Positions 1 through 64,000 of a stretch of 64,000 bases of DNA are shown here, one piece after another. A program made the translations under genes and the position numbers. The notes under the pieces are model-generated. The model was not told the DNA's origin. It ran no database searches and was given only the letters and a program-made list of their open reading frames with translations. Positions within the stretch are counted from its first letter, which is position 1, and each line of letters begins with the position of its first letter. This stretch comes from Rhodohalobacter mucosus (lineage in GTDB: Bacteria > Bacteroidota > Rhodothermia > Balneolales > Balneolaceae), in contig NZ_QGGB01000011.1 of assembly GCF_003150675.1 (NCBI RefSeq), positions 1 through 64,000 of the forward strand, in the 5' to 3' direction.

Positions 1-50
1 CTCCGCAGCGCCGATGGTACTGCATTCGCGGTAGAGTAGGTCGTCGCCTC
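1..50 (+). rRNA. rrf: 5S ribosomal RNA, 3' end only (cut by window start)
   Basis: The first 50 bases match the 3' half of bacterial 5S rRNA: the invariant GCGCCGATGGTACT block at about 8-21, a short variable stem, then GAGTAGGTCGTCGCC at about 34-48, which is the 3' strand of helix I. The 5' half lies outside the window. A strong intrinsic terminator follows at 67, as expected at the end of an rRNA operon, so 16S and 23S genes probably lie to the left. The exact 3' end is inferred. Confidence 0.85.
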
Positions 51-66
51 ATCACTTATTTTTTCC

Positions 67-104
67 AAAAGCCTCCCTGCGCTCAGCGCACGGAGGCTTT
101 TTTT
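67..104 (+). terminator. Intrinsic terminator of the 5S/rRNA operon
   Basis: A 10-bp perfect stem (AAAAGCCTCC at 67-76 with GGAGGCTTTT at 92-101) encloses a second small stem TGCGC/GCGCA and runs into a T tract ending at 104. It sits 17 bases after the 5S 3' end. Confidence 0.85.
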
Positions 105-223
105 GTTTTGGATCAGGCTCATCAAGACGGGCCCCGTCCGCCAAGCTGCAGACGACAGGCCGGCTTCTTCCCATCGATTTACTGCCCTTAAGGGTTTCTC
201 GCAGAGTCGCGCAGATGGCCCGC

Positions 224-380
224 GGAGTCACGCCGCATAGCGATCCCTTTGGGGCAGATGGTCTGCCTCACCCTTTTTTTATTTCCACCCGTTCCCATCC
301 GATCCGCCCCCCGGCGGATAAGCTCCGCAGCGCCGATGGTACTTCCGCCAGCCGGCGGAGTCCGAGCAGGTCGTCGCCTC
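224..380 (+). pseudogene. Degenerate second 5S rRNA copy
   Basis: In order along the plus strand are pieces of 5S rRNA: CATAGCGA (236-243), CCACCCGTTCCCATC (286-300), AAGCTCCGCAGCGCCGATGG (from 320) and CAGGTCGTCGCCTC (367-380). About 43 bases separate the first two pieces, where about 15 are usual. Extra hairpins interrupt the molecule at 253-267, 302-319 and 344-359. The 5' strand of helix I no longer pairs with the 3' strand. It is therefore probably a pseudogene left by the duplication; a divergent functional 5S is less likely. Confidence 0.55.
253..359. repeat. Three miniature palindromes inside the 5S-like copy
   Basis: GGCAGA/TCTGCC (253-258 with 262-267), ATCCGCC/GGCGGAT (302-308 with 313-319) and TCCGCC/GGCGGA (344-349 with 354-359) are perfect stems with 3-4 base loops. 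The last two share the same TCCGCC/GGCGGA arms although they interrupt different parts of the 5S-like sequence, suggesting insertion of one small palindromic repeat family. Confidence 0.5.
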
Positions 381-396
381 ATCACTTATTTTTTCC

Positions 397-433
397 AAAA
401 GCCTCCCTGCGCTCAGCGCACGGAGGCTTTTTT
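397..433 (+). terminator. Second copy of the 5S terminator
   Basis: Same stem as the terminator at 67-104 (AAAAGCCTCC with GGAGGCTTTT) and the same inner stem, followed by a T tract to 433. It belongs to the duplicated, degenerate 5S unit. Confidence 0.75.
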
Positions 434-520
434 ATGTTCAGGAACCAGGGTGCAGGGTGCAGGGTACAGGCCGGCTTCTTCCCATCAATTTACTGCCCTT
501 AAGGGTTTCTCGCAGAGTCG

Positions 521-609
521 CGCAGATGGGCCGCGGATGATCGCAGATTATTCAAAGCCTTATATTGAGACTCAGCGGACATCTGCGCATCACTCTGCGT
601 AAATCTGCG
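521..609. repeat. Clustered CGCAGAT / ATCTGCG inverted repeats
   Basis: Two CGCAGAT words (from 521 and 542) are followed by ATCTGCG (581), CTCTGCG (593) and ATCTGCG (603), so the segment can fold back on itself. A related CGCAGAT word is in the first duplicated unit (from 210). It looks like an intergenic repeat; no gene is seen. Confidence 0.4.
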
Positions 610-611
610 AG

Positions 612-649
612 AAAAAAGAGTATACATGGAAGAGTATTCTGCTACTCTT
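612..649 (-). terminator. Weak terminator of the beta-propeller gene
   Basis: On the minus strand a perfect 7-bp stem (arms at 643-649 and 630-636) overlaps the TAG stop codon of the propeller gene. A T-rich run follows at 612-617, about 12 bases beyond the stem rather than directly after it, so function is uncertain. Confidence 0.3.
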
Positions 650-1703
650 TTAAATCGCCGACATATACGGTGGCTTCAAAATCTTCATTGAAGTTGACTC
701 CGTATATTTTGGTCTCATCGTGGTTTACGGTAAAGATCGAGATGGCGCGGTCTAACTGGATCTCTCTCACTTCATTTCCCTCCCAGTCAAAAACTTTCAA
801 CCGATTGGTAAAGTGCGGTGCCAAAACTCCTTCCGCTTCCGCCTCTTCAGCGTTTTTTCCTGAATAGAGCACGAAGTAATGTTCTTTTCCGGATACCGGA
901 TGTCTGTAGGCGGCCCTGTAATCTTCAGATGGTATGAAGACACCGTTATTACGGACATTAAATTCAGGCAGGTATGAAAACCCATGTTCATGGATCAGCT
1001 CCAGGTCATCCCCGTTTCTTTCAAAAAACAGCGCCCAGTCAAACGTATTTGCAAAATAGGCAAATCGTGTCCGATTGGGATTGGCTGCAAGCCGTCCCGA
1101 CATGGTTATGACCGCATGCATCTGATTTGCATATTTTTCTGCAACAGGGAGGGGAATTTCGACAAGATGTTGAGTGGCTTGCCCGCCTCTGCTTAGAAAC
1201 AGGTTGCCCTGAACCGTTGCCCCATGATTCAGTACTATATTGTTGCTATTGATGATCAGCGCCTGACGGCTTGCAAGAGTGGGCACACTTTTCTCCAGAC
1301 AGGTATGAGCTCGCAAAACAGGCGGTTTCTGCTTGAGGCAGTCCACATTGTAGATATCATTTTTCTTGTTGCTTACATCTGATATTTCGATATAACCCGG
1401 ATCACTCCACCGCTGTATCGTGAAGACGCCATCCAATTCTCCGGGCCCTCTCCCTTTTCTCCCGAATTCGTAGACTTTCTCACCCGTACTGGCGTCGTAA
1501 ACTTTGATCAGGTTCTCAGTCAGCTGATCCTCAATAAACAGCCAACCTTCTGAATAACCTATGTTGGATACCTGCCAAAACGCATTGGTCAGTGATGGAA
1601 TGGCCTTTAATTCGACGGTTTCGTTAAAATCCCGGCTTTGTCCCTCACAAGGAGTGAGGGCGCAAAGCCAGTAAATGAATACCAATAAAGCATATTGCTT
1701 CAT
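642..1703 (-). CDS. Secreted 6-bladed beta-propeller protein
   Basis: About 353 residues. The N-terminus MKQYALLVFIYWLCALTPC is a signal peptide, possibly lipoprotein-like although TPC is a poor lipobox. The mature part has the FGRKGRGPGEL signature typical of Bacteroidota 6-bladed beta-propeller (TolB/NHL-like) proteins, which lie outside the cytoplasm and whose partners are mostly unknown. The frame stays open up to a TTG at 1742, but that would overlap the upstream gene; ATG at 1703 (or 1712) gives a proper signal peptide. The gene just upstream encodes a small Cys-rich exported peptide, an arrangement reminiscent of propeller/NVEALA-peptide pairs in Bacteroides. The function is unknown. 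Confidence 0.75.
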   Translation of the reverse strand: MKQYALLVFIYWLCALTPCEGQSRDFNETVELKAIPSLTNAFWQVSNIGYSEGWLFIEDQLTENLIKVYDASTGEKVYEFGRKGRGPGELDGVFTIQRWSDPGYIEISDVSNKKNDIYNVDCLKQKPPVLRAHTCLEKSVPTLASRQALIINSNNIVLNHGATVQGNLFLSRGGQATQHLVEIPLPVAEKYANQMHAVITMSGRLAANPNRTRFAYFANTFDWALFFERNGDDLELIHEHGFSYLPEFNVRNNGVFIPSEDYRAAYRHPVSGKEHYFVLYSGKNAEEAEAEGVLAPHFTNRLKVFDWEGNEVREIQLDRAISIFTVNHDETKIYGVNFNEDFEATVYVGDLKE

Positions 1704-1726
1704 TTTTAACATACAAATGTGGTGGC

Positions 1727-2057
1727 CTATCCTGCTTCGCAAGGTTGAGTTATTGTGGTAACATTAGCCGCTTTATACCATCCTGGTTCATCTATTACAT
1801 GGCCATCGCAAAATATGATATAACAACCATTTGCTGAGGGATCCCATTTGCAATTTCCGGCTGCTACACAACTGCACAGTTCAGAGCTGTTCATTGCAGT
1901 ATCAGAGCAGGGTGCTTCAGGCAGATCCACCGATATGGCTTCTTCCATGATCTCCATGGTTATTACTTCCTTTTCTGAAGATGCATCACGTATTGTTACT
2001 GGTTAAAGGAATGGATGCACTTACAATCGTAATTAATACTATTAATAGTGTCTTCAT
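1727..2057 (-). pseudogene. Small Cys-rich exported peptide gene, apparently frameshifted
   Basis: An ATG at 2057 opens 23 codons (MKTLLIVLITIVSASIPL...) that look like a classical signal peptide and stop at 1986-1988. In the next frame, open from about 1998 and containing an ATG at 1957, the sequence continues to 1727. That part has seven cysteines, including CSC, and a GWYKAANVT segment near the end. One indel near 1990-2000 would join the halves into a roughly 100-residue secreted, disulfide-rich peptide. It is either a true frameshift or an assembly error; alternatively the 76-codon frame from 1957 is expressed alone without a signal. Its end lies 23 bases before the propeller start, so the two are probably co-transcribed. 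Confidence 0.55.
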
Positions 2058-2066
2058 AGCGTATAG

Positions 2067-2094
2067 ATTATGTTAGGAATAGATATAAAGTCAA
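2067..2094 (-). promoter_or_regulatory. Possible sigma-70-type promoter of the Cys-rich peptide/propeller pair
   Basis: On the minus strand TTGACT (2094-2089) and CATAAT (2072-2067) are separated by 16 bases. The start site would fall only a few bases before the ATG at 2057, so the transcript would be nearly leaderless or the match is fortuitous. Bacteroidota often use a different consensus. Confidence 0.3.
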
Positions 2095-2162
2095 TAAGAC
2101 TTGATACATTTCTAGAAAAAAAAAATGAATAGGAGCAACAGAAACTTATAATTTCTAATGTT

Positions 2163-3290
2163 TCAGATCCGCTGCTCCACCTGCTCCATCATTCTTGGGT
2201 ACCATTCTTGAAATGTGTCATTCTTTATCTGTTCGCGTATCTGCTCCATCAGCCATAGGTAAAAGGTGAGGTTGTGCAGGGAGGTGAGCTCCAGGCCGAG
2301 GATTTCGTCCGATTTGATGAGATGATGGATATAGCTCATGTTGTAACGCCGGCATAAATCCGACGGGAAATCCGGGTCCAGCAGTTTATGATGATGCTTC
2401 CACTTCGCGTTTCTCACGTTCACCCTCCCGTTGCGTGTAAAAATCGTGCCGTTCCGTGCATTGCGGGTCGGCATCACGCAGTCAAACATGTCGATACCCA
2501 GGGCCACGCATTGAATCAGGTTCGCCGGGGTGCCCACACCCATAAGGTACCTCGGTTTATCTTCAGGCAGGTGATCCGTATTGAAATCGGTGATTTCGTA
2601 CATAATATCGGTCGGCTCGCCCACGCTCAGCCCGCCGATCGCCAGCCCCTCAAAATCGAGCGAGGCCATGAATTCGGAGGATTCTTTTCTCAGATCCTTA
2701 TAGGTCCCGCCCTGTACAATTCCGAACTGGTGTTGTTTGTGTCCGTAGATCGGATCTGTCTTCAAAAAATGCTCTCTTCCTCGTTTGGCCCAGCGGTGGG
2801 TGAGGCCCATTGACTCTTTCACATAGTCGTACTCGGCAGGCCAGGGCGGACATTCATCCAGGATCATCATAATGTCCGACCCCAGAATGCGCTGTGTATC
2901 CACCACATTTTCGGGTGTAAATAGATGCTTCGAGCCGTCTAGATGGCTCTGAAAGGTGGCGCCCTTCTCTTTCAAATCACGTATATCCGACAGCGAAAAG
3001 ATCTGATACCCCCCCGAATCGGTCAGGATCGGCTTGTCCCACCCCATAAATCCGTGCAGCCCGCCTGCAGCCTGCATGATCTCATTGCCAGGTCTCAGAT
3101 AGAGGTGATAGGTGTTTCCCAGAATAATCTGTGCCTTTATCTTATTTACCAGATCATCCTGGCTCACAGCCTTTACAGATCCGAGCGTTCCAACAGGCAT
3201 AAAAATGGGCGTCTGAATCTCCCCGTGATCGGTTTGCAGGGTACCAAGGCGTGCTTTAGTCTGCGCTGCTTTCTTGCGTAACGTATACAA
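2163..3290 (-). CDS. tgt: Queuine/preQ1 tRNA-guanine transglycosylase
   Basis: 375 residues, the normal family length. The enzyme exchanges G34 of tRNAs with GUN anticodons for preQ1 in queuosine synthesis. Visible motifs are TPIFMPVGT near 27-35, DSGGYQ at 91-96 and FDCVMPTRNARNG from 269, whose Asp270 is the expected nucleophile. Of the usual zinc ligands (CxCxxC plus His) only Cys313 and His339 remain; the first two cysteines are Phe and Ser. Loss of these cysteines is, as I recall, common in Bacteroidota homologues. No ATG precedes the conserved N-terminus before an in-frame stop, so the start is TTG at 3290. It is divergent from the glycosyltransferase gene. Confidence 0.95.
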   Translation of the reverse strand: MYTLRKKAAQTKARLGTLQTDHGEIQTPIFMPVGTLGSVKAVSQDDLVNKIKAQIILGNTYHLYLRPGNEIMQAAGGLHGFMGWDKPILTDSGGYQIFSLSDIRDLKEKGATFQSHLDGSKHLFTPENVVDTQRILGSDIMMILDECPPWPAEYDYVKESMGLTHRWAKRGREHFLKTDPIYGHKQHQFGIVQGGTYKDLRKESSEFMASLDFEGLAIGGLSVGEPTDIMYEITDFNTDHLPEDKPRYLMGVGTPANLIQCVALGIDMFDCVMPTRNARNGTIFTRNGRVNVRNAKWKHHHKLLDPDFPSDLCRRYNMSYIHHLIKSDEILGLELTSLHNLTFYLWLMEQIREQIKNDTFQEWYPRMMEQVEQRI

Positions 3291-3458
3291 TGAATTAAAC
3301 TATGTTAAAAGGTGGATAGGTTTTATTTTTCGGGCTACCATTCAATACCGGGCAGCAACGTTGGGGACTGAGGAATATAACCAATGATTGATTAACTGTT
3401 TGAACAACCAAAACCGTGCATTCGGTCTTCAAGACCCTGAATACACCTAGTAAACCGG

Positions 3459-4187
3459 ATGGAAAACGACACACTTGTTATCATACCGACCTATAATGAG
3501 TCGAAAAATATCATTCGGCTCCTTGAAAGGCTTATGGCTCTTAGTCCAGCGGTTGATGTATTGATAGTAGACGACGGATCTCCCGATGGAACGGCAGATC
3601 TAGTAAAAGAAGTCGGGAAAGTATATCCGGAGCGTATTTACCTGATTGAACGAGAAGGAAAGCTGGGCCTGGGCTCCGCCTATGTGCGGGGATTCCGTTA
3701 TGCACTTGAAATGGGTTATACATTTATCTGTGAGATGGATGCCGACTTTTCCCATAACCCGGATGATGTTCCCAAGCTGGTGGACAAAGTGAAGAGTGGA
3801 GAAGCGGACGTCGCAGTGGGGTCCCGCTACTCAAACGGGATAAGTATTGTGAACTGGCCCCTGCGGCGGCTCATATTATCCTATTGTGCAAATCTGTACG
3901 CCAGATTTATTACCGGTATACCGATCAAGGACACAACGGCCGGATTTAAATGCATTCACCGGAACGTGTTGGAAGCCATACCACTCGACAACATTCATTC
4001 AAACGGGTATGCGTTCCAGATTGAGCTTCATTTTCGCGCATGGAAAGCGGGCTTCAAACTGGACGAAGTGTCCATCATCTTCAGGGAGAGAGAAGAGGGG
4101 GTGTCCAAAATGTCGAAAGCGATTGTACGTGAGGCGGTGTGGCGAGTCTGGGCGCTGAAGTTCCGCAGCCTGATAGGTAAACTATAG
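3459..4187 (+). CDS. Polyprenol monophosphomannose synthase-like glycosyltransferase (GT2)
   Basis: 242 residues, a single GT-A domain. It begins with VIIPTYNESKNI (7-18), has VDDGSPDGT around 37-45 and the metal-binding DAD at 94-96 followed by FSHNP, all typical of bacterial Dpm1-like enzymes that transfer a sugar from GDP-mannose (or a related donor) to polyprenyl phosphate. There is no C-terminal membrane anchor. The sugar and acceptor cannot be told from sequence. It is followed 50 bases later by a DoxX-like gene on the same strand. Confidence 0.85.
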   Translation: MENDTLVIIPTYNESKNIIRLLERLMALSPAVDVLIVDDGSPDGTADLVKEVGKVYPERIYLIEREGKLGLGSAYVRGFRYALEMGYTFICEMDADFSHNPDDVPKLVDKVKSGEADVAVGSRYSNGISIVNWPLRRLILSYCANLYARFITGIPIKDTTAGFKCIHRNVLEAIPLDNIHSNGYAFQIELHFRAWKAGFKLDEVSIIFREREEGVSKMSKAIVREAVWRVWALKFRSLIGKL

Positions 4188-4237
4188 GAACCCCGAAAGC
4201 GGTAAAAACTGTTATTGTGCCTCAATAACGGTTACCT

Positions 4238-4672
4238 ATGTATAAAGACATTTTTAAAACAGACACATCAGATTATAAATTCATCGCCATTCAGGCTCTT
4301 TTCCTGGTTACATTCGGCCTTGCGTCACTGGTAAAGTGGAATTCAGGCGGCGTGCCGGAGGCTTTTATCCAACAGTTCGGCTCCACCTGGCTGGCAGCCC
4401 TTCCCCTTGGGCTGGCCTTGCCATATTATCTTATTGCGGTCGCTGAAACCCTTATTTTTGTCCTGTTTTTGCTGAGCCTGTTCAGGCTTGAGTGGCTGGC
4501 AACAAGCGACAAGATGTACTTGCGCCTCGGCTTGATCATCTCTCTTTTTCTATTCGTTATCCTCGCATATGGCCTGCGGCTTACCGGCCAGTACGGGGGT
4601 AAGGCAAATACTTTTTTCTATTTTGGAGTGACTCTCTTTTCACTATATATCACCGAAAAGGAAACAGCCTAA
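4238..4672 (+). CDS. DoxX-like four-helix membrane protein
   Basis: 144 residues with about four hydrophobic segments (near 15-32, 55-78, 95-112 and 122-137), a layout typical of the DoxX/DoxD-like family of inner-membrane proteins. The role in this organism is unknown. Its stop codon overlaps by 4 bases the end of the convergent MEMO-family gene, so the two transcripts meet tail to tail with no room for a terminator. Confidence 0.6.
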   Translation: MYKDIFKTDTSDYKFIAIQALFLVTFGLASLVKWNSGGVPEAFIQQFGSTWLAALPLGLALPYYLIAVAETLIFVLFLLSLFRLEWLATSDKMYLRLGLIISLFLFVILAYGLRLTGQYGGKANTFFYFGVTLFSLYITEKETA

Positions 4673-5889
4673 TAGGCTATTGAGCCGAAACTGACGGCGC
4701 TTTCTCTTTCAGATTCATCCCACCAGTGGTAATTGAGTTCGGTTCCCCTCAGCTCGGGAAATGCTCTTAAAAAGGAATAGAGGGGCGGGTATCCGCATAT
4801 TCGGGTTGAATCATACGCCTTGGAAAGATGACTGAGAATGCCACGGTGATCTGCATTGAGCGCGTAGTTGATAAAATGCCTGTCGAACTCCTCCACATCC
4901 TGTCTTCGTTCAGAGGCGGGGAAGGGATCGCCGAATTTCCTGCCAACATGCGACAGATCCCCGCTGATCAGATAAAACGTGTCATCCGAATCCAGTTCAC
5001 GGAGCTTTTCAGCAAATGACTTCACCGATGTTGCCATCGCGCCCTCTGGATGGTAAAAGAGTTCGTCGAATCCTGAAACAAGGATCGGAACAACGGTATA
5101 ATCGTGTTTCCACAGCCGGGATATAAACAGCAGATGGGTTTCCAGGCTGTGTTCAATCCGGTGGGCTCTGTCCGACAGTGTAAAACTGTCCAGTTCATCC
5201 AGCATTTGGATAAAGTCTGTGTCTGTTTCGAAAGAATGTCCGGGTACTGAAAACTGCTTATTCGATCCTATGAATGGAGTATTTTCATATTGGTCGGGAA
5301 AGTAACCTGCGTAATGGGATGTACCGATCAGAACAATACGCCCGGGTGTAAGGTGCCGGATGGATTGAAATGCCGCCGCATACTGCTTCGCCCCTACACG
5401 CAAGTCAATATGAGGCGCATAGAGCGCCTTTACCGCCTTATGCTGGCTCGTTTGGGTGTCTGAAAGCATGGCATCGATAAATTCACCCATTTTTTCGGGT
5501 TCCCCGGGGTAGCTGCTCCCGGCGAGTACCGGTTTTCGTACGGTTGAGGATTCAAAATCTTTTTCAATGCGATTTGCAAACAGATGGTAATGCCGGGTGT
5601 TCAGTACACGATGCTCATCCAGCATCTGAACAAACTCCAGCAAGTCGTATGGCTGAATGCTGCTGTCGAGTACGCTGATGATCTGATTGATGGAGTGCCG
5701 GCCCGTTATAAGCGACAACAGCGGCTCGGTTTTTCGGTCGATGGCGAAATTCGGGGATGCATAGCCCATCGAATCGTGAAAATAAAGTAGTTCCCTGCCG
5801 TTGTCCTGTACGGGAATGACCTGGAGGTCATGCCGAAGCTCCGGAACGGGTGAGCTGAGTGAATCGAACAGAAGTGTCTCATTTATCAT
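4669..5889 (-). CDS. AmmeMemoRadiSam system protein B-like (MEMO family)
   Basis: 406 residues. The N-terminal 110 residues form a small helical domain; from VLAGSSYPG (121-129) on it follows the MEMO fold: APHIDLRVG (158), GTSHYAG (189), EHSLETHL (246), SGDLSHVG (309) and CGYPPL (365). Histidines 160, 192 and 314, Asp311 and Cys365 match the metal/active-site positions of Memo proteins. The family often sits with AMMECR1 and a radical SAM protein; neither is beside it here. Its ATG lies inside the last codons of nth (11-base overlap), so it is translated from the nth transcript. Confidence 0.85.
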   Translation of the reverse strand: MINETLLFDSLSSPVPELRHDLQVIPVQDNGRELLYFHDSMGYASPNFAIDRKTEPLLSLITGRHSINQIISVLDSSIQPYDLLEFVQMLDEHRVLNTRHYHLFANRIEKDFESSTVRKPVLAGSSYPGEPEKMGEFIDAMLSDTQTSQHKAVKALYAPHIDLRVGAKQYAAAFQSIRHLTPGRIVLIGTSHYAGYFPDQYENTPFIGSNKQFSVPGHSFETDTDFIQMLDELDSFTLSDRAHRIEHSLETHLLFISRLWKHDYTVVPILVSGFDELFYHPEGAMATSVKSFAEKLRELDSDDTFYLISGDLSHVGRKFGDPFPASERRQDVEEFDRHFINYALNADHRGILSHLSKAYDSTRICGYPPLYSFLRAFPELRGTELNYHWWDESERESAVSFGSIAY

Positions 5890-6571
5890 TTTTTTGCCCT
5901 CTCATTTTCCAGCATTCGCACCGCTTGCCGTATTTGATACAGATGGGATGATCCGGTGGCTCAGAGAAACGTGCTTTGCATGCATTGCGGCCGTGATGAA
6001 TCATCAGGTGCGACAGATCGGTCCAGCTTTCACGGGGAAAAAGCGCCATAAGGTCGCGTTCTATCTTGTTGGTATTCTTCTTTTCCCGCGTCAGCCCAAG
6101 CCGGTTGGAAATTCTTTTTACGTGTGTATCCACAACTACTCCGTGGTTGATACCAAATGCATTGCCAAGGACCACATTTGCGGTTTTTCGGGCGGCACCC
6201 CGCAGCGTAAGCAGCTCATCCATGGTTTGAGGTACCTCACTGCCAAACTCCTCAACCAGTGTTCTGGAAGCCTCTTTGAGAGATAGCGCTTTGTTCCGAT
6301 AGAATCCGGTGGTTTTAACAAGCTCCTCCAGCTCTTCAAGAGGGGCTTCGGCCATCGCTTCGGGTGTGGGATAGGCTTTAAAAAGAGCCGGTGTAACTTT
6401 GTTTACGCGAACGTCCGTGCATTGAGCGCTCAGTATTGTGGCTACAAGAAGCTCAAAAGGATTGTTGTGATTCAGCTCACAGTGCGGATCGGGATAGTAT
6501 TTGTAGAGCTCTTCCAGAATTTCTGCTGCGCGCTCTTTCTGCTTTTTTGTTTTACGGGGTAATTTACTCAC
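5879..6571 (-). CDS. nth: Endonuclease III-like DNA glycosylase/AP lyase
   Basis: 230 residues, near the usual 210-220. It removes oxidised pyrimidines in base excision repair. LLVATILSAQCTD (41-53), the catalytic Lys129 in RKTANVV and Asp148 in VVVDTHVKR are conserved. Two features are unusual. The helix-hairpin-helix reads LRGAARKTA instead of LPGVGRKTA, and the four C-terminal cysteines (198, 211, 218, 220) have spacing C-x12-C-x6-C-x1-C rather than C-x6-C-x2-C-x5-C. The [4Fe-4S] cluster may therefore be altered or absent. It is first gene of a two-gene unit with the MEMO gene. Confidence 0.9.
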   Translation of the reverse strand: MSKLPRKTKKQKERAAEILEELYKYYPDPHCELNHNNPFELLVATILSAQCTDVRVNKVTPALFKAYPTPEAMAEAPLEELEELVKTTGFYRNKALSLKEASRTLVEEFGSEVPQTMDELLTLRGAARKTANVVLGNAFGINHGVVVDTHVKRISNRLGLTREKKNTNKIERDLMALFPRESWTDLSHLMIHHGRNACKARFSEPPDHPICIKYGKRCECWKMRGQKNDK

Positions 6572-6728
6572 TGAGAATATGTATGATTAAATAACAGGAT
6601 GAGATAATTTCGGAATAAAGAACCAACAGCACAAACGATCCTTGAATGCGGGGGATTGCCATTTTTGATTCTATTATTGAATGCGTAAACTCATCCGCTA
6701 AACCTCTCACAACAATCCGGGAAAACCC

Positions 6729-7958
6729 ATGATTCGAAAAACCGCTCTGGGTACGGTTTTTCTGCTGACTATTGTATATATCCTCAGTTTTGTGGACAGG
6801 CAGATCATTGCGGTTCTGGGTACTCAGATTCGTGATTCACTCAATCTTACAAATTTTCAAATCGGGCTTCTGTATGGGCCCGTCTTCTCTGTGATCTACG
6901 CGTTTGCCGGTATACCGATGGGAAGGATTGCCGATAAAACATCCAGAATTGTAATGATCTGCATCGGGTTGGCCATATGGAGCCTTATGACCGTTCTGAG
7001 TGGTTTTGCAGCTTCTTTTACATTTTTGGTGACGGCACGGCTGTTGGTCGGGATAAGCCAGGCTATGCTGAGTCCGGCAGTATACAGCTATCTGGCCGAC
7101 AGGTTCTCCGAAAAGGACCGGGCTACCGTTTTTTCAGTATATGCGAGCGGTATCTTTATCGGTATTGGCCTCTCATTCCTCGCAGGGGGTACCATATCGC
7201 TTAATTATGACTGGCAAACCGCGATGATTGCCGCCGGTGTACCGGGGCTGATTTTGGCTCCGATTGTTTGGTTTCTGATAAAAGAGCCCGAACGAACCAA
7301 AGAATATGCTCCGGAAATGGGTAGTACGGTGCAAGAGATCCAAAACATATTGAGTAACCGGTCCATACGATGGCACCTGGCAGGGTTTTCGTTTTTGGCA
7401 TGTACCGGGTATACCATACTTGGGTTTGCGGGAAATATTTTCAATGATGTTTATAGCCGGCCCGACCTCACTGCTCAATTCGGCTGGTTTATGTTTGGGG
7501 TAGGCGCAATGGTTATGATATCGGGGAAAACCGCGGATTATCTGGCACGAAAAAATGCCGCCAGACGGTATTGGATGGGGGTGGTTGCAGCGCTTGCGGG
7601 GCTGCCATTTTATCTGTTCGGGCTATTTGCAGAAGATGCAGGTATGGCATTTTTCCTGATAGGAACCGGTGTGCTCTTTTCGTCATCCTATAACGGAGTT
7701 GCGGCGGCTCTTATCCAATACTATGTAAATCCGGGTCAGCGGGCTCTCACAGGGGGGATATACCTGTTTGTAATCAGTATTGCGGGCTTTGGGCTGGGGC
7801 CGCCCGTTACCGGCTGGCTTACCGATGCTGTATTTTCAGGCAGGTATGCCGTATCATCAGCCATCCTTACTGTGATGCTGATATGCTCAGCGGGTGCTGC
7901 AAGTTCATTTATCAGGGCAATGGCACTCTATCAGAAGGATGCAATCGTACGGACCTGA
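6729..7958 (+). CDS. MFS transporter, spinster-like
   Basis: 409 residues with about 12 transmembrane helices. It begins with a membrane helix carrying the SFVDRQII pattern of spinster-type major facilitator proteins. The loop between helices 2 and 3 reads GRIADKTSR, a version of the MFS signature. The substrate cannot be predicted. The start ATG follows an AATCCGGGAAAACCC leader. The DUF368 gene follows after 55 bases and may be co-transcribed. It is divergent from nth across 157 bases. Confidence 0.8.
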   Translation: MIRKTALGTVFLLTIVYILSFVDRQIIAVLGTQIRDSLNLTNFQIGLLYGPVFSVIYAFAGIPMGRIADKTSRIVMICIGLAIWSLMTVLSGFAASFTFLVTARLLVGISQAMLSPAVYSYLADRFSEKDRATVFSVYASGIFIGIGLSFLAGGTISLNYDWQTAMIAAGVPGLILAPIVWFLIKEPERTKEYAPEMGSTVQEIQNILSNRSIRWHLAGFSFLACTGYTILGFAGNIFNDVYSRPDLTAQFGWFMFGVGAMVMISGKTADYLARKNAARRYWMGVVAALAGLPFYLFGLFAEDAGMAFFLIGTGVLFSSSYNGVAAALIQYYVNPGQRALTGGIYLFVISIAGFGLGPPVTGWLTDAVFSGRYAVSSAILTVMLICSAGAASSFIRAMALYQKDAIVRT

Positions 7959-8013
7959 TTGCCTTTGACGGATGATATGATAAAACCAATTTTGAAGGGG
8001 AATTGAAAACCTC

Positions 8014-9171
8014 ATGAATGTACAATCTGAACAAAAAGAATCCTCAGGCAAGACTGTGAAAGACAGAACGTCTTGGAAGGAGACTCCTTACCTGATTATC
8101 AAGGGATTTCTGATGGGATCAGCCGATATTGTACCCGGCGTGAGCGGCGGTACGCTTGCACTCATTACCGGCATTTATCACAGGCTGATATATGCTATAA
8201 AAAGTGTGGATATGACCACGCTGAAGCATACGCTTAAACTGCGGTTTGATGTGGTTTTCGAAAATTTTCACTGGAAATTCCTGCTTCTGCTGTTTACCGG
8301 TATTCTTTCAGCCATCGTGTTTTTTACACGTGTAGTGCCCCTGCAGGTATATATGTTTACCCACCCCGAAATCGTATACGGATTGTTTTTCGGGCTGATC
8401 CTGGGTTCGGTTTTTTTGCTCTATGCCGAGGTTGAAAGCACCTTCCGAAACTGGAGAAGCCTTCTTCCGCTTTTGGCGGGTACCGTGATAGGTTTCTGGG
8501 TAGTGACTCTTGTGCCCGCCGATACACCGGAAACATTCCTGTTTGTGTTTTTAAGTGGATCCATTGCGATCTGTGCCATGATATTGCCCGGAATATCAGG
8601 TTCATACATCCTGCTCATTTTCAGAAAGTATGACTATATCCTCTCGCAATTGGGAGAAATCGGCTCCAGCCAAACCGTGACGGCACTGCTGAACCTTATT
8701 CCCTTTGTTTTGGGTGCACTGGTTGGGATTGTTCTGTTTTCCCGGCTCCTTTCCTGGCTGCTGGACCGCTACTATTCGGTAACCCTTCTGGTTTTGATCG
8801 GCTTTCTGGTCGGCTCACTCTATGTAATCTGGCCGTATCAGGAGAGAGAGTATGCAGAAAGCGTGCGCAGTACAGAAACAGTGCCGGCAGACGACCCTAT
8901 AGTGGCGGAGCTGCTTGCCAGGGATGAACCACCCGCAGGCCCTGAATATTTCAGATTGAAAAATGATGATTACGAGAGCGGAAATCTGCCTGAAGAAGTG
9001 ACGGTAGAGAAGGTGTCCAGAAAATTGGTGAAGAACGAACCGTTTTTCCCCTGGGGTGCCGGGGGCAGGTATGAGAATGTGAATAAAGCAGAGGGGCTTG
9101 GCGGGATAGCAGCCGGCTTTCTGCTAATCGGAGCAATCGCTTACCTTAGAAAAAAAAGTGACGTTAATTAG
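8014..9171 (+). CDS. DUF368 family undecaprenyl-phosphate translocase (PopT-like)
   Basis: 385 residues, multi-spanning. Two duplicated signatures of the family are visible: GSADIVPGVSGGT at 35-47 and MILPGISGSY at 189-198. DUF368 (PopT) proteins recycle the C55-P lipid carrier across the inner membrane. Here a hydrophilic stretch of about 80 residues (276-358, rich in Glu, Asp and Pro) separates the last helix from the rest, which could be an extra soluble loop. The same genome stretch encodes UppS at 27515, which makes the carrier precursor. Confidence 0.85.
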   Translation: MNVQSEQKESSGKTVKDRTSWKETPYLIIKGFLMGSADIVPGVSGGTLALITGIYHRLIYAIKSVDMTTLKHTLKLRFDVVFENFHWKFLLLLFTGILSAIVFFTRVVPLQVYMFTHPEIVYGLFFGLILGSVFLLYAEVESTFRNWRSLLPLLAGTVIGFWVVTLVPADTPETFLFVFLSGSIAICAMILPGISGSYILLIFRKYDYILSQLGEIGSSQTVTALLNLIPFVLGALVGIVLFSRLLSWLLDRYYSVTLLVLIGFLVGSLYVIWPYQEREYAESVRSTETVPADDPIVAELLARDEPPAGPEYFRLKNDDYESGNLPEEVTVEKVSRKLVKNEPFFPWGAGGRYENVNKAEGLGGIAAGFLLIGAIAYLRKKSDVN

Positions 9172-9222
9172 TGTTATTGGTGTTTCTGAAAGGTCACGGA
9201 ATCGGGTTAAGTTGCAGGAGTA

Positions 9223-9239
9223 TTTCAGGTATTTCCTGA
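9223..9239. repeat. Short inverted repeat before the universal stress protein gene
   Basis: TTCAGG and CCTGAA flank five bases, a perfect 6-bp dyad in the 148-base gap. It could be a weak hairpin or an operator. A TTACTTTG word at about 9284-9291 resembles the Bacteroidota -7 element (TAnnTTTG) with one mismatch. Confidence 0.25.
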
Positions 9240-9319
9240 ATATATAATGGTTCTGATTGGTTTAATTATCGCATTCAATTTGCTTACTTTGTAATAGGCA
9301 ACGTAAAACATACGGAGAC

Positions 9320-10315
9320 ATGAAAATGGTTGACATTAAAAAAATTCTTGTACCTACCGATTTTTCAAAAGGCTCTGAACGTGCATATCCCGTGGCCCAG
9401 GCGGTGGCCGAAACGTTCGGGTCAACCATCGATTTTATACATATCATACCCACGCTCAAGTATTTTAACGAAAGCATTAAGAAATTGGGTGTTCCGCTTG
9501 ATATGGAGAAAGACCTCTATCCGAAAATTATTGATGATTCGGAACGGTCTATTGAGCGGGCGATGGACCAATATCTCAGAAAGGAGAACAAAGGCGATCA
9601 TTTTGTAAAAATTGAACGAAAGCCTTCCGAGGCCATTGTCGAATTTGCCAACAAGCACAACTATGATCTCATTCTGATGGGATCGAGAGGTGCAGATGAG
9701 ACCAAAATGCTGCGGGGTTCGGTAACGGAGCGTGTTATTCGAAAATCCAAAATACCCGTCTTTTCGATTGGAGACCGATTCGACCTTAACACTGTCGACA
9801 ATGTTGTTCTTACCACAGACTCGTCCGAGCTGTCATTGGCTGCATTTCCGCTGGCAGCTGCACTTGCTGATTCGTTTGACGCACATTTGACATTATTTCA
9901 TGTAATTGAACTCTATGGAAGTGCCTCAGAAGATATACCCAGAGACCCGGGTAAGGGAGAGAATGTCTCAATTTATGAAGCGATTATTGAACGGATCAAT
10001 GACTACCTGGCCAGGAAAGAGCTGGATAATATTCACATACAGCGCACGGGTATCACGTTTGAGGATGAAGTAGTGATTTCCGAAGGTGAACAAAGCCGGT
10101 CAATTCCTTTCTTTACAAGGATCGAAAAAGGTGTTTCGGCACATTACGAGATTGAGAACTATGCATCCGAGGAAGCCGACATACTCATTATGGCAACGCA
10201 CGGCCACAGCGGCTTTGCGCACCTGATCCTTGGTTCTACGGCAGAGAAGGTTGCTCAATATGTAAAAATACCTGTAATTACGGTGCGCCCCTCTGATGAA
10301 GAGTTTGAAGACTGA
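9320..10315 (+). CDS. Tandem universal stress protein (two UspA domains)
   Basis: 331 residues made of two Usp domains, about 1-155 and 158-330. Each ends with an ATP-binding type G-x2-G-x9-G-S/T pattern: MGSRGADET...GS in the first and ATHGHSGF...GS in the second. Such proteins are cytoplasmic stress-survival factors of unclear mechanism. A GGAGA ribosome-binding site precedes the ATG. The gene stands alone: 148 bases separate it from DUF368 and a strong terminator follows. Confidence 0.9.
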   Translation: MKMVDIKKILVPTDFSKGSERAYPVAQAVAETFGSTIDFIHIIPTLKYFNESIKKLGVPLDMEKDLYPKIIDDSERSIERAMDQYLRKENKGDHFVKIERKPSEAIVEFANKHNYDLILMGSRGADETKMLRGSVTERVIRKSKIPVFSIGDRFDLNTVDNVVLTTDSSELSLAAFPLAAALADSFDAHLTLFHVIELYGSASEDIPRDPGKGENVSIYEAIIERINDYLARKELDNIHIQRTGITFEDEVVISEGEQSRSIPFFTRIEKGVSAHYEIENYASEEADILIMATHGHSGFAHLILGSTAEKVAQYVKIPVITVRPSDEEFED

Positions 10316-10353
10316 TTCAGGTATCAGCAACACACACACCGTAATCACAATTT

Positions 10354-10382
10354 AAAAGCCCCTCTTTCAGGGGCTTTTTTAT
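10354..10382 (+). terminator. Intrinsic terminator after the universal stress protein gene
   Basis: A 10-bp stem (AAAAGCCCCT with AGGGGCTTTT), 5-base loop and T tract, 39 bases after the stop codon. Confidence 0.85.
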
Positions 10383-10462
10383 TTATATAGTCAATAATTT
10401 GCACATAAAATCAATATGATCAGTTGCTTTTATTTAAAAAATTCATCTTATTTCCGTCGGTT

Positions 10463-10470
10463 TATCTTTG
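10463..10470 (+). promoter_or_regulatory. Possible Bacteroidota-type -7 element upstream of the M16 pair
   Basis: TATCTTTG matches the TAnnTTTG -7 consensus of Bacteroidota primary sigma factor promoters. No TTG was found at the usual -33 spacing; the nearest upstream TTGC (10424) is too far away. It lies 120 bases before the ATG, in a 207-base gap in which I see no other feature. Confidence 0.25.
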
Positions 10471-10589
10471 GGTAGCTAATTGTGGAAATAGAGGAAAAAA
10501 CAAGCTTTAGGCACACAAAATGATGACCATATCAGGACGTTACCCCATTTGTAAATCACCTAACCGCAAGACAAAGCAAAAATGATACG

Positions 10590-12107
10590 ATGAGAGCATG
10601 CATTAAATCTATTCTGGCCGTCTGTACCCTGGTGCTGACAATTTCCGCATCCGTCAGCGCACAGGAACTTTCAACTTACGAAGAAAAAGTTACCGAGTTT
10701 ACCCTCGATAACGGCCTTCATTTCATTATCGTAGAGCGAAGTGTGGCACCGGTTGCACATTTTCTTACGCTGGTAGATGTTGGATCGGCCAATGAACCGG
10801 TGGGCAGTACAGGCATTGCCCACATCTTCGAGCACATGGTCTTTAAAGGCAGCCATACGATCGGTACAACCAACTATGAAGAGGAGGTTCAATATATCAA
10901 TCAAATGGACGACGCCTATACCGCCTGGCTTGATGAATACAACAAGCTTGAGTCCGACGAGCAAAAGCTTGAGGAACTGTGGAACCGGTTTGAAGAGCTT
11001 CAGGAAAAAGCGGGCGAATATGTGGTGAATAATGAATTCACCCAGATCATTGAGAGGGAAGGAGCTGTGGGCGTGAACGCATTTACCTCTGCGGACTTAA
11101 CGGGTTATTTTTACAGTCTCCCCCAAAACAAGGCTGAACTGTGGTTCATGCTGGAGGCCGACCGCTTTAAAAATCCGGTGATGAGGGAGTTCTATACGGA
11201 GAAAGATGTGATATATGAGGAGAGAAGAATGAGGACCGACTCCAACCCGTTCGGCCGCCTGCTGGAAGAGTTTGCCGCAACCGCGTTTTCAGCACATCCC
11301 TATAAAAATCCGGTGATAGGCTGGCCGTCCGATATTCGCAATACAACCATTGCAGATGCGTGGGACTTCAATGACCGTCATTATTCACCTTCCAATTTCA
11401 CTATTGCAGTTGTAGGCGACGTGGATCCCATGGAAATGCGCAGGCTGGCGGATAAATATTTTTCCGACTTGCAGTACAGGGATCCGGCACCGGAAGTAAG
11501 GGTTGAGGAACCCGAGCAAAGAGGCGAGAGGCGGTTTGTTATAGAGGAGCGGTCGCAGCCTATTTATATTGAGGGATATCATACGGTCAACAATCAGCAT
11601 CCTGATTTTCAGGCGCTGAACCTGCTCAGCAATATCATGACTTCCGGCCGGACCTCCAGGCTATACAAGAGGATGGTTGTGGATGATCAATCTGCTCTTC
11701 AGGCAAGTTCATTGAATGGCTATCCGGGGAGCAAGTATCCGGGAATGTTTTTGATTTATGTGATCCCCAATCAGGGTGTGGAGATGGAAACCGTTGAAGA
11801 GACTCTCCGTGAAGAGCTCAGGAAAATTGTTGAAGAAGGCGTAACGGAAGAGGAGCTGAACCGTGCCCGAACCAATGCACGGGCCGGCCTTGTTCGCACT
11901 CTGACATCCAATTCGGGAATTGCACAAACCCTGGCCAGTGCACACATAAACGGCGGTGACTGGCGGACGGCATTTACCAACCTCGACCGGCTTTCCGATG
12001 TAACCGCTAACGACATACAGAGAGTGGCTGAGCAGTACCTCAAGAAGAGTAATCGTACGGTAGGAATGATCGTCACTGAACAAAATGAAGACGTAGCCGC
12101 AAATTAA
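10590..12107 (+). CDS. M16 (insulinase-family) zinc metallopeptidase, active subunit
   Basis: 505 residues with a signal peptide ending near SVSAQE (residue 25), so periplasmic. The inverted zinc motif HxxEH is HIFEH at 78-82, with the third ligand in the EERRM segment near 210-211. A helical, Glu/Lys-rich insert of about 60 residues (about 100-158) lies between them, followed by GVNAFTSAD. C-terminal half (about 230-500) is the second M16 domain with the GDVDP turn. It is followed after a short gap by an M16 protein without the zinc motif, so the two probably form a PqqL- or MPP-like active/inactive pair. Confidence 0.9.
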   Translation: MRACIKSILAVCTLVLTISASVSAQELSTYEEKVTEFTLDNGLHFIIVERSVAPVAHFLTLVDVGSANEPVGSTGIAHIFEHMVFKGSHTIGTTNYEEEVQYINQMDDAYTAWLDEYNKLESDEQKLEELWNRFEELQEKAGEYVVNNEFTQIIEREGAVGVNAFTSADLTGYFYSLPQNKAELWFMLEADRFKNPVMREFYTEKDVIYEERRMRTDSNPFGRLLEEFAATAFSAHPYKNPVIGWPSDIRNTTIADAWDFNDRHYSPSNFTIAVVGDVDPMEMRRLADKYFSDLQYRDPAPEVRVEEPEQRGERRFVIEERSQPIYIEGYHTVNNQHPDFQALNLLSNIMTSGRTSRLYKRMVVDDQSALQASSLNGYPGSKYPGMFLIYVIPNQGVEMETVEETLREELRKIVEEGVTEEELNRARTNARAGLVRTLTSNSGIAQTLASAHINGGDWRTAFTNLDRLSDVTANDIQRVAEQYLKKSNRTVGMIVTEQNEDVAAN

Positions 12108-12135
12108 TTTTAGAACTTATAAAACGCATCAGACA

Positions 12136-14250
12136 ATGATTTCAATGAAAAAATATCTGTTTCTGGCAGTGCTTGCAGCAATGCTGACTGCATGTGCCAC
12201 TCAGGAGATGGCTTCCGAACAAAATGGCGAAAGCGAAGCGGTGAATCCGGAGTCCCTGGACTATCCGGAACTTAATTCATACATCGTGCCCGAAATCGAG
12301 ACGTTTGAACTGGATAACGGCATTAAATTTTACCTTGTTGAGGATAATGAAGTGCCGCTCATCAACCTCAATATGATCGTACGGGCCGGATCATTCATGG
12401 AGCCGGCTGACAAGGTTGGAATGGCGTCAGTGATGACCAGTGTGATGAGAAACGGCGGATCAGAGGCCTATCCTGAAAATGAATTGAATCAGCTTTTAGA
12501 GGATAAAGCAGCGCGGATCGAATTTGGAATGGGTTTTACCAACGGTTCGGCAAACCTGAATGCATTGAAAGATGATTTCAACGATCTGTTGCCGGTGCTC
12601 TTGGATGTGATGATGAATCCTCTGATGCCGCAGGAAAAAATTGATCTCGCTATTACACAAAGGCGTTCATCCATAGCCCGCAGAAATGATGACGCGCAAC
12701 AGATCGGGTTCAGGGAATTTGAGAAACTGATCTACGGCGAGGAATCACTTCAGGGACGACAGGTGGAACACTGGACTCTTGATGCCATTACCCGCGATGA
12801 TCTGCTTGCATTCCACAGTGAAGCATTCACAGGTGAGAACATGATGATTGGCCTCGTCGGGGATTTTGATACAGAGCAGATGAAGACAACCCTGGAAGAG
12901 GTCTTTTCAGCCATTCCTGCCGGTGAACAAAATGAACTCGATATACCTGATGTGGATTATGAATTTGATTCATCTATCTATTTTGTAGACAAGGAGGACG
13001 TCAATCAGTCCGTGATTCTCATGGGGCATATCGGCGGGATGCGTGATAACCCGGATTATGCAGCGCTTCAGGCTATGAATGAAGTGCTCAGCGGAGGATT
13101 TTCAGGCAGGCTTTTTCAGAATGTGCGTTCAGACCAGGGACTGGCCTATGCTGTTTTTGGAGCTTACGGGAGCAGCGCACTCTATCCCGGCCAGTTTTAT
13201 GCGGGTTTGTTTACCCAAAGCAGTTCTACTGCCGAAGCGATCGAAGCTGTACGTCGTGAGATGGAAAAGCTTCAGGAGGAACCGGTAAGTCAGCAGGAGC
13301 TTGACGACACACGCGAATCCATCCTGAATTCACTGGTGTTCAGAAACAATAGCCGCAGAAGTGTTCTCAGTCAAAGAATGTCCAACGAGTATCTGGGTTT
13401 GCCGCTGGATGCTTTCGACCGGTATATCGAGGAGCTGAGAACACTGACGCCTGAGGATATTCAGCGCGTAGCCCGCGAGTATATGCGTCCTGATCAGATG
13501 CGGATTCTGGTTGTGGGTAACGGGTCTGAAATCGGTGATCAGTTAAACCGCTTTGGAGATGTACAGGAGCTGGATATTACCATACGCAGAACCGAAGAGG
13601 CGCCTGCCGCAGAGGAGATTGCCGGTGATATTGAAGCCGGGAGAGAGTGGTTTGAACGAATGAAAAATTCCATTCTGGTGGATGCCGGTACCGACATCAC
13701 GCTTAAGCAGGAAGGCAAAGTTGAGATGTCGATGCCCATGACAATGACAATAGACCGCACTGAAACACTGAACTTTAGTGAGGAAATTTTTCTGATTGAG
13801 ATGAAAAACACGCCTCAGGGCGATATCACCCTCGATGTTCAGGGTAATTCGGGTGTACTGAAGATGGGCGGACAGGAAGTACCCCTTCCGCCAGCCCAGG
13901 TGCGACAGCAGCTTGCTGAATACTATGTTCACTATCTGAATGTGATAATTAACGAAGATGAGTATACTCCGGCACTCGAAGGTATAGAGACGGTGGAGGA
14001 AAACGAGGTTGCAAAACTCAATCTGAAAGGACCGCGAGACATGACCATTCATGTTGATACAGATAGTGCACTGCCAACGATGCTCCAATACGCCATGATA
14101 AATCCTCAGACGGGAACCGACATGGAGATCCGGATGTATTTCGATGACTGGAAAGTAAACGACGGCGTTGCCATTGCCTATGAAACGCGAAGCGTTGTAA
14201 TGGGCCAGGACCAGGCCAGAATTTCACTATCCTCACACACTGTGGAGTAA
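12136..14250 (+). CDS. M16-like lipoprotein subunit, catalytically inactive, with extra C-terminal domain
   Basis: 704 residues. The N-terminus has a lipoprotein signal ending in LTAC, so it is probably membrane anchored; ATG at 12145 (MKKYLFL) is an alternative start three codons in. Residues about 45-490 form two M16 domains. Where the partner has HxxEH this protein reads GMASVMTSVMRNGG, so zinc binding is lost. Residues about 510-704 are a beta-rich domain that recalls LolA/LppX-like outer-membrane lipoprotein-sorting folds (weak resemblance, inference). It probably pairs with the active M16 protein encoded just upstream. Confidence 0.85.
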   Translation: MISMKKYLFLAVLAAMLTACATQEMASEQNGESEAVNPESLDYPELNSYIVPEIETFELDNGIKFYLVEDNEVPLINLNMIVRAGSFMEPADKVGMASVMTSVMRNGGSEAYPENELNQLLEDKAARIEFGMGFTNGSANLNALKDDFNDLLPVLLDVMMNPLMPQEKIDLAITQRRSSIARRNDDAQQIGFREFEKLIYGEESLQGRQVEHWTLDAITRDDLLAFHSEAFTGENMMIGLVGDFDTEQMKTTLEEVFSAIPAGEQNELDIPDVDYEFDSSIYFVDKEDVNQSVILMGHIGGMRDNPDYAALQAMNEVLSGGFSGRLFQNVRSDQGLAYAVFGAYGSSALYPGQFYAGLFTQSSSTAEAIEAVRREMEKLQEEPVSQQELDDTRESILNSLVFRNNSRRSVLSQRMSNEYLGLPLDAFDRYIEELRTLTPEDIQRVAREYMRPDQMRILVVGNGSEIGDQLNRFGDVQELDITIRRTEEAPAAEEIAGDIEAGREWFERMKNSILVDAGTDITLKQEGKVEMSMPMTMTIDRTETLNFSEEIFLIEMKNTPQGDITLDVQGNSGVLKMGGQEVPLPPAQVRQQLAEYYVHYLNVIINEDEYTPALEGIETVEENEVAKLNLKGPRDMTIHVDTDSALPTMLQYAMINPQTGTDMEIRMYFDDWKVNDGVAIAYETRSVVMGQDQARISLSSHTVE

Positions 14251-14282
14251 TCAGCCTGTTACTCGAATCACTATCCAAATGC

Positions 14283-14316
14283 AAAAGCCCCTTTATCAAT
14301 AGAGGGGCTTTTTTTT
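14283..14316 (+). terminator. Intrinsic terminator between the M16 pair and rlmB
   Basis: A 10-bp stem AAAAGCCCCT/AGGGGCTTTT with a 10-base loop and a T tract of eight or more on the plus strand. It lies between two convergent genes; the minus-strand tract has only four Ts, so it acts mainly on the M16 transcript. Confidence 0.8.
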
Positions 14317-14320
14317 AGGA

Positions 14321-15073
14321 TCAGGACGTTTGTGTATTCTTTTGGCGAAGCCATTCATAGCACACTATGGCTGCGCTAACCGATGCATTCAGGGATTCCA
14401 CGTTGTTATGCATGGGTACGGATAAGAGAAAGTCACAGTGCTCTCCGGTTTTCTGACGCATTCCCTTTCCCTCATTTCCGATCACAAACGCCATGGGAAC
14501 ATCAAATGTCTGATTCCAGATGCTTGTTTCACTTTGCTGATCAAGTCCGGCGACCCAGAATGATTTATCTTTCAAATCCAGGATAGCCCTGTTCAGATTT
14601 ACAGCCCTTACAATGGGTATTCTGCCCGCGGTACCCGCGCTTGTTTTAAAAACGGTTGCATTTACAGGTGCCTGCCGGTGCTTGGGTACGATTACGGCTT
14701 CTATGCCTGTTGCAGCAGCTGTTCGCAGGATCGCTCCAAAATTGTGCGGATCTTCAATTTCATCCAGAATCAGAACGGCCGTATCTGAATGCGGCTGAAG
14801 AGCATCGAGCCAGGCTTCGAACTCCACATATTCTGCACTGCTTATTGCGGCAACAACCCCCTGATCGTTTACACTTCCCACCATCTCAAAAAGCTTTTTA
14901 CCCGGAACGTCTGTAACGGGGATCCGGTTTTTTGAACACAGCTCGGTGATTGATCCTGTAACAGAACCATGCAGGTTTTTCCTGAGGTAAACCTTTTCTA
15001 CTTTTTCAGGTGAATGTTGTAACAGTTCCTCTACAGGCTTCCTGCCGTAGATGTATTGATTAGAATTTCCCAC
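14321..15073 (-). CDS. rlmB: 23S rRNA (guanosine-2'-O-)-methyltransferase, TrmH/SpoU family
   Basis: 250 residues. An N-terminal substrate-binding domain starts with YIYGRKPVEELL (8-19); the C-terminal SPOUT domain has the three family motifs: NFGAILRTAAATG near 112, VIGNEGKGMR near 197 and SVPMHNNVESLNASVSAAI near 219. RlmB methylates G2251 in the peptidyl transferase loop of 23S rRNA. TrmH-family members with other targets cannot be excluded, but the domain order and length favour RlmB. It is transcribed alone and divergently from 15153. Confidence 0.88.
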   Translation of the reverse strand: MGNSNQYIYGRKPVEELLQHSPEKVEKVYLRKNLHGSVTGSITELCSKNRIPVTDVPGKKLFEMVGSVNDQGVVAAISSAEYVEFEAWLDALQPHSDTAVLILDEIEDPHNFGAILRTAAATGIEAVIVPKHRQAPVNATVFKTSAGTAGRIPIVRAVNLNRAILDLKDKSFWVAGLDQQSETSIWNQTFDVPMAFVIGNEGKGMRQKTGEHCDFLLSVPMHNNVESLNASVSAAIVCYEWLRQKNTQTS

Positions 15074-15152
15074 AAATTACACGCAAAAATTTTGATAATC
15101 GGTTTCAGTTTGTATAATAAGAGCGTGTTCTCTTAATACTAAGAATAAGCAT

Positions 15153-15503
15153 ATGATCGACGATTCAAAACATATTCGTTCTGGCGTCGATGGGGTAAGA
15201 GACGACCGGGGTAATTCTGATAGTAAAATGACTGTGCGAAAGTCCCGTTTAATTTCGGGCGGAAGCAATTTTTTGATTCCGATGTTCGCAGGCGTACTTC
15301 AGATTACAGTAGGAATGTCGCTCGTTGCCGTATCGATACTCGGGCTCATTACACCATTATGGCTTTCTGCTTTTTTCAGTCTGATTGGAAGCGTTTCCAG
15401 TATGGCAGGGGTCTTTTTGGTCTATCATGCACTGTCAAGCAAAGGAACATTTGATTCATTGATTAATCAGGCTATCAAGCGGGTAATCAATGCTCAAAAC
15501 TGA
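15153..15503 (+). CDS. Small membrane protein of unknown function (116 aa)
   Basis: I do not recognise the family. A charged N-terminal 40 residues, with many Asp, Arg and Ser, precedes two hydrophobic helices at about 41-65 and 70-92, then a short basic tail. It is therefore probably an inner-membrane hairpin protein. The next small membrane gene follows after 17 bases on the same strand, suggesting an operon of two. Divergent from rlmB over 79 bases that must hold both promoters. Confidence 0.6.
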   Translation: MIDDSKHIRSGVDGVRDDRGNSDSKMTVRKSRLISGGSNFLIPMFAGVLQITVGMSLVAVSILGLITPLWLSAFFSLIGSVSSMAGVFLVYHALSSKGTFDSLINQAIKRVINAQN

Positions 15504-15520
15504 GTAAAGAAAGCTGGTAT

Positions 15521-15832
15521 ATGCAGTATAGTGCTGAAGATGAAGAAAGGCTGCAAACGTATGCTCACATCCATCTGCGCGGCAAATCAGATTTACCCGT
15601 GACGGAAAAGCTTCATGAGCTTCAAAAAAAAGTAAAGCTTAAATGGCTTCAATTTTCAATTAACGCATTTGTTGTAGTTGTACTGACCTACATGTACTTC
15701 ACGGGCAGCTACGATCTGCACCCGCTTTTCTACTATCCGCTGTCACTTTTGTTTGTTGTAAATATGGGGCTTATACATTTCCAGGTAAGGCAGATCAGGG
15801 AACTTCGGGAATATCTTAAGTCTTCAGACTGA
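15521..15832 (+). CDS. Small membrane protein of unknown function (103 aa)
   Basis: Unrecognised. About 45 polar residues at the N-terminus with a helical charged stretch (KLHELQKKVKLKW) lead into two hydrophobic segments at about 47-62 and 68-85 and a charged C-terminal helix. Both termini are probably cytoplasmic. It follows the 116-residue membrane gene by 17 bases and precedes the GDPD gene by a few tens of bases. Confidence 0.6.
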   Translation: MQYSAEDEERLQTYAHIHLRGKSDLPVTEKLHELQKKVKLKWLQFSINAFVVVVLTYMYFTGSYDLHPLFYYPLSLLFVVNMGLIHFQVRQIRELREYLKSSD

Positions 15833-15856
15833 GTCCGGAGTTTTATCAAAACCTAA

Positions 15857-16678
15857 TTGTGGACCCACCGTCGGTTCTCCTTAATTTCTGATTGCGTGGT
15901 TCTGAAACAGATTTTAAAACCTTCCCACCACTCTTTCCTGGCAGTAGCACACCGCGGAGCCAGCGCGGAAGCTCCTGAAAATACGATGGCGGCATTCGAG
16001 TTAGCCTTGAAACAGGGTGCGGATATGATCGAAATTGACATTCTGCCGAGTTCAGACGGAGTGCCAATTGTAATTCACGATACCAGAACAAAACGTCTCA
16101 CCGGTATTAAAGCTGATATACGTAATCTTCACTCAGAGGAGATAGCACGTATGCATATACAGCTTATGAAGAATAGTGGGTATGGGTCCGAACCGATTCC
16201 AACTCTTAACGAACTGCTGGCCTGGTCAAAAGGGAAGGTACTGCTGAATATTGAAATTAAACCGGAAGGGTTTAATCAAGACGACCCGGCAAACATACTG
16301 AGCAGAACGCTAAGCCTGATTGACAGGTATGCAATGCAGCACTCGGTGCTTATTTCATCATTCAGCACCGAATGTATCAGGCAGTGCCGTAAAAAAGCTC
16401 CAGCTGTTGCTACGGGGTTGCTTTATGATAAAAGGGCTTCAGCCGGGTTAAGGCCCATAGAAGCATGCCTTCGGACCGGTGCCGTTTCACTTCACACGAA
16501 AAAACGCAGAACCACAAAAAAGATGATCAGTAAGGCCGCAGATCGTGATATCCCTGTGATGGTCTACACGGTAAACCGAAGAAGAAGAATGAAAAAACTG
16601 ATCCAGCATGGCGTAAAGGGCATATTTACAGATAAACCCTCTTTGCTGCGGGAAGTGGTTTTAACAATGAATTCATAA
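15857..16678 (+). CDS. Glycerophosphodiester phosphodiesterase
   Basis: Up to 273 residues. The TIM-barrel family signature is clear: AHRGASAEAPENT from residue 31 (His32, Arg33), EID at 59-61, and the second catalytic His in IHD at 73-75. C-terminal VYTVN and GIFTDKP are also typical. It hydrolyses glycerophosphodiesters to glycerol-3-phosphate and an alcohol. There is no signal peptide, so probably cytoplasmic. No ATG precedes the domain: candidates are TTG at 15857 or GTG at 15896, and neither has a clear ribosome-binding site. Confidence 0.85.
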   Translation: MWTHRRFSLISDCVVLKQILKPSHHSFLAVAHRGASAEAPENTMAAFELALKQGADMIEIDILPSSDGVPIVIHDTRTKRLTGIKADIRNLHSEEIARMHIQLMKNSGYGSEPIPTLNELLAWSKGKVLLNIEIKPEGFNQDDPANILSRTLSLIDRYAMQHSVLISSFSTECIRQCRKKAPAVATGLLYDKRASAGLRPIEACLRTGAVSLHTKKRRTTKKMISKAADRDIPVMVYTVNRRRRMKKLIQHGVKGIFTDKPSLLREVVLTMNS

Positions 16679-16749
16679 TTTTCACCCAATAAGCACGGCC
16701 AATGAGAAAAAAGTTAAGAAGAATTCTCATTTTGTTTGAATGCCATTGA

Positions 16750-18431
<1,682 letters not shown>

Positions 18432-18432
<1 letters not shown>

Positions 18433-18917
18433 TGAAAACGGGATCGCAATACTCCGGCAGGGTCAGACTGCGAACCTGTGGATTGCTGATTCAGAATGAA
18501 TCGATTCTGTTGGTAAAACAGAATGTGCCTACCATGAACGAACCTGTCTGGATTCCGCCCGGAGGCGGTGTGGAACTGGGTGAGTCGCTAGATGAAACCC
18601 TTGCGCGGGAAGTGTTTGAGGAAACCCGACTGCAAATCAGTGATGTAAGGCTCAGGTACATACATGAATTTATTCAGCCGCCATTCCATGCCGTTGAGTT
18701 TTATTACATTGTGAATCAATTTAACGGGCGCCTGAAAACCGGCAGTGATCCGGAGAGGCAAAAGGAAAATCAGGATATTCTGGATGCCCTGTTTGCACCG
18801 TATAAATACCTTTCGGGCTGGAATGTACACCCGCGTTTTTTGATTGAAGAAATCAAAAATCAAAGACTGGAAAATCACGGTATAACCCGGTTCCGAACAG
18901 TAAGAAATACTACGTAA
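18432..18917 (+). CDS. NUDIX hydrolase
   Basis: 161 residues. The Nudix box G-x5-E-x7-REVxEET is at 45-65, with Arg instead of the usual Gly at 66. The N-terminal strand pattern (RLRTCGLLIQNESILLVKQ) is typical for small nucleoside-diphosphate-X hydrolases. The substrate is unknown. The start codon overlaps the pyrG stop by one base, so it is co-translated with CTP synthase; a house-cleaning role on nucleotides would fit but is inference. Confidence 0.85.
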
Positions 18918-18993
18918 TCCGGTTGCTTTTATAACAACCGTAAGTTCCTGTAACAGAAACTCTTTAACCACCTCCTTCACGTAATAGAATATC

Positions 18994-20658
18994 ATGAAAA
19001 AAACAGGATTTATACTGCTCACTGTCACTTTGCTTTTCTCTGCATGCACGCAGGAGGATAACGCATTTGTGATGCATAATATAAACGGATACACTTTATC
19101 CGGCGGGGATTTAGTACAATTTGACGCCATTGCCGTAAAGGACGGCCGAGTGGTTGAAACAGGAGCGGCTACGGCCCTGCAGGAGCAATTTTCCGATTAT
19201 GAGCAAATCAACGGAGCCGGACAAACCATGCTTCCGGGACTGATAGATGCACATACCCACGTAATGAACCTTGGTTTTCAGGAGTTGGATGTTAATGTGC
19301 AGGGAATAGACTCATTGGATGAAACGCTGGAGAAGATCCGCCAGTACGCGGAAGATAATCCCGACCTGGAATGGATACTGGGCCGTGGCTGGAACCAGGT
19401 ATTGTGGGAAGAAAATGAGTTTCCAACTGCCGAAGATCTAGACAGGATTGTCCCCGATCGCCCCGTTTTCCTCAGAAGAGTGGATGGACATGCCGCATGG
19501 GCGAACAGCAAGGCCATGGAGCTAGCGGGAATCGACGACGATACACCCGACCTGCAGGGGGGCGTTATACGCCGTGATGAAAATGGGAAGGCAACAGGCA
19601 TCTTTATTGATACGGCAATGGGGTACATCGGGAGTGAGATCCCGCCGCGCACCGCTGCCGAAAAACGCCGTGCTTTTGAGCTTGCCCTTGAAAAAATGGC
19701 CCGTCATGGTCTGACAAGCGTGCACGATGCCAGAACCAATAATGAAACCTGGGAGATGTACAAAGAGTATGCTGATAACGGCACTCTTATTACAAGAATT
19801 TATGTCATGGCAGCCGGAACCGGAGATGAATTTGATGTGATGGCGGCAAAAGGCCCGATAAAAAGTTACGCAGATGATATGCTCTCCATGCGCAGTGTGA
19901 AAATATCAGCAGATGGCGCGCTGGGCAGCAGGGGGGCGGCTCTTCTGGAGGATTATCACGATGACCCGGGCAACAAAGGTCTGCTCTTCTTTGATCAGGA
20001 GGATCTGAATGCTATGCTTTTGAAGGGCGCATCAGCCGGGTTTCAGATGAATATCCATGCGATCGGTGACGCAGCCAACCGACAGGTACTTGACGGTTTT
20101 GAGTACATCAATAACGAGCTGGACGGCCAGGCAGATCTGCGCCACAGGGTTGAGCATGCGCAGATTGTTGCCCTTGATGATATTCCCAGATTTGTGGATT
20201 TAAATTTAATTGCATCCATGCAGCCTACACATGCCACCAGCGATATGAATATGGCAGAAGACAGGGTGGGGCCAGACAGGATTCGCGGCGCCTACGCCTG
20301 GCAGACCTTTCTGGATCAGGGCACGGTGATTGCAGCGGGTTCCGATTTTCCTGTGGAGGATGTGAATCCGTTTTATGGCCTCTATTCTGCCGTAACCCGG
20401 CAAGATCATGAAGGCATGCCTCCCGGAGGCTGGTACAGTGAACAGCGCATGAGCCGTATTGAAACAATCCGCGCTTTCACGATTGATGCGGCCTATTCAG
20501 CCCACCAGGAAGAGGTTCTTGGAACACTCGAGCCCGGCAAATGGGCAGATTTTATTTTAATTGATCGTGACTTTTTTGAAGTGGAAGCTTCTCAAATCTG
20601 GCAAACAGAAGTGAATGAAACATGGGTTGCCGGAAAAAGAGTTTTTCAGAAGCAGTGA
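18994..20658 (+). CDS. YtcJ-like amidohydrolase lipoprotein
   Basis: 554 residues. A lipoprotein signal ends at the lipobox LFSAC (Cys18), so the enzyme is probably anchored in the periplasm. The amidohydrolase_3 fold is shown by PGLIDAHTHV (metal His87 and His89), IHAIGDAAN, HRVEHAQ and GSDFPVEDVNPF. Members hydrolyse N-acyl or cyclic amides; substrate here is unknown. The nadE start codon follows its stop after a single base. Confidence 0.85.
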   Translation: MKKTGFILLTVTLLFSACTQEDNAFVMHNINGYTLSGGDLVQFDAIAVKDGRVVETGAATALQEQFSDYEQINGAGQTMLPGLIDAHTHVMNLGFQELDVNVQGIDSLDETLEKIRQYAEDNPDLEWILGRGWNQVLWEENEFPTAEDLDRIVPDRPVFLRRVDGHAAWANSKAMELAGIDDDTPDLQGGVIRRDENGKATGIFIDTAMGYIGSEIPPRTAAEKRRAFELALEKMARHGLTSVHDARTNNETWEMYKEYADNGTLITRIYVMAAGTGDEFDVMAAKGPIKSYADDMLSMRSVKISADGALGSRGAALLEDYHDDPGNKGLLFFDQEDLNAMLLKGASAGFQMNIHAIGDAANRQVLDGFEYINNELDGQADLRHRVEHAQIVALDDIPRFVDLNLIASMQPTHATSDMNMAEDRVGPDRIRGAYAWQTFLDQGTVIAAGSDFPVEDVNPFYGLYSAVTRQDHEGMPPGGWYSEQRMSRIETIRAFTIDAAYSAHQEEVLGTLEPGKWADFILIDRDFFEVEASQIWQTEVNETWVAGKRVFQKQ

Positions 20659-20659
20659 C

Positions 20660-22351
20660 ATGAAGGTAAGGGTTGAGCAGCTGAATCCGATAGCCGGAGA
20701 TCTGGAAGGAAACAAAGATCTTATTCTGAAGTCGCTAAGAAAGGCAGAAAAGGATGGTATAAACCTTCTGATCCTTCCGGAGCTGGTTGTAACGGCGTAT
20801 CCGGTGCATGACCTGCTGGAGAGCGACACCTTCAGGCAGGCCTGTTATCGTGTAAATGAAGAAATTATTTCGGCCACAAAATCGACGGCTATTCTGTTTG
20901 GTTCGATCACGCCGAATGCCGGACTTGGAAGGAAAATGTTTAACTCAGCATTGCTCTCAAAAAACGGAAAACTGATACAAACTGTGCATAAAAGCCTTTT
21001 ACCCACATATGATGTATTTGATGACTTGCGGTATTTCGAACCCGCAGGCACGTTAAGCTGTATGGAGCTTGACGGGCTAAGGCTGGGTGTGACGGTATGC
21101 GAGGATATCTGGTACAATGAAAATGAAATACAGTACCATACCTACCCGATAGATCCCGCCATGGAGCTTAAAAAAATGGGTGCCCGGGCAATTGTCAACA
21201 TTTCTGCATCACCCTATACAAACAGGAAGCATGAGAACCGGGTGAATATGCTTAAAAATCATGTGAAAAGGCTTGGAATTCCTCTTTTTTACAGCAACCA
21301 AACCGGCGCCAATACCGAACTCATTTTCGATGGTGACTCCATGATTATCGACAGCGATGCTTCCGTGATTGCTGCAGTCGGCTCATTCTCTGCAGGATAC
21401 ACAGACGTGAAGTGGAATGTGTCGGAGGGAGAAAACAGTGTAAAGGCTTTGGAGAAAAGTAAAAAGATTGACGTGTATCCGGCTTCGGGTCCGGCCAGGC
21501 AGTTTGAAGCCATCCGATGCGGTTTGTCCGACTATCTTGGGAAAACAGGCGTTACAGGAGATGTTGTGCTTGGCTTGAGCGGCGGTATAGATTCTGCACT
21601 TGTTTGCACTCTGGCTGCAGAAATATTGGGGCCCGAACATGTTACAGCGATTACAATGCCGAGTGAATTTTCCAGCGAGGGCAGTGTAACGCACTCTGAG
21701 GAACTGGCTCATAATCTTGGAATAACTCTACACAATGTGCCAATCGGCACGCTTTTTAAGGAACATCGCTCTGTTCTGGATCCTCTGTTTGAAGGAACAT
21801 CATTTGGCGTGGCTGAGGAGAACCTTCAGAGCAGAATACGGGGTGCACTGCTGATGGCCTATTCAAACAAGTTTAACGCTTTTCTTCTGGCTACCGGCAA
21901 CAAGTCGGAGTATGCAGTAGGATATGCCACACTGTATGGTGATATGAACGGTGCACTTTCTCTGATTGGTGACTTGTATAAAACGGAAGTATATGCCCTC
22001 TCAGCATGGCTCAATGAGGTCTTTTATGAAAAGGAAGTGATTCCGGCAGCTGTCATTGAAAAAGAGCCCAGTGCAGAATTGCGTCCCGGACAGAAAGATT
22101 CTGATACACTGCCCGGGTATGACATTCTGGACGACATACTGTACCGTTATATTGAGCTGCAACAGGGCGTAAAGGATATAATATCTGCGGGACATGATGC
22201 GGATAATGTGCAGAGGGTAGTCCGAATGGTTGATATGAACGAATTTAAACGAAATCAGGCTGTACCTATATTGAAATTGTCTTCCAAATCCTTTGGAACC
22301 GGTCGCAGGTGGCCGATAGTACAAAGGTGGACATCCCGTAAAAACTCATGA
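20660..22351 (+). CDS. nadE: Glutamine-dependent NAD+ synthetase
   Basis: 563 residues counted from MKVRVEQ at 20660, the usual family start; an upstream ATG at 20615 would overlap the amidohydrolase by 44 bases. The N-terminal nitrilase-type glutaminase has Glu41 (LPELV), Lys111 (HKSLLPTYD) and Cys147 (VTVCEDIW). The C-terminal synthetase has the PP-loop SGGIDS at 307-312. It makes NAD+ from deamido-NAD+, ATP and glutamine. One base separates it from the preceding gene, so they share a transcript. Confidence 0.95.
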   Translation: MKVRVEQLNPIAGDLEGNKDLILKSLRKAEKDGINLLILPELVVTAYPVHDLLESDTFRQACYRVNEEIISATKSTAILFGSITPNAGLGRKMFNSALLSKNGKLIQTVHKSLLPTYDVFDDLRYFEPAGTLSCMELDGLRLGVTVCEDIWYNENEIQYHTYPIDPAMELKKMGARAIVNISASPYTNRKHENRVNMLKNHVKRLGIPLFYSNQTGANTELIFDGDSMIIDSDASVIAAVGSFSAGYTDVKWNVSEGENSVKALEKSKKIDVYPASGPARQFEAIRCGLSDYLGKTGVTGDVVLGLSGGIDSALVCTLAAEILGPEHVTAITMPSEFSSEGSVTHSEELAHNLGITLHNVPIGTLFKEHRSVLDPLFEGTSFGVAEENLQSRIRGALLMAYSNKFNAFLLATGNKSEYAVGYATLYGDMNGALSLIGDLYKTEVYALSAWLNEVFYEKEVIPAAVIEKEPSAELRPGQKDSDTLPGYDILDDILYRYIELQQGVKDIISAGHDADNVQRVVRMVDMNEFKRNQAVPILKLSSKSFGTGRRWPIVQRWTSRKNS

Positions 22352-22379
22352 GAAAGTTGTAACTAACTACAAAATTGTA

Positions 22380-22411
22380 TTGATTTTTCTTTATTTCGAA
22401 TTAATTATAAT
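22380..22411 (+). promoter_or_regulatory. Weak candidate promoter before the lytic transglycosylase gene
   Basis: TTGATT (22380-22385) and a perfect TATAAT (22406-22411) are 20 bases apart, longer than the ideal 17. It lies 65 bases upstream of the ATG in an AT-rich 124-base gap. Confidence 0.3.
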
Positions 22412-22475
22412 CACGCTGACACGTAACTGTTCAATTTACTAACTTGTTCTCCCTACAAAAACAACAGAGAATCAT

Positions 22476-24464
22476 ATGAAACCCGCTATCCTTATTATTT
22501 TCTTCTGCTTATCATTTCAGGCACTCTCGGCTCAGTCGAGCAGCCAGCAGACCAGAACCGTTGTACCTGTAAAGCTGCTGCCATACGCCAACCCGTTAAC
22601 TGAATCGAAGGAAGATGCACAGATACAGGAGGAGAGGTCGCTGCCCGATGATATCGATAAAGAGCTGCTGAGAAGAATTTCGGATACCTATCGTTTGCAC
22701 GTACTTGCCATTGATGCCCAGATTCAGGGAGATTTGGTTCAGGCTGAAGAGTATATCAACGAGGCTTTTGCATCCATTCAGGGCATGATGGATGACTATC
22801 CTGAACTTCAGGGCAATCGGCGGTTTGCAGAACTTTACAGGTCCGTGATGGCTGAACACAGTGAGTTTTACGGCATTACGGAATCGAGAACCGAGACTGA
22901 GGGTGACATTTTTGAAATCAGGGAAGAACTTTTTTCGGACAATGATGACTGGATCACAGAGGGTTATGTTTTACCGGAGAACCTGACAATCAATCAGCTT
23001 GAAGTGCCTCTGATTCAGAATCAGCATGTAAATCGCCATCTCATGTACTATACACTTCGCCGGCCCGATGTGATGGAGCGCTGGCTGGAGAGATCCGAGC
23101 ACTACTTCCCCATGATGCGTGAAATCTTTGAGGATGAAGGTGTGCCCACCGAGCTTATCCACCTGTCAATGATTGAGAGTGGACTGGTTCCAACTGCCAG
23201 AAGCTGGGCGTCTGCCGTAGGACTATGGCAATTTATACGTGCTACCGGTGCAGTATATGGCCTGGAAGTAAACTGGTGGATCGATGAGCGAAGAGATCCA
23301 ATAAAAGCCACAAGGGCTGCGGCACAGCATCTGGGCGATCTGTACGACATTTGGGGCGACTGGCACCTGGCACTCGCCAATTACAATCTGAGTCCAAGGG
23401 GACTGCGAAGGGCAATCAGAGCCGCAGGCGGAGTTGAGGACTATTGGGCCGCATATCCGTATCTGCCGCGTGAAACCAGGGGGTATGTACCCGGTTATAT
23501 TGCAGCGACCATGATTGCAATGAATCCTGAAGAGTTTGGTTTTGATAAGCCCTCAGGTGTTGAACCTTATACATATGAGGTAACGGAAGTGGACGGACTT
23601 ATGCCGCTTGAAGATCTTGCTGATGCGGCCGGTATTTCTATCAGGGAATTGAGGGACATGAACCCTGAACTGCTGCGATGGGCAACGCCACCAGGCGGCA
23701 AATACCCGTTAAAGCTGCCGGTTGGAGTGAAGGAAGATTTCCTGATTGCGTATCAGGAAATTCCAAAGGAAAACCGTGCTTCCGAAGTGGCAATGCATAC
23801 GGTAAGCAGGGGAGAAACCCTTGGCTACATAGCACGGCGTTACGGAACCTCAGTCCGAGCATTATTTGATTCAAACGACGGACTTAGCAGTACGATCTAC
23901 CCGGGACAAACCATTGTGGTGCCCGTTGCTCCGGGATCCAGGGAGCAGATTGCTGCAGACAGGCCGTCCAACCGCGGCTCATCACGGAGTCAGTCACAGA
24001 GGAGGCCTCAGGTTCAGGCTCCTGCAAATACTACAGGAATGACCTACACAGTTAAAAGCGGAGACACAATCGGGCACATAGCCGAGTGGTTTGATGTACG
24101 GGCATGGCAAATCAGGGCCTGGAACAATGTAACCAACACCATTCGCGTAGGACAACGGCTTACGGTATACGTATCCAACAATCGTGTGGAGTTTTTCTCC
24201 CAGGTTGAAGATCTCACGTTTGCACAAAAGCAGGAACTGGAAAGAAGACAGCGTTCAGGCGAAAATATCTATGCACTCAGATTTGACGGTGCGGGTTCCG
24301 GTTCAGGGTCGGGCGATTCCATCAGATATACTGTGCGTAGAAATGATACTCTGAGCAACATTGCCAGCCGTCATGGCGTTAGTGTTGCAGATATCCAGCG
24401 TGACAATAACCTGAGAGGAACCACGATTTATGCAGGCCAGACTCTTACGATTCGCCGCAGATAA
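22476..24464 (+). CDS. Membrane-bound lytic murein transglycosylase with three LysM domains (MltD-like)
   Basis: 662 residues. A signal peptide ends at ALSAQ (20). An N-terminal region of unknown fold (to about 200) is followed by the SLT domain with catalytic Glu234 in MIESGL and SAVGLWQF. Three LysM repeats start near 442 (HTVSRGETL), 526 (YTVKSGDTI) and 616 (YTVRRNDTL). It cleaves peptidoglycan glycan strands in the periplasm. The S41 peptidase gene starts 9 bases later; in other bacteria such Prc/CtpA peptidases control murein hydrolases, so a functional link is plausible. Confidence 0.92.
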   Translation: MKPAILIIFFCLSFQALSAQSSSQQTRTVVPVKLLPYANPLTESKEDAQIQEERSLPDDIDKELLRRISDTYRLHVLAIDAQIQGDLVQAEEYINEAFASIQGMMDDYPELQGNRRFAELYRSVMAEHSEFYGITESRTETEGDIFEIREELFSDNDDWITEGYVLPENLTINQLEVPLIQNQHVNRHLMYYTLRRPDVMERWLERSEHYFPMMREIFEDEGVPTELIHLSMIESGLVPTARSWASAVGLWQFIRATGAVYGLEVNWWIDERRDPIKATRAAAQHLGDLYDIWGDWHLALANYNLSPRGLRRAIRAAGGVEDYWAAYPYLPRETRGYVPGYIAATMIAMNPEEFGFDKPSGVEPYTYEVTEVDGLMPLEDLADAAGISIRELRDMNPELLRWATPPGGKYPLKLPVGVKEDFLIAYQEIPKENRASEVAMHTVSRGETLGYIARRYGTSVRALFDSNDGLSSTIYPGQTIVVPVAPGSREQIAADRPSNRGSSRSQSQRRPQVQAPANTTGMTYTVKSGDTIGHIAEWFDVRAWQIRAWNNVTNTIRVGQRLTVYVSNNRVEFFSQVEDLTFAQKQELERRQRSGENIYALRFDGAGSGSGSGDSIRYTVRRNDTLSNIASRHGVSVADIQRDNNLRGTTIYAGQTLTIRRR

Positions 24465-24473
24465 AAACTTTTC

Positions 24474-26117
24474 ATGAAAGCTGTTTCAAAATTCGTTCCG
24501 GCTGTATCAGCAGCTCTTGTTATTCTGTTTTTGACAGCCTTCGCCCAGAGCGATCTCTTTTTTCGCATTAAGAAGCAGCTTACCATCTACAGTGATGTGT
24601 TTAAAGCCGTTGCCACAAGCTATGTAGACGAGGTTGAACCTGAAACCCTTACCCGCCTCGGGCTTCAGGGTATGCTCGGCGGGCTTGATCCTTATACGGT
24701 ATTCATTGACGAGGGTGAACTGCAGCAGCTTGAAATCCTTTCCTCCGGTGTGTACGGAGGAATCGGTATTGAAGCCGGATTCAGAGGCGATCAAGTGGTT
24801 ATCATTGCGCCGCTTGAGGGGTATCCCGCTGAACGTGCAGGTCTGCAGCCCGGGGATGTGATTGAAGCTGTAAACGGAAGTTCGGTCACAGGTTTCACTC
24901 CGGATGAAGTTCAGAATCTGACCATTGGTGATCCGGGAACCACAATCGAGATGACTGTAAGGCGTCCGTCAATTGATCAGCAGATCACCGTAACGATGGA
25001 GCGTGAGCGGATTGAAGTCCGGAATATCACGTATGCAGGGCTTACAGGTGACAGAAATCAAATTGGATACATTAAAATTTCCCGATTCGGCCAGCGAACG
25101 GCTGAAGAACTGCGCGGCAGTCTGATTGAGCTTGAAGAAGAGAACGAACTGAACGGACTGATTCTGGATCTCAGGAATAATCCCGGCGGACTGCTGAATG
25201 AAGCTGTAGAGGTTGTTGACAAATTTATAGAGCCGGGCGTAAGCGTGGTTGAGACGCGCGGACGGTATGACAGCCGAAGTGCAGTGTACACCAGTCAGGA
25301 ACCCGCCCTGTTTGAAAATCTTCCATTGGTTGTGCTGATCAATAACGGAAGTGCAAGCGCATCGGAAGTGGTTGCTGGCGCATTGCAGGATCTGGACCGG
25401 GCTGTAATACTGGGAGAAAACAGCTTCGGTAAAGGGCTTGTTCAGGAGGTTCGGCCTCTTTCATACAATACATCCATCAAAATTACGGTATCCGAGTACT
25501 ACACGCCCAGCGGAAGGGGCATTCAGGCTGTTGATTACAGGGATCCCGGTACGGACGGATCAGCTATTCCGGACTCACTACGCAGAGCATTTCGTACAAA
25601 AAACGGACGAACCGTTTATGACGGTATGGGAATTGAACCCGACGTAACTCTTGAACGTGAGGGCAATGAACTGCTTGAAACGGCCCTGGAGAGCGAAAAC
25701 CACTTTTTCTTTTTTGTTAACGAATATCTCACTTCAGAAAATCGCGGGGAGAGACCTGAGTATCCGGAGGATTTCTACAATCAATTCTCAAACTACTTGC
25801 AGCAGCGGGGTTTTACATTCGATACATCTGCAGACCGTTACCTGGAATCATTGACGTCGAATATCACCCAGTTCTCCAACCAGGATGATGCACGTGAATA
25901 CATAGAAGAGTTACGGGCCCTGCTTCGTGATCAAAAAATATCTATGATCTACGACAGCCGCGAGCTTATCGAGAGTGAACTGAGGGCTGAATGGATCTCA
26001 CAAACGTTAAGCGGTGAGGACCGCCTGTCCGAAATGCTTAAATATGATTATCTGATTACGAATGCAATTGAGATTCTATCCAGCCCGGCCGACTATCGCT
26101 CGACCCTGATTCCATAA
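24474..26117 (+). CDS. S41 family C-terminal processing peptidase
   Basis: 547 residues. One N-terminal hydrophobic segment (8-24) acts as signal or anchor. A PDZ domain spans about 85-165 (GGIGIEAG...PAERAGLQPGD), followed by the tail-specific protease core with NGSASASE at 291-298, whose central Ser295 is the expected nucleophile, and Lys320 in FGKGLVQ. The last 150 residues are a helical extension typical of longer Bacteroidota CtpA proteins. It is periplasmic and follows the lytic transglycosylase by 9 bases; a PHP gene starts 2 bases after its stop. Confidence 0.92.
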   Translation: MKAVSKFVPAVSAALVILFLTAFAQSDLFFRIKKQLTIYSDVFKAVATSYVDEVEPETLTRLGLQGMLGGLDPYTVFIDEGELQQLEILSSGVYGGIGIEAGFRGDQVVIIAPLEGYPAERAGLQPGDVIEAVNGSSVTGFTPDEVQNLTIGDPGTTIEMTVRRPSIDQQITVTMERERIEVRNITYAGLTGDRNQIGYIKISRFGQRTAEELRGSLIELEEENELNGLILDLRNNPGGLLNEAVEVVDKFIEPGVSVVETRGRYDSRSAVYTSQEPALFENLPLVVLINNGSASASEVVAGALQDLDRAVILGENSFGKGLVQEVRPLSYNTSIKITVSEYYTPSGRGIQAVDYRDPGTDGSAIPDSLRRAFRTKNGRTVYDGMGIEPDVTLEREGNELLETALESENHFFFFVNEYLTSENRGERPEYPEDFYNQFSNYLQQRGFTFDTSADRYLESLTSNITQFSNQDDAREYIEELRALLRDQKISMIYDSRELIESELRAEWISQTLSGEDRLSEMLKYDYLITNAIEILSSPADYRSTLIP

Positions 26118-26119
26118 TT

Positions 26120-26965
26120 TTGGGCAAATCTGACCTACATACTCACACGAAAGAGTCCGATGGTGCACTATCGGCCGAACAGCTGATCGAACGAGCCAAA
26201 AAAAAGGGGCTCAAAGCCATTTCCATAACGGATCATGATACGATCAACGGCTATAAAAAAGCGCGTCCGGCCGCCAATGAAGCAGGTATTGAGCTGATCC
26301 CCGGAATTGAAATTACGGCCCTTTGGAACAAGCGGGAGGTGCATATTCTGGCATATCTTTTTGACACGGAAAATCCAAAACTGCTTGCACTTCTGAAAAG
26401 ACAGCGGCTGGCCAGGATAAAACGAATGAGGGATATTGTAGAGGTTCTGCGAGGACAGGGCCTTGATATCTCACTGGATGAAGTCAGGGCAGAGTCAGGA
26501 ACTGGAAGTCCGGGGCGGCCACATGCTGCTTCAGTTCTGATCAGCAAAGGGTATGTTGCGTCTGTGGCAGAGGCTTTCATCCGTTATCTTTCCTCGGAAA
26601 AGCTTAAGGGAATCAGAACCGATTACGCAACTGTTGAAGAGGTGGTTAAGATTGTGAAAGAAGCTCATGGAGTCCTCTCACTTGCACACCCCGGTCCATT
26701 ATACAGCCAGAAAGAGATCAATACACTTCTGGAATTTGGAATAGACGGAATTGAATGCATTCATCCCAGTCATAACTTTAATCTGCAGCGCAGCTTTACT
26801 AAAATGGCGGAGTCGAGGCACCTTCTCATTACCGGCGGCAGTGATTTTCATGGGAAAAGGAAATCAGAATATGATCCCTATTTTGGGATTGTTACCTTGG
26901 GGGATAAGCATCTGGCCTCTATGAAGCGGCTTGCACAACGCAGAAAAACAGAACAAAAAAGCTAA
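26120..26965 (+). CDS. PHP domain phosphoesterase (YciV/TrpH-like)
   Basis: 281 residues. The PHP metal site is visible in SDLHTHTKESDG (His7, His9) and ITDHDTINGY near 38-47, with AHPGP and GSDFHG further on. Members of this subfamily hydrolyse 3',5'-nucleoside bisphosphates or trim short RNA 5' ends. The start is TTG at 26120, two bases after the peptidase stop, because no ATG precedes the conserved N-terminus. It is tightly packed with ribH (3-base gap). Confidence 0.85.
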   Translation: MGKSDLHTHTKESDGALSAEQLIERAKKKGLKAISITDHDTINGYKKARPAANEAGIELIPGIEITALWNKREVHILAYLFDTENPKLLALLKRQRLARIKRMRDIVEVLRGQGLDISLDEVRAESGTGSPGRPHAASVLISKGYVASVAEAFIRYLSSEKLKGIRTDYATVEEVVKIVKEAHGVLSLAHPGPLYSQKEINTLLEFGIDGIECIHPSHNFNLQRSFTKMAESRHLLITGGSDFHGKRKSEYDPYFGIVTLGDKHLASMKRLAQRRKTEQKS

Positions 26966-26968
26966 AAC

Positions 26969-27451
26969 ATGCCGGTAGTAACCAAGTCAGACACGATAGA
27001 CTGGAAAACCGTCCGTATTGCAGTTGTAGCGGCAAGATGGAACTCTTTTATTACTGATGAAATGCTGAAAGGTGCCGTAGATGCACTAAAGGGTAAAGGT
27101 ATTCCCGACAAACAAATTTATCAGCTTCGCTGTCCGGGTTCTTTCGAACTGCCGCTTGCATGTAAATATTGTCTGGATGAACTTGATACAGACGGTGTCG
27201 TAGCAATTGGTGCGGTGATACGTGGCGGAACTCCGCACTTCGACTATGTGTGCGATGCCGTAACAAGGGGTATAACCGACCTGAATCTTGAATCCGGTAA
27301 ACCTGTAGCGTTTGGTGTTCTCACCACAGACACGGTGGAACAGGCAGTAGAGAGGGCAGGTATCCATAAAGGTAATAAAGGTGCAGAGGCAGCGTTGTCT
27401 GCCTGTGAAATGATTGAGCTGCAACGCGCAGTAAAAGAATCAGGCTCCTAA
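26969..27451 (+). CDS. ribH: 6,7-dimethyl-8-ribityllumazine synthase
   Basis: 160 residues, normal length. It carries out the penultimate step of riboflavin synthesis. ARWNSFITDEML (22-33), CPGSFELP (49-56), GAVIRGGTPHFDYV with the catalytic His, and GVLTTDTVEQA are all conserved. No other riboflavin gene is nearby. It is within an operon-like run with the PHP gene upstream and uppS 63 bases downstream. Confidence 0.95.
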   Translation: MPVVTKSDTIDWKTVRIAVVAARWNSFITDEMLKGAVDALKGKGIPDKQIYQLRCPGSFELPLACKYCLDELDTDGVVAIGAVIRGGTPHFDYVCDAVTRGITDLNLESGKPVAFGVLTTDTVEQAVERAGIHKGNKGAEAALSACEMIELQRAVKESGS

Positions 27452-27514
27452 ATAGTGTTTGAATGCTTAGCGATTATACGCTAACTTTCAAGGCTTGAAT
27501 AACCCCATTAAATC

Positions 27515-28348
27515 ATGGCTTTGGAACCACTTTCATTAACCGATAAAAAACAGTCCGAAGAAGACAAACATCTTCAGGAGGAGGTTAAAACTGCAGGTTC
27601 AATTCCCAGCCATATTGCGATTATCATGGACGGGAACGGAAGGTGGGCGCAGGATAAAGGCAATATCAGGTTGTTTGGCCACAAAGAAGGCGTGGAGTCG
27701 GTTCGTGATATCACAGAAGCGTGTGCACAGCTCGGCGTAAGTCATTTAACGCTTTATGCGTTCTCTACAGAGAACTGGAACCGTCCCTCTTCCGAGATAA
27801 ACGGCCTCATGAAATTGCTGGTTCATTCTCTTCAGAATGAGGCAAATCGACTGCATAAGAACAATATTCGACTGGTATCTATTGGCCAGATCGACAGACT
27901 CCCATCGAGTTGCCGCAACAAACTGGAAGAAGTTAAAGAGCTGACGAAAGAGAATGATCGACTGGAACTTTGTCTTGCATTGAGCTATTCAGGCCGGTGG
28001 GATATTACCGAAGCCGTAAAAAAACTCGCGAAGGATGTGAAGGACGGTAAGATAGATCCTGAAAACATTGACGATGATATGATCAGTACGCGTCTTTCTA
28101 CCGGTAAGGTTCCGGATCCTGATTTGATCATCAGAACCAGCGGCGAATATCGGATTTCCAATTTTTTACTGTGGCAGCTGGCCTACTCCGAGCTTTATAT
28201 CACACAAACATACTGGCCGGATTTCAGAAGAGATGAGCTTTATAAAGCCATCCAATCGTATCAAAAGCGGGAACGCCGTTTTGGTAAAGTGAAAAAGGGG
28301 TATACGAAAAAGGTGTCCGCATCAGTTATTAACAAAATTTTATCCTAA
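27515..28348 (+). CDS. uppS: Isoprenyl transferase / undecaprenyl diphosphate synthase
   Basis: 277 residues with about 28 extra N-terminal residues. The cis-prenyltransferase motifs are complete: IAIIMDGNGRWA with Asp39, FGHKEG, YAFSTENWNRP and RTSGEYRISNFLLWQLAYSE. It makes the C55 carrier for peptidoglycan and other envelope glycans. bamA starts 21 bases later, a neighbourhood (uppS-bamA-skp) conserved in Bacteroidota-like genomes. Confidence 0.95.
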   Translation: MALEPLSLTDKKQSEEDKHLQEEVKTAGSIPSHIAIIMDGNGRWAQDKGNIRLFGHKEGVESVRDITEACAQLGVSHLTLYAFSTENWNRPSSEINGLMKLLVHSLQNEANRLHKNNIRLVSIGQIDRLPSSCRNKLEEVKELTKENDRLELCLALSYSGRWDITEAVKKLAKDVKDGKIDPENIDDDMISTRLSTGKVPDPDLIIRTSGEYRISNFLLWQLAYSELYITQTYWPDFRRDELYKAIQSYQKRERRFGKVKKGYTKKVSASVINKILS

Positions 28349-28369
28349 ACAGCAGTAAGAATTTACCAC

Positions 28370-30883
28370 GTGTCGAAACATAAGCTTCTCTTATTCTGCC
28401 TGACATTATTAACGGGAATTTTTTCACTTCAGAACGCTGCCGCACAGGATACCGGTCAGGTACGGATTGAGGATCCCTCGCAGCTTACTCCCCTTGAGTT
28501 TGAAATTCGTGAAATCACCGTTACGGGACTGGTTACCGCCCGGGAAAGTTTCGTGATCAGCAGCAGCGGTCTGAGGGTCGGTGAACGGATAACCATACCG
28601 GGTGAGGAAATTGCAAATGCTATTCGCCAGCTCTACCGCTCCGGAATTTTTTCGGATGTGGAAATCGCTTATGAGAGAGTGACCGGCGGTGTGAATATCG
28701 ATATTCGAGTTGAGGAAGAACCACGTCTGCAGCGATATGAAATAACGGGAGTGAAAAGATCCCAGCGCCGTGAACTGCGTGAGCAGCTGAATTTACTGAC
28801 AGGTTTTGCGGTAACCCGGGCTGTGCGGTCACAGGCACTCAACACCATCAACCGGTATTATCGAGAAAAAGGATACTGGGGAACCGAGGTAGAAATTAAT
28901 GAAGAGATTACGGACGAAGAGCGTAACCGGATGACCCTTACCTTCCGAATCGATCCCGGGGAGCGAATCAAAGTGCGTGAAATCAATTTTGAAGGCAACG
29001 AAGAATTCAGCGACCGAAGATTGCGCAAAGAGTTCTCAACTATCAAGCAGGATCGCTGGTACAGAATTTTCAAACGGCATGTGTTTACCCGCGATGATTA
29101 CGAGGAAGGAATTAACAATGTGCTTCAATATTATCGTGACCGTGGATATCGTGATGTACGGGCCGTTGATGACTCCGTGTATGTAGATAACTGGCGGCGC
29201 AGCAAAGACGGTGTATTTTTTGACATTGAAATTGAGGAAGGTCCGCAGTATTTCATCCGCGATATTGAATGGGAGGGCAATACCGTTTACACGGACGAGC
29301 AGCTTACACTTGCATTCGGTTTTCAGCCGGGGGATGTGTTCAATGAATCCAAGTTCAGTGAAAACCTGGAGTACAAGCAAGACGAAACGGATATAACCAG
29401 CCTTTACAACAATGTGGGCTACCTGTTTTTCCAGGTTTTTGATGACGTACGGGTGGTCGCTGAGGATTCTGTCGATCTCTATTTTGAGATTGTGGAAGAT
29501 GAAATTGCGACCATACGCGAAGTGTCATTTTCAGGAAATACCAAAACCCACGATGATGTGGTACGGCGTACATTACGTACCGTTCCGGGACAAACATACA
29601 GCCGGTCGGCTATCATACGAACAATCCGGGAACTGGGTCAGCTTGGATATTTCAGCCCGGAAGGCATCCAGCCCGAATTGGTGCCTGACCAGCAGGAGCG
29701 TACTGTCGACATCAGCTATTCGCTGGATGAAACAGCCGGAAGCGATAATTTTGAATTTTCAGGTGGTTTTGGCGGCCGGCAGATTGGAGTGATTCTGGCT
29801 GCCCGCGTAAATTTCAATAATTTTTCCATTCAGCGAGTATTTGAACCCGGTGGCTGGAATCCCATTCCTTCCGGAGATGGTCAAAGACTCTCACTGGGAG
29901 TTCAGGTAACCGGTCGTGGGTATCAAAGCTATAATTTCAGTTTTACAGAACCCTGGTTAAGAGGAAGACCAACCTCGTTTGGCGTGAGCCTTTCATACGA
30001 CTATCTGAACTTCAGCCGATCAAGTTTTGGTTTTGGAGGGGGCTTCGACACCGGACAGGATCGCCGGAACGAACTCTTTTCTGCGAGTGTAAGTCTTGGA
30101 AAACGTCTCAACTGGCCCGATGATTTCTTTTCACAGCAGACGGTTTTGACATTCAACCGATTCAATGTGCTGGGCTTCAGCGGAATTTTTGAGGATGGAA
30201 AGGCGGATCTGCTAACCGTACGGCACGTAATAGAGCGAAATTCAACCGATAACCCCATCTCACCTCGCCAGGGGTCAAAGTTCAATATCTCAGGAGAGGT
30301 TGCCCTCCCTGTTCCCGGCTTTAACCAGTTTTATAAACTGAAGTCACAATATCTGCATCACCACACCATTACCGGTAAACTTGTGATCAGTGCGGGTGCT
30401 GAATACGGGTATATGGGTTATTTTACCGATGTTAATCGGAGTAATTTCCAGAGATTCTTTCTCGGCGGTACAGCAATCCAGCAGAGACAGAATTTTCTGA
30501 ACGACAACATCGACATGCGAGGTTTTCCGGGAGGCTTCAATGGAGTGATTTCACCCGTAGATGAAAATCAGAACCTGGTAGGTGGCCGCGTATACAGTAA
30601 ATATTCATTTGAATTGCGATATCCTGCCGTTTCAAATGAACAGATACAGCTTATACCGTATGGATTCATCGATGCAGGTAATACTTTTTCAGACCTGAAT
30701 CGCTTTGACCCGTTCAATGTGAAACGGGCAGCCGGTTTCGGTGCCAGAATATTCCTGCCCATTCTGGGTCTTGTTGACCTCAGCTACGGTTACAGGCTGG
30801 ACGGTACTCCCGGTTCAAATGAAGGTCCGGGACTTGCTCCGGGCGAGTGGGAGTTTCTCTTCAATATCGGCGCTCCTTTTTAA
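28370..30883 (+). CDS. bamA: Outer-membrane protein assembly factor BamA
   Basis: 837 residues with a signal peptide ending near AAAQD (26). About five POTRA repeats fill roughly 45-455, followed by a C-terminal 16-strand barrel of the Omp85 family beginning near SGGFGGRQIG, and the protein ends in a Phe (GAPF), as outer-membrane barrels do. It inserts beta-barrel proteins in the outer membrane. The start codon is GTG. An ompH gene follows 4 bases after its stop, linking the insertase with its periplasmic chaperones. Confidence 0.95.
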   Translation: MSKHKLLLFCLTLLTGIFSLQNAAAQDTGQVRIEDPSQLTPLEFEIREITVTGLVTARESFVISSSGLRVGERITIPGEEIANAIRQLYRSGIFSDVEIAYERVTGGVNIDIRVEEEPRLQRYEITGVKRSQRRELREQLNLLTGFAVTRAVRSQALNTINRYYREKGYWGTEVEINEEITDEERNRMTLTFRIDPGERIKVREINFEGNEEFSDRRLRKEFSTIKQDRWYRIFKRHVFTRDDYEEGINNVLQYYRDRGYRDVRAVDDSVYVDNWRRSKDGVFFDIEIEEGPQYFIRDIEWEGNTVYTDEQLTLAFGFQPGDVFNESKFSENLEYKQDETDITSLYNNVGYLFFQVFDDVRVVAEDSVDLYFEIVEDEIATIREVSFSGNTKTHDDVVRRTLRTVPGQTYSRSAIIRTIRELGQLGYFSPEGIQPELVPDQQERTVDISYSLDETAGSDNFEFSGGFGGRQIGVILAARVNFNNFSIQRVFEPGGWNPIPSGDGQRLSLGVQVTGRGYQSYNFSFTEPWLRGRPTSFGVSLSYDYLNFSRSSFGFGGGFDTGQDRRNELFSASVSLGKRLNWPDDFFSQQTVLTFNRFNVLGFSGIFEDGKADLLTVRHVIERNSTDNPISPRQGSKFNISGEVALPVPGFNQFYKLKSQYLHHHTITGKLVISAGAEYGYMGYFTDVNRSNFQRFFLGGTAIQQRQNFLNDNIDMRGFPGGFNGVISPVDENQNLVGGRVYSKYSFELRYPAVSNEQIQLIPYGFIDAGNTFSDLNRFDPFNVKRAAGFGARIFLPILGLVDLSYGYRLDGTPGSNEGPGLAPGEWEFLFNIGAPF

Positions 30884-30887
30884 ACAA

Positions 30888-31454
30888 ATGAAACCGGGTA
30901 ATCAAACATATTATTCAATAGGTTTGCAGCTGCTCTCTGCGGCTCTGTTCATAGCAGTGATGAGCGACGGGACGGTTTATGCTCAGGACCAGAAAATCGG
31001 GTTTATCGACTCTGAAGTGATCCTTGAACGTATGCCCGAGTATTCAGGAGTCGAACAGCGACTCTCGAATCTGAGTGATACCTGGAATATGGAGATATCA
31101 GCACTTGAACAAGAGCTTGAAGAGCTTGAAACGGAATTTGAAGCGCGTGAAATTCTTTTTACTGAAGAGATTCGTGAGCAACGATTAGAAGAAATTAACC
31201 GAAAAAGAGACGAACTGAATCGTTACATCGAAGAGAAGTTCGGGCCGGATGGCGAATACTTTACACGGCAAAAAGAGCTTCTTGAGCCCATTCAAAGGCA
31301 GATATTTGACGCATTGACACTTGTGGCAAACCGCGGTCAGTTTGATTTTGTGTTCGACCGATCACAGGACACCCGTTTCCTGTTTGTACGTCAGCAGTGG
31401 AACCTAACGGAGGATGTGATGTTAGAACTGGGTATAGAGCTTGCGGGTAATTGA
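30888..31454 (+). CDS. OmpH/Skp-like periplasmic chaperone 1
   Basis: 188 residues from ATG at 30888, right after bamA; an earlier in-frame ATG would lie deep inside bamA. The signal peptide ends near VYAQD (32). The pattern IGFIDSEVILERMPEYSGV is the OmpH beta-strand start, then a long coiled coil (about 60-140, Glu-rich) and the FDFVFDRS segment close the fold. Such trimers hold unfolded outer-membrane proteins for BamA. First of three paralogues in a row. Confidence 0.9.
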   Translation: MKPGNQTYYSIGLQLLSAALFIAVMSDGTVYAQDQKIGFIDSEVILERMPEYSGVEQRLSNLSDTWNMEISALEQELEELETEFEAREILFTEEIREQRLEEINRKRDELNRYIEEKFGPDGEYFTRQKELLEPIQRQIFDALTLVANRGQFDFVFDRSQDTRFLFVRQQWNLTEDVMLELGIELAGN

Positions 31455-31499
31455 GAAATAATAACGTTAAATTAAGCGGCTAAATTAAAAAACGAATAT

Positions 31500-32021
31500 A
31501 TGAAAAGAATACTACTGACAACCCTTATTGTGATCATGCCGGCGCTGGCATTCGGACAGCTAAAGGTTGGGATCATGAATCCGGATGAGGTGCTGAACGC
31601 ACTTCCTGAAACGGCACAGGTAGAAGCCGAGCTGCAGGAGTATATACAGCAGAGGCAAACCATGTATCAGGAGCGATATCAGAGCTGGATCAGCGAGCTG
31701 ACGGATTTCAGCGAAAGAGCGGAAGCCGGCGAATTGAGTGAAGAGGCGCAGGAGCAGCAACAGCAGCGTCTTGTTGAACAGCAGGAAGAGCTGAGCAATC
31801 TGCAGGCTCAGATACAGCGCCAGATTCAGCAGCGGCAAAATGAACTGATCAATCCGCTGTTAACACGGGTTGAAGACGCCATGAATGAAGTGGCTGAAGA
31901 AATGGAGCTCGAATTTGTGATCAATAAAAATGCAAGTACAGGTGACCCGATTATATACTACTCATCGCAGCGCGGTGTTGATATTACCGAAAGAGTTATT
32001 CAACTAATTACACAGAACTAA
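31500..32021 (+). CDS. OmpH/Skp-like periplasmic chaperone 2
   Basis: 173 residues; signal peptide ends near AFGQ (20). KVGIMNPDEVLNALPETAQV is the OmpH N-terminal strand motif, followed by a Gln/Glu-rich coiled coil (about 50-125) and LEFVINKNA. It is 45 bases after paralogue 1 and 19 bases before paralogue 3. The coiled coil is noticeably richer in Gln than that of paralogue 1. Confidence 0.9.
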   Translation: MKRILLTTLIVIMPALAFGQLKVGIMNPDEVLNALPETAQVEAELQEYIQQRQTMYQERYQSWISELTDFSERAEAGELSEEAQEQQQQRLVEQQEELSNLQAQIQRQIQQRQNELINPLLTRVEDAMNEVAEEMELEFVINKNASTGDPIIYYSSQRGVDITERVIQLITQN

Positions 32022-32040
32022 TTTAAACACATCTATTATC

Positions 32041-32586
32041 ATGAAAAACGCAATCATCTTCAGTTTTGTCAGTCTTATCGCACTTGTTTCCCTGGCGGCT
32101 GCCCCGGCAGCATCGGCCCAGGATATGACGATTGGATTTGTTGAACCCAGAGCGATTCTGGAACGAATGCCGGAAATGAGCGCTGTTCGTCAAAGGCTTC
32201 AAAACTTTGCAGAACGAAAGCAAAACGAACTGGGAACCAAGGAGCGTGAACTCCAGACTGAAATTGAACTGTACCAGCAAAAGGTAGGAGTGATTTCAGA
32301 GACAGCACGTCAGCAGGAAGAAGAGCGGCTTACAGCTCTCGAGACCGAATTTCGTCAATTACAAACCGAGGCTCAGCAGGAACTTCAGCAGCGTCAGGCT
32401 GAACTGATGGGTCCGCTTCTTCAGCAGGTACAGGAGGCGATAGATACGGTAGCAGCCAGAAGAGGGCTGGATTATGTCCTGAATCAGACCACATCGAACG
32501 GCGATGTAATCATTCTCTATGTATCCCCAAGGGTTCAGGAAGAGTATGACATTACCGATGCCGTTATGCAGGAACTGGGTATCTGA
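32041..32586 (+). CDS. OmpH/Skp-like periplasmic chaperone 3
   Basis: 181 residues; signal peptide ends near ASAQD (27). TIGFVEPRAILERMPEMSAV matches the start of paralogue 1 closely, and the Gln-rich coiled coil resembles paralogue 2. It ends with YDITDAVMQELGI. A terminator follows, so this closes the uppS-bamA-skp run. Confidence 0.9.
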   Translation: MKNAIIFSFVSLIALVSLAAAPAASAQDMTIGFVEPRAILERMPEMSAVRQRLQNFAERKQNELGTKERELQTEIELYQQKVGVISETARQQEEERLTALETEFRQLQTEAQQELQQRQAELMGPLLQQVQEAIDTVAARRGLDYVLNQTTSNGDVIILYVSPRVQEEYDITDAVMQELGI

Positions 32587-32636
32587 TAGTTTCAGTTTAC
32601 GGTGGAGTTTCACCGGCATACAACTTAAAAGATTAA

Positions 32637-32668
32637 AAAAAGGCAGTCATAATGGCTGCCTTTTTTTA
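32637..32668 (+). terminator. Intrinsic terminator after the third ompH gene
   Basis: AAAGGCAG and CTGCCTTT form an 8-bp stem around nine bases, followed by seven Ts, 50 bases after the stop. Confidence 0.85.
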
Positions 32669-32718
32669 TTCAGGCTGAGATTTTTTCTTGTGTTACTCAC
32701 GATCTTAAGGCGCAGGGG

Positions 32719-32765
32719 TGATGGACGATGGACGATGGGTGATGGACGATGGACGATGGTTGATG
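32719..32765. repeat. Minisatellite of a 7-base unit (GATGGAC)
   Basis: Six complete 7-base units and part of a seventh: GATGGAC, GATGGAC, GATGGGT, GATGGAC, GATGGAC, GATGGTT, GATG. The variant unit recurs every third copy, giving a 21-base higher-order period. It lies in the 316-base convergent gap between ompH and the VWA gene; apart from the terminator and this repeat I see nothing in that gap. Confidence 0.85.
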
Positions 32766-32902
32766 TTAGAAGTTTCCCGAATTAAAACCTGCCGTTTCCG
32801 TTCCGATTTACGTTTCTTACATCTGTAGCCGGATTCACGATGCCCTTCCAACCGCATTCATTTTGCTCTCATTTAGGAATATGCAGATGACTCCGGGTAC
32901 AG

Positions 32903-34015
32903 TTATTTCACATTCTTTCTTCGGTTACGGATATAATCCTCAAAAATGTATCCGCCCAGGTCATTAAGCGAAGAATAATAGGCCCTGCCGCTGTTGGCTT
33001 CGGTCAGGTCTCTTACAAAATTCTGAAGGTAGGGGTCGCGTGCTATCATGAATGTGGTGATGGGAATCCGGTCTCTTTTACATTTCACGGCTTCATCAAG
33101 CACTTTGTTCACAATTTTTCGGTCGAGCCCGAAGCTGTTTTTGTAAAGGCGCCCGCCTTCATGCATGCATGAAGGTTTACCATCCGTAATCATGAATATC
33201 TGTTTGTTGGAAAACTTTTTACGCTGCAGAATATGACGTGCTTTTTGAAGCGCATGCAGGGTATTGGTATGGTAAGGCCCAACCTTAAGATAGGGCAGAT
33301 CTTTAACCTCGATTTCCCAGGCCCCATTGCCGAACGCCACAATATCCAGGGAGTCTTTGGCATAGTTGTTCATGATAAGCTCTGAAAGCGCCATGGCTAC
33401 TTTCTTCGCGGGCGTGATTCGGTCCTCACCATATAGAATCATGGAGTGGCTCAGATCAATTAACAGAACAGTGGATACGGAGGTGTAGTGATCGGTATTA
33501 TAGACTTCCAGATCGTCCTCACGCAGATCAAACTTATCCAGACTGCTGTGCTTGAGCATATTCAGCATGGTTCCTGAACTGTCGATGTGTGAAGCGTCAT
33601 CGCCCGGCCTCCAACTTCGTGTTTCGGGTTGCCGTTCAAGCCCTTTCCCTGAGAATGGGGTTTTATGCTCCCCCTGTCCTCCCTTACTCAGCTGAGTAAA
33701 GATTTCCTCAAGGGATTTTCTGCGTATGCTTCGGTCGGTTTTGGCGGTTGGCACCATCACCTGCTGCTCGTCGTCATATCTTATGTAGCCGCGCTCCTGC
33801 ATCTCTTCTATAAAATCACCTATACCGAAATCTTCTTCAAATCCGTCCGTGATCTGATACTCCTCATCGAGCTGATTGAGCCATCGCAATGCCTGGGAGA
33901 CGTCTCCTCCCGCTATGGTCAATAGCTCCTGAAACAGATCCCAGAGCGTATCAAATGGGGATTTACCATCCGGGCCGGAGTGTTTTTTATTCCATTCGGT
34001 ATATTTGAAATGCAT
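32903..34015 (-). CDS. VWA-domain protein with complete metal site
   Basis: 370 residues, no signal peptide, so cytoplasmic. The N-terminal 160 residues are helical and polar; the C-terminal von Willebrand A domain spans about 175-365. The MIDAS is complete: DLSHS at 187-191, a Thr near 250 and Asp278 in ITDGKPS. Cytoplasmic VWA proteins usually work with a MoxR-type AAA+ ATPase, but none is encoded beside it here. The function is unknown. Confidence 0.75.
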   Translation of the reverse strand: MHFKYTEWNKKHSGPDGKSPFDTLWDLFQELLTIAGGDVSQALRWLNQLDEEYQITDGFEEDFGIGDFIEEMQERGYIRYDDEQQVMVPTAKTDRSIRRKSLEEIFTQLSKGGQGEHKTPFSGKGLERQPETRSWRPGDDASHIDSSGTMLNMLKHSSLDKFDLREDDLEVYNTDHYTSVSTVLLIDLSHSMILYGEDRITPAKKVAMALSELIMNNYAKDSLDIVAFGNGAWEIEVKDLPYLKVGPYHTNTLHALQKARHILQRKKFSNKQIFMITDGKPSCMHEGGRLYKNSFGLDRKIVNKVLDEAVKCKRDRIPITTFMIARDPYLQNFVRDLTEANSGRAYYSSLNDLGGYIFEDYIRNRRKNVK

Positions 34016-34146
34016 AAAGCTGAATCGTTAGCCGGTTCTCAATTCATAGTATTAACATCCGAGCATAACAAATCATTGCATACGGTTCATCTTTTCTTCA
34101 AGGAATTATATCTTGGCAGATAGATTTTGAAAAATAATTTTCCTGA

Positions 34147-34791
34147 ATGGACAGATACCGGTTTGAAAAACAGTTATGGAGTGAAGGCTTTCGCCGGATT
34201 ATGGGGCTCGATGAAGTGGGCAGAGGGTGTCTGTGCGGACCCGTTGTGGCGGCAGGGGTGATTATTCGCCCGGATTATTCGCTTAACCGGGATGTAGCCG
34301 ACAGTAAAACACTTACAGAGAAGGAGAGGGAGGAGCTGGCTCTTGAAATAAAAGAGGAATCTGAGTTCTGGACGGTTCAGGAGTCAAGTGCCGCTGAAAT
34401 AGACCGAATCAACATTCTTCGGGCATCACTCCAGGCGATGGTAAAATGTACTAAAGAAACCGGGGCAAATCCCGATTATCTGCTCGTAGATGGCAATCGA
34501 TTTGTTCCGTCGCTCATCCGGTACAAGTGTGTGGTAAAAGGGGATGACAAGTCAGCATCCATTGCAGCGGCTTCGATTCTGGCCAAAGTGTACAGGGATC
34601 GTCTGATGCGAAATCTACATCAGGATTATCCGGTTTATGGCTGGGATACAAATGTAGGTTACCCTACTCAGCAGCATTTTGACGGCCTTCAAAAGCACGG
34701 CTATACAAAACATCATCGAAAATCCTTTAAACTGAGAACAGAGAGGCAGTTTATGCAAACGGCATCCAATGAAAATGAACCTCAGAGTTAG
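34147..34791 (+). CDS. rnhB: Ribonuclease HII
   Basis: 214 residues. It removes RNA from RNA-DNA hybrids and single ribonucleotides from DNA. Catalytic residues are Asp22 and Glu23 in GLDEVGRG, Asp115 in LLVDGN and Asp134 in GDDKSASIAAASILAKVYRD. Transcribed alone; the last 4 bases overlap the end of the convergent rodA gene. Confidence 0.95.
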   Translation: MDRYRFEKQLWSEGFRRIMGLDEVGRGCLCGPVVAAGVIIRPDYSLNRDVADSKTLTEKEREELALEIKEESEFWTVQESSAAEIDRINILRASLQAMVKCTKETGANPDYLLVDGNRFVPSLIRYKCVVKGDDKSASIAAASILAKVYRDRLMRNLHQDYPVYGWDTNVGYPTQQHFDGLQKHGYTKHHRKSFKLRTERQFMQTASNENEPQS

Positions 34792-36038
34792 CTGTAGATA
34801 CTGAAGGAGCGTTTGTAGAGGTGGAGATTCAGACAAATGGCAAGCATTATACTGTTCGCCAGAAAAGCATTACCCCCGTAGCTTACAAACGGCAATGGAA
34901 TTCCCATAATCGGTAGTACGGCTGTAGCACTGCCTATATTAACTACGAAATGCGTAAAAAAGATAAAGGTTACACCTACAATCACCAGCTGAGCAAAAGG
35001 GTGTTTGTGGGCTCCGGCCATGTGCAGAAGCCTGAGAAAAAGGGCTGCATAGAGAATCAGAACAAGTCCCGCCCCCAGGAATCCGAACTCTTCACCGATT
35101 ACACAATAGATAAAATCGGTCCACTGTTCAGGGAGAAAACGGAGTTGAGTCTGGGTTCCCTCCATAAATCCTTTACCGTACACTCCACCTGAGCCAATCG
35201 CAGTTTTTGCCTGCAATACGTTCCATCCGGCGCCCTGAGGGTCAAGCGTTGGGTTTACAAAAGCTTCCACTCTGGCCCGTTGATGCGGCAGCAGTATTTC
35301 CTGAAGGGCTACTTCTGTTCCGATCACAACAACAATCCCCAAAACAATGGAAGAGACAGTGAGCCAGGTCTGTTTTTGAAGAAGAAAGATGGCAATGATC
35401 AGAATGAGGGCGGCAATGGCTCCAAACCATACGTTGATGATGGAAAAATACCCGATCAATGCGGGAGAAATGATAAAAAGTGAAAGTCCGTAGGGAAGCC
35501 CGGACCAGAAAAGCACGACGGGGATCAGGGCAGCAATCACGAGTGCTGTTCCCGTATCATTCTGCAGGAGGACCAGCACAGCCGGTACCAGGATGATGGC
35601 CACGGTTGTGAGTGCCGTTTTTACATTGCCGACACTCATATTGCGCTTATGTGTAAGATAGTTGGCAACAGCCAGGACGGTAGCCAGCTTCATATACTCA
35701 CTTATCTGAAGCCTTAAACCGAAAATGGAAAGCCAGCTTCGGCCACCACGTACCTCGATCCCGGCAAAAATAGTAATTACCGCAAGTATCAGACAAAGTC
35801 CATAGAATAGGTAGGATACGCCCTGAAAGGTTCTGGGGGAAGTGAACTGTATGGCAATCAGCACAACCACTGAGAGCGAAATCCACATCAGCTGACGGCT
35901 GAAGTTATCCTGGATAAAGGACTCCAGAAACTCTGATACAGGGCCCTGAGTTGCGCTGTAAATAGCGATAAGACCGACTGTTGACAACCCCGCCCAGATA
36001 AAAAGAACCGACCAGCTGAATTCTCGTGTATCAATCAT
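34788..36038 (-). CDS. rodA: Rod-shape SEDS glycosyltransferase RodA
   Basis: 416 residues, about ten membrane helices. The SEDS family polymerises lipid II for the elongasome. Typical features are the GRSWL segment near 98, the long periplasmic loop containing HQRARVEAFVNP and QAKTAIGSGG, and the C-terminal GIPLPFVSYGG. It is the last gene of mreBCD-mrdA-rodA, and its start overlaps mrdA by 8 bases. Confidence 0.95.
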   Translation of the reverse strand: MIDTREFSWSVLFIWAGLSTVGLIAIYSATQGPVSEFLESFIQDNFSRQLMWISLSVVVLIAIQFTSPRTFQGVSYLFYGLCLILAVITIFAGIEVRGGRSWLSIFGLRLQISEYMKLATVLAVANYLTHKRNMSVGNVKTALTTVAIILVPAVLVLLQNDTGTALVIAALIPVVLFWSGLPYGLSLFIISPALIGYFSIINVWFGAIAALILIIAIFLLQKQTWLTVSSIVLGIVVVIGTEVALQEILLPHQRARVEAFVNPTLDPQGAGWNVLQAKTAIGSGGVYGKGFMEGTQTQLRFLPEQWTDFIYCVIGEEFGFLGAGLVLILYAALFLRLLHMAGAHKHPFAQLVIVGVTFIFFTHFVVNIGSATAVLPIMGIPLPFVSYGGNAFLANSIMLAICLNLHLYKRSFSIYS

Positions 36039-37896
36039 CGTTCACCTCACTTTCTTCATCCTCACTGTCATCATCCGTCTCCTCATCACGGGGTACGAAG
36101 TTAAGTACGTAATTTAGAACGTATTGTCTCTCAACTTGTCCGGTCAAATATTGTTCAATCAGCAATGAGGCGACGGGAGCGGCTGAAATGGACCCATATC
36201 CTGAGTTCTCAGTAAGAACCGCAACGGCAATTTGCGGGTTATCGGCCGGAGCGTACGCAATGAACCAGCCGTGATTGCGGCCACGCGGATTCTGAGCTGT
36301 ACCGGTTTTACCCAATACTTCAATATCATTGAGATTGGCATAAAAGCGGCCGCTGCCTTCGGTAACTGCACCACGCATTCCTTCCCGGACAACGTCGAGA
36401 TATTCAGGCCGTACCCAATCTATGTGTTCAAGTTGCGGCTCAGTATAGTCAATGCTGCCATCGGGTTGACGTATCTCTGATACCACGTGCGGCTGAACCC
36501 TGTAGCCTCCGTTTGCAATTGATGAGACGGCAACCGCCATCTGAAGCGGTGAAGCGGAAACCATTCCTTGTCCGACTCCAAGGCTGATGAGATCTCCGAT
36601 TCCCCAGTTACGCTCACCGAAATTATTGTTCATGTAACTGCTATCGGGCACAATTCCGGATACTTCAAACGGAAGGTCAACCTGATTGCGCGGGCCAATC
36701 CCAAAATCTTGTATAAGGTCTGCCCATTCATTCAGGTGTCCGTTTGTTGCAATTTGGTCCATCATCCAAAAGAAATAGGTATTGCTTGAGAACGTGATGG
36801 CACGAGCCAGATCATAGTCTCCCGGCTCGGCGGTATCACCGTAGGCACGCCCCCTGAAATAGGCACCGCTGTTGTAAATACTGGTTTCAGGAGTTATCAG
36901 CCCCATGTGAAGGCCGGCTAGTGCCATAAAGGGCTTAAACGTGGATCCCGGAGGCTCTCTTGAGGAGATTGCACGATTAAAGAGGGGTGTCATGGGATCG
37001 GAGTTGATACCCTCCCAGTAGTCCTGATCCGTTCGCCCCGCCAGTTTGGAGACATCGTATTGCGGAGAGCTTACAAGGGATAGTATTTCTCCCGTATTCG
37101 GATCCATTGCAACCACGCCACCCGATTTGCCCTCCATCAGCCGTTCAGCAAGCTCCTGCAGGGGGGCATCAATGGTGGTAACGAGATTTGCTCCTTTAAC
37201 CGGCGAAACGTTCAGTTCACCATTATTGTAGGGCCCCAGGCTTTGCCCGTAGGCATTAACTCGAACATAGTCGCTACCCAGTTCACCGCGAAGAAAATCT
37301 TCATAGACCATCTCAATTCCGCTTTTGCCAATCTTATCTCCCAGGCGAAGATGTTCCGACTGTTCGTACTCCTCCGGTGTGGCTTCGCGGAGATACCCCA
37401 TTATGTGGGATGCTTTCAGGTTAAGCGGGTAATTTCGTTTGCTTTCAACCTGATGCCCGATACCCGGCAGCTGCCAAAGGTTCTCCTGAACGGATGAGAA
37501 CACCTCGAATGAAACTTCAGTAAAAAGACGCGAGGTTCTGTGCCATGAGTACTGCTGAGCTTCGGTAATTTGTTGCCTTACCACCTCCTCATCCATTTGA
37601 AGTATCCGGGCAAGGACGGGGACGTTATCCATTTCAAAATTGGCAGGTGTGATGGTAATGGAATAGATAGGCTGATTATCGACCATAATGGTTCCATTTC
37701 GGTCAAGTATCAGGCCTCGCGCAGGATGCACCATTTCCAGTCGCAGAGAATTTTGCATACTCAGAGGTGAATACTCCTCATAATCTATAATCTGCAGCTG
37801 AAATATCCTGCCAAGCATAACGGTGCAACCGATAAGCACAACGGCCTGCAGTATCCGTATGGATGTTTTCAGATTATTGGGATTTCTGCCTCTCAT
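36031..37896 (-). CDS. mrdA: Penicillin-binding protein 2 (elongasome transpeptidase)
   Basis: 621 residues. One N-terminal membrane helix (about 14-35), a pedestal domain, then the transpeptidase domain with STFK at 318-321 (nucleophile Ser318), SSN at 370-372 and KTGT at 530-533. It cross-links peptidoglycan in partnership with RodA, whose gene overlaps it. The C-terminal 20 residues are almost purely Asp/Glu/Ser. Confidence 0.95.
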   Translation of the reverse strand: MRGRNPNNLKTSIRILQAVVLIGCTVMLGRIFQLQIIDYEEYSPLSMQNSLRLEMVHPARGLILDRNGTIMVDNQPIYSITITPANFEMDNVPVLARILQMDEEVVRQQITEAQQYSWHRTSRLFTEVSFEVFSSVQENLWQLPGIGHQVESKRNYPLNLKASHIMGYLREATPEEYEQSEHLRLGDKIGKSGIEMVYEDFLRGELGSDYVRVNAYGQSLGPYNNGELNVSPVKGANLVTTIDAPLQELAERLMEGKSGGVVAMDPNTGEILSLVSSPQYDVSKLAGRTDQDYWEGINSDPMTPLFNRAISSREPPGSTFKPFMALAGLHMGLITPETSIYNSGAYFRGRAYGDTAEPGDYDLARAITFSSNTYFFWMMDQIATNGHLNEWADLIQDFGIGPRNQVDLPFEVSGIVPDSSYMNNNFGERNWGIGDLISLGVGQGMVSASPLQMAVAVSSIANGGYRVQPHVVSEIRQPDGSIDYTEPQLEHIDWVRPEYLDVVREGMRGAVTEGSGRFYANLNDIEVLGKTGTAQNPRGRNHGWFIAYAPADNPQIAVAVLTENSGYGSISAAPVASLLIEQYLTGQVERQYVLNYVLNFVPRDEETDDDSEDEESEVNDD

Positions 37897-37944
37897 AGGG
37901 TAATGCTAACGATAACTTAATGGGGTATTGGTATTGCAGGGTAA

Positions 37945-38421
37945 CTAAGATTGATCCCGTACAAGATGAAGAAAACTTCCAAGTACGGCTGTAAAGAACG
38001 AGCTAAGAAACAGGAGCGACCAGAATACATATGATGTCGCGTAGGTTTCCGTAAAGAAGGAAACTCCCAGAAAAACGAGATTGTGAAAAAAAGCAGCTCC
38101 GAACACAATCAGAAAAATCTGCCAGAAAATAAACCTGTTTTCAGAAATACGATTCAGATAGCCGTGTAGTATAAAAACCATCAGGGTTTTTGAAAACATG
38201 TTGAGTCCCCACAGGTCTGTCATTCCGTCCTGAAGCAATCCGAATAGTGCAGCAAAAAGGAGGCTCTCCGTTTTAGAACGGCTGGTACACATCCATAAAA
38301 TGTATACGAGGATGAGATCCGCTTCCGCTCCGAAGATCTGCAGATTCCGGAACAGGACCACCTGTATGAGAACCATACCCAGGCCAAGCAGCAGTATGCG
38401 CAGGTTTTCTGATCGAATCAA
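37945..38421 (-). CDS. mreD: Rod shape-determining protein MreD
   Basis: 158 residues with about five membrane helices, the usual MreD size. The sequence LFGLLQDGMTDLWGLNMFSKTL is a typical MreD central segment. It connects the MreB/MreC scaffold with PBP2-RodA in the inner membrane. Its ATG overlaps the mreC stop codon by 4 bases, indicating translational coupling. Confidence 0.88.
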   Translation of the reverse strand: MIRSENLRILLLGLGMVLIQVVLFRNLQIFGAEADLILVYILWMCTSRSKTESLLFAALFGLLQDGMTDLWGLNMFSKTLMVFILHGYLNRISENRFIFWQIFLIVFGAAFFHNLVFLGVSFFTETYATSYVFWSLLFLSSFFTAVLGSFLHLVRDQS

Positions 38422-39245
38422 AACATCTCCATCTGTTCATTTTCCAGTTCAAGTATGGTTGAATCGGGTTCAAATGCCACCACAAATCCCTCCGACATTG
38501 TCCACAGGTCAGCATAGGCCCGAAGGGTAATAATCTGGGTTTCAACACCGTCGCCGGGCTCTACCCTTATTACCTCTCCGATTGGAATGCCACCGGGAAA
38601 CTGGTTACTTGCTCCGGATGTCTGAACCACCTGGCCCGAATCCACCGGAATGGTTTGTGGTACAAACATCATAGTAAGTTCATTGTGTCTATTTTCGGGC
38701 CAGGAGACAATACCATAAGCGCGGGACTCCTGGATCTGCGCACTAACCCTGAACATGGAATTGGCATAGGGGAGAACCTGGGAATAGCTGTCGGCTGTTA
38801 CAATAACTTGTCCAATCAGGCCGTCAGAGTTCGTGACGGGCATACCTACCTTCACGCCGTCGTCGCTTCCCGCATTGATCGTCATCGCGTTATTAACTCC
38901 TCTGAGATCTTTTGCCACAATACGGACAGGTATCAGATTCAGTTCGCTTGATTCGCGCAGATCTAGCAGGTCGCGCAGTATCTGGTTTTGCTGCTCAGCA
39001 GATCGCATTCTGCTCAATTCGTCCTGAAGAATAACATTTTGACGCTGCAGATAGGTATTCGTTGCGATAGCCTGCCGGTAAATACGAATATTGGACAGCG
39101 GCTGCTCTAAATAACTGAGTACAACAATAGAGGCTTTTCTTGCATTTTGGAGACCGCCCTCATGACGGCTGACCATCAGTGCGGATGCAAGAATCAGCAG
39201 GATTGCTGTAATGATATAATCTTTTGCATCAGCAAGGCGTCGCAT
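38418..39245 (-). CDS. mreC: Rod shape-determining protein MreC
   Basis: 275 residues. One N-terminal membrane helix (about 10-25), a coiled coil (about 60-90) and a C-terminal beta-barrel domain with DGVKVGMPVTNSDGLIGQV, typical of MreC. It is a periplasmic scaffold that activates PBP2. It starts 16 bases after the mreB stop. Confidence 0.93.
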   Translation of the reverse strand: MRRLADAKDYIITAILLILASALMVSRHEGGLQNARKASIVVLSYLEQPLSNIRIYRQAIATNTYLQRQNVILQDELSRMRSAEQQNQILRDLLDLRESSELNLIPVRIVAKDLRGVNNAMTINAGSDDGVKVGMPVTNSDGLIGQVIVTADSYSQVLPYANSMFRVSAQIQESRAYGIVSWPENRHNELTMMFVPQTIPVDSGQVVQTSGASNQFPGGIPIGEVIRVEPGDGVETQIITLRAYADLWTMSEGFVVAFEPDSTILELENEQMEMF

Positions 39246-39261
39246 TCGGAATGGTGCGTGG

Positions 39262-40326
39262 TTAAGAGATTACACTTCGATAGTAGTCGATATCTTCCAG
39301 GATTGCACCGGTACCCCGTACCACGGCAGTCAGCGGATCTTCAGCGATATGGACGGGCAGATCGGTTGTTTCCATAATAAGTTTGTCAAGATTTTTCAGA
39401 AGTGCGCCCCCGCCTGTAAGCATAATTCCGCGATCGAGGATATCGGCTGACAGTTCAGGAGGAGTCTGTTCCAGCGATTTGGTGATGGCTTCCACAATGG
39501 TATTGACGGATTCCGAGATGGCTTCGCGAACATCCTTGGAGGTTACCTGGCGCGTACGAGGCACGCCGTTTACCAGGTCGCGGCCTTTTGTAACCATTTC
39601 CAGCTCTTCATCCAACGGTGCGGCTGAACCGATTTCACATTTGATTCTTTCAGCCGTTCGTTCACCGATAAGAAGATTATGATTTCTTCTGAAGTAGCTG
39701 ATAATATCTTCATTTAATTCATCACCGCCCAGCCTTACGGATTGTGCATACACAATGCCCGAGAGTGCAATAACGGCAATCTCAGTTGTTCCGCCTCCAA
39801 TGTCCACAATCATGTTACCGACCGGTTCATGTACATCCAGCCCGATGCCGATTGCTGCCGCCATGGGTTCATCCACCAGGTACACTTCCTTAGCACCCGC
39901 ATGCTCTGCACTGTCTCGAACAGCGCGGCGTTCTACTTCGGTTATACCGCTTGGCACGCAAACCACCATTTGCCGGGTGGTCATATACCACTTCATTTTC
40001 ACTTTTTTGATCATGCCGCGTATCATCTGCTCTGCTACTTCAAAATCGGCAATGACCCCATCGCGCAGCGGCCGTACGGTACGGATATTTTTATGAGTTT
40101 TTTCGTGCATTAACCGAGCTTCATGACCCGTGGCAACCGGTTCGCCCTGGTTATTGAGAGCTACAATGGATGGTTCATTCAGCACGATGCCCTGGCCGCG
40201 GGCATGAATCAGCGTATTTGCCGTTCCCAGATCGATAGCGATATCAGTATACAAAAAATCAAAAAGGCCCTTTTTAGTCTGATTTTTTGATGGTTTATTC
40301 TTAGAGAACGTATAGGTGTCTGACAT
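39262..40326 (-). CDS. mreB: Rod shape-determining actin homologue MreB
   Basis: 354 residues with about 20 extra polar residues before the core. Actin-fold motifs are complete: IDLGTANT near 31, DIGGGTTEIAV near 175 and GIMLTGGGALL near 312. MreB filaments guide cell-wall synthesis along the long axis, indicating a rod or curved cell. First gene of the five-gene cell-shape cluster; the 101 bases between it and purH probably hold its promoter. Confidence 0.97.
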   Translation of the reverse strand: MSDTYTFSKNKPSKNQTKKGLFDFLYTDIAIDLGTANTLIHARGQGIVLNEPSIVALNNQGEPVATGHEARLMHEKTHKNIRTVRPLRDGVIADFEVAEQMIRGMIKKVKMKWYMTTRQMVVCVPSGITEVERRAVRDSAEHAGAKEVYLVDEPMAAAIGIGLDVHEPVGNMIVDIGGGTTEIAVIALSGIVYAQSVRLGGDELNEDIISYFRRNHNLLIGERTAERIKCEIGSAAPLDEELEMVTKGRDLVNGVPRTRQVTSKDVREAISESVNTIVEAITKSLEQTPPELSADILDRGIMLTGGGALLKNLDKLIMETTDLPVHIAEDPLTAVVRGTGAILEDIDYYRSVIS

Positions 40327-40427
40327 CGAAATGAGATACGTTAGATATTAATTTTGGGGCAACGTGAAAAAATAAGAGTTTGATGGCCTATTTGCGAATC
40401 AGATCTGCAAAAAACACCAGAATTATA

Positions 40428-42005
40428 TCAGTGCCTGAAATGGCGCATCCCTGTAAATATCATGGCCATATTATGCTCGTTGGCGGCATGTACCACTTCC
40501 TCATCCCTGATACTTCCGCCGGGCTGTATAACTGCAGTGGCACCTGCCTTTGCGGCGGCCGTTACGCCATCAGAAAACGGAAAAAATGCATCAGAAGCAA
40601 TAACGCATCCATCCAGTGACAATCCCTCTTTCAGAGCCTTACTGACGGCTATTTCAGAGCTGTCAACACGACTGGTCTGACCCGTGCCAATACCCAGGGT
40701 CTGTTCATTTTTTGCGAACACGATTGCATTTGACTTGACATGCTTTACAATTTTCCAGGCAAACATAAGATCGCTCAGCTCCCGTTGGTCCGCCTTTCGT
40801 GAGGTTACTGTTTCGGCGTCATCCACGCCAATGGTTCCCCAATCTGTTTCCTGAACCAATGCTCCTCCAAAGATGGATTTAACATTTTGAGCGCTGTCAG
40901 CAGGGGTGGGCAATTTTTTAATGCGTACAAGTCTTCTGTTTTTCTTTTGGGACAAGAAGTCAACCACACCCTTTTCAAATTCTGGCGCCAGGATGATCTC
41001 GGTAAAAATCTCATCAATTGCACGGGCTGTTTCCAGATCCAGCGGCCGGTTCACTGCAACGATGCCGCCGAAGGGAGAGACTGTATCTGTGGAGAATGCT
41101 TTTTGATAGGATACTGCCAGCGTATCGGCGGACGCAACACCGCAGGGTACCGTGTGCTTGAAGATGGCAGTAGTGGGTTTGCTGTTCCGGAATTCAGACA
41201 TCAGCCTGAGCGCACTCTCTATATCCAGATAGTTGTTGTAACTCAGTTCTTTCCCATGAAAGCATTCGATGAAATCCTCCTGATTACCGTAAACAGCTGC
41301 ACGCTGGTGCGGGTTTTCGCCGTAACGAAGTTCTGCATGTTTCGGGAGTGAAATAGAGAGCAGTTCCGGCAATTCCTGTTCATCAATTCTGTTAAAATAG
41401 TTGCTTATTGCGGAGTCGTAATCGGCTGTGTGCTGAAAAGCTTCACGCGCAAGAGCAAGCCTTTGATCAAAGGAGATGGCTCCATTTTCTCCAAGTTCGC
41501 CCGAAAACGCGTCATATTGTTCAGGAGCCGTGAGTACACAAACATGGGCAAAATTTTTCGCTGCAGCGCGTATCATGGTTGGCCCGCCGATATCGATATG
41601 TTCTGTAGCAATAGCGGGTGTAACCGATTGACTCTGAATGGTATTCTTGAACGGATAGAGGTTCACAACAACGAGTTCTATGGGTTCAATATTCATCTTG
41701 TCAAGTTCTTCCATATCCGGTTTGTAGCTGGTGCGTGCCAGTATGCCTCCGTGAATAACCGGATGCAGAGTTTTTACACGACCGTCGAGACACTCCGGAA
41801 AGCCTGTTATTTCACTCACATCTTTTACGGGCAGCCCTGCTTCACGGATTTTACCCGCCGTACCTCCTGTACTTAACAGCTCAACTCCGTTGTCGTGTAA
41901 AACTTTTGCCAGCTCGATGATGCCTGATTTATCTGATACGGATAAAAGCGCTCTGTTAATTTTAAGAGGAGTTTTGGGAAGTGTTGAAAGGGGTTTTAAA
42001 GCCAC
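40428..42005 (-). CDS. purH: Bifunctional AICAR transformylase / IMP cyclohydrolase
   Basis: 525 residues, the normal length. The N-terminal IMP cyclohydrolase begins with RALLSVSDKSGIIELAK and has STGGTAGKIREAG; the C-terminal transformylase has RYGENPHQRAA and FKHTVPCGVA with the catalytic Lys-His pair. It performs the last two steps of purine synthesis. Three bases separate it from purN upstream. Confidence 0.97.
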   Translation of the reverse strand: MALKPLSTLPKTPLKINRALLSVSDKSGIIELAKVLHDNGVELLSTGGTAGKIREAGLPVKDVSEITGFPECLDGRVKTLHPVIHGGILARTSYKPDMEELDKMNIEPIELVVVNLYPFKNTIQSQSVTPAIATEHIDIGGPTMIRAAAKNFAHVCVLTAPEQYDAFSGELGENGAISFDQRLALAREAFQHTADYDSAISNYFNRIDEQELPELLSISLPKHAELRYGENPHQRAAVYGNQEDFIECFHGKELSYNNYLDIESALRLMSEFRNSKPTTAIFKHTVPCGVASADTLAVSYQKAFSTDTVSPFGGIVAVNRPLDLETARAIDEIFTEIILAPEFEKGVVDFLSQKKNRRLVRIKKLPTPADSAQNVKSIFGGALVQETDWGTIGVDDAETVTSRKADQRELSDLMFAWKIVKHVKSNAIVFAKNEQTLGIGTGQTSRVDSSEIAVSKALKEGLSLDGCVIASDAFFPFSDGVTAAAKAGATAVIQPGGSIRDEEVVHAANEHNMAMIFTGMRHFRH

Positions 42006-42008
42006 GGT

Positions 42009-42596
42009 TCAGTTTGAATTTGGATTAAGTAGTTGATTGATTACTTCCGGCAGCAGTTGATGCTCTTTTTCAAGCACCCTTTTCGAGAGTGTTTCAGCGG
42101 TATCATCCGGTTTAACAGGTACGCGAACCTGACTTATGATGTCCCCCCGGTCGTACTGCTCGTTAACAAAATGCACGGTACAGCCGCTTTCAGGATCACC
42201 CGCTTCCAGTACAGCACTGTGGACACGGGATCCATAAAAACCTTTTCCGCCGTATTTCGGAAGGAGTGAAGGGTGAATGTTGATAATTCTGTTGTGATAT
42301 TTTCTGACAATCTTATCAGGAATTTTCTTCATAAAACCGGCCAGTATGATCAGGTCCGGTTCCCAGCTTTCCAGATATTCTTCGAGCTGATTTTCGGACT
42401 TTTTATGAGGGAGCGAAGGGTCCATTGTTTTGACGGGTATTCCTGCACTTTGAGCCCGTTCTGCAGCACGAATTCCCGCTTTTCCGGCAACCAGACCCGC
42501 AATGTTGGCTTGTTTGATCCGTCCGGACTGAATTGCATCAATAATTGCCTGAAAGTTGCTTCCTGATCCGGAAGCCATAACCACAATGTTTTTCAC
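42009..42596 (-). CDS. purN: Phosphoribosylglycinamide formyltransferase
   Basis: 195 residues. The substrate loop MASGSGSNFQAI is at 7-18, the catalytic Asn and His are in INIHPSLLP, and GDPESGCTVHFV contains the folate-site segment leading to the catalytic Asp. It uses 10-formyl-THF to formylate GAR. Co-transcribed with purH. Confidence 0.95.
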   Translation of the reverse strand: MKNIVVMASGSGSNFQAIIDAIQSGRIKQANIAGLVAGKAGIRAAERAQSAGIPVKTMDPSLPHKKSENQLEEYLESWEPDLIILAGFMKKIPDKIVRKYHNRIINIHPSLLPKYGGKGFYGSRVHSAVLEAGDPESGCTVHFVNEQYDRGDIISQVRVPVKPDDTAETLSKRVLEKEHQLLPEVINQLLNPNSN

Positions 42597-42691
42597 CTTA
42601 CCGGGGAATTAGAAATGAGCTGATAGATCAGCTGAAATGGGCTGTTGAACCTGGCTGACTGCGGCCGTAAAGATAGGTAAAAGATCCAAGA

Positions 42692-43819
42692 TTATTCAGA
42701 CTGATTTCTGACACCAGTGGCTGAAGTTTCAGTATTTAGTAAAGTGGGTTGTGAGGCGCTTTTTCTAAAGACAAAATAATTGTTGAAACTCCAGATGATC
42801 TGCTTAATCGTAATCTTGATAATGGTTGCAATAGGTATGGCCACAAGCATTCCAAGTATTCCTGCAGTTTGTGCACCGATCAGAATAATAAAAAGGATGG
42901 CAACGGGATGGATATCCGCAGATTTCGAAAAAATAAGCGGCTGGAAAACAAGATTGTCAAGTACCTGTGCCGTAAATACAGCAAGAATACACGGAATTAC
43001 CAGGGAAAAATCGCCGGTTTCAATGATTGCGATTACGATGGATAAAATATAGCCGATGATCGGTCCAAAATATGGGATTGAGTTTGCAACACCGATGGTA
43101 ATACCTACGGATACGGCATTATTCAATCCTGCCAGGGAGAGAGCAATCCACGACACAATGCCAACCAGTGAACATTGAATGGTAACACTTCGGAAATAGT
43201 AGCCAAGCCGTGTTTCTATTTTGTCAACCAGGCTAAGTGCTGTTTCAAAATACTTGTTGGGAACAAGGCTTAAAATATCCCTGCGAATCCTGTACCCGTC
43301 TTTCAGGAAGAAAAATGTTGCAAAGGGTATGACCAGAAACGCAGCAAAGAGGTTCGTAAAAATGCCGATCATATTACCGAGAAGGTCTGTAAATCGGCCC
43401 ATGTTGAAGAAGTTCTCAGCCAGCATTGTAATGTTGTCTCTGAGATAGCCTTCCGGAATAAATTCAAAATTCTCCCTGATCAGTGTCTCTATCTGTGTAG
43501 CCACGAAAATAAGGGTGTCGACATTCAACTGCCGGGTTAGGCCGGCCATCTGGTTGGCAATAATTGGTATCACACTGGTAGAGACCCAAATGATAATGAG
43601 GATGACAGATGCAAGGGTCACTGTAATGGCAAAGGTTCTGTTCATCCCCGCGGCTTGCATACGGTTTACAACAGGGTCCAGCATATAGCTGAGAAGCATA
43701 GCTATAATGGCATAGGCAATCAGATTACTGAAATTATAGGCAATCAGACCAACTGTCACGATAGTGAGAGTGGCGATAATCGTCTTAACAATTTTTTCGA
43801 GTGTAATATTATTTAACAT
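42692..43819 (-). CDS. AI-2E family (PerM/TqsA-like) membrane permease
   Basis: 375 residues from ATG at 43819 (MLNNITLEKI); the frame stays open to 43849 but that would extend the overlap with recX. About seven to eight membrane helices with the central hydrophilic region and the FGPIIGYI and DNLVFQPLIFSKS signatures of the family. Roles reported for members range from autoinducer export to ion/proton antiport; here it is unknown. The start overlaps the end of recX by 11 bases, so it is probably in the recA-recX transcript. Confidence 0.85.
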   Translation of the reverse strand: MLNNITLEKIVKTIIATLTIVTVGLIAYNFSNLIAYAIIAMLLSYMLDPVVNRMQAAGMNRTFAITVTLASVILIIIWVSTSVIPIIANQMAGLTRQLNVDTLIFVATQIETLIRENFEFIPEGYLRDNITMLAENFFNMGRFTDLLGNMIGIFTNLFAAFLVIPFATFFFLKDGYRIRRDILSLVPNKYFETALSLVDKIETRLGYYFRSVTIQCSLVGIVSWIALSLAGLNNAVSVGITIGVANSIPYFGPIIGYILSIVIAIIETGDFSLVIPCILAVFTAQVLDNLVFQPLIFSKSADIHPVAILFIILIGAQTAGILGMLVAIPIATIIKITIKQIIWSFNNYFVFRKSASQPTLLNTETSATGVRNQSE

Positions 43820-44492
43820 CGAACTCGCTTTTAACCCTGTTGATGGCATCGTTTATTTCCCGGTTGTAAAATCCTTTACCGGCGAGATAGCGATACATCT
43901 TTTGCCTGCGTTTCATGGGGTCGGTTTCTCTTAGAAAATGAGCTTTTCGCTTTCGAAGTAAATCTACACAAATCCCGTCTTGCTCCAAATTTTCAATAAT
44001 GTTCTGAGTCACTTTTTCCGAAATGCTTTTTTTTACTCCCTTCCGGAGCAATGCATTCTTAATCTTTAACGGGCCCCATTTTTTTAGTTCCATCTTATCC
44101 GCAGCAAATTTTTTTGCAAAACGGTAATCGTCAATTAGCCCCTTTTGCTCAAATTCTTCAATTATCAGGTCTGCGACGGAAGCACGCAGGCCTTTTTGAG
44201 TAATTTTTTGCCGCAATTCCATGGCTGCATGATCCCGCCTTGAGAGATAGCGGTAACAGGCATCTTTCACGGATTGGTATTCTTCATCGTCAAGAATCTG
44301 ATTCAGGAGCTGAGACGTCAGTACCGTTTCTTTTTGGATGTTTTGGGAGAGCAACGTGCCGCCGGAAATACCGATCAGGAAAGTATCATTATGGAAAAGT
44401 GAGAAGCGGTCCTTACGTTTTTTTTGAGGAGCAATACCTGTGATTTTGACAGGCAAGAGCTTTTTCAGACGGTCAATTTTTTCATCTTTCAT
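43809..44492 (-). CDS. recX: RecA regulator RecX
   Basis: 227 residues with about 60 residues before the first helical repeat. CYRYLSRRDHAAMELRQKI and EFEQKGLIDDYRFAKKF are typical of the three-helix RecX repeats. RecX blocks or remodels RecA filaments. It lies directly downstream of recA on the same strand with a 135-base gap, the usual arrangement. Confidence 0.88.
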   Translation of the reverse strand: MKDEKIDRLKKLLPVKITGIAPQKKRKDRFSLFHNDTFLIGISGGTLLSQNIQKETVLTSQLLNQILDDEEYQSVKDACYRYLSRRDHAAMELRQKITQKGLRASVADLIIEEFEQKGLIDDYRFAKKFAADKMELKKWGPLKIKNALLRKGVKKSISEKVTQNIIENLEQDGICVDLLRKRKAHFLRETDPMKRRQKMYRYLAGKGFYNREINDAINRVKSEFDVK

Positions 44493-44627
44493 TCAGTACT
44501 GAGTGATTTAGAACGAAAAAAATCCGGAATACAGAGTTCTTATAAACAAGGCTGACAGAGCAGGCCGGGCAGTTCCGACTTTGCCCGGTTATCTGCATCG
44601 TCAGACAGATTTCTTTCTGCCGTGGAT

Positions 44628-45680
44628 TTACTCTTCAATATCTGCAGGTACCTTCTCCTTGTCCTTCTCTTCTTCCTCTGCTTCCTGCGGCATCAGTTTT
44701 TTGCGAACGGTGGATTCAATTTTAGCCGTAAGCTCTTCATCCTCTTCAAGGAACTGCATGGCTGCATCCGTACCTTGTCCGATTGGTTCGCCTTCATAAC
44801 GATACCAGCTTCCCCGTTTTTCAATGATGTCATATTCTACAGCCAGGTCCAGAATTTCCGATATGCGTGAAATACCCTTGCCATAGAGAATATTAAATTC
44901 TACAACCTTGAACGGAGGAGCCACCTTGTTTTTTACAATTTTCACTTTGGTGCGATTACCCAATACGTCATCTCCTTTCTTAATGGAGCCTATTCTGCGG
45001 ATGTCAATCCGTACGGAGGAGTAAAACTTAAGTGCGCGTCCACCGGTTGTGGTTTCAGGATTGCCGAACATGACGCCTATTTTTTCACGTACCTGATTAA
45101 TGAAGATGCACGATGTACGGGTTTTGCTCACTACACCGGTGATCTTCCGCAGCGCCTGCGACATAAGCCGTGCCTGCAGGCCCATGTGTGAATCACCCAT
45201 TTCGCCTTCCAGTTCAGCGCGCGGCACCAATGCAGCCACAGAGTCAATGACGATCACGTCGAGTGCGCCTGAACGGATCAGCGTTTCGGTGATTTCAAGG
45301 GCCTGTTCACCGCTGTCGGGCTGAGACACAAGCAGTTCGTCGGTGTTAATTCCGAGGGCGCGTGCATATTTTGGGTCAAAAGCGTGCTCTGCATCTATAA
45401 AGGCAGCATAGCCGCCGGCTTTTTGCGCTTGCGATATAACCTGTAGCGCAAGTGTTGTTTTACCGCTGGCTTCAGGACCATAAATTTCTGTTACTCGTCC
45501 CCTTGGAATTCCATTAACACCCAATGCATAGTCCACCATAATGGATCCGGTAGAAATCGTAGCGATTTCATTTGTTGCGGAATCTCCCAGGCGCATCACG
45601 GTTCCCTTGCCATGTTGTTTTTCTATCTGGCCGATTGCAATGTCAATGGATTTTAGTCGATCGTCTTTAGAAGCTGCCAT
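44628..45680 (-). CDS. recA: Recombinase RecA
   Basis: 350 residues. Walker A GPEASGKT at 68-75, the DNA-binding loops around [13 protein letters not shown] and [23 protein letters not shown], and an acidic C-terminus rich in Glu and Lys. It forms the recombination filament and triggers the SOS response where LexA exists. The 290 bases upstream (45681-45971) carry no gene; I could not identify a LexA-type operator there. Confidence 0.98.
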
Positions 45681-45971
45681 ATGAGGTATTTATGGGTTAA
45701 AAAAATGATTTACAGGAAGGTAACCGAGTAGTGTGTCAACATACTGTCATCCCCCCGGAAAGATTTTTCGGGGAGATTTTTCTTCCGTTTAATATATGTT
45801 CAATATATGTATGATCCAAAAAATGGCAATCCCTTACAAAATTTTTTTGAGCCGAAAAGGCCGCGGCAAAAATCTGCCTTGGGTTTCAAAATGCAATTCA
45901 TTCCGGATTGCCTTTCAGAGGTGTGAAAGGTACATAAAATGGTAAGCCGAATACAGTAACGGAAAGTTATT
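45681..45971. other. Gene-free gap upstream of recA
   Basis: This 291-base gap must contain the recA promoter on the minus strand. Visible structure is limited to a 9-bp hairpin at 45753-45774 (one G-T pair, 3-base loop) and a twice-repeated AATATATGT word around 45791-45812. Neither matches a known operator that I can name. Confidence 0.5.
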
Positions 45972-46901
45972 TCATCTGACCTGGAGGCCGTTGATGTAGA
46001 ACGTGATTGTGTGATCGTTTTGTGAAATAGACCAGCTGAATTCAAGGTGAAGCTTATGGCAAATTTGTTCACACGCAGGAATTCCAAGTCCCAGGTGCAG
46101 CGATCGGGATGAGCTGAAAGGAAGCGAAAAATGAGCAGGGTCGGGTGGTGATTCCGGGTTAAAGGAGTTGGTGACAGAGAGTCGTCCGCTATCTGAAAGG
46201 CTGATTTGAACCGTGTTGCCGGACGCCTGCAGTGCATTTGACGTAAGCTCGGTAAGCATGGTAAGCAACATGCTGAAATCTGATATGATGTTGAAATTCA
46301 AGGGTTTCGGGCTGAATTGGATTCGGTTCCTTTGATCAGACGAAAAACCCGACAAAAGCGAATCCCTGAGCTTTACGGATTCAAACTCTGAAACGTCGGG
46401 TTCCTGATCTCTCGCAAATGATTCTGCACGATTAAGAAATCGAAATATCTCATCTATTCCATCACCCATTTTGCGAAGATACTGCAGTTTTTTTTCGTCA
46501 GACTCATTCTCACTAATAAGATCGAGGTACCCTCTTGCAGCGGTGAGCGGTGATCGAAATTGATGAACGATCATTTGGGATATCGTGCGGTAGTGGCCGA
46601 TCAGAAACGGATCGGTGGGACTTTTTGATTTAACGAGTGTCCATTTTGTGACAGACCGCCCACCAAATGTCAGGGTCTCTTTCTGCATTTGGTAAACACG
46701 ATTATCCGCCTGGCATACCGGGATGCAAGCCGGTATGGAAGTTGGTTTGAAGTATTCTTCAAACTTCTGCTTCGATAGCTTGGGTTCCAGCCTGCTGAAT
46801 TCCTTTTGAGCAGCGCGGTTCAGGTAAAATTCTTCGGTATCTGTATCGCTGTACAAAACCGGCTGGTGATGATCATCAAAGAGTTTGTCAAAGTCTCCCA
46901 T
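45972..46901 (-). CDS. Sensor histidine kinase, probable flagellar regulator
   Basis: 309 residues, no membrane helix, so cytoplasmic. Residues about 10-95 look like a PAS-type sensor; the dimerisation/phosphorylation helix has His113 in VHQFRSPLTAARG; the ATPase domain has the N-box in ELTSNALQASG and LGLGIPACEQI near the end. The usual DxGxG is not evident. It is transcribed away from the flagellar cluster and the flgB promoter is a sigma-54 type, so a FleS/FlrB/FlgS-like role feeding an NtrC-type regulator is likely, but no response regulator gene is in the window. Confidence 0.75.
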   Translation of the reverse strand: MGDFDKLFDDHHQPVLYSDTDTEEFYLNRAAQKEFSRLEPKLSKQKFEEYFKPTSIPACIPVCQADNRVYQMQKETLTFGGRSVTKWTLVKSKSPTDPFLIGHYRTISQMIVHQFRSPLTAARGYLDLISENESDEKKLQYLRKMGDGIDEIFRFLNRAESFARDQEPDVSEFESVKLRDSLLSGFSSDQRNRIQFSPKPLNFNIISDFSMLLTMLTELTSNALQASGNTVQISLSDSGRLSVTNSFNPESPPDPAHFSLPFSSSRSLHLGLGIPACEQICHKLHLEFSWSISQNDHTITFYINGLQVR

Positions 46902-47117
46902 GATAATGGGGTATGTTCATAGTTATTACACACAATGCACCTCACCCGTACCCTTGTGAAACACATAGTATGATATCTACCCGCTTCGGGGCAGGATGTT
47001 TCGGTTGTGAATTTAAATGAGGGCTCACTAATCGTGAAGCCCGGTACCTAAAGCATGTTTCCTGAATTATCGGTAAAAAATTTAACAAACTTAAACTGAA
47101 CTTTCTGTAAGAGATAA

Positions 47118-47134
47118 TTTCCGCCCAACGGAAA
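47118..47134. promoter_or_regulatory. Inverted repeat, candidate activator binding site
   Basis: TTTCCG and CGGAAA are separated by five bases, 64 bases upstream of the -24/-12 element, a distance at which sigma-54 enhancer-binding proteins often bind. The site identity is inference. Confidence 0.4.
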
Positions 47135-47148
47135 AAATTACCTGATAC

Positions 47149-47171
47149 CTCAGATTCTCTCACCCTCTGAG
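47149..47171. promoter_or_regulatory. Second inverted repeat upstream of the sigma-54 promoter
   Basis: CTCAGA and TCTGAG form a perfect 6-bp dyad with 11 bases between, ending 26 bases before the -24 element. It may be a second activator or repressor site. Confidence 0.3.
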
Positions 47172-47197
47172 ATGAAATGAACGGACTTTTTTGAAAA

Positions 47198-47213
47198 TGG
47201 CACGGCTGTTGCC
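47198..47213 (+). promoter_or_regulatory. Sigma-54 (RpoN) promoter of the flgB flagellar operon
   Basis: TGGCACGGCTGTTGCC fits the consensus TGGCACG-N4-TTGC exactly, with GG at 47199-47200 and GC at 47211-47212 ten bases apart. The expected start of transcription is near 47224, 30 bases before the flgB ATG. Sigma-54 promoters need an AAA+ activator. Confidence 0.85.
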
Positions 47214-47253
47214 TCTACAGGGGAGAATACCGACACAAACCAAATGCCCAGTC

Positions 47254-47604
47254 ATGAAAATGATCGATAACGCACATACCACACTTTTGGCAAAAATGAT
47301 GGATGTGTACGCATTAAGGAATAAGACCACAGCGGCTAATATCGCCAATATTGATACGCCCGGATACAAACGGCAACGGGTGGATTTTGAAGATCAGCTT
47401 GCACAAAAGCTGGATTCCGGATCAATGAACCGGCAGGAGATATCGGAAATGAGGGCAGAGGTAAATCAAACCGATATGAAACCTGAACTGGAAGAGGAAC
47501 TGATTGAAATGAGCGACACGCAACTCCGTGTTCAGCTGGTTACACGTGCACTAAGGCATAATTATGAGCAGCTCCGAATGGGAATTATAGGGCGTGCAGG
47601 CTAA
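47254..47604 (+). CDS. flgB: Flagellar basal-body rod protein FlgB
   Basis: 116 residues from MKMIDNAHTTLL. A reading frame open from 47191 would include the sigma-54 promoter and is rejected. The rod-protein N-terminal signature TTAANIANIDTPGYKRQRVDFED is at about 25-47, and the C-terminal helix MSDTQLRVQLVTRALRHNYEQL is present. It forms the proximal rod in the periplasm. First gene of the flagellar operon. Confidence 0.93.
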   Translation: MKMIDNAHTTLLAKMMDVYALRNKTTAANIANIDTPGYKRQRVDFEDQLAQKLDSGSMNRQEISEMRAEVNQTDMKPELEEELIEMSDTQLRVQLVTRALRHNYEQLRMGIIGRAG

Positions 47605-47633
47605 TCAAAACAGATTAAACGCAGAAGATCTAT

Positions 47634-48119
47634 ATGGACAGACTATTTAGCACATTTCAGACAGCGTCGAATGCACTAGCCATACAAAGGCAACGTGTAC
47701 AGATTGCTTCGGAGAACCTGGCAAACGCCAATACAACCCGGACCGAGAGCGGTAAAGCATACCGGCCCAAAACGCTTCAAATAGAACGTGCTGAAAATTC
47801 GGTATTTGGAGAAACCCTTCGCAGCCGTCTTCAGCTAAAAACCAGCAGCGGTTTGCATATGGGATCATCAGACGCCCCGCTGCGTGGTGAAGGCCCCCAG
47901 AGCGCAGCGCCCGAGGCACTTGAAGTGAGCCAGGCCCGATACCGGTATGAGTACGATCCTTCACACCCTGACGCTGACGAAAACGGGATGGTTGAGTATC
48001 CTGATGTGGATATGGTGGAGGAGATGACCAGGCTGGTTAGCGCCAACAGGCTTTATGAGGCCAATCTGAGCGTAATTGAGTCAGAAAAAGAAATTATCAA
48101 ACGATCATTTGAAATCTGA
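47634..48119 (+). CDS. flgC: Flagellar basal-body rod protein FlgC
   Basis: 161 residues. ALAIQRQRVQIASENLANANTTRTESGKAYRPK is the N-terminal rod-protein signature, and the C-terminus has GMVEYPDVDMVEEMTRLVSANRLYEAN. Forms the proximal rod with FlgB. Its TGA stop shares one base with the start of the next small gene. Confidence 0.94.
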   Translation: MDRLFSTFQTASNALAIQRQRVQIASENLANANTTRTESGKAYRPKTLQIERAENSVFGETLRSRLQLKTSSGLHMGSSDAPLRGEGPQSAAPEALEVSQARYRYEYDPSHPDADENGMVEYPDVDMVEEMTRLVSANRLYEANLSVIESEKEIIKRSFEI

Positions 48120-48349
48120 TGAGTCAGCCTGCATCCATCAAACCGTCCGGACAATCGCTTCTCAGAACATTCGAAAGGGTTCTGGGAGACAGGGATCCCT
48201 CGGCACAGCCAAAGAGGGAAAACGCCGGTGTTCTGAAGCCTGCTAAAAACGCGGAGACACACAAAACGTTCGAGTTTTACGGCCGAAACGGCAATGTGAA
48301 GGAAGCTGATCCGTATAGAGCCGGTTCCCGTTTTGATCACACTGTATAA
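48119..48349 (+). CDS. Unrecognised small basic protein between flgC and fliE (76 aa)
   Basis: The ATG overlaps the flgC stop by one base, a coupling that supports translation. The 76 residues are polar, basic overall (about 13 Lys/Arg against 9 Asp/Glu), rich in Pro, Gly and Ser, with no membrane helix or signal peptide, so it is probably disordered and cytoplasmic. It ends 28 bases before fliE. I do not know a flagellar protein at this place in other operons. A small rod or MS-ring assembly factor would fit, but that is inference. Confidence 0.6.
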   Translation: MSQPASIKPSGQSLLRTFERVLGDRDPSAQPKRENAGVLKPAKNAETHKTFEFYGRNGNVKEADPYRAGSRFDHTV

Positions 48350-48377
48350 AAATATCAAATAAATAATCACAACCATT

Positions 48378-48701
48378 ATGGCTATAGATCCGATTACCAT
48401 ACAGGCACTACGCCAAAATCCCGCCATGGAAGGCCGCGATCGCATTCAGGAGGTCGGGTTCAACGATTCATCCAATCCTGAAGGAAGTTTTGCTGATATG
48501 ATTCGCGACGCTGTTCAATCAGTAGATGCCATGCAAAAAGAGTCGGAGACCGGAGTTGAAAATATTCTCGCCGGCAAAGCGGAGAATATTCATGAAGTGA
48601 TGATTTCCATGCAAAAAGCTCAGCTCAGTTTTCAGCTGATGGTTGAAATGAGGAATAAGGCGGTTGAAACGTATCAGGAACTCAGCAGAATGCAAATTTA
48701 A
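48378..48701 (+). CDS. fliE: Flagellar hook-basal body protein FliE
   Basis: 107 residues. GSFADMIRDAVQSVDAMQKESE and ENIHEVMISMQKAQLSFQLMVEMRNKAVETYQELSRMQI match the two conserved helices of FliE, the adapter between MS-ring and rod. Normal length. Confidence 0.95.
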   Translation: MAIDPITIQALRQNPAMEGRDRIQEVGFNDSSNPEGSFADMIRDAVQSVDAMQKESETGVENILAGKAENIHEVMISMQKAQLSFQLMVEMRNKAVETYQELSRMQI

Positions 48702-48724
48702 GCACGACCGGAGACTAACCACTC

Positions 48725-50356
48725 ATGAGACAGTTTTTTTTCAATTTTAAAAATTTCTTTCAGCCGCTGAATGCAGCACAAAAAACACTTTTCGGCGTGT
48801 TTTCGACAGGTTTGTTGCTGCTTATCGGTATGATTTTTTACTGGGCGCTGACCCCCAGCTACTCCATGCTTTTTGGTTCGCTGGCCCCGGATGCGGCGCA
48901 TGAGATCGTTGAGGAGCTGAAAACGATGGGAGTTAAATACGAGCTTCAGGACGATGGCCGCACCATAAGGGTACCCAGCGACCGCGTGTACGATTTGCGC
49001 CTTCGGTTTGCCTCATCAGGATTGGGCGGAAGCGAATATAAAGGATATGAGCTGTTCGATCAGAATGCACTGGGTATGACCGATTTTATGCAGCGACTGA
49101 ATCAGAAACGGGCACTTGAGGGAGAACTGGCACGCACGATTAACAATCTTGATCAGGTTGACGATTCAAGAATACATATCGTGCTTCCCGATCGGTCGCC
49201 ATTTCAGCAGACAGCTGCTGAACCGACAGCATCCGTAATCCTGAATATGAAAGGAGGCCGCAGCCTGGGGCGCGACCAGGTAGACGGCATCAGCTCACTG
49301 ATCGCAGGTTCTGTAGAGGGGCTTACCCAGGAAAATGTTGTTATTCTGGATCAGCGGGGAAACAGGATTTCCGACAATGTTAGCCCGGAAGCGGACATAG
49401 CAGGAAACTCGGCCAACGTTAAGCTGAGAAAGGAGATGGAAGCCTATCTGACGGATAAAGGTCAAACCATGCTCGATCGGGTATTGGGCCCCGGCAACAG
49501 CATACTCCGTGTATCCACAGAGCACAATTTTGATAAAATTATACGGGAGTCGAACATCATCGACCCTGAATCCCGCATCATCATCTCGGAAGAGAGAAGA
49601 TCAACACGGAATGCAGGGACAACCTCTCAGCCCGTTCAGAATGAAGAGGGAGTTGAACCATTTATAGCAAACAATACGGAAGACGAGTCGACGGTACAGC
49701 TTCGCAATTATGATGTAACAAAAACAGTGCAGCAGGAGGAGATAGGATCGGGTGAAATTACGCGTATATCAGCGTCGCTGCTTCTGAACCATAAACTGGA
49801 GACTTCTGAAAGCGGGGAACAGGAGTATATACCGTACAGTAATCAGGAGCTGAATGAAATTCGTGAGGTGATAGCCGGCGCACTGGGTATTTCAGCAGAC
49901 AGGGGAGATCTTGTGGCCATCACACAGATGGAGTTTCAGGATCCCTTTATTGAAGACGACACTGCCGGCTGGCTTCCTCAAGCCATTCCATACTCCGAAA
50001 TCATCAAGTACCTCTTTCTCTCCATCGTCCTCATTGTGGTATCGGTTATGATATACCGCATGTCGAAAAACTTCAGCATCGACTATGATCCGCTAATCGA
50101 GAATGGCCGTGATCCGCAAAAAGATGCAATTGCAGGCAGCAGGTCGGGCAGGGAGCTTACCGAGGGTTCGCCTGAATATGAAGACGAGGACGATGACCAG
50201 AACGATTTTTACGAGCAGAAGATGAGCAAAGAGGCCCGTCTCAAACTGAAAGCCGCACAGTACCGGACCGATGAAGTGAACAAATTTATCGAGTCGAGTC
50301 CGGAACAGGCTGCAAGACTGGTAAGAACGCTTATCAATCAAAATGCAATCCAATAA
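48725..50356 (+). CDS. fliF: Flagellar MS-ring protein FliF
   Basis: 543 residues. Two membrane helices (about 23-43 and 428-446) flank periplasmic ring-building domains, with LRFASSGLGGS and DDSRIHIVLPDRSPF typical of the N-terminal part. The C-terminal cytoplasmic tail is acidic (EYEDEDDDQ) and ends with SSPEQAARLVRTLINQ, the segment that binds FliG, whose gene follows after 11 bases. Confidence 0.96.
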   Translation: MRQFFFNFKNFFQPLNAAQKTLFGVFSTGLLLLIGMIFYWALTPSYSMLFGSLAPDAAHEIVEELKTMGVKYELQDDGRTIRVPSDRVYDLRLRFASSGLGGSEYKGYELFDQNALGMTDFMQRLNQKRALEGELARTINNLDQVDDSRIHIVLPDRSPFQQTAAEPTASVILNMKGGRSLGRDQVDGISSLIAGSVEGLTQENVVILDQRGNRISDNVSPEADIAGNSANVKLRKEMEAYLTDKGQTMLDRVLGPGNSILRVSTEHNFDKIIRESNIIDPESRIIISEERRSTRNAGTTSQPVQNEEGVEPFIANNTEDESTVQLRNYDVTKTVQQEEIGSGEITRISASLLLNHKLETSESGEQEYIPYSNQELNEIREVIAGALGISADRGDLVAITQMEFQDPFIEDDTAGWLPQAIPYSEIIKYLFLSIVLIVVSVMIYRMSKNFSIDYDPLIENGRDPQKDAIAGSRSGRELTEGSPEYEDEDDDQNDFYEQKMSKEARLKLKAAQYRTDEVNKFIESSPEQAARLVRTLINQNAIQ

Positions 50357-50367
50357 ACCCTGAACGG

Positions 50368-51429
50368 ATGATGGAACAACAGGAACAAAGACAAGCTATG
50401 GCACAGGGCGATACCCCGGTCATTAAAAAACCGGGTAACCTTAACGGTATTGAGAAAGCGGCTGTACTGCTGATATCACTTGGGGTTGAAAAAGCGTCCA
50501 AAATTCTGAAGCAGTTGCGCGATGCTGAAGTAGAGCAAATAACACGCGCAATCTCGGATTTGCGAAATGTCAGTTCCGAGGTTGTGAACGCCGTTCAGGA
50601 AGAATATCACGACTTGTTAAGTCAGAAAAAATTTCTGGTGGAAGGAGGCAATGATATCGCCAAAAACCTGCTGGTTGAAGCGAAAGGACAGCAGGAGGCA
50701 GACGAGATGCTTCGGAAACTTGATGCAAAATCGGGCAGTGACGCTTTCAATATTATTCAGAATGCAGAAATAAAAAACATTGTCCATTTCATGGAAAGCG
50801 AGCATCCGCAAATTGCGGCGGTGATACTGGCTCACCTCAAGGTTAGCAAAGCTGCTGACATACTGGCTAAACTTTCGCCGGATTTTCGTTCTGAGGTGGC
50901 AATGCGCATGGCAAGGCTAGGAAACATTTCGGCTGAAGTAATTGATGAACTGTCGTTGGTAATTAAAGACCAGCTGAGTGAGTACACGGATTTCAGCAAT
51001 ATCAGTAAGGGATCGGGAGCTGTGGCGGGCATTCTGAATGAAACGGATATGTCGACCGAGCGTGAGATTCTGGAGAGTATAGAAAAGGTGGATCCGCAGC
51101 TCGCAAAAGAGATCAAGGAGCAGATGTTCATGTTCGAGGATATTCTGGAACTGGAAGACCGCACCATGCAGGATATTGTTGCCAAGATCAATAAACAAGA
51201 CCTGATGATGGCCCTGAAAGGTGTGGAACCCGATATGAAGGAGAAGTTTGTCTCGAATATGTCGACCCGTGCGCGGGAGATCCTGGAGGAGGACCTGGAA
51301 GCATCGGGACCCGCCCATATCAAACAGGTGGAAGAGGCCCGCCAGAATATCTTAAAGACCATTAAGCAGCTCGACCTGGAAGGCAAAATTTCCATCAAGA
51401 AGAAAGATGAAGAGATGTTTGTCGAATAA
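50368..51429 (+). CDS. fliG: Flagellar motor switch protein FliG
   Basis: 353 residues. N-terminal GIEKAAVLLISLGVEKASKI binds FliF; the middle domain has EHPQIAAVILAHL; the MFxF hinge reads MFMFED; the C-terminal torque helix has charged residues in MALKGVEPDMKEKFVSNMSTRAREIL. FliG meets the MotA stator. Full length. Confidence 0.96.
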   Translation: MMEQQEQRQAMAQGDTPVIKKPGNLNGIEKAAVLLISLGVEKASKILKQLRDAEVEQITRAISDLRNVSSEVVNAVQEEYHDLLSQKKFLVEGGNDIAKNLLVEAKGQQEADEMLRKLDAKSGSDAFNIIQNAEIKNIVHFMESEHPQIAAVILAHLKVSKAADILAKLSPDFRSEVAMRMARLGNISAEVIDELSLVIKDQLSEYTDFSNISKGSGAVAGILNETDMSTEREILESIEKVDPQLAKEIKEQMFMFEDILELEDRTMQDIVAKINKQDLMMALKGVEPDMKEKFVSNMSTRAREILEEDLEASGPAHIKQVEEARQNILKTIKQLDLEGKISIKKKDEEMFVE

Positions 51430-51443
51430 AAAATGACAATAGA

Positions 51444-52121
51444 ATGAACCTGCAAGCACCAATGAAAATCAATTACGAAGCACTTTTTAACAGTCACAGC
51501 GCGGCAGCAAGATACAGGAAGGCCGCCGGAGATGATGCACAGGATGAGTCGGCACCGCATGAGGTGTTCACCGGCCCTCAGGTGGAGGAGATTCTCCAGG
51601 CTGAACGGGAACGTCTGGAGAAAAAGTGGGACAAGGAGCGGGCTCAGACCGAAAAGGCCGCTTTTGAAAGAGGGCAGGCAGAAGGATACGAGCAGGCATC
51701 GCAAGAGTTCAGAGCATCTATTGCAGTGATAACAGAAGCTCTCGGAGAAGCAGAAACAGGCCTCCAGCGCATGCTTGAAGAGATTAAGCCGCATATTGCT
51801 TCAGTGGCCTTCGACCTGGCTGAAAAAATACTGGACCTTCCGATTGAAAATGAAGAAGTGAAAAACCGGGTTGCCGGAGCTGTTGAAAAGATAATTGATG
51901 AGCTTTCAACCCATACGGAGGTGGTAATCCATGTTTCACAAAGTGACTACGATCGTGTGAGCGAGATGCTGAAGGAAAAAGAATCAGACCACATTCAACT
52001 GAAGTCCGGATCGGATCTGAATCCTGGAGAGTACAGGATAGACACTCCCAGTGAACAGATTGCCCGTGAATTTAAACATACCCTGGCAAGCTTCAGGGAA
52101 ACCTTTTCGCTGAACCTTTAA
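51444..52121 (+). CDS. fliH: Flagellar export ATPase regulator FliH
   Basis: 225 residues. A long Glu/Arg/Lys/Gln-rich helix (about 40-95) precedes a globular C-terminal domain with VAFDLAEKILD and DLNPGEYRIDTPSEQIAREFKHTLASF. It holds FliI off or onto the export gate. It is 14 bases after fliG and 24 before fliI. Confidence 0.85.
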   Translation: MNLQAPMKINYEALFNSHSAAARYRKAAGDDAQDESAPHEVFTGPQVEEILQAERERLEKKWDKERAQTEKAAFERGQAEGYEQASQEFRASIAVITEALGEAETGLQRMLEEIKPHIASVAFDLAEKILDLPIENEEVKNRVAGAVEKIIDELSTHTEVVIHVSQSDYDRVSEMLKEKESDHIQLKSGSDLNPGEYRIDTPSEQIAREFKHTLASFRETFSLNL

Positions 52122-52145
52122 CAGGGAAAATAAAACGTATCAAAC

Positions 52146-53522
52146 ATGTTTCTGTTAACCTACATCAATGAAATATCATCCCGGCTTGACGACCTGGATC
52201 CGACCGAACGGCGCTACGGGAAGGTGTCATCCGTGATCGGTACCGTTATTGAAGCAACCGGGCTGGATGCATCAGTGGGTGAACTGCATGTGATCCATAC
52301 GGCAGGCGGATCTAAAATTGAGGCGGAGGTTGTGGGTATCAGGGATAATAAATCACTATTGATGCCTCTCGACCGGGTGGAAGGGATCAAGAGCGGCTGC
52401 CTTGTGGAACCCAAGTCAGGTGCCATGTCCATTCGTGTCTCCGAACATCTGCTTGGAAGGGTGATCGATGCAAACGGAAACCCGATAGACAGCCTGGGGC
52501 CGGTTGAAAAACCGGAGCATGTGCCTGTGCATAACGGACCGCCCGGACCCATGGAACGGAAAGCGATCGACACTCCACTGATTACGGGGATTCGTGCGAT
52601 TGATGGTTTTACAACACTGGGCAGGGGCCAGAGAATCGGCATTTTTGCAGGATCGGGTGTGGGTAAAAGTACACTCATGGGGATGATTGCAAAAGAGTCG
52701 GATGCAGATGTAAATGTAATTGCGCTGATAGGTGAGCGTGGCCGCGAGGTAAAAGAGTTTATTGATGAAATACTTGGCCCTGAAGGACTGAGACGATCTG
52801 TTGTTGTTGCCACTACATCAGATAAAGCAGCGATGAGCCGTGTAAAAGCAGCGTTTACCGCATCGGCAGTTGCCGAATACTTTCGCGACCGTGGCAAGAA
52901 TGTACTGCTGATGATGGATTCGGTAACACGTGTAGCCATGGCGCAGCGTGAGATCGGGCTGGCCTCCGGCGAACCGCCCACAACCAAAGGATATACTCCA
53001 AGCGTGTTTGCCATGCTGCCGCAGCTTCTGGAACGAGCCGGATCAACGGAGAAAGGGAGTATAACCGGTCTCTATACTGTACTGGTGGATAACGATGATA
53101 TGAATGAACCCATAGCGGATGCCGTACGGTCGATTCTTGACGGACATATTGTGCTCTCCAGGAAACTGGCTCACAAAAACCACTATCCGGCAATCGATGT
53201 TCTGTCGAGTATCTCCAGGATCATGAACCAGATCGTGCCCGCCGAAAAGACAGAAATTTCCCAAAAAGCCAGAGAACTGCTTGCTGTATATGCAGAGGCT
53301 GAAGACCTGATCAATATCGGAGCATACTCGAAAGGATCGAATCCTAAAATTGATGAAGCCATCGGAAAAATAGATGAGCTCAATGCATTCCTGAAACAGG
53401 GCAGCGGCGGTTACAATCCTGAAACCCTTTGGAACAACCTCGGGAAACTGGTTGCGGATAAGAAAAAGAGTGAAGACGGTAAAAATATACCCGGAAGGAA
53501 TCCGGGTGAGGTGAACGCATGA
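52146..53522 (+). CDS. fliI: Flagellum-specific export ATPase FliI
   Basis: 458 residues, F1-beta-like. Walker A GSGVGKST at 169-176, Walker B in NVLLMMDSVTR, and ALIGERGREVKEF typical of the family. It energises substrate loading at the type III export gate. The end overlaps fliJ by 4 bases. Confidence 0.96.
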   Translation: MFLLTYINEISSRLDDLDPTERRYGKVSSVIGTVIEATGLDASVGELHVIHTAGGSKIEAEVVGIRDNKSLLMPLDRVEGIKSGCLVEPKSGAMSIRVSEHLLGRVIDANGNPIDSLGPVEKPEHVPVHNGPPGPMERKAIDTPLITGIRAIDGFTTLGRGQRIGIFAGSGVGKSTLMGMIAKESDADVNVIALIGERGREVKEFIDEILGPEGLRRSVVVATTSDKAAMSRVKAAFTASAVAEYFRDRGKNVLLMMDSVTRVAMAQREIGLASGEPPTTKGYTPSVFAMLPQLLERAGSTEKGSITGLYTVLVDNDDMNEPIADAVRSILDGHIVLSRKLAHKNHYPAIDVLSSISRIMNQIVPAEKTEISQKARELLAVYAEAEDLINIGAYSKGSNPKIDEAIGKIDELNAFLKQGSGGYNPETLWNNLGKLVADKKKSEDGKNIPGRNPGEVNA

Positions 53523-53962
53523 GTTTCAAATTCAGACTTGAATCGGTATTGACTCTTCGCAGGCACGAGGAAAAGATGGCAAAACAGAAGCTTGCTGGTA
53601 TGCTGAGTGAGCTCTCTGTAATAAAAATTGAGTACCAGCTGAAAAAAGACCGCATGAAAGGACGCGATATTTCTGGAGCGGGAAACCGGACTAAGCAACC
53701 GATTGAGAAAGCCTTTGGAAACCACCTGCTGATCAGCAGTCAGGAATTGAGACATATGAAAATGCGAATTCAGCAGCATGAAGAGGCTGTAGAGCGTCAG
53801 AGGAATCTTGTAGTAGAGACAAACAGAAATGTTAAGATCATCAATAATTTGAAAAAGAAAGCCCTGGTAGAGCATCTCAACGAGCAGAATCGTCGGGAAC
53901 AGATACACCAGAATGAAATCGCAACGCAGATGTATGTGAAACAGACAACATCATGGATATAA
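53519..53962 (+). CDS. fliJ: Flagellar export chaperone/stalk FliJ
   Basis: 147 residues, almost entirely coiled coil. FKFRLESVLTLRRHEEKMAKQKL is the FliJ N-terminal signature. It acts as the gamma-like stalk in the FliI ring. Overlaps fliI by 4 and the next gene by 10 bases, so the three are translated together. Confidence 0.85.
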   Translation: MSFKFRLESVLTLRRHEEKMAKQKLAGMLSELSVIKIEYQLKKDRMKGRDISGAGNRTKQPIEKAFGNHLLISSQELRHMKMRIQQHEEAVERQRNLVVETNRNVKIINNLKKKALVEHLNEQNRREQIHQNEIATQMYVKQTTSWI

Positions 53963-54504
53963 AAAAAATCGCACTATACGCAGGCGGCTTCATTGCGTCG
54001 TTCGTGGTTATGATAGCTCTGATCTACTTTTTGTACCCCTATATCGATTCAGAAAGGGTTGCGGAAGTGAAGGAACAGATCGAAATGCAGGTTAAAGAGC
54101 CGACAGCTTCGCCGAACGTCAGCCCGGCGCAGACGGGTACATCTTCAACCCAGGGATCGTCTTCTGTGCGGGAACGCATGGAAGCTCTGGCTGCGGCTGA
54201 AAGGCAGAAAAGGGAGTATGAGGCAACCATTGATTCTCTGAAAAGTGAAATGGAAAGAATGGCGGAAGAGTACCGGGTAAGCCTGGAAAACCAGGCAGCG
54301 GGTGTGGCAGATGAAGAAGTGGAGAATACAACAAAAACCCTTCTCAACCTGGATGAAGAGACTCTGGCACCGATTGCCAACCGGCTCGATCACTCTGAAT
54401 TAATGAAACTGTATCGCGCGGCAAGCAATATGCAGAGAGAGAAACTGCTGAGTGCACTGGAGCCGGAAAAGGCTTCCGAAATTTTAAAGGAGGCACTTTT
54501 ATGA
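53953..54504 (+). CDS. MotE/YlxF-like flagellar membrane protein (MgtE-N-like domain)
   Basis: 183 residues. A single membrane helix (about 5-29) is followed by a Ser/Thr-rich linker, a coiled coil (about 75-120) and a C-terminal helical domain related to the MgtE N-domain (LAPIANRLDHSELMKLYRAAS...LEPEKASEIL). Position between fliJ and fliK matches Bacillus YlxF; the epsilonproteobacterial relative MotE is a stator-scaffold chaperone. Overlaps fliJ by 10 and fliK by 4 bases. Confidence 0.7.
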   Translation: MDIKKIALYAGGFIASFVVMIALIYFLYPYIDSERVAEVKEQIEMQVKEPTASPNVSPAQTGTSSTQGSSSVRERMEALAAAERQKREYEATIDSLKSEMERMAEEYRVSLENQAAGVADEEVENTTKTLLNLDEETLAPIANRLDHSELMKLYRAASNMQREKLLSALEPEKASEILKEALL

Positions 54505-55985
54505 TTGAATACATCCAGAATACCGCCCAAAAACCTGCAGCAAACGGAGCCCGTAAGCCGGAGGGCGGAAACGAAACGAACCTCCATTCAATCGGTATGA
54601 CTGAGGAGGAGGGCTCATTTGCCGGAACACTGATGTCGGTAATCCGGCGCTTTACCGGGTTCCGCTCAGGTTCCGGGGAAACCCTGTCAACTTCTGAATC
54701 GGGAGGCAATACAGAGGCAGAAGCGGACGCAGCGCTTGATCAACAGAATGCTGCCCCTCTGAACCTGCCAAATGAACTGAAACTGTTGAGCAGTGAAAGC
54801 CCTGAAAACAGCCATATGATATCACCATTGGAACCTAAGAAAGACCAAGCGTCACCGGCCGGAGTGCTTTCTGCGTCTGATACAGCAGATTTGAGCGGTG
54901 CGATGGAGAGCAGCAAGGTAGTGCAAGAAGTCAATTCGGTTTTCAGTGAGCAGACGCAAGATCCGATGACAACTGCGGGAGCGCGGTCTCAAGTTTCAAT
55001 AGCTCTTGAAGAGGCAGCCCGGGCATTTACCGGAATTCAAATTGCAGATAGCGCTGAATTGAAGAGCCCGGATGTGCAGAATAAAGCGTTCGCGTTTACC
55101 GGCAGAGCAGTACAGCCTGCCGCCGGAGTTCATTTGTACACATCAAATGCTCCTTTAAGTACATCCGAGTCAGTAAAAACAATCAGCACTGTACTAAAAG
55201 GGGGCTTTAAGGATCAAAAAAGTGAACCGTCCCCTAATCAGTCCATATCCCCGACTCAATATGGAACTGAAAAAGTTGGTGATGAGATCACCCCGGTAAA
55301 GGAGACGGAAAGGGCGGTGCAGAGTTTAGTTGCGAGACGTACTGAAGCATTTCAGCCGGTACAGGAGAACGGCCCTGTTCTACAGAATTCAAAGACCGTA
55401 ACTCCTGACATTTTCAAGGAGGTTGCAAAGGCAGCCGGGATAAATACTGGTGAATTGCAGCGTACTGCGGATACCAGGACGGTTGAACAGGGTTTCGAAA
55501 CCATCTTGTCGACGACCAGACCGGAGATGTCGCAGCGCAGTGAAGCGGATGTTCAGCTTGTTCGAAAAATACAGCAGGTAGTTAAACAGGAGATTCAGCC
55601 GAACCTGAACGCCGACAAAGCCTGGAAACTTCACAACTTTTCACTCCATGACGGGTCACGGGTTCAGCTTGCATTCCGTCAGCTGGAGGGTGTACTGCAG
55701 CTTCAGCTCTCATCCGTCAATCAGGACCTCAACCGGCTGATACAGATGAACGTACAGGAAATCCGCGACTATCTGCAAAATGAGATGGGCCTGGATATTG
55801 ATCTCCAGTTCGATGAAAACAGATTTTCAAGCGGAGAGGAAATGAACAATGATGAATCCTCAGGCTCAGGGAACACACAGGCCGGTTCCTCTGAAAACAG
55901 GCCATCTTCACGCGTTTTTGCGGAGGAGGCCGTAGCGGGCAGAGCCAGATTTTTTGGATTTAATGACAATGAATGGACTGCCTGA
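54501..55985 (+). CDS. fliK: Flagellar hook-length control protein FliK
   Basis: 494 residues. The first 370 are low-complexity, Ser/Thr/Glu/Gln-rich and without fold, as in FliK rulers. The C-terminal domain (about 375-455) has RVQLAFRQLEGVLQLQLSS and IRDYLQNEMGLDIDLQF, the FliK_C pattern that switches export specificity. Located between ylxF and flgD, as in Bacillus. Overlaps the preceding gene by 4 bases. Confidence 0.88.
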   Translation: MIEYIQNTAQKPAANGARKPEGGNETNLHSIGMTEEEGSFAGTLMSVIRRFTGFRSGSGETLSTSESGGNTEAEADAALDQQNAAPLNLPNELKLLSSESPENSHMISPLEPKKDQASPAGVLSASDTADLSGAMESSKVVQEVNSVFSEQTQDPMTTAGARSQVSIALEEAARAFTGIQIADSAELKSPDVQNKAFAFTGRAVQPAAGVHLYTSNAPLSTSESVKTISTVLKGGFKDQKSEPSPNQSISPTQYGTEKVGDEITPVKETERAVQSLVARRTEAFQPVQENGPVLQNSKTVTPDIFKEVAKAAGINTGELQRTADTRTVEQGFETILSTTRPEMSQRSEADVQLVRKIQQVVKQEIQPNLNADKAWKLHNFSLHDGSRVQLAFRQLEGVLQLQLSSVNQDLNRLIQMNVQEIRDYLQNEMGLDIDLQFDENRFSSGEEMNNDESSGSGNTQAGSSENRPSSRVFAEEAVAGRARFFGFNDNEWTA

Positions 55986-56015
55986 TTCACCCCAATAAAT
56001 CAAACACAATACACT

Positions 56016-56687
56016 ATGGAACTTTCAGGAATACAAGGAGCAGCTTCACCCCTTCAAAGCGGTATTAACGGCAAGGGCAATGCAGCATTGGGAAAAGATG
56101 AATTTTTAAAGCTGCTGATTACTCAGCTTCAGTATCAGGATCCGCTGAATCCTATGGAAGGTACAGAGTTCGCTACCCAGCTTGCACAGTTCAACTCGGT
56201 CGAACAACTGATTAACCTGAATGATGGGGTTAATGGTTTGGCAAACGCTCAGAATATTATGAGTTCAGGATTGAACAACTCACTCGCGTCCAGCCTGACA
56301 GGCAAAACTGCTCGGGTTTTGAGCAATACGGTTCACAGTGACGGAAAGTCTGAACAGGTTATTCACCTGAGACTGCAGGATCTTGCAGCCGAAACGGAGA
56401 TCACCATTCGGGATGCAAACGGAAAAACGATTCGTACGGAAACGCTCAGCAACCTGGGCCGGGGCGATCACTCCTGGACGTGGGATGGAAAAAGCGATTC
56501 GGGCGTACGGGCTCCTGAGGGTGATTATACCATAGAGGTGGCAGCAACGAATGGCGATGATACGGTAAATACACTCACATTTATCGAAGGGCTGGTGGAA
56601 AAAGTGCGATTCACGTCACAGGGAGTAGAACTTCTCGTAAATGGCGTGCGCCTTCCCCTCGGGGATGTAGAGGAGATCGGTGTCTGA
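56016..56687 (+). CDS. flgD: Hook-capping protein FlgD
   Basis: 223 residues. LGKDEFLKLLITQLQYQDPLNPMEGTEFATQLAQFNSVEQL is the N-terminal FlgD signature, followed by an Ig-like domain with TIRDANGKTIRTETL and DGKSDSGVRAPEGDYT. It caps the growing hook and is followed by flgE. Confidence 0.96.
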   Translation: MELSGIQGAASPLQSGINGKGNAALGKDEFLKLLITQLQYQDPLNPMEGTEFATQLAQFNSVEQLINLNDGVNGLANAQNIMSSGLNNSLASSLTGKTARVLSNTVHSDGKSEQVIHLRLQDLAAETEITIRDANGKTIRTETLSNLGRGDHSWTWDGKSDSGVRAPEGDYTIEVAATNGDDTVNTLTFIEGLVEKVRFTSQGVELLVNGVRLPLGDVEEIGV

Positions 56688-56850
56688 CTTTCATTCTTCG
56701 CAGTGCCTGATCAAAACATGTATAACAATCAAACATAACACACATAAAAAACAATAATAACAACAGGTAAACGGCTCCCATATTACGGAACGGGGCATAC
56801 CGGCAGCCGGATACAACGTCTGAGACTGCAAAACAAAACGAGGAACTACT
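56688..56850 (+). other. flgD-flgE spacer
   Basis: The 163-base gap is the longest inside the flgB-flgE run. I found no sigma-54 or sigma-28 element and no hairpin terminator in it. A clear ribosome-binding site (GAGGAA) precedes flgE. A leader for the abundant hook protein is possible but not shown. Confidence 0.4.
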
Positions 56851-58467
56851 ATGTCATTAATGAAATCTCTTAATTCAGGAATCAGCGGTCTGCGTGCATT
56901 TCAGACCAAAATGGATGTTATTGGCAATAACATCGCCAATGTGGATACGATCGGCTTCAAGTCGTCGAGGATTACATTCTCGGAAATGCTTAGCCAGCAG
57001 ATCAGCTCAGGCCAGGGGTCATCATCTTCACCACAGGCCGGAGCTCAGGTCGGACTGGGTGTTCGAATATCCGCAATTGAGCGCGATTTTAACCAGGGCG
57101 GTTTGCAAACAACCGGTCGCAGAACCGATGTTGCAATTGAAGGCAACGGCTTTTTCATGGTAAATGAGGGGGACCAGCCTTTCCTTACGCGTGCAGGTAA
57201 TTTTGCATTCAATAAAGACGGTTTTCTGGTTGATCAGTCAGGCAGAAGCGTTCAGGGCTTTAATGCGGACCCGCAGGGCAATATCATTGCTGGCGGTGCA
57301 ACGGAAGATGTACGAATTGATTTTGAAAATATTCTGCCGCCGCAATCCACTCAAAATGTATACGTAGCAGGTAATCTGAACGCTGATACCAGCCTGTCGA
57401 AAATTATTCAGTCTCAGACAGCCTTTACCACTGCGGGCGGTGCCGTGGCAAACGGGACCACTCTGATCAACGATCTGAGCCAGACGACAGCAGCATTCGC
57501 ACCCGGCGATACCATCGACTTTGAGGTAACATTGAATGACGGCAGCGCGGCTGTTGTAAGCCATACCATCGCAGGCGGCGACACACTCGATGACCTTGTA
57601 GCATCTCTCAATGCCGGTCTGGCGGGTGAGGGATCCGTAACACTCGTTGACGGCATCATGGTGCTTCGGTCTGACGTGGTTGGCGAAAGCGATCTGGCTG
57701 TTGGTGAGGTTACCACAACCGGAACCGGAGATATTCGCTCAACCGGATTTCAGGTAACCCAGAACGGCGTGACGGGCAGTAAAACCGTCAGCACAACAGT
57801 TTATGATGAGCTGGGCAGGGCACACACACTGGTTGTGAACCTAACCCATGAGGGAGAAAACCAGTGGAGCTATGAAGCCAGTTTTCTGGATGGACAGGAA
57901 GTGCTCTCCGGGGGAAGCGGTGTCCTGGAATTTGATGAAACAGGCAACCTCGTTTCCGACAACAGCTTTGGAATTGAGTTTGATCCCGGCGACGGCGCAA
58001 ATCCTGTTACGTTCAGCCTGAGCCTTGGTAACCCCGAAACGGGCTCAGCAGTTACCCAGTATGCAGGGTCCTCTTCCGCCAAGGTTACATCACAGGATGG
58101 CTACGGTGAAGGACGCCTTGTCGATTTCAGTATTGACGGTGACGGAAATGTGAACGGTGTTTACAGCAACGGACGAAATGTAACGCTTGCTCAGCTTGCT
58201 ATAGCAACCGTGGCCAACAACAACGGACTTGAAACGGTTGGCGGAGGCATGTTCCGAAATACGCTGGCTTCAGGCGAAATTACCATCAACACAGCCGCAG
58301 ACATGGCTTCTACAAGCATGGCAGCCGGTGTGCTTGAAGGGTCAAACGTAGACCTGGCGCGTGAATTTACAGATATGATTACCGCACAGAGAGCATATCA
58401 GTCAAACGCAAGGATCATCACAACAGCTGATGAACTGCTTACGGAGGCTGTAAATCTGAAGAGATAA
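56851..58467 (+). CDS. flgE: Flagellar hook protein FlgE
   Basis: 538 residues. The N-terminal SLMKSLNSGISGLRAFQTKMDVIGNNIANVDTIGFKSSR and C-terminal SNVDLAREFTDMITAQRAYQSNARIITTADELL are hook-protein signatures; the middle (about 170-300) is a Thr/Ala/Gly-rich insert compared with the shortest FlgE proteins. It polymerises outside the cell. A terminator follows. Confidence 0.95.
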   Translation: MSLMKSLNSGISGLRAFQTKMDVIGNNIANVDTIGFKSSRITFSEMLSQQISSGQGSSSSPQAGAQVGLGVRISAIERDFNQGGLQTTGRRTDVAIEGNGFFMVNEGDQPFLTRAGNFAFNKDGFLVDQSGRSVQGFNADPQGNIIAGGATEDVRIDFENILPPQSTQNVYVAGNLNADTSLSKIIQSQTAFTTAGGAVANGTTLINDLSQTTAAFAPGDTIDFEVTLNDGSAAVVSHTIAGGDTLDDLVASLNAGLAGEGSVTLVDGIMVLRSDVVGESDLAVGEVTTTGTGDIRSTGFQVTQNGVTGSKTVSTTVYDELGRAHTLVVNLTHEGENQWSYEASFLDGQEVLSGGSGVLEFDETGNLVSDNSFGIEFDPGDGANPVTFSLSLGNPETGSAVTQYAGSSSAKVTSQDGYGEGRLVDFSIDGDGNVNGVYSNGRNVTLAQLAIATVANNNGLETVGGGMFRNTLASGEITINTAADMASTSMAAGVLEGSNVDLAREFTDMITAQRAYQSNARIITTADELLTEAVNLKR

Positions 58468-58520
58468 AGAGAGAGGCTAACCCATAAAACACTGCAATAC
58501 CACACACACATAACCTGAAT

Positions 58521-58552
58521 GGGAGCCGGTTTCTGCCGGCTCCCATTTTTTA
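58521..58552 (+). terminator. Intrinsic terminator after flgE
   Basis: GGGAGCCGG/CCGGCTCCC form a perfect 9-bp stem with a 6-base loop and a T tract, 53 bases after the flgE stop. It separates the flgB-flgE transcript from motA. Confidence 0.88.
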
Positions 58553-58597
58553 ATCTGCAAGGCCGGAGAAAAAGCCATTTAAAAAGAGGAAAAGTCT

Positions 58598-58624
58598 TAA
58601 GAAAAGCAGGTGCTATTCCGATAA
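58598..58624 (+). promoter_or_regulatory. Sigma-28 (FliA) type promoter of the motA operon
   Basis: TAAG, exactly 15 bases, then TCCGATAA. The consensus is TAAA-N15-GCCGATAA, so there is one mismatch in each half. It lies 46 bases after the flgE terminator and 39 before the motA start. Confidence 0.7.
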
Positions 58625-58663
58625 AGTAGTAGATACGTAGAAAACCTAAGTAGTGAGTAAACT

Positions 58664-59539
58664 GTGGATAAATCGACTTTATTTGGAATGATAGCAGCTT
58701 TTTTGCTGGTATTAAGCGCAATCGTTTTTCAGGGTGACCTGGGCCTGTTTATCAGTGTTTCATCATTCCTGATCGTAATTGGCGGTGTACTGAGTGTAAC
58801 AGTTGTGAACTACAGCCTGGGTGAGCTCAAGAATGCATGGGTAAGCCTTTTTGAAAATCTGAAAAACAGTGAGATCGATCTGCGTACAGATATAGAACTG
58901 ATGAACATGTTCGCCAGGAAAGTACGCCGCGAAGGAATGCTTGCCGTGGAAGAGGATATTCAGAACATTGAGGATTCTTTTTTGAGAAATGGCTTCATGT
59001 TTGTGCTCGACGGTATGCAAAAAGATACGCTGAATTCAATACTGAATGATCAGCTCGAAAATACCGAACGAACCATGGAAAAAAGCGTCCGCATTCTGGC
59101 TTCCATGGCCGATTACTCACCCGCTTTTGGGATGATCGGTACGGTGATAGGCCTCATTCTGATGCTTCAGAATATTCAGGATCCGGAATCGCTCGGGATA
59201 GGGCTTGCCATTGCGCTGCTTACCACACTCTACGGTACTATTTTTGCGAATATGATTTTTCTGCCGCTTTCAGGAAAGCTGGACAATTTGTCCGAAAAGC
59301 ACATAACCAAGCGGCAGATGTACAAGGCTGCCATCATATCGATCGTGGATGAGGAAAATCCTCGGATTATGGAAAACAAGATGCTCAATTTTCTTCCTCC
59401 ATCGGAGAGGGCAGAATATATGGCGTACTTCGACAAGAATTCGTTTGATAAAAACCGTGAAGAGAAGATTTACGAAAAATGGAAAAATTATCAGAATAAA
59501 TCATGGCAAAATCTGGTGGCGGATCTGGCAACTGGCTGA
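58664..59539 (+). CDS. motA: Flagellar stator protein MotA
   Basis: 291 residues with four membrane helices (about 4-20, 27-46, 150-168 and 182-202). SPAFGMIGTVIGLI and NMIFLPLSGKL carry the two conserved prolines that couple ion flow to torque. The start is GTG at 58664. The end overlaps motB by 37 bases, so the pair is translated together. Ion specificity cannot be told with certainty. Confidence 0.93.
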   Translation: MDKSTLFGMIAAFLLVLSAIVFQGDLGLFISVSSFLIVIGGVLSVTVVNYSLGELKNAWVSLFENLKNSEIDLRTDIELMNMFARKVRREGMLAVEEDIQNIEDSFLRNGFMFVLDGMQKDTLNSILNDQLENTERTMEKSVRILASMADYSPAFGMIGTVIGLILMLQNIQDPESLGIGLAIALLTTLYGTIFANMIFLPLSGKLDNLSEKHITKRQMYKAAIISIVDEENPRIMENKMLNFLPPSERAEYMAYFDKNSFDKNREEKIYEKWKNYQNKSWQNLVADLATG

Positions 59540-60213
59540 TGACTTATGCCGATTTCATCACATTGATGATGATCTTCTTCATCGTGCTGTACACGTTTAC
59601 GCCCGGTGTTGAAAAAAATAAGTTCACGGCAATTATTGGTGCTTTTCAGGGCAACAGGGGGGTTCTGCAGTATGAATCCAATTTCAGCGATGAAATACTT
59701 CAGATCGACCTCCAGAGAGCCAAGAACTGGGAAAAATTTTATGAAACGGTAATGGATGAGAACCTGGGTGAAACCGTGCAGATTGAATTGCTGCCGGACG
59801 GTGTTAAAATTACCCTTGGTGAAGCCGCGCTCTTTGAGACTTTTTCAACTGCCCTGCGGCCTGAATCCGAAATGATTCTCAGGGAGGTGGTTATGGGACT
59901 GGAAAAATATGAGGAGGAAAATGTACGAATCATCGAAATACATGGCCATACAGACAATCGGCCCGTTCGCGCTTCGGGTAATCGCAAATATACGTCGAAC
60001 TGGGAACTTGGAGCCGGCCGTTCCATATCCGTTATGAACTATCTCCGGGATAATTCAAGTGTTGATCCCGGGCAGTTTATCATTACAAGTTTTGCCGAAC
60101 ACAGGCCGATGGCTCCCAATAATTCAGCAGAAAATATGCAGAAAAACCGAAGGGTCGAGGTGCTGATCCGATACGAGTCGGTTAAGCTGGAAGCCGGCAA
60201 CGAGACTCAGTAA
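59503..60213 (+). CDS. motB: Flagellar stator protein MotB
   Basis: 236 residues. One membrane helix near the N-terminus in WLMTYADFITLMMIFF with the essential Asp17, a plug/linker, and a C-terminal OmpA-like peptidoglycan-binding domain (IIEIHGHTDNRPV, then NRRVEVLI). It anchors the stator to the wall. It begins inside the end of motA. Confidence 0.93.
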   Translation: MAKSGGGSGNWLMTYADFITLMMIFFIVLYTFTPGVEKNKFTAIIGAFQGNRGVLQYESNFSDEILQIDLQRAKNWEKFYETVMDENLGETVQIELLPDGVKITLGEAALFETFSTALRPESEMILREVVMGLEKYEEENVRIIEIHGHTDNRPVRASGNRKYTSNWELGAGRSISVMNYLRDNSSVDPGQFIITSFAEHRPMAPNNSAENMQKNRRVEVLIRYESVKLEAGNETQ

Positions 60214-60244
60214 CGTTTATAAACCAAATAAAAGACGTCAGCTC

Positions 60245-60742
60245 ATGGAAAATAACGAACAGGAACATATCGAAGAGACAAGTGAGGAGAAACAGGCTGA
60301 GAAAGGTAAAAAAGGAGCCGGGTTCGGAAAAATTTTCCTGTTTGCCATTGTATTGATCCTCCAGGGAGCGGGGGCTTATGCCATAGTGCAAAAAACGTAT
60401 CCTGACATTTACAATTACCTGAATTCATTCAGCTCCTCGGGCGGATATTATTTTGAGATGGACAATATTATAATCAACCCAAAGAACTCTAACGGCCAAA
60501 GATATCTTATTGTTTCGCTTGCATTTGAGTTTGATAAAAGCAGCGATGTTGCACAGGCCGAAAAGATGAAAGTGGAAATTGTTGACCGTGTGAATTTGCT
60601 CATGATCCAAAAAACCACGGACGAATTAAGCAGCCTTGAGAAGCGGGATGCGATAAAAAATGAGTTGATTACAGCAATGAATGACCTGCTTGGGAAGAGT
60701 GCGGTACGAAATTTGTTCTTTACAAAATACGTGATTCAGTAA
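60245..60742 (+). CDS. fliL: Flagellar basal-body associated protein FliL
   Basis: 165 residues. An acidic N-terminus precedes one membrane helix (about 29-49), then the periplasmic FliL domain with YFEMDNIIINPKNSNGQRYLIVSLAFEF and IKNELITAMNDLLG. It rings the stator. Located 31 bases after motB and 24 before fliM. Confidence 0.92.
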   Translation: MENNEQEHIEETSEEKQAEKGKKGAGFGKIFLFAIVLILQGAGAYAIVQKTYPDIYNYLNSFSSSGGYYFEMDNIIINPKNSNGQRYLIVSLAFEFDKSSDVAQAEKMKVEIVDRVNLLMIQKTTDELSSLEKRDAIKNELITAMNDLLGKSAVRNLFFTKYVIQ

Positions 60743-60766
60743 TGAACAAATTCCGACAACCCACAT

Positions 60767-61714
60767 ATGAACCAAACCGTCAATCAGACACCCGCTGAGC
60801 AGAACGAACGTTACGGGCAGATTCGCGCCTACGATTTCAGGCAGCCAAAGCTGATCAGTAAAGAAGTGATGCGGCTGATGAAGGGTATTCACGAACCGTA
60901 CCTTCGTCATATTAAAAGAATGTATTCGAACCTGCTGGGTGAACCGGTAGAGGTATCTCTGACCGGTACCCGACAGGTAAATTATTCTGCTTATCTGAGT
61001 GAAATTCAACAACCCTCCGCACTCTACACATTTAATATTGAGGAACTGGGCGACTGGGCTGTACTCGAACTGGATCCATCGTTCTGTATTTATTGTGTGG
61101 AACTGCAAAGCGGCGGCTATGGTGAAATGCCGGCCGAAGCCCGGACGCTTACACGGGTAGAGGAGATCATTATAAACAGGCTTGTTGGCAAAATGCTCAG
61201 GGAACTGAGCCATATCTGGTCGTCATATCTGCCTTTTTCTATTCAGCATCACGTTTATGAGCCAAAGCCGGATAGCATCCGGTCCATTTCCGCTCATTCG
61301 ATAGGTATACTGATGCACTTCAGCGTCGAATTCGGAGATCAGAAACGTTCCTTTTCTATCTGTTACCCGAATTCTCTTATCGAGAGCAAAGGAATGAAGG
61401 AGATCACTCACATTGAAGATGCCCCTTCTACTCATAAGGCCCACCCGGGAGACCAAAAACTTCTTGAAGAAGATTTGAAAAGAGTTGAAGTAGATCTAAA
61501 AGTTCTGCTGGGAACAACCAGCATGTCGCTCCGGCAGCTCATCAGCCTTACGAAGGGCGACACACTGATGCTGAATCAGCCAATTGAAGAACCCCTGAAA
61601 ATCCGTGTGGGCAATCAGATTAAAATGACAGGCTATCCCGGCTCTATGAACGGCAAACGCGCCGTTAAGATATTCAACATTGTAAAAAACGGAATGCATT
61701 CACTTGATTTTTAA
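60767..61714 (+). CDS. fliM: Flagellar motor switch protein FliM
   Basis: 315 residues. The middle domain starts at IRAYDFRQPKLISKEVMRLM, has SGGYG near 124 and RTLTRVEEIIINRLVGKML; the C-terminal SPOA domain has LRQLISLTKGDTLMLNQP. The N-terminal 20 residues (MNQTVNQTPAEQNERYG) do not contain the usual LSQxEIDALL helix that binds CheY-P. Everything else looks normal. Confidence 0.92.
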   Translation: MNQTVNQTPAEQNERYGQIRAYDFRQPKLISKEVMRLMKGIHEPYLRHIKRMYSNLLGEPVEVSLTGTRQVNYSAYLSEIQQPSALYTFNIEELGDWAVLELDPSFCIYCVELQSGGYGEMPAEARTLTRVEEIIINRLVGKMLRELSHIWSSYLPFSIQHHVYEPKPDSIRSISAHSIGILMHFSVEFGDQKRSFSICYPNSLIESKGMKEITHIEDAPSTHKAHPGDQKLLEEDLKRVEVDLKVLLGTTSMSLRQLISLTKGDTLMLNQPIEEPLKIRVGNQIKMTGYPGSMNGKRAVKIFNIVKNGMHSLDF

Positions 61715-61732
61715 CTGCAAACAGACAAAACC

Positions 61733-62686
61733 ATGAGCGATCATAATTGGAATAAGACAATCAAAAATTTAAAAACTTCACTTAACACTATTCTAAAGCA
61801 GCTTTCCGGAAAGGCCGCTGCTGCCGAACCGGGTGAGGTGACAGAAGGGGATGAGAAAAAAACATCCAAATTTCTTGAAAACGCGGTACTCTTTAAATGT
61901 ATTGAAGAGAGATTTCAGATAGAAGTAGTTCTGGGTTTCAGGGGCGACTGGAGCTTTCTGGACTCGGACGGTACGCAGGAGCTGACTCACCCTGAGAGAA
62001 GTCTGGCCAATCTATTGTCTGACTTTACGGGCGAGCTTTGCAGCCGCCTGGGTGCGGATCTGAAGCTGGGCGCATTCAGTGAGGTGGATCCGGACTCATC
62101 CAATAGTTTGCTGAACCTTCAGCAGTACAACATGGCAGCCTGGAAAATTAAACCGGGTGAAGAGAGCGAAAGTGCTGAATTGCTTCTGGCGTTCTCTTCT
62201 CCCGATGAAAAGGCAGCAGAGACTTTTCAGAAAATAACAGAGGATGCACCAGAACCCGATACGCCAGGCTTCGTTCAGCTCGCAGAAGAAACGGCTTCAT
62301 CGCTCTTTGCAGGAGCAGGTCAGGGTACACAGGCTGCTTCAGGCGGAATTCGTTCTTCTTCGGATGGCAATAACGTAGAGTTTGAACCCTTTGACAAATC
62401 GGCAAACATCAAAAATTTCCGCGAGATCCGGAATATTGATCTTCTCAAGGATGTGGAAATGGAAATATCCGTGGAACTTGGAAGAAAAAAGGTGCCGCTC
62501 GGTAAAATACTTCAGCTCGTCAAAGGCTCGGTGATTGAACTTGAAAAACTGGCCGGAGAACCGGTCGATCTGCTTGTAAACGGCCGTTGCATTGCACAAG
62601 GAGAAGTTGTTGTGATTGATGAACATTTCGGAATGCGGATTTCAAATCTGCTTGCCGCTCACGACAGCATGAAAATGGGCGCCTGA
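61733..62686 (+). CDS. fliN: Flagellar motor switch protein FliN (long form)
   Basis: 317 residues, about three times the size of minimal FliN. The C-terminal SPOA domain (about 235-315) is standard: LLKDVEMEISVELGRKKVPLGKILQLVKGSVIEL and VDLLVNGRCIAQGEVVVIDEHFGMRI. The N-terminal 220 residues resemble neither the CheC phosphatase of FliY nor another domain I can name; a Ser/Gly linker joins the two. It forms the lower C-ring. Confidence 0.9.
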   Translation: MSDHNWNKTIKNLKTSLNTILKQLSGKAAAAEPGEVTEGDEKKTSKFLENAVLFKCIEERFQIEVVLGFRGDWSFLDSDGTQELTHPERSLANLLSDFTGELCSRLGADLKLGAFSEVDPDSSNSLLNLQQYNMAAWKIKPGEESESAELLLAFSSPDEKAAETFQKITEDAPEPDTPGFVQLAEETASSLFAGAGQGTQAASGGIRSSSDGNNVEFEPFDKSANIKNFREIRNIDLLKDVEMEISVELGRKKVPLGKILQLVKGSVIELEKLAGEPVDLLVNGRCIAQGEVVVIDEHFGMRISNLLAAHDSMKMGA

Positions 62687-62687
62687 T

Positions 62688-63371
62688 ATGATGATTGACT
62701 GGGATTCATTTAAAAAACAGGTAAAAAGCCGGCCTCAGAAAACCCTGCGCTTTGTGGGCGGCCTGGCCATCACGCTAACCGGACTATGGATACTTGTTCT
62801 GGTGCAGGCCGGTTCTGACAAGTCGGAGCCGTATGTGTCGGGCCAGACGTATTTAAGTACTCTCCATGCAGATTCGACTGCCGTGACAGAAATAACAGGT
62901 ACAGCAGCCGACTCTACTGAGGCCTTGTCAGCAGCTGAATTGGCGAAGGAGCAGGCAAGTCAACGCACCACGTTTGCCCGGAACCGATCGAATGAGGCGT
63001 CATCACTTCCGGTTATGCCGATCTTACTATCCATAGGCGTTATCGGAGGCGGAATATGGCTCTGGTCAAAGATCAGACGTGAAAAAGGTATGAAACCCGG
63101 TCGTGTAAACAGTAAGGAAAAAGGGACGTTGATACTGCTTGACGAACTCCATTTGGGAGAGGAACATACCTTGCAGGCGGTGTCGGCCGGAAGCAAGGTT
63201 TTGCTGATAGGCTGCTTTGAGGGTGGAATGGAGGTACTTGAAAAAGTTAATGCAGATGAGTGGAGCAGTACCGGGCATGATGACCAAAAGAGTGATTCGG
63301 CAACCGGATCAAACGCATTTGCAGGCATGCTGAAGCAGGTGGCCGGCGTAAAACCTGAAGCTGTTAACTGA
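62688..63371 (+). CDS. fliO: Flagellar export protein FliO
   Basis: 227 residues. Two hydrophobic segments (about 24-42 and 104-124); after the second comes the cytoplasmic FliO domain (KEKGTLILLDELHLGEEHTLQAVSAGSKVLLIG). FliO helps assemble FliP. It starts 1 base after the fliN stop and ends just before fliP. Confidence 0.82.
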   Translation: MMIDWDSFKKQVKSRPQKTLRFVGGLAITLTGLWILVLVQAGSDKSEPYVSGQTYLSTLHADSTAVTEITGTAADSTEALSAAELAKEQASQRTTFARNRSNEASSLPVMPILLSIGVIGGGIWLWSKIRREKGMKPGRVNSKEKGTLILLDELHLGEEHTLQAVSAGSKVLLIGCFEGGMEVLEKVNADEWSSTGHDDQKSDSATGSNAFAGMLKQVAGVKPEAVN

Positions 63372-63380
63372 GAAAGACCA

Positions 63381-64000
63381 ATGAAAAACAAGGAATCCCA
63401 TCTTTTTGTAAGCCGCCTGCTGAAAGTGGCAGGGGTGATGATGCTAACCGTAATGCTGATGGGTATTATCCCGGATTCAGTAACGGCACAGCAGGCGCAA
63501 TCGGCTCAGGGCAGCGGTGTAAATATCAATATCGGGGGTGAGGTGGAGGACTTTTCTCTTGCGATTCAGGCCCTGATTCTGATTACCGTTCTCTCCTTTG
63601 GTCCGGCCATCGTTACCATGATGACCAGTTTTACGCGTCTGGTGGTGGTCTTCTTCTTCCTGAGGATGGGTTTGGGAACTCAGCAATCACCGCCGAACCA
63701 GGTGCTGCTGGGGCTGGCACTGTTCATCACCATTTTTATCATGGCCTCCACCTTTAACCGGATTAACGACGAGGCGATACAGCCATACATTGGCGAAGAA
63801 ATTTCGCAGACCGAAGCACTGACCATTGCATCGGTTCCGCTCAAGCAGTTTATGGTGAATCAGACGCGCGAAAAAGACCTCCTTATGTTTATGGACCTGG
63901 GAGGTATCGACCCGGTTGCTTCACTGGAAGAGCTGCCGCTCTATGTGGTCGTTCCATCCTATATCATCAGTGAGCTGCGAATTGCTTTTCAGATTGGTTT
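63381..64000 (+). CDS. fliP: Flagellar export gate protein FliP, 5' part (cut by window end)
   Basis: The frame opens with ATG at 63381 and continues without stop to the end, 206 codons. A signal peptide-like N-terminus (to about TAQQA, residue 38) is followed by LAIQALILITVLSFGPAIVTMMTSFTR, LRMGLGTQQSPPNQVLLGLALF and VVVPSYIISELRIAFQIG, all FliP signatures. FliP5-FliQ4-FliR form the export gate; only the last 40-50 residues are missing here. Confidence 0.95.
   Translation, partial: MKNKESHLFVSRLLKVAGVMMLTVMLMGIIPDSVTAQQAQSAQGSGVNINIGGEVEDFSLAIQALILITVLSFGPAIVTMMTSFTRLVVVFFFLRMGLGTQQSPPNQVLLGLALFITIFIMASTFNRINDEAIQPYIGEEISQTEALTIASVPLKQFMVNQTREKDLLMFMDLGGIDPVASLEELPLYVVVPSYIISELRIAFQIG

Follow-up and report, generated by a model that had tools for sequence, protein, structure and literature searches.

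What is understood of flagellar hierarchies comes almost entirely from Proteobacteria and Bacillus. In Bacillus subtilis the fla/che operon follows the order flgBC-fliEFGHIJ-...-fliK-flgD-flgE-...-fliLM(Y)-fliOPQR and is driven by sigma-A (and sigma-D) promoters. The FleSR, FlrBC and FlgSR two-component systems turn on rod and hook genes after a FliF-FliG-export complex has been made from earlier genes (PMC7064773; PMC3930126), and flgB is among the rod and hook genes switched on this way in Pseudomonas aeruginosa (PMC7064773). Sigma-54 has also been linked to flagella beyond Proteobacteria, including in predicted regulons (PMC3162934, PMC12316311). The main text of PMC12316311 names neither Balneolales nor Rhodothermales and that of PMC3162934 neither Salinibacter nor Rhodothermus, and the main texts of these two open-licence papers describe neither an flgB promoter nor a paired regulator or enhancer in these lineages.

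Here we analysed 64,000 nucleotides of Rhodohalobacter mucosus (the window, C11:1-64000, from a genome of 3.9 Mb in 17 contigs), where a first-pass annotation had proposed a sigma-54 promoter for the flagellar operon beside a divergent histidine kinase. The relevant features of the window are:

45972-46901, minus strand: soluble histidine kinase of 309 aa, divergent from flgB, with HisKA (H113), HATPase_c and a PAS-like N-terminus
47115-47137, no strand assigned: candidate enhancer palindrome TAATTTCCGCCCAACGGAAAAAA, centred 72 bases before the T of the -24 element
47198-47213, plus strand: TGGCACGGCTGTTGCC, the sigma-54 (-24/-12) element of the flgB operon
47224, plus strand: expected transcription start, predicted from spacing only, 12 bases past the C of TTGC
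47254-47604, plus strand: flgB, first gene of the operon
47634-48119, plus strand: flgC
48119-48349, plus strand: small ORF of 76 aa between flgC and fliE, also in relatives, no Pfam match
48378-56687, plus strand: fliE, fliF, fliG, fliH, fliI, fliJ, a small coiled-coil gene, a fliK-like gene and flgD, no gap being longer than 30 bases
56851-64000, plus strand: flgE, motA, motB, fliL, fliM, fliN/Y, fliO and fliP, with fliQ and fliR beyond the window

The core TGGCAC-N5-TTGC is exact at 47198-47212, its GG and GC lie 10 bases apart, and 30 bases separate the expected start at about 47224 from the flgB ATG at 47254, so that both the spacing and the distance to flgB are as had been claimed. The description of the element as matching the consensus without a mismatch holds for this core and fails at position 16 of the 16-base consensus TGGCACGNNNNTTGCW, where a C in place of A/T is the sole departure from the long form. 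Using a weight matrix built from relatives, with the copy of this genome left out, the site scored 21.5 of a maximum 23.9 bits, the top of the 64 kb window (runner-up 15.6); across the following 40 kb the best score was 16.4, at a site before flgF. An exact core alone is weak evidence, because its 7 copies in the 3.9 Mb genome do not exceed the 8 of a reversed-pattern control, and the genome-wide count was dropped as evidence for this lack of enrichment. It is this count that favours reading the flgB element as a functionless chance match to the consensus. Against it stands conservation, which the annotation had named as a check. Of 129 genomes of the order, 53 encode FlgB, and a search of the 250 bases upstream of the flgB start recovered a -24/-12 element in 52 of the 53, against a mean of 1.6 (maximum 6) for shuffled sequences, 4 for the reverse complement, 2 for the reversed sequence and 0 for the first 250 coding bases; the flagellated genome without a good element is G110. 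When aligned, the sites form a sharp information block, TGGCA[CT]-N5-TTGC, with flat flanks. The negative controls matter here because selection on the consensus itself gives part of this sharpness. Each of the 15 sister-order genomes of the class has, 33-53 bases upstream of flgB, a -24/-12-like element, which in a few deviates from the core at one or two positions. Most genomes from other classes of the phylum have one too, many ending in TTGA, TTGG or TTGT and not TTGC, with 14 of 30 passing the strict threshold. Judged by position and conservation the flgB element is more than chance, and we regard a chance match as having next to no probability.

The Bacillus-like gene order that had been read from this locus was confirmed as flgBC-fliEFGHIJ...flgDE...fliLMNOPQR, with fliE identified by Pfam and the other names from fliE to flgD assigned by sequence and position. 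As flgB through flgD are co-directional with gaps of 30 bases or less, we infer that they form one transcription unit. The run flgBC-fliE-fliF-fliG-fliI is co-directional here and in 12 of 12 other genomes sampled across the phylum, which describes gene layout and not transcripts. The space between flgC and fliE was considered as room for an internal promoter and rejected, as the small ORF fills it. Most of the flagellated genomes examined within the order have this ORF, at a length of 75-80 aa. It has the motif LTxDExxxIxxxF ... YxxxGxxxxxxxRGxxxD and is possibly an undescribed rod or basal-body protein; a gap of ~60 bases replaces it in much of genus g3. Further promoters are possible before flgE and motA because gaps of 163 and 196 bases, respectively, precede them. 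A sigma-28-like match (10/12) was observed in the motA gap (window 58467-58663), and motAB and the following genes may have an additional late promoter. At the consensus used, no sigma-28 promoter was found before fliC or in the flgM region. Beyond the window an FlhF-like protein (L017:3513-5006, minus strand; C11:66512-68005) adjoins flhA. Its match to the FlhF model is confined to the N-terminal part, Pfam finds no SRP-type GTPase domain in it, and no protein of the genome passes the FlhF cut-off.

A search of the genome for rpoN, another check named in advance, found it present, and the encoded protein is complete, with AID, CBD and DBD above their cut-offs and the box ARRTVSKYRE. Of the 129 genomes, flagellated or not, 117 carry the gene, and it was rejected as a discriminator for flagella on that ground; rpoN is necessary yet uninformative about flagella. 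Several flagellated genomes of genus g19, among them the 98% complete G082, have an intact flgB element and no rpoN match, reflecting either assembly gaps or real loss. Elsewhere in R. mucosus, exact sigma-54 cores lie 99 bases before one Hsp20 gene (L001; C1:127201-127215, minus strand), which dnaK follows, and 45 bases before a second (L005; C10:155798-155812, minus strand). From these upstream matches the small heat-shock genes look sigma-54 controlled, and chaperone genes are among the predicted sigma-54 targets in Bacteroidota (PMC3162934, PMC12316311).

Four full sigma-54 activators are encoded in the genome, one in the flagellar cluster on C11 and the others on C4, C10 and C2. With three further activators available, and given that activators can work at a distance and some without specificity, the flgB promoter might be driven by the C4, C10 or C2 protein while the cluster kinase and regulator have another motility role. 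The C2 activator likely has another job, because a kinase of its own accompanies it and the divergent efflux gene alongside is preceded by a sigma-54-like site. At L021 an NtrC-type regulator with its own kinase (2260-4996, plus strand) is divergent from an HlyD-like efflux gene with a sigma-54-like site (2041-2056, minus strand), a self-contained efflux control module. As to the rest, only the regulator of the flagellar cluster tracks flagella, and it stands beside flgB in sister orders, as detailed below. We consider control of flgB by one of the other three activators quite unlikely, and take the cluster regulator as the preferred candidate:

C11:80149-81579, minus strand: NtrC-type response regulator with REC, Sigma54_activat, AAA lid and HTH_8

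This protein retains the phospho-acceptor aspartate and a GAFTGA-type loop, which reads GSFTGA in this genome and at two other loci and GAFTGA in the other seven read. Its gene has a putative flgM as one neighbour; on the opposite side lie flgL and a TPR gene. The annotation had called the kinase divergent from flgB cytoplasmic and PAS-type. Its divergent position and its lack of a transmembrane stretch bear out the first part, while the PAS assignment is weakly supported, by a sub-threshold match (E 0.005, 17.2 of 22.6 bits) and by PAS matches in 4 of 18 orthologs. HisKA matched above its Pfam cut-off and HATPase_c, like PAS, below; H113, N222 and the G-box are invariant among orthologs. The kinase gene is found divergent beside flgB in 49 of the 50 genomes whose contig extends far enough; the flagellated G100 lacks it. 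At the distal end of the cluster a second histidine kinase gene (L018:3461-4699, plus strand) is transcribed divergently from that for flagellin.

The kinase and regulator genes lie 33 kb apart, at opposite ends of the flagellar cluster. An NtrC-type activator near or co-occurring with the kinase, for which the annotation had proposed a search, was found in the cluster, and across genomes it tracks both kinase and flagella: 49 of the 53 flagellated genomes have an ortholog, as does 1 of the remaining 76 (Fisher p ~1e-29, with species not independent; the Fisher and shuffle p-values overstate independence, as the sequence sets share descent). The four flagellated genomes without it are 80-93% complete, and Fodinibius halophilus is the only named isolate of the order found with it. 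The sole non-flagellated genome with the regulator (G078, without a detected flgB) has kinase and regulator ~2.2 kb apart, and the 8.5 kb around them (L184; C166:45500-54000) contain no tested flagellar gene; on this layout the locus is likely what remains of a flagellar cluster since lost. In sister orders the regulator is divergent beside flgB in 8 of 10 loci examined, with a kinase gene between in 6 of those 8, and these regulators score 406-438 bits to the R. mucosus cluster regulator, far above the 273-326 to the next activator of R. mucosus. We pair the orphan kinase with the orphan regulator because a kinase and this regulator are usually adjacent, divergent from flgB, in these sister orders.

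A second sigma-54 site lies 36 bases before flgF (L017:8429-8444, C11:71428-71443; 16.4 bits), and all 17 relatives examined have such an element as well, at 10-95 bases from the called start codon. Another match just before flhB (L017:8199-8213) was rejected, being weak and only 13 bases from the ATG. Upstream of both the flgB and flgF promoters recurs the palindrome AATTTnCC-N7-GGnnAATT, whose EM summed score was 701, compared with a mean of 366 and maximum of 400 for shuffles. With a model made without this genome, the window copy at 47115-47137 ranks first in 134.8 kb and the flgF copy at C11:71272-71294 third; in 18 flgF upstream regions, outside the training set, the palindrome again rose above shuffles (z = 9.4). 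Applied to sister orders, the model gave no clear carry-over. Palindrome centres in relatives fall mostly at -72, -82, -92, -104 and -114 from the -24 element, with helical phasing of R = 0.83 at 10.5 bp (n=39, species not independent). Such whole-turn spacing is what an activator contacting polymerase by looping requires, and we infer that the cluster regulator binds the palindrome. A different repeat, ATATT-N3-AATAT in 17 genomes, was rejected as an enhancer because it is formed by flgB codons (Asn-Ile-Ala-Asn-Ile).

The candidate palindrome sits between divergent genes and could also serve the kinase promoter. This position, and a leader that varies from 26 to 151 bases among relatives, leaving room for other promoters, would fit an flgB element that is real but minor, where a housekeeping promoter does most of the work and sigma-54 provides a boost. 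Yet the -24/-12 element is the only sharply conserved block just before flgB, and sigma-54 promoters normally have no basal activity in the absence of an activator, which leaves this arrangement very improbable.

We are confident that 47198-47213 is a working sigma-54 promoter, and that the kinase acts through the cluster regulator and the palindromes to open the flgB and flgF promoters, as far as can be read from sequence. The promoter would drive the flgB-flgC-(orf)-fliE-fliF-fliG-fliH-fliI-fliJ... unit from a predicted start at 47224. The kinase (45972-46901), presumably sensing a signal, would phosphorylate the regulator (C11:80149-81579), and the phosphorylated form would bind the palindromes at 47115-47137 and C11:71272-71294. 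From there it would open sigma-54 RNA polymerase at the flgB and flgF promoters via ATP hydrolysis and DNA looping. Supporting this at the sequence level are the conservation of the element, rpoN, intact domains, co-occurrence with flagella, adjacency in sister orders, the second promoter and the phased palindromes.

With fliF and fliG placed behind the flgB promoter there are three options: the two-component system is a top-level switch answering another signal, it closes a positive loop, or fliF and fliG are fed by an internal promoter within coding sequence. If the kinase still senses the MS-ring, rotor or export complex, the result would be positive feedback and an all-or-none commitment to flagellation; the loop would close because FliF, FliG and the export proteins come from the same sigma-54 unit. 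It is a tentative idea, and one we would not favour at present, that the system is a top switch, not a mid-assembly checkpoint, and that the flgB sites are ancestral in the wider Bacteroidota. If true, the -24/-12 sites before flgB in other classes would make sigma-54 control ancestral for flagella of this wider group.

The Balneolales lineage is usually regarded as non-swimming. The locus described here places a FleSR-like sigma-54 system atop a Bacillus-like operon, conserved wherever flagellar genes survive. For dozens of genomes, cultured Fodinibius among them, it predicts promoters, an enhancer and a partner regulator. Although they have flagellar genes, Fodinibius species have been described as lacking motility (PMC9909488); the signal for the kinase may be missing in the laboratory. 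Beyond the first-pass annotation, the analysis adds the partner regulator, the flgF promoter, candidate enhancers, a phylum-wide distribution and a conflict with the FlgSR-type checkpoint.

Compared with described systems, the closest are FleS/FleR of Pseudomonas aeruginosa and FlrB/FlrC of Vibrio cholerae, which likewise have a soluble kinase with a PAS-like sensor (a sub-threshold match here), an NtrC-type regulator and sigma-54 flagellar promoters including flgB, the genes for kinase and regulator being linked to the flagellar cluster (PMC7064773). In those systems FleQ/FlrA controls an earlier class that includes fliF/fliG and the export genes (PMC7064773), whereas here they come after flgBC in one predicted unit. 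Unlike them, this cluster has no second, FleQ/FlrA-like activator gene, its kinase and regulator are 33 kb apart, and its FlhF-like protein shows no GTPase domain by Pfam. The FlgS/FlgR system of Campylobacter and Helicobacter shares the soluble kinase, the NtrC-type regulator, sigma-54 rod and hook genes and, in C. jejuni, the lack of a master regulator above, but its MS-ring and export genes are expressed independently (PMC7064773, PMC3930126). The regulator here also misses the cut-offs of all curated equivalog models (FlgR 295 of 750 bits, FlbD 332 of 750). The likeness to FleS/FlrB/FlgS suggested at the outset holds for a soluble kinase and NtrC-type regulator linked to flagellar genes, and breaks down at the FlgR and FlbD cut-offs and at the placing of fliF, fliG and the export genes in the flgB unit. 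Because fliE, fliF, fliG and the export genes are closely packed behind flgBC in a single unit, the scheme of basal body first, rod and hook later cannot apply unchanged, and the generality of that checkpoint is in question, its supposed trigger genes being downstream of the promoter it would control. Relative to the fla/che operon of Bacillus subtilis, the gene order is alike and the promoter predicted here is of the sigma-54 type. The system is largely known in kind and new in its lineage and operon layout, undescribed in the open-licence papers searched, with the second sigma-54 site before flgF and the candidate enhancer palindrome as the elements new here.
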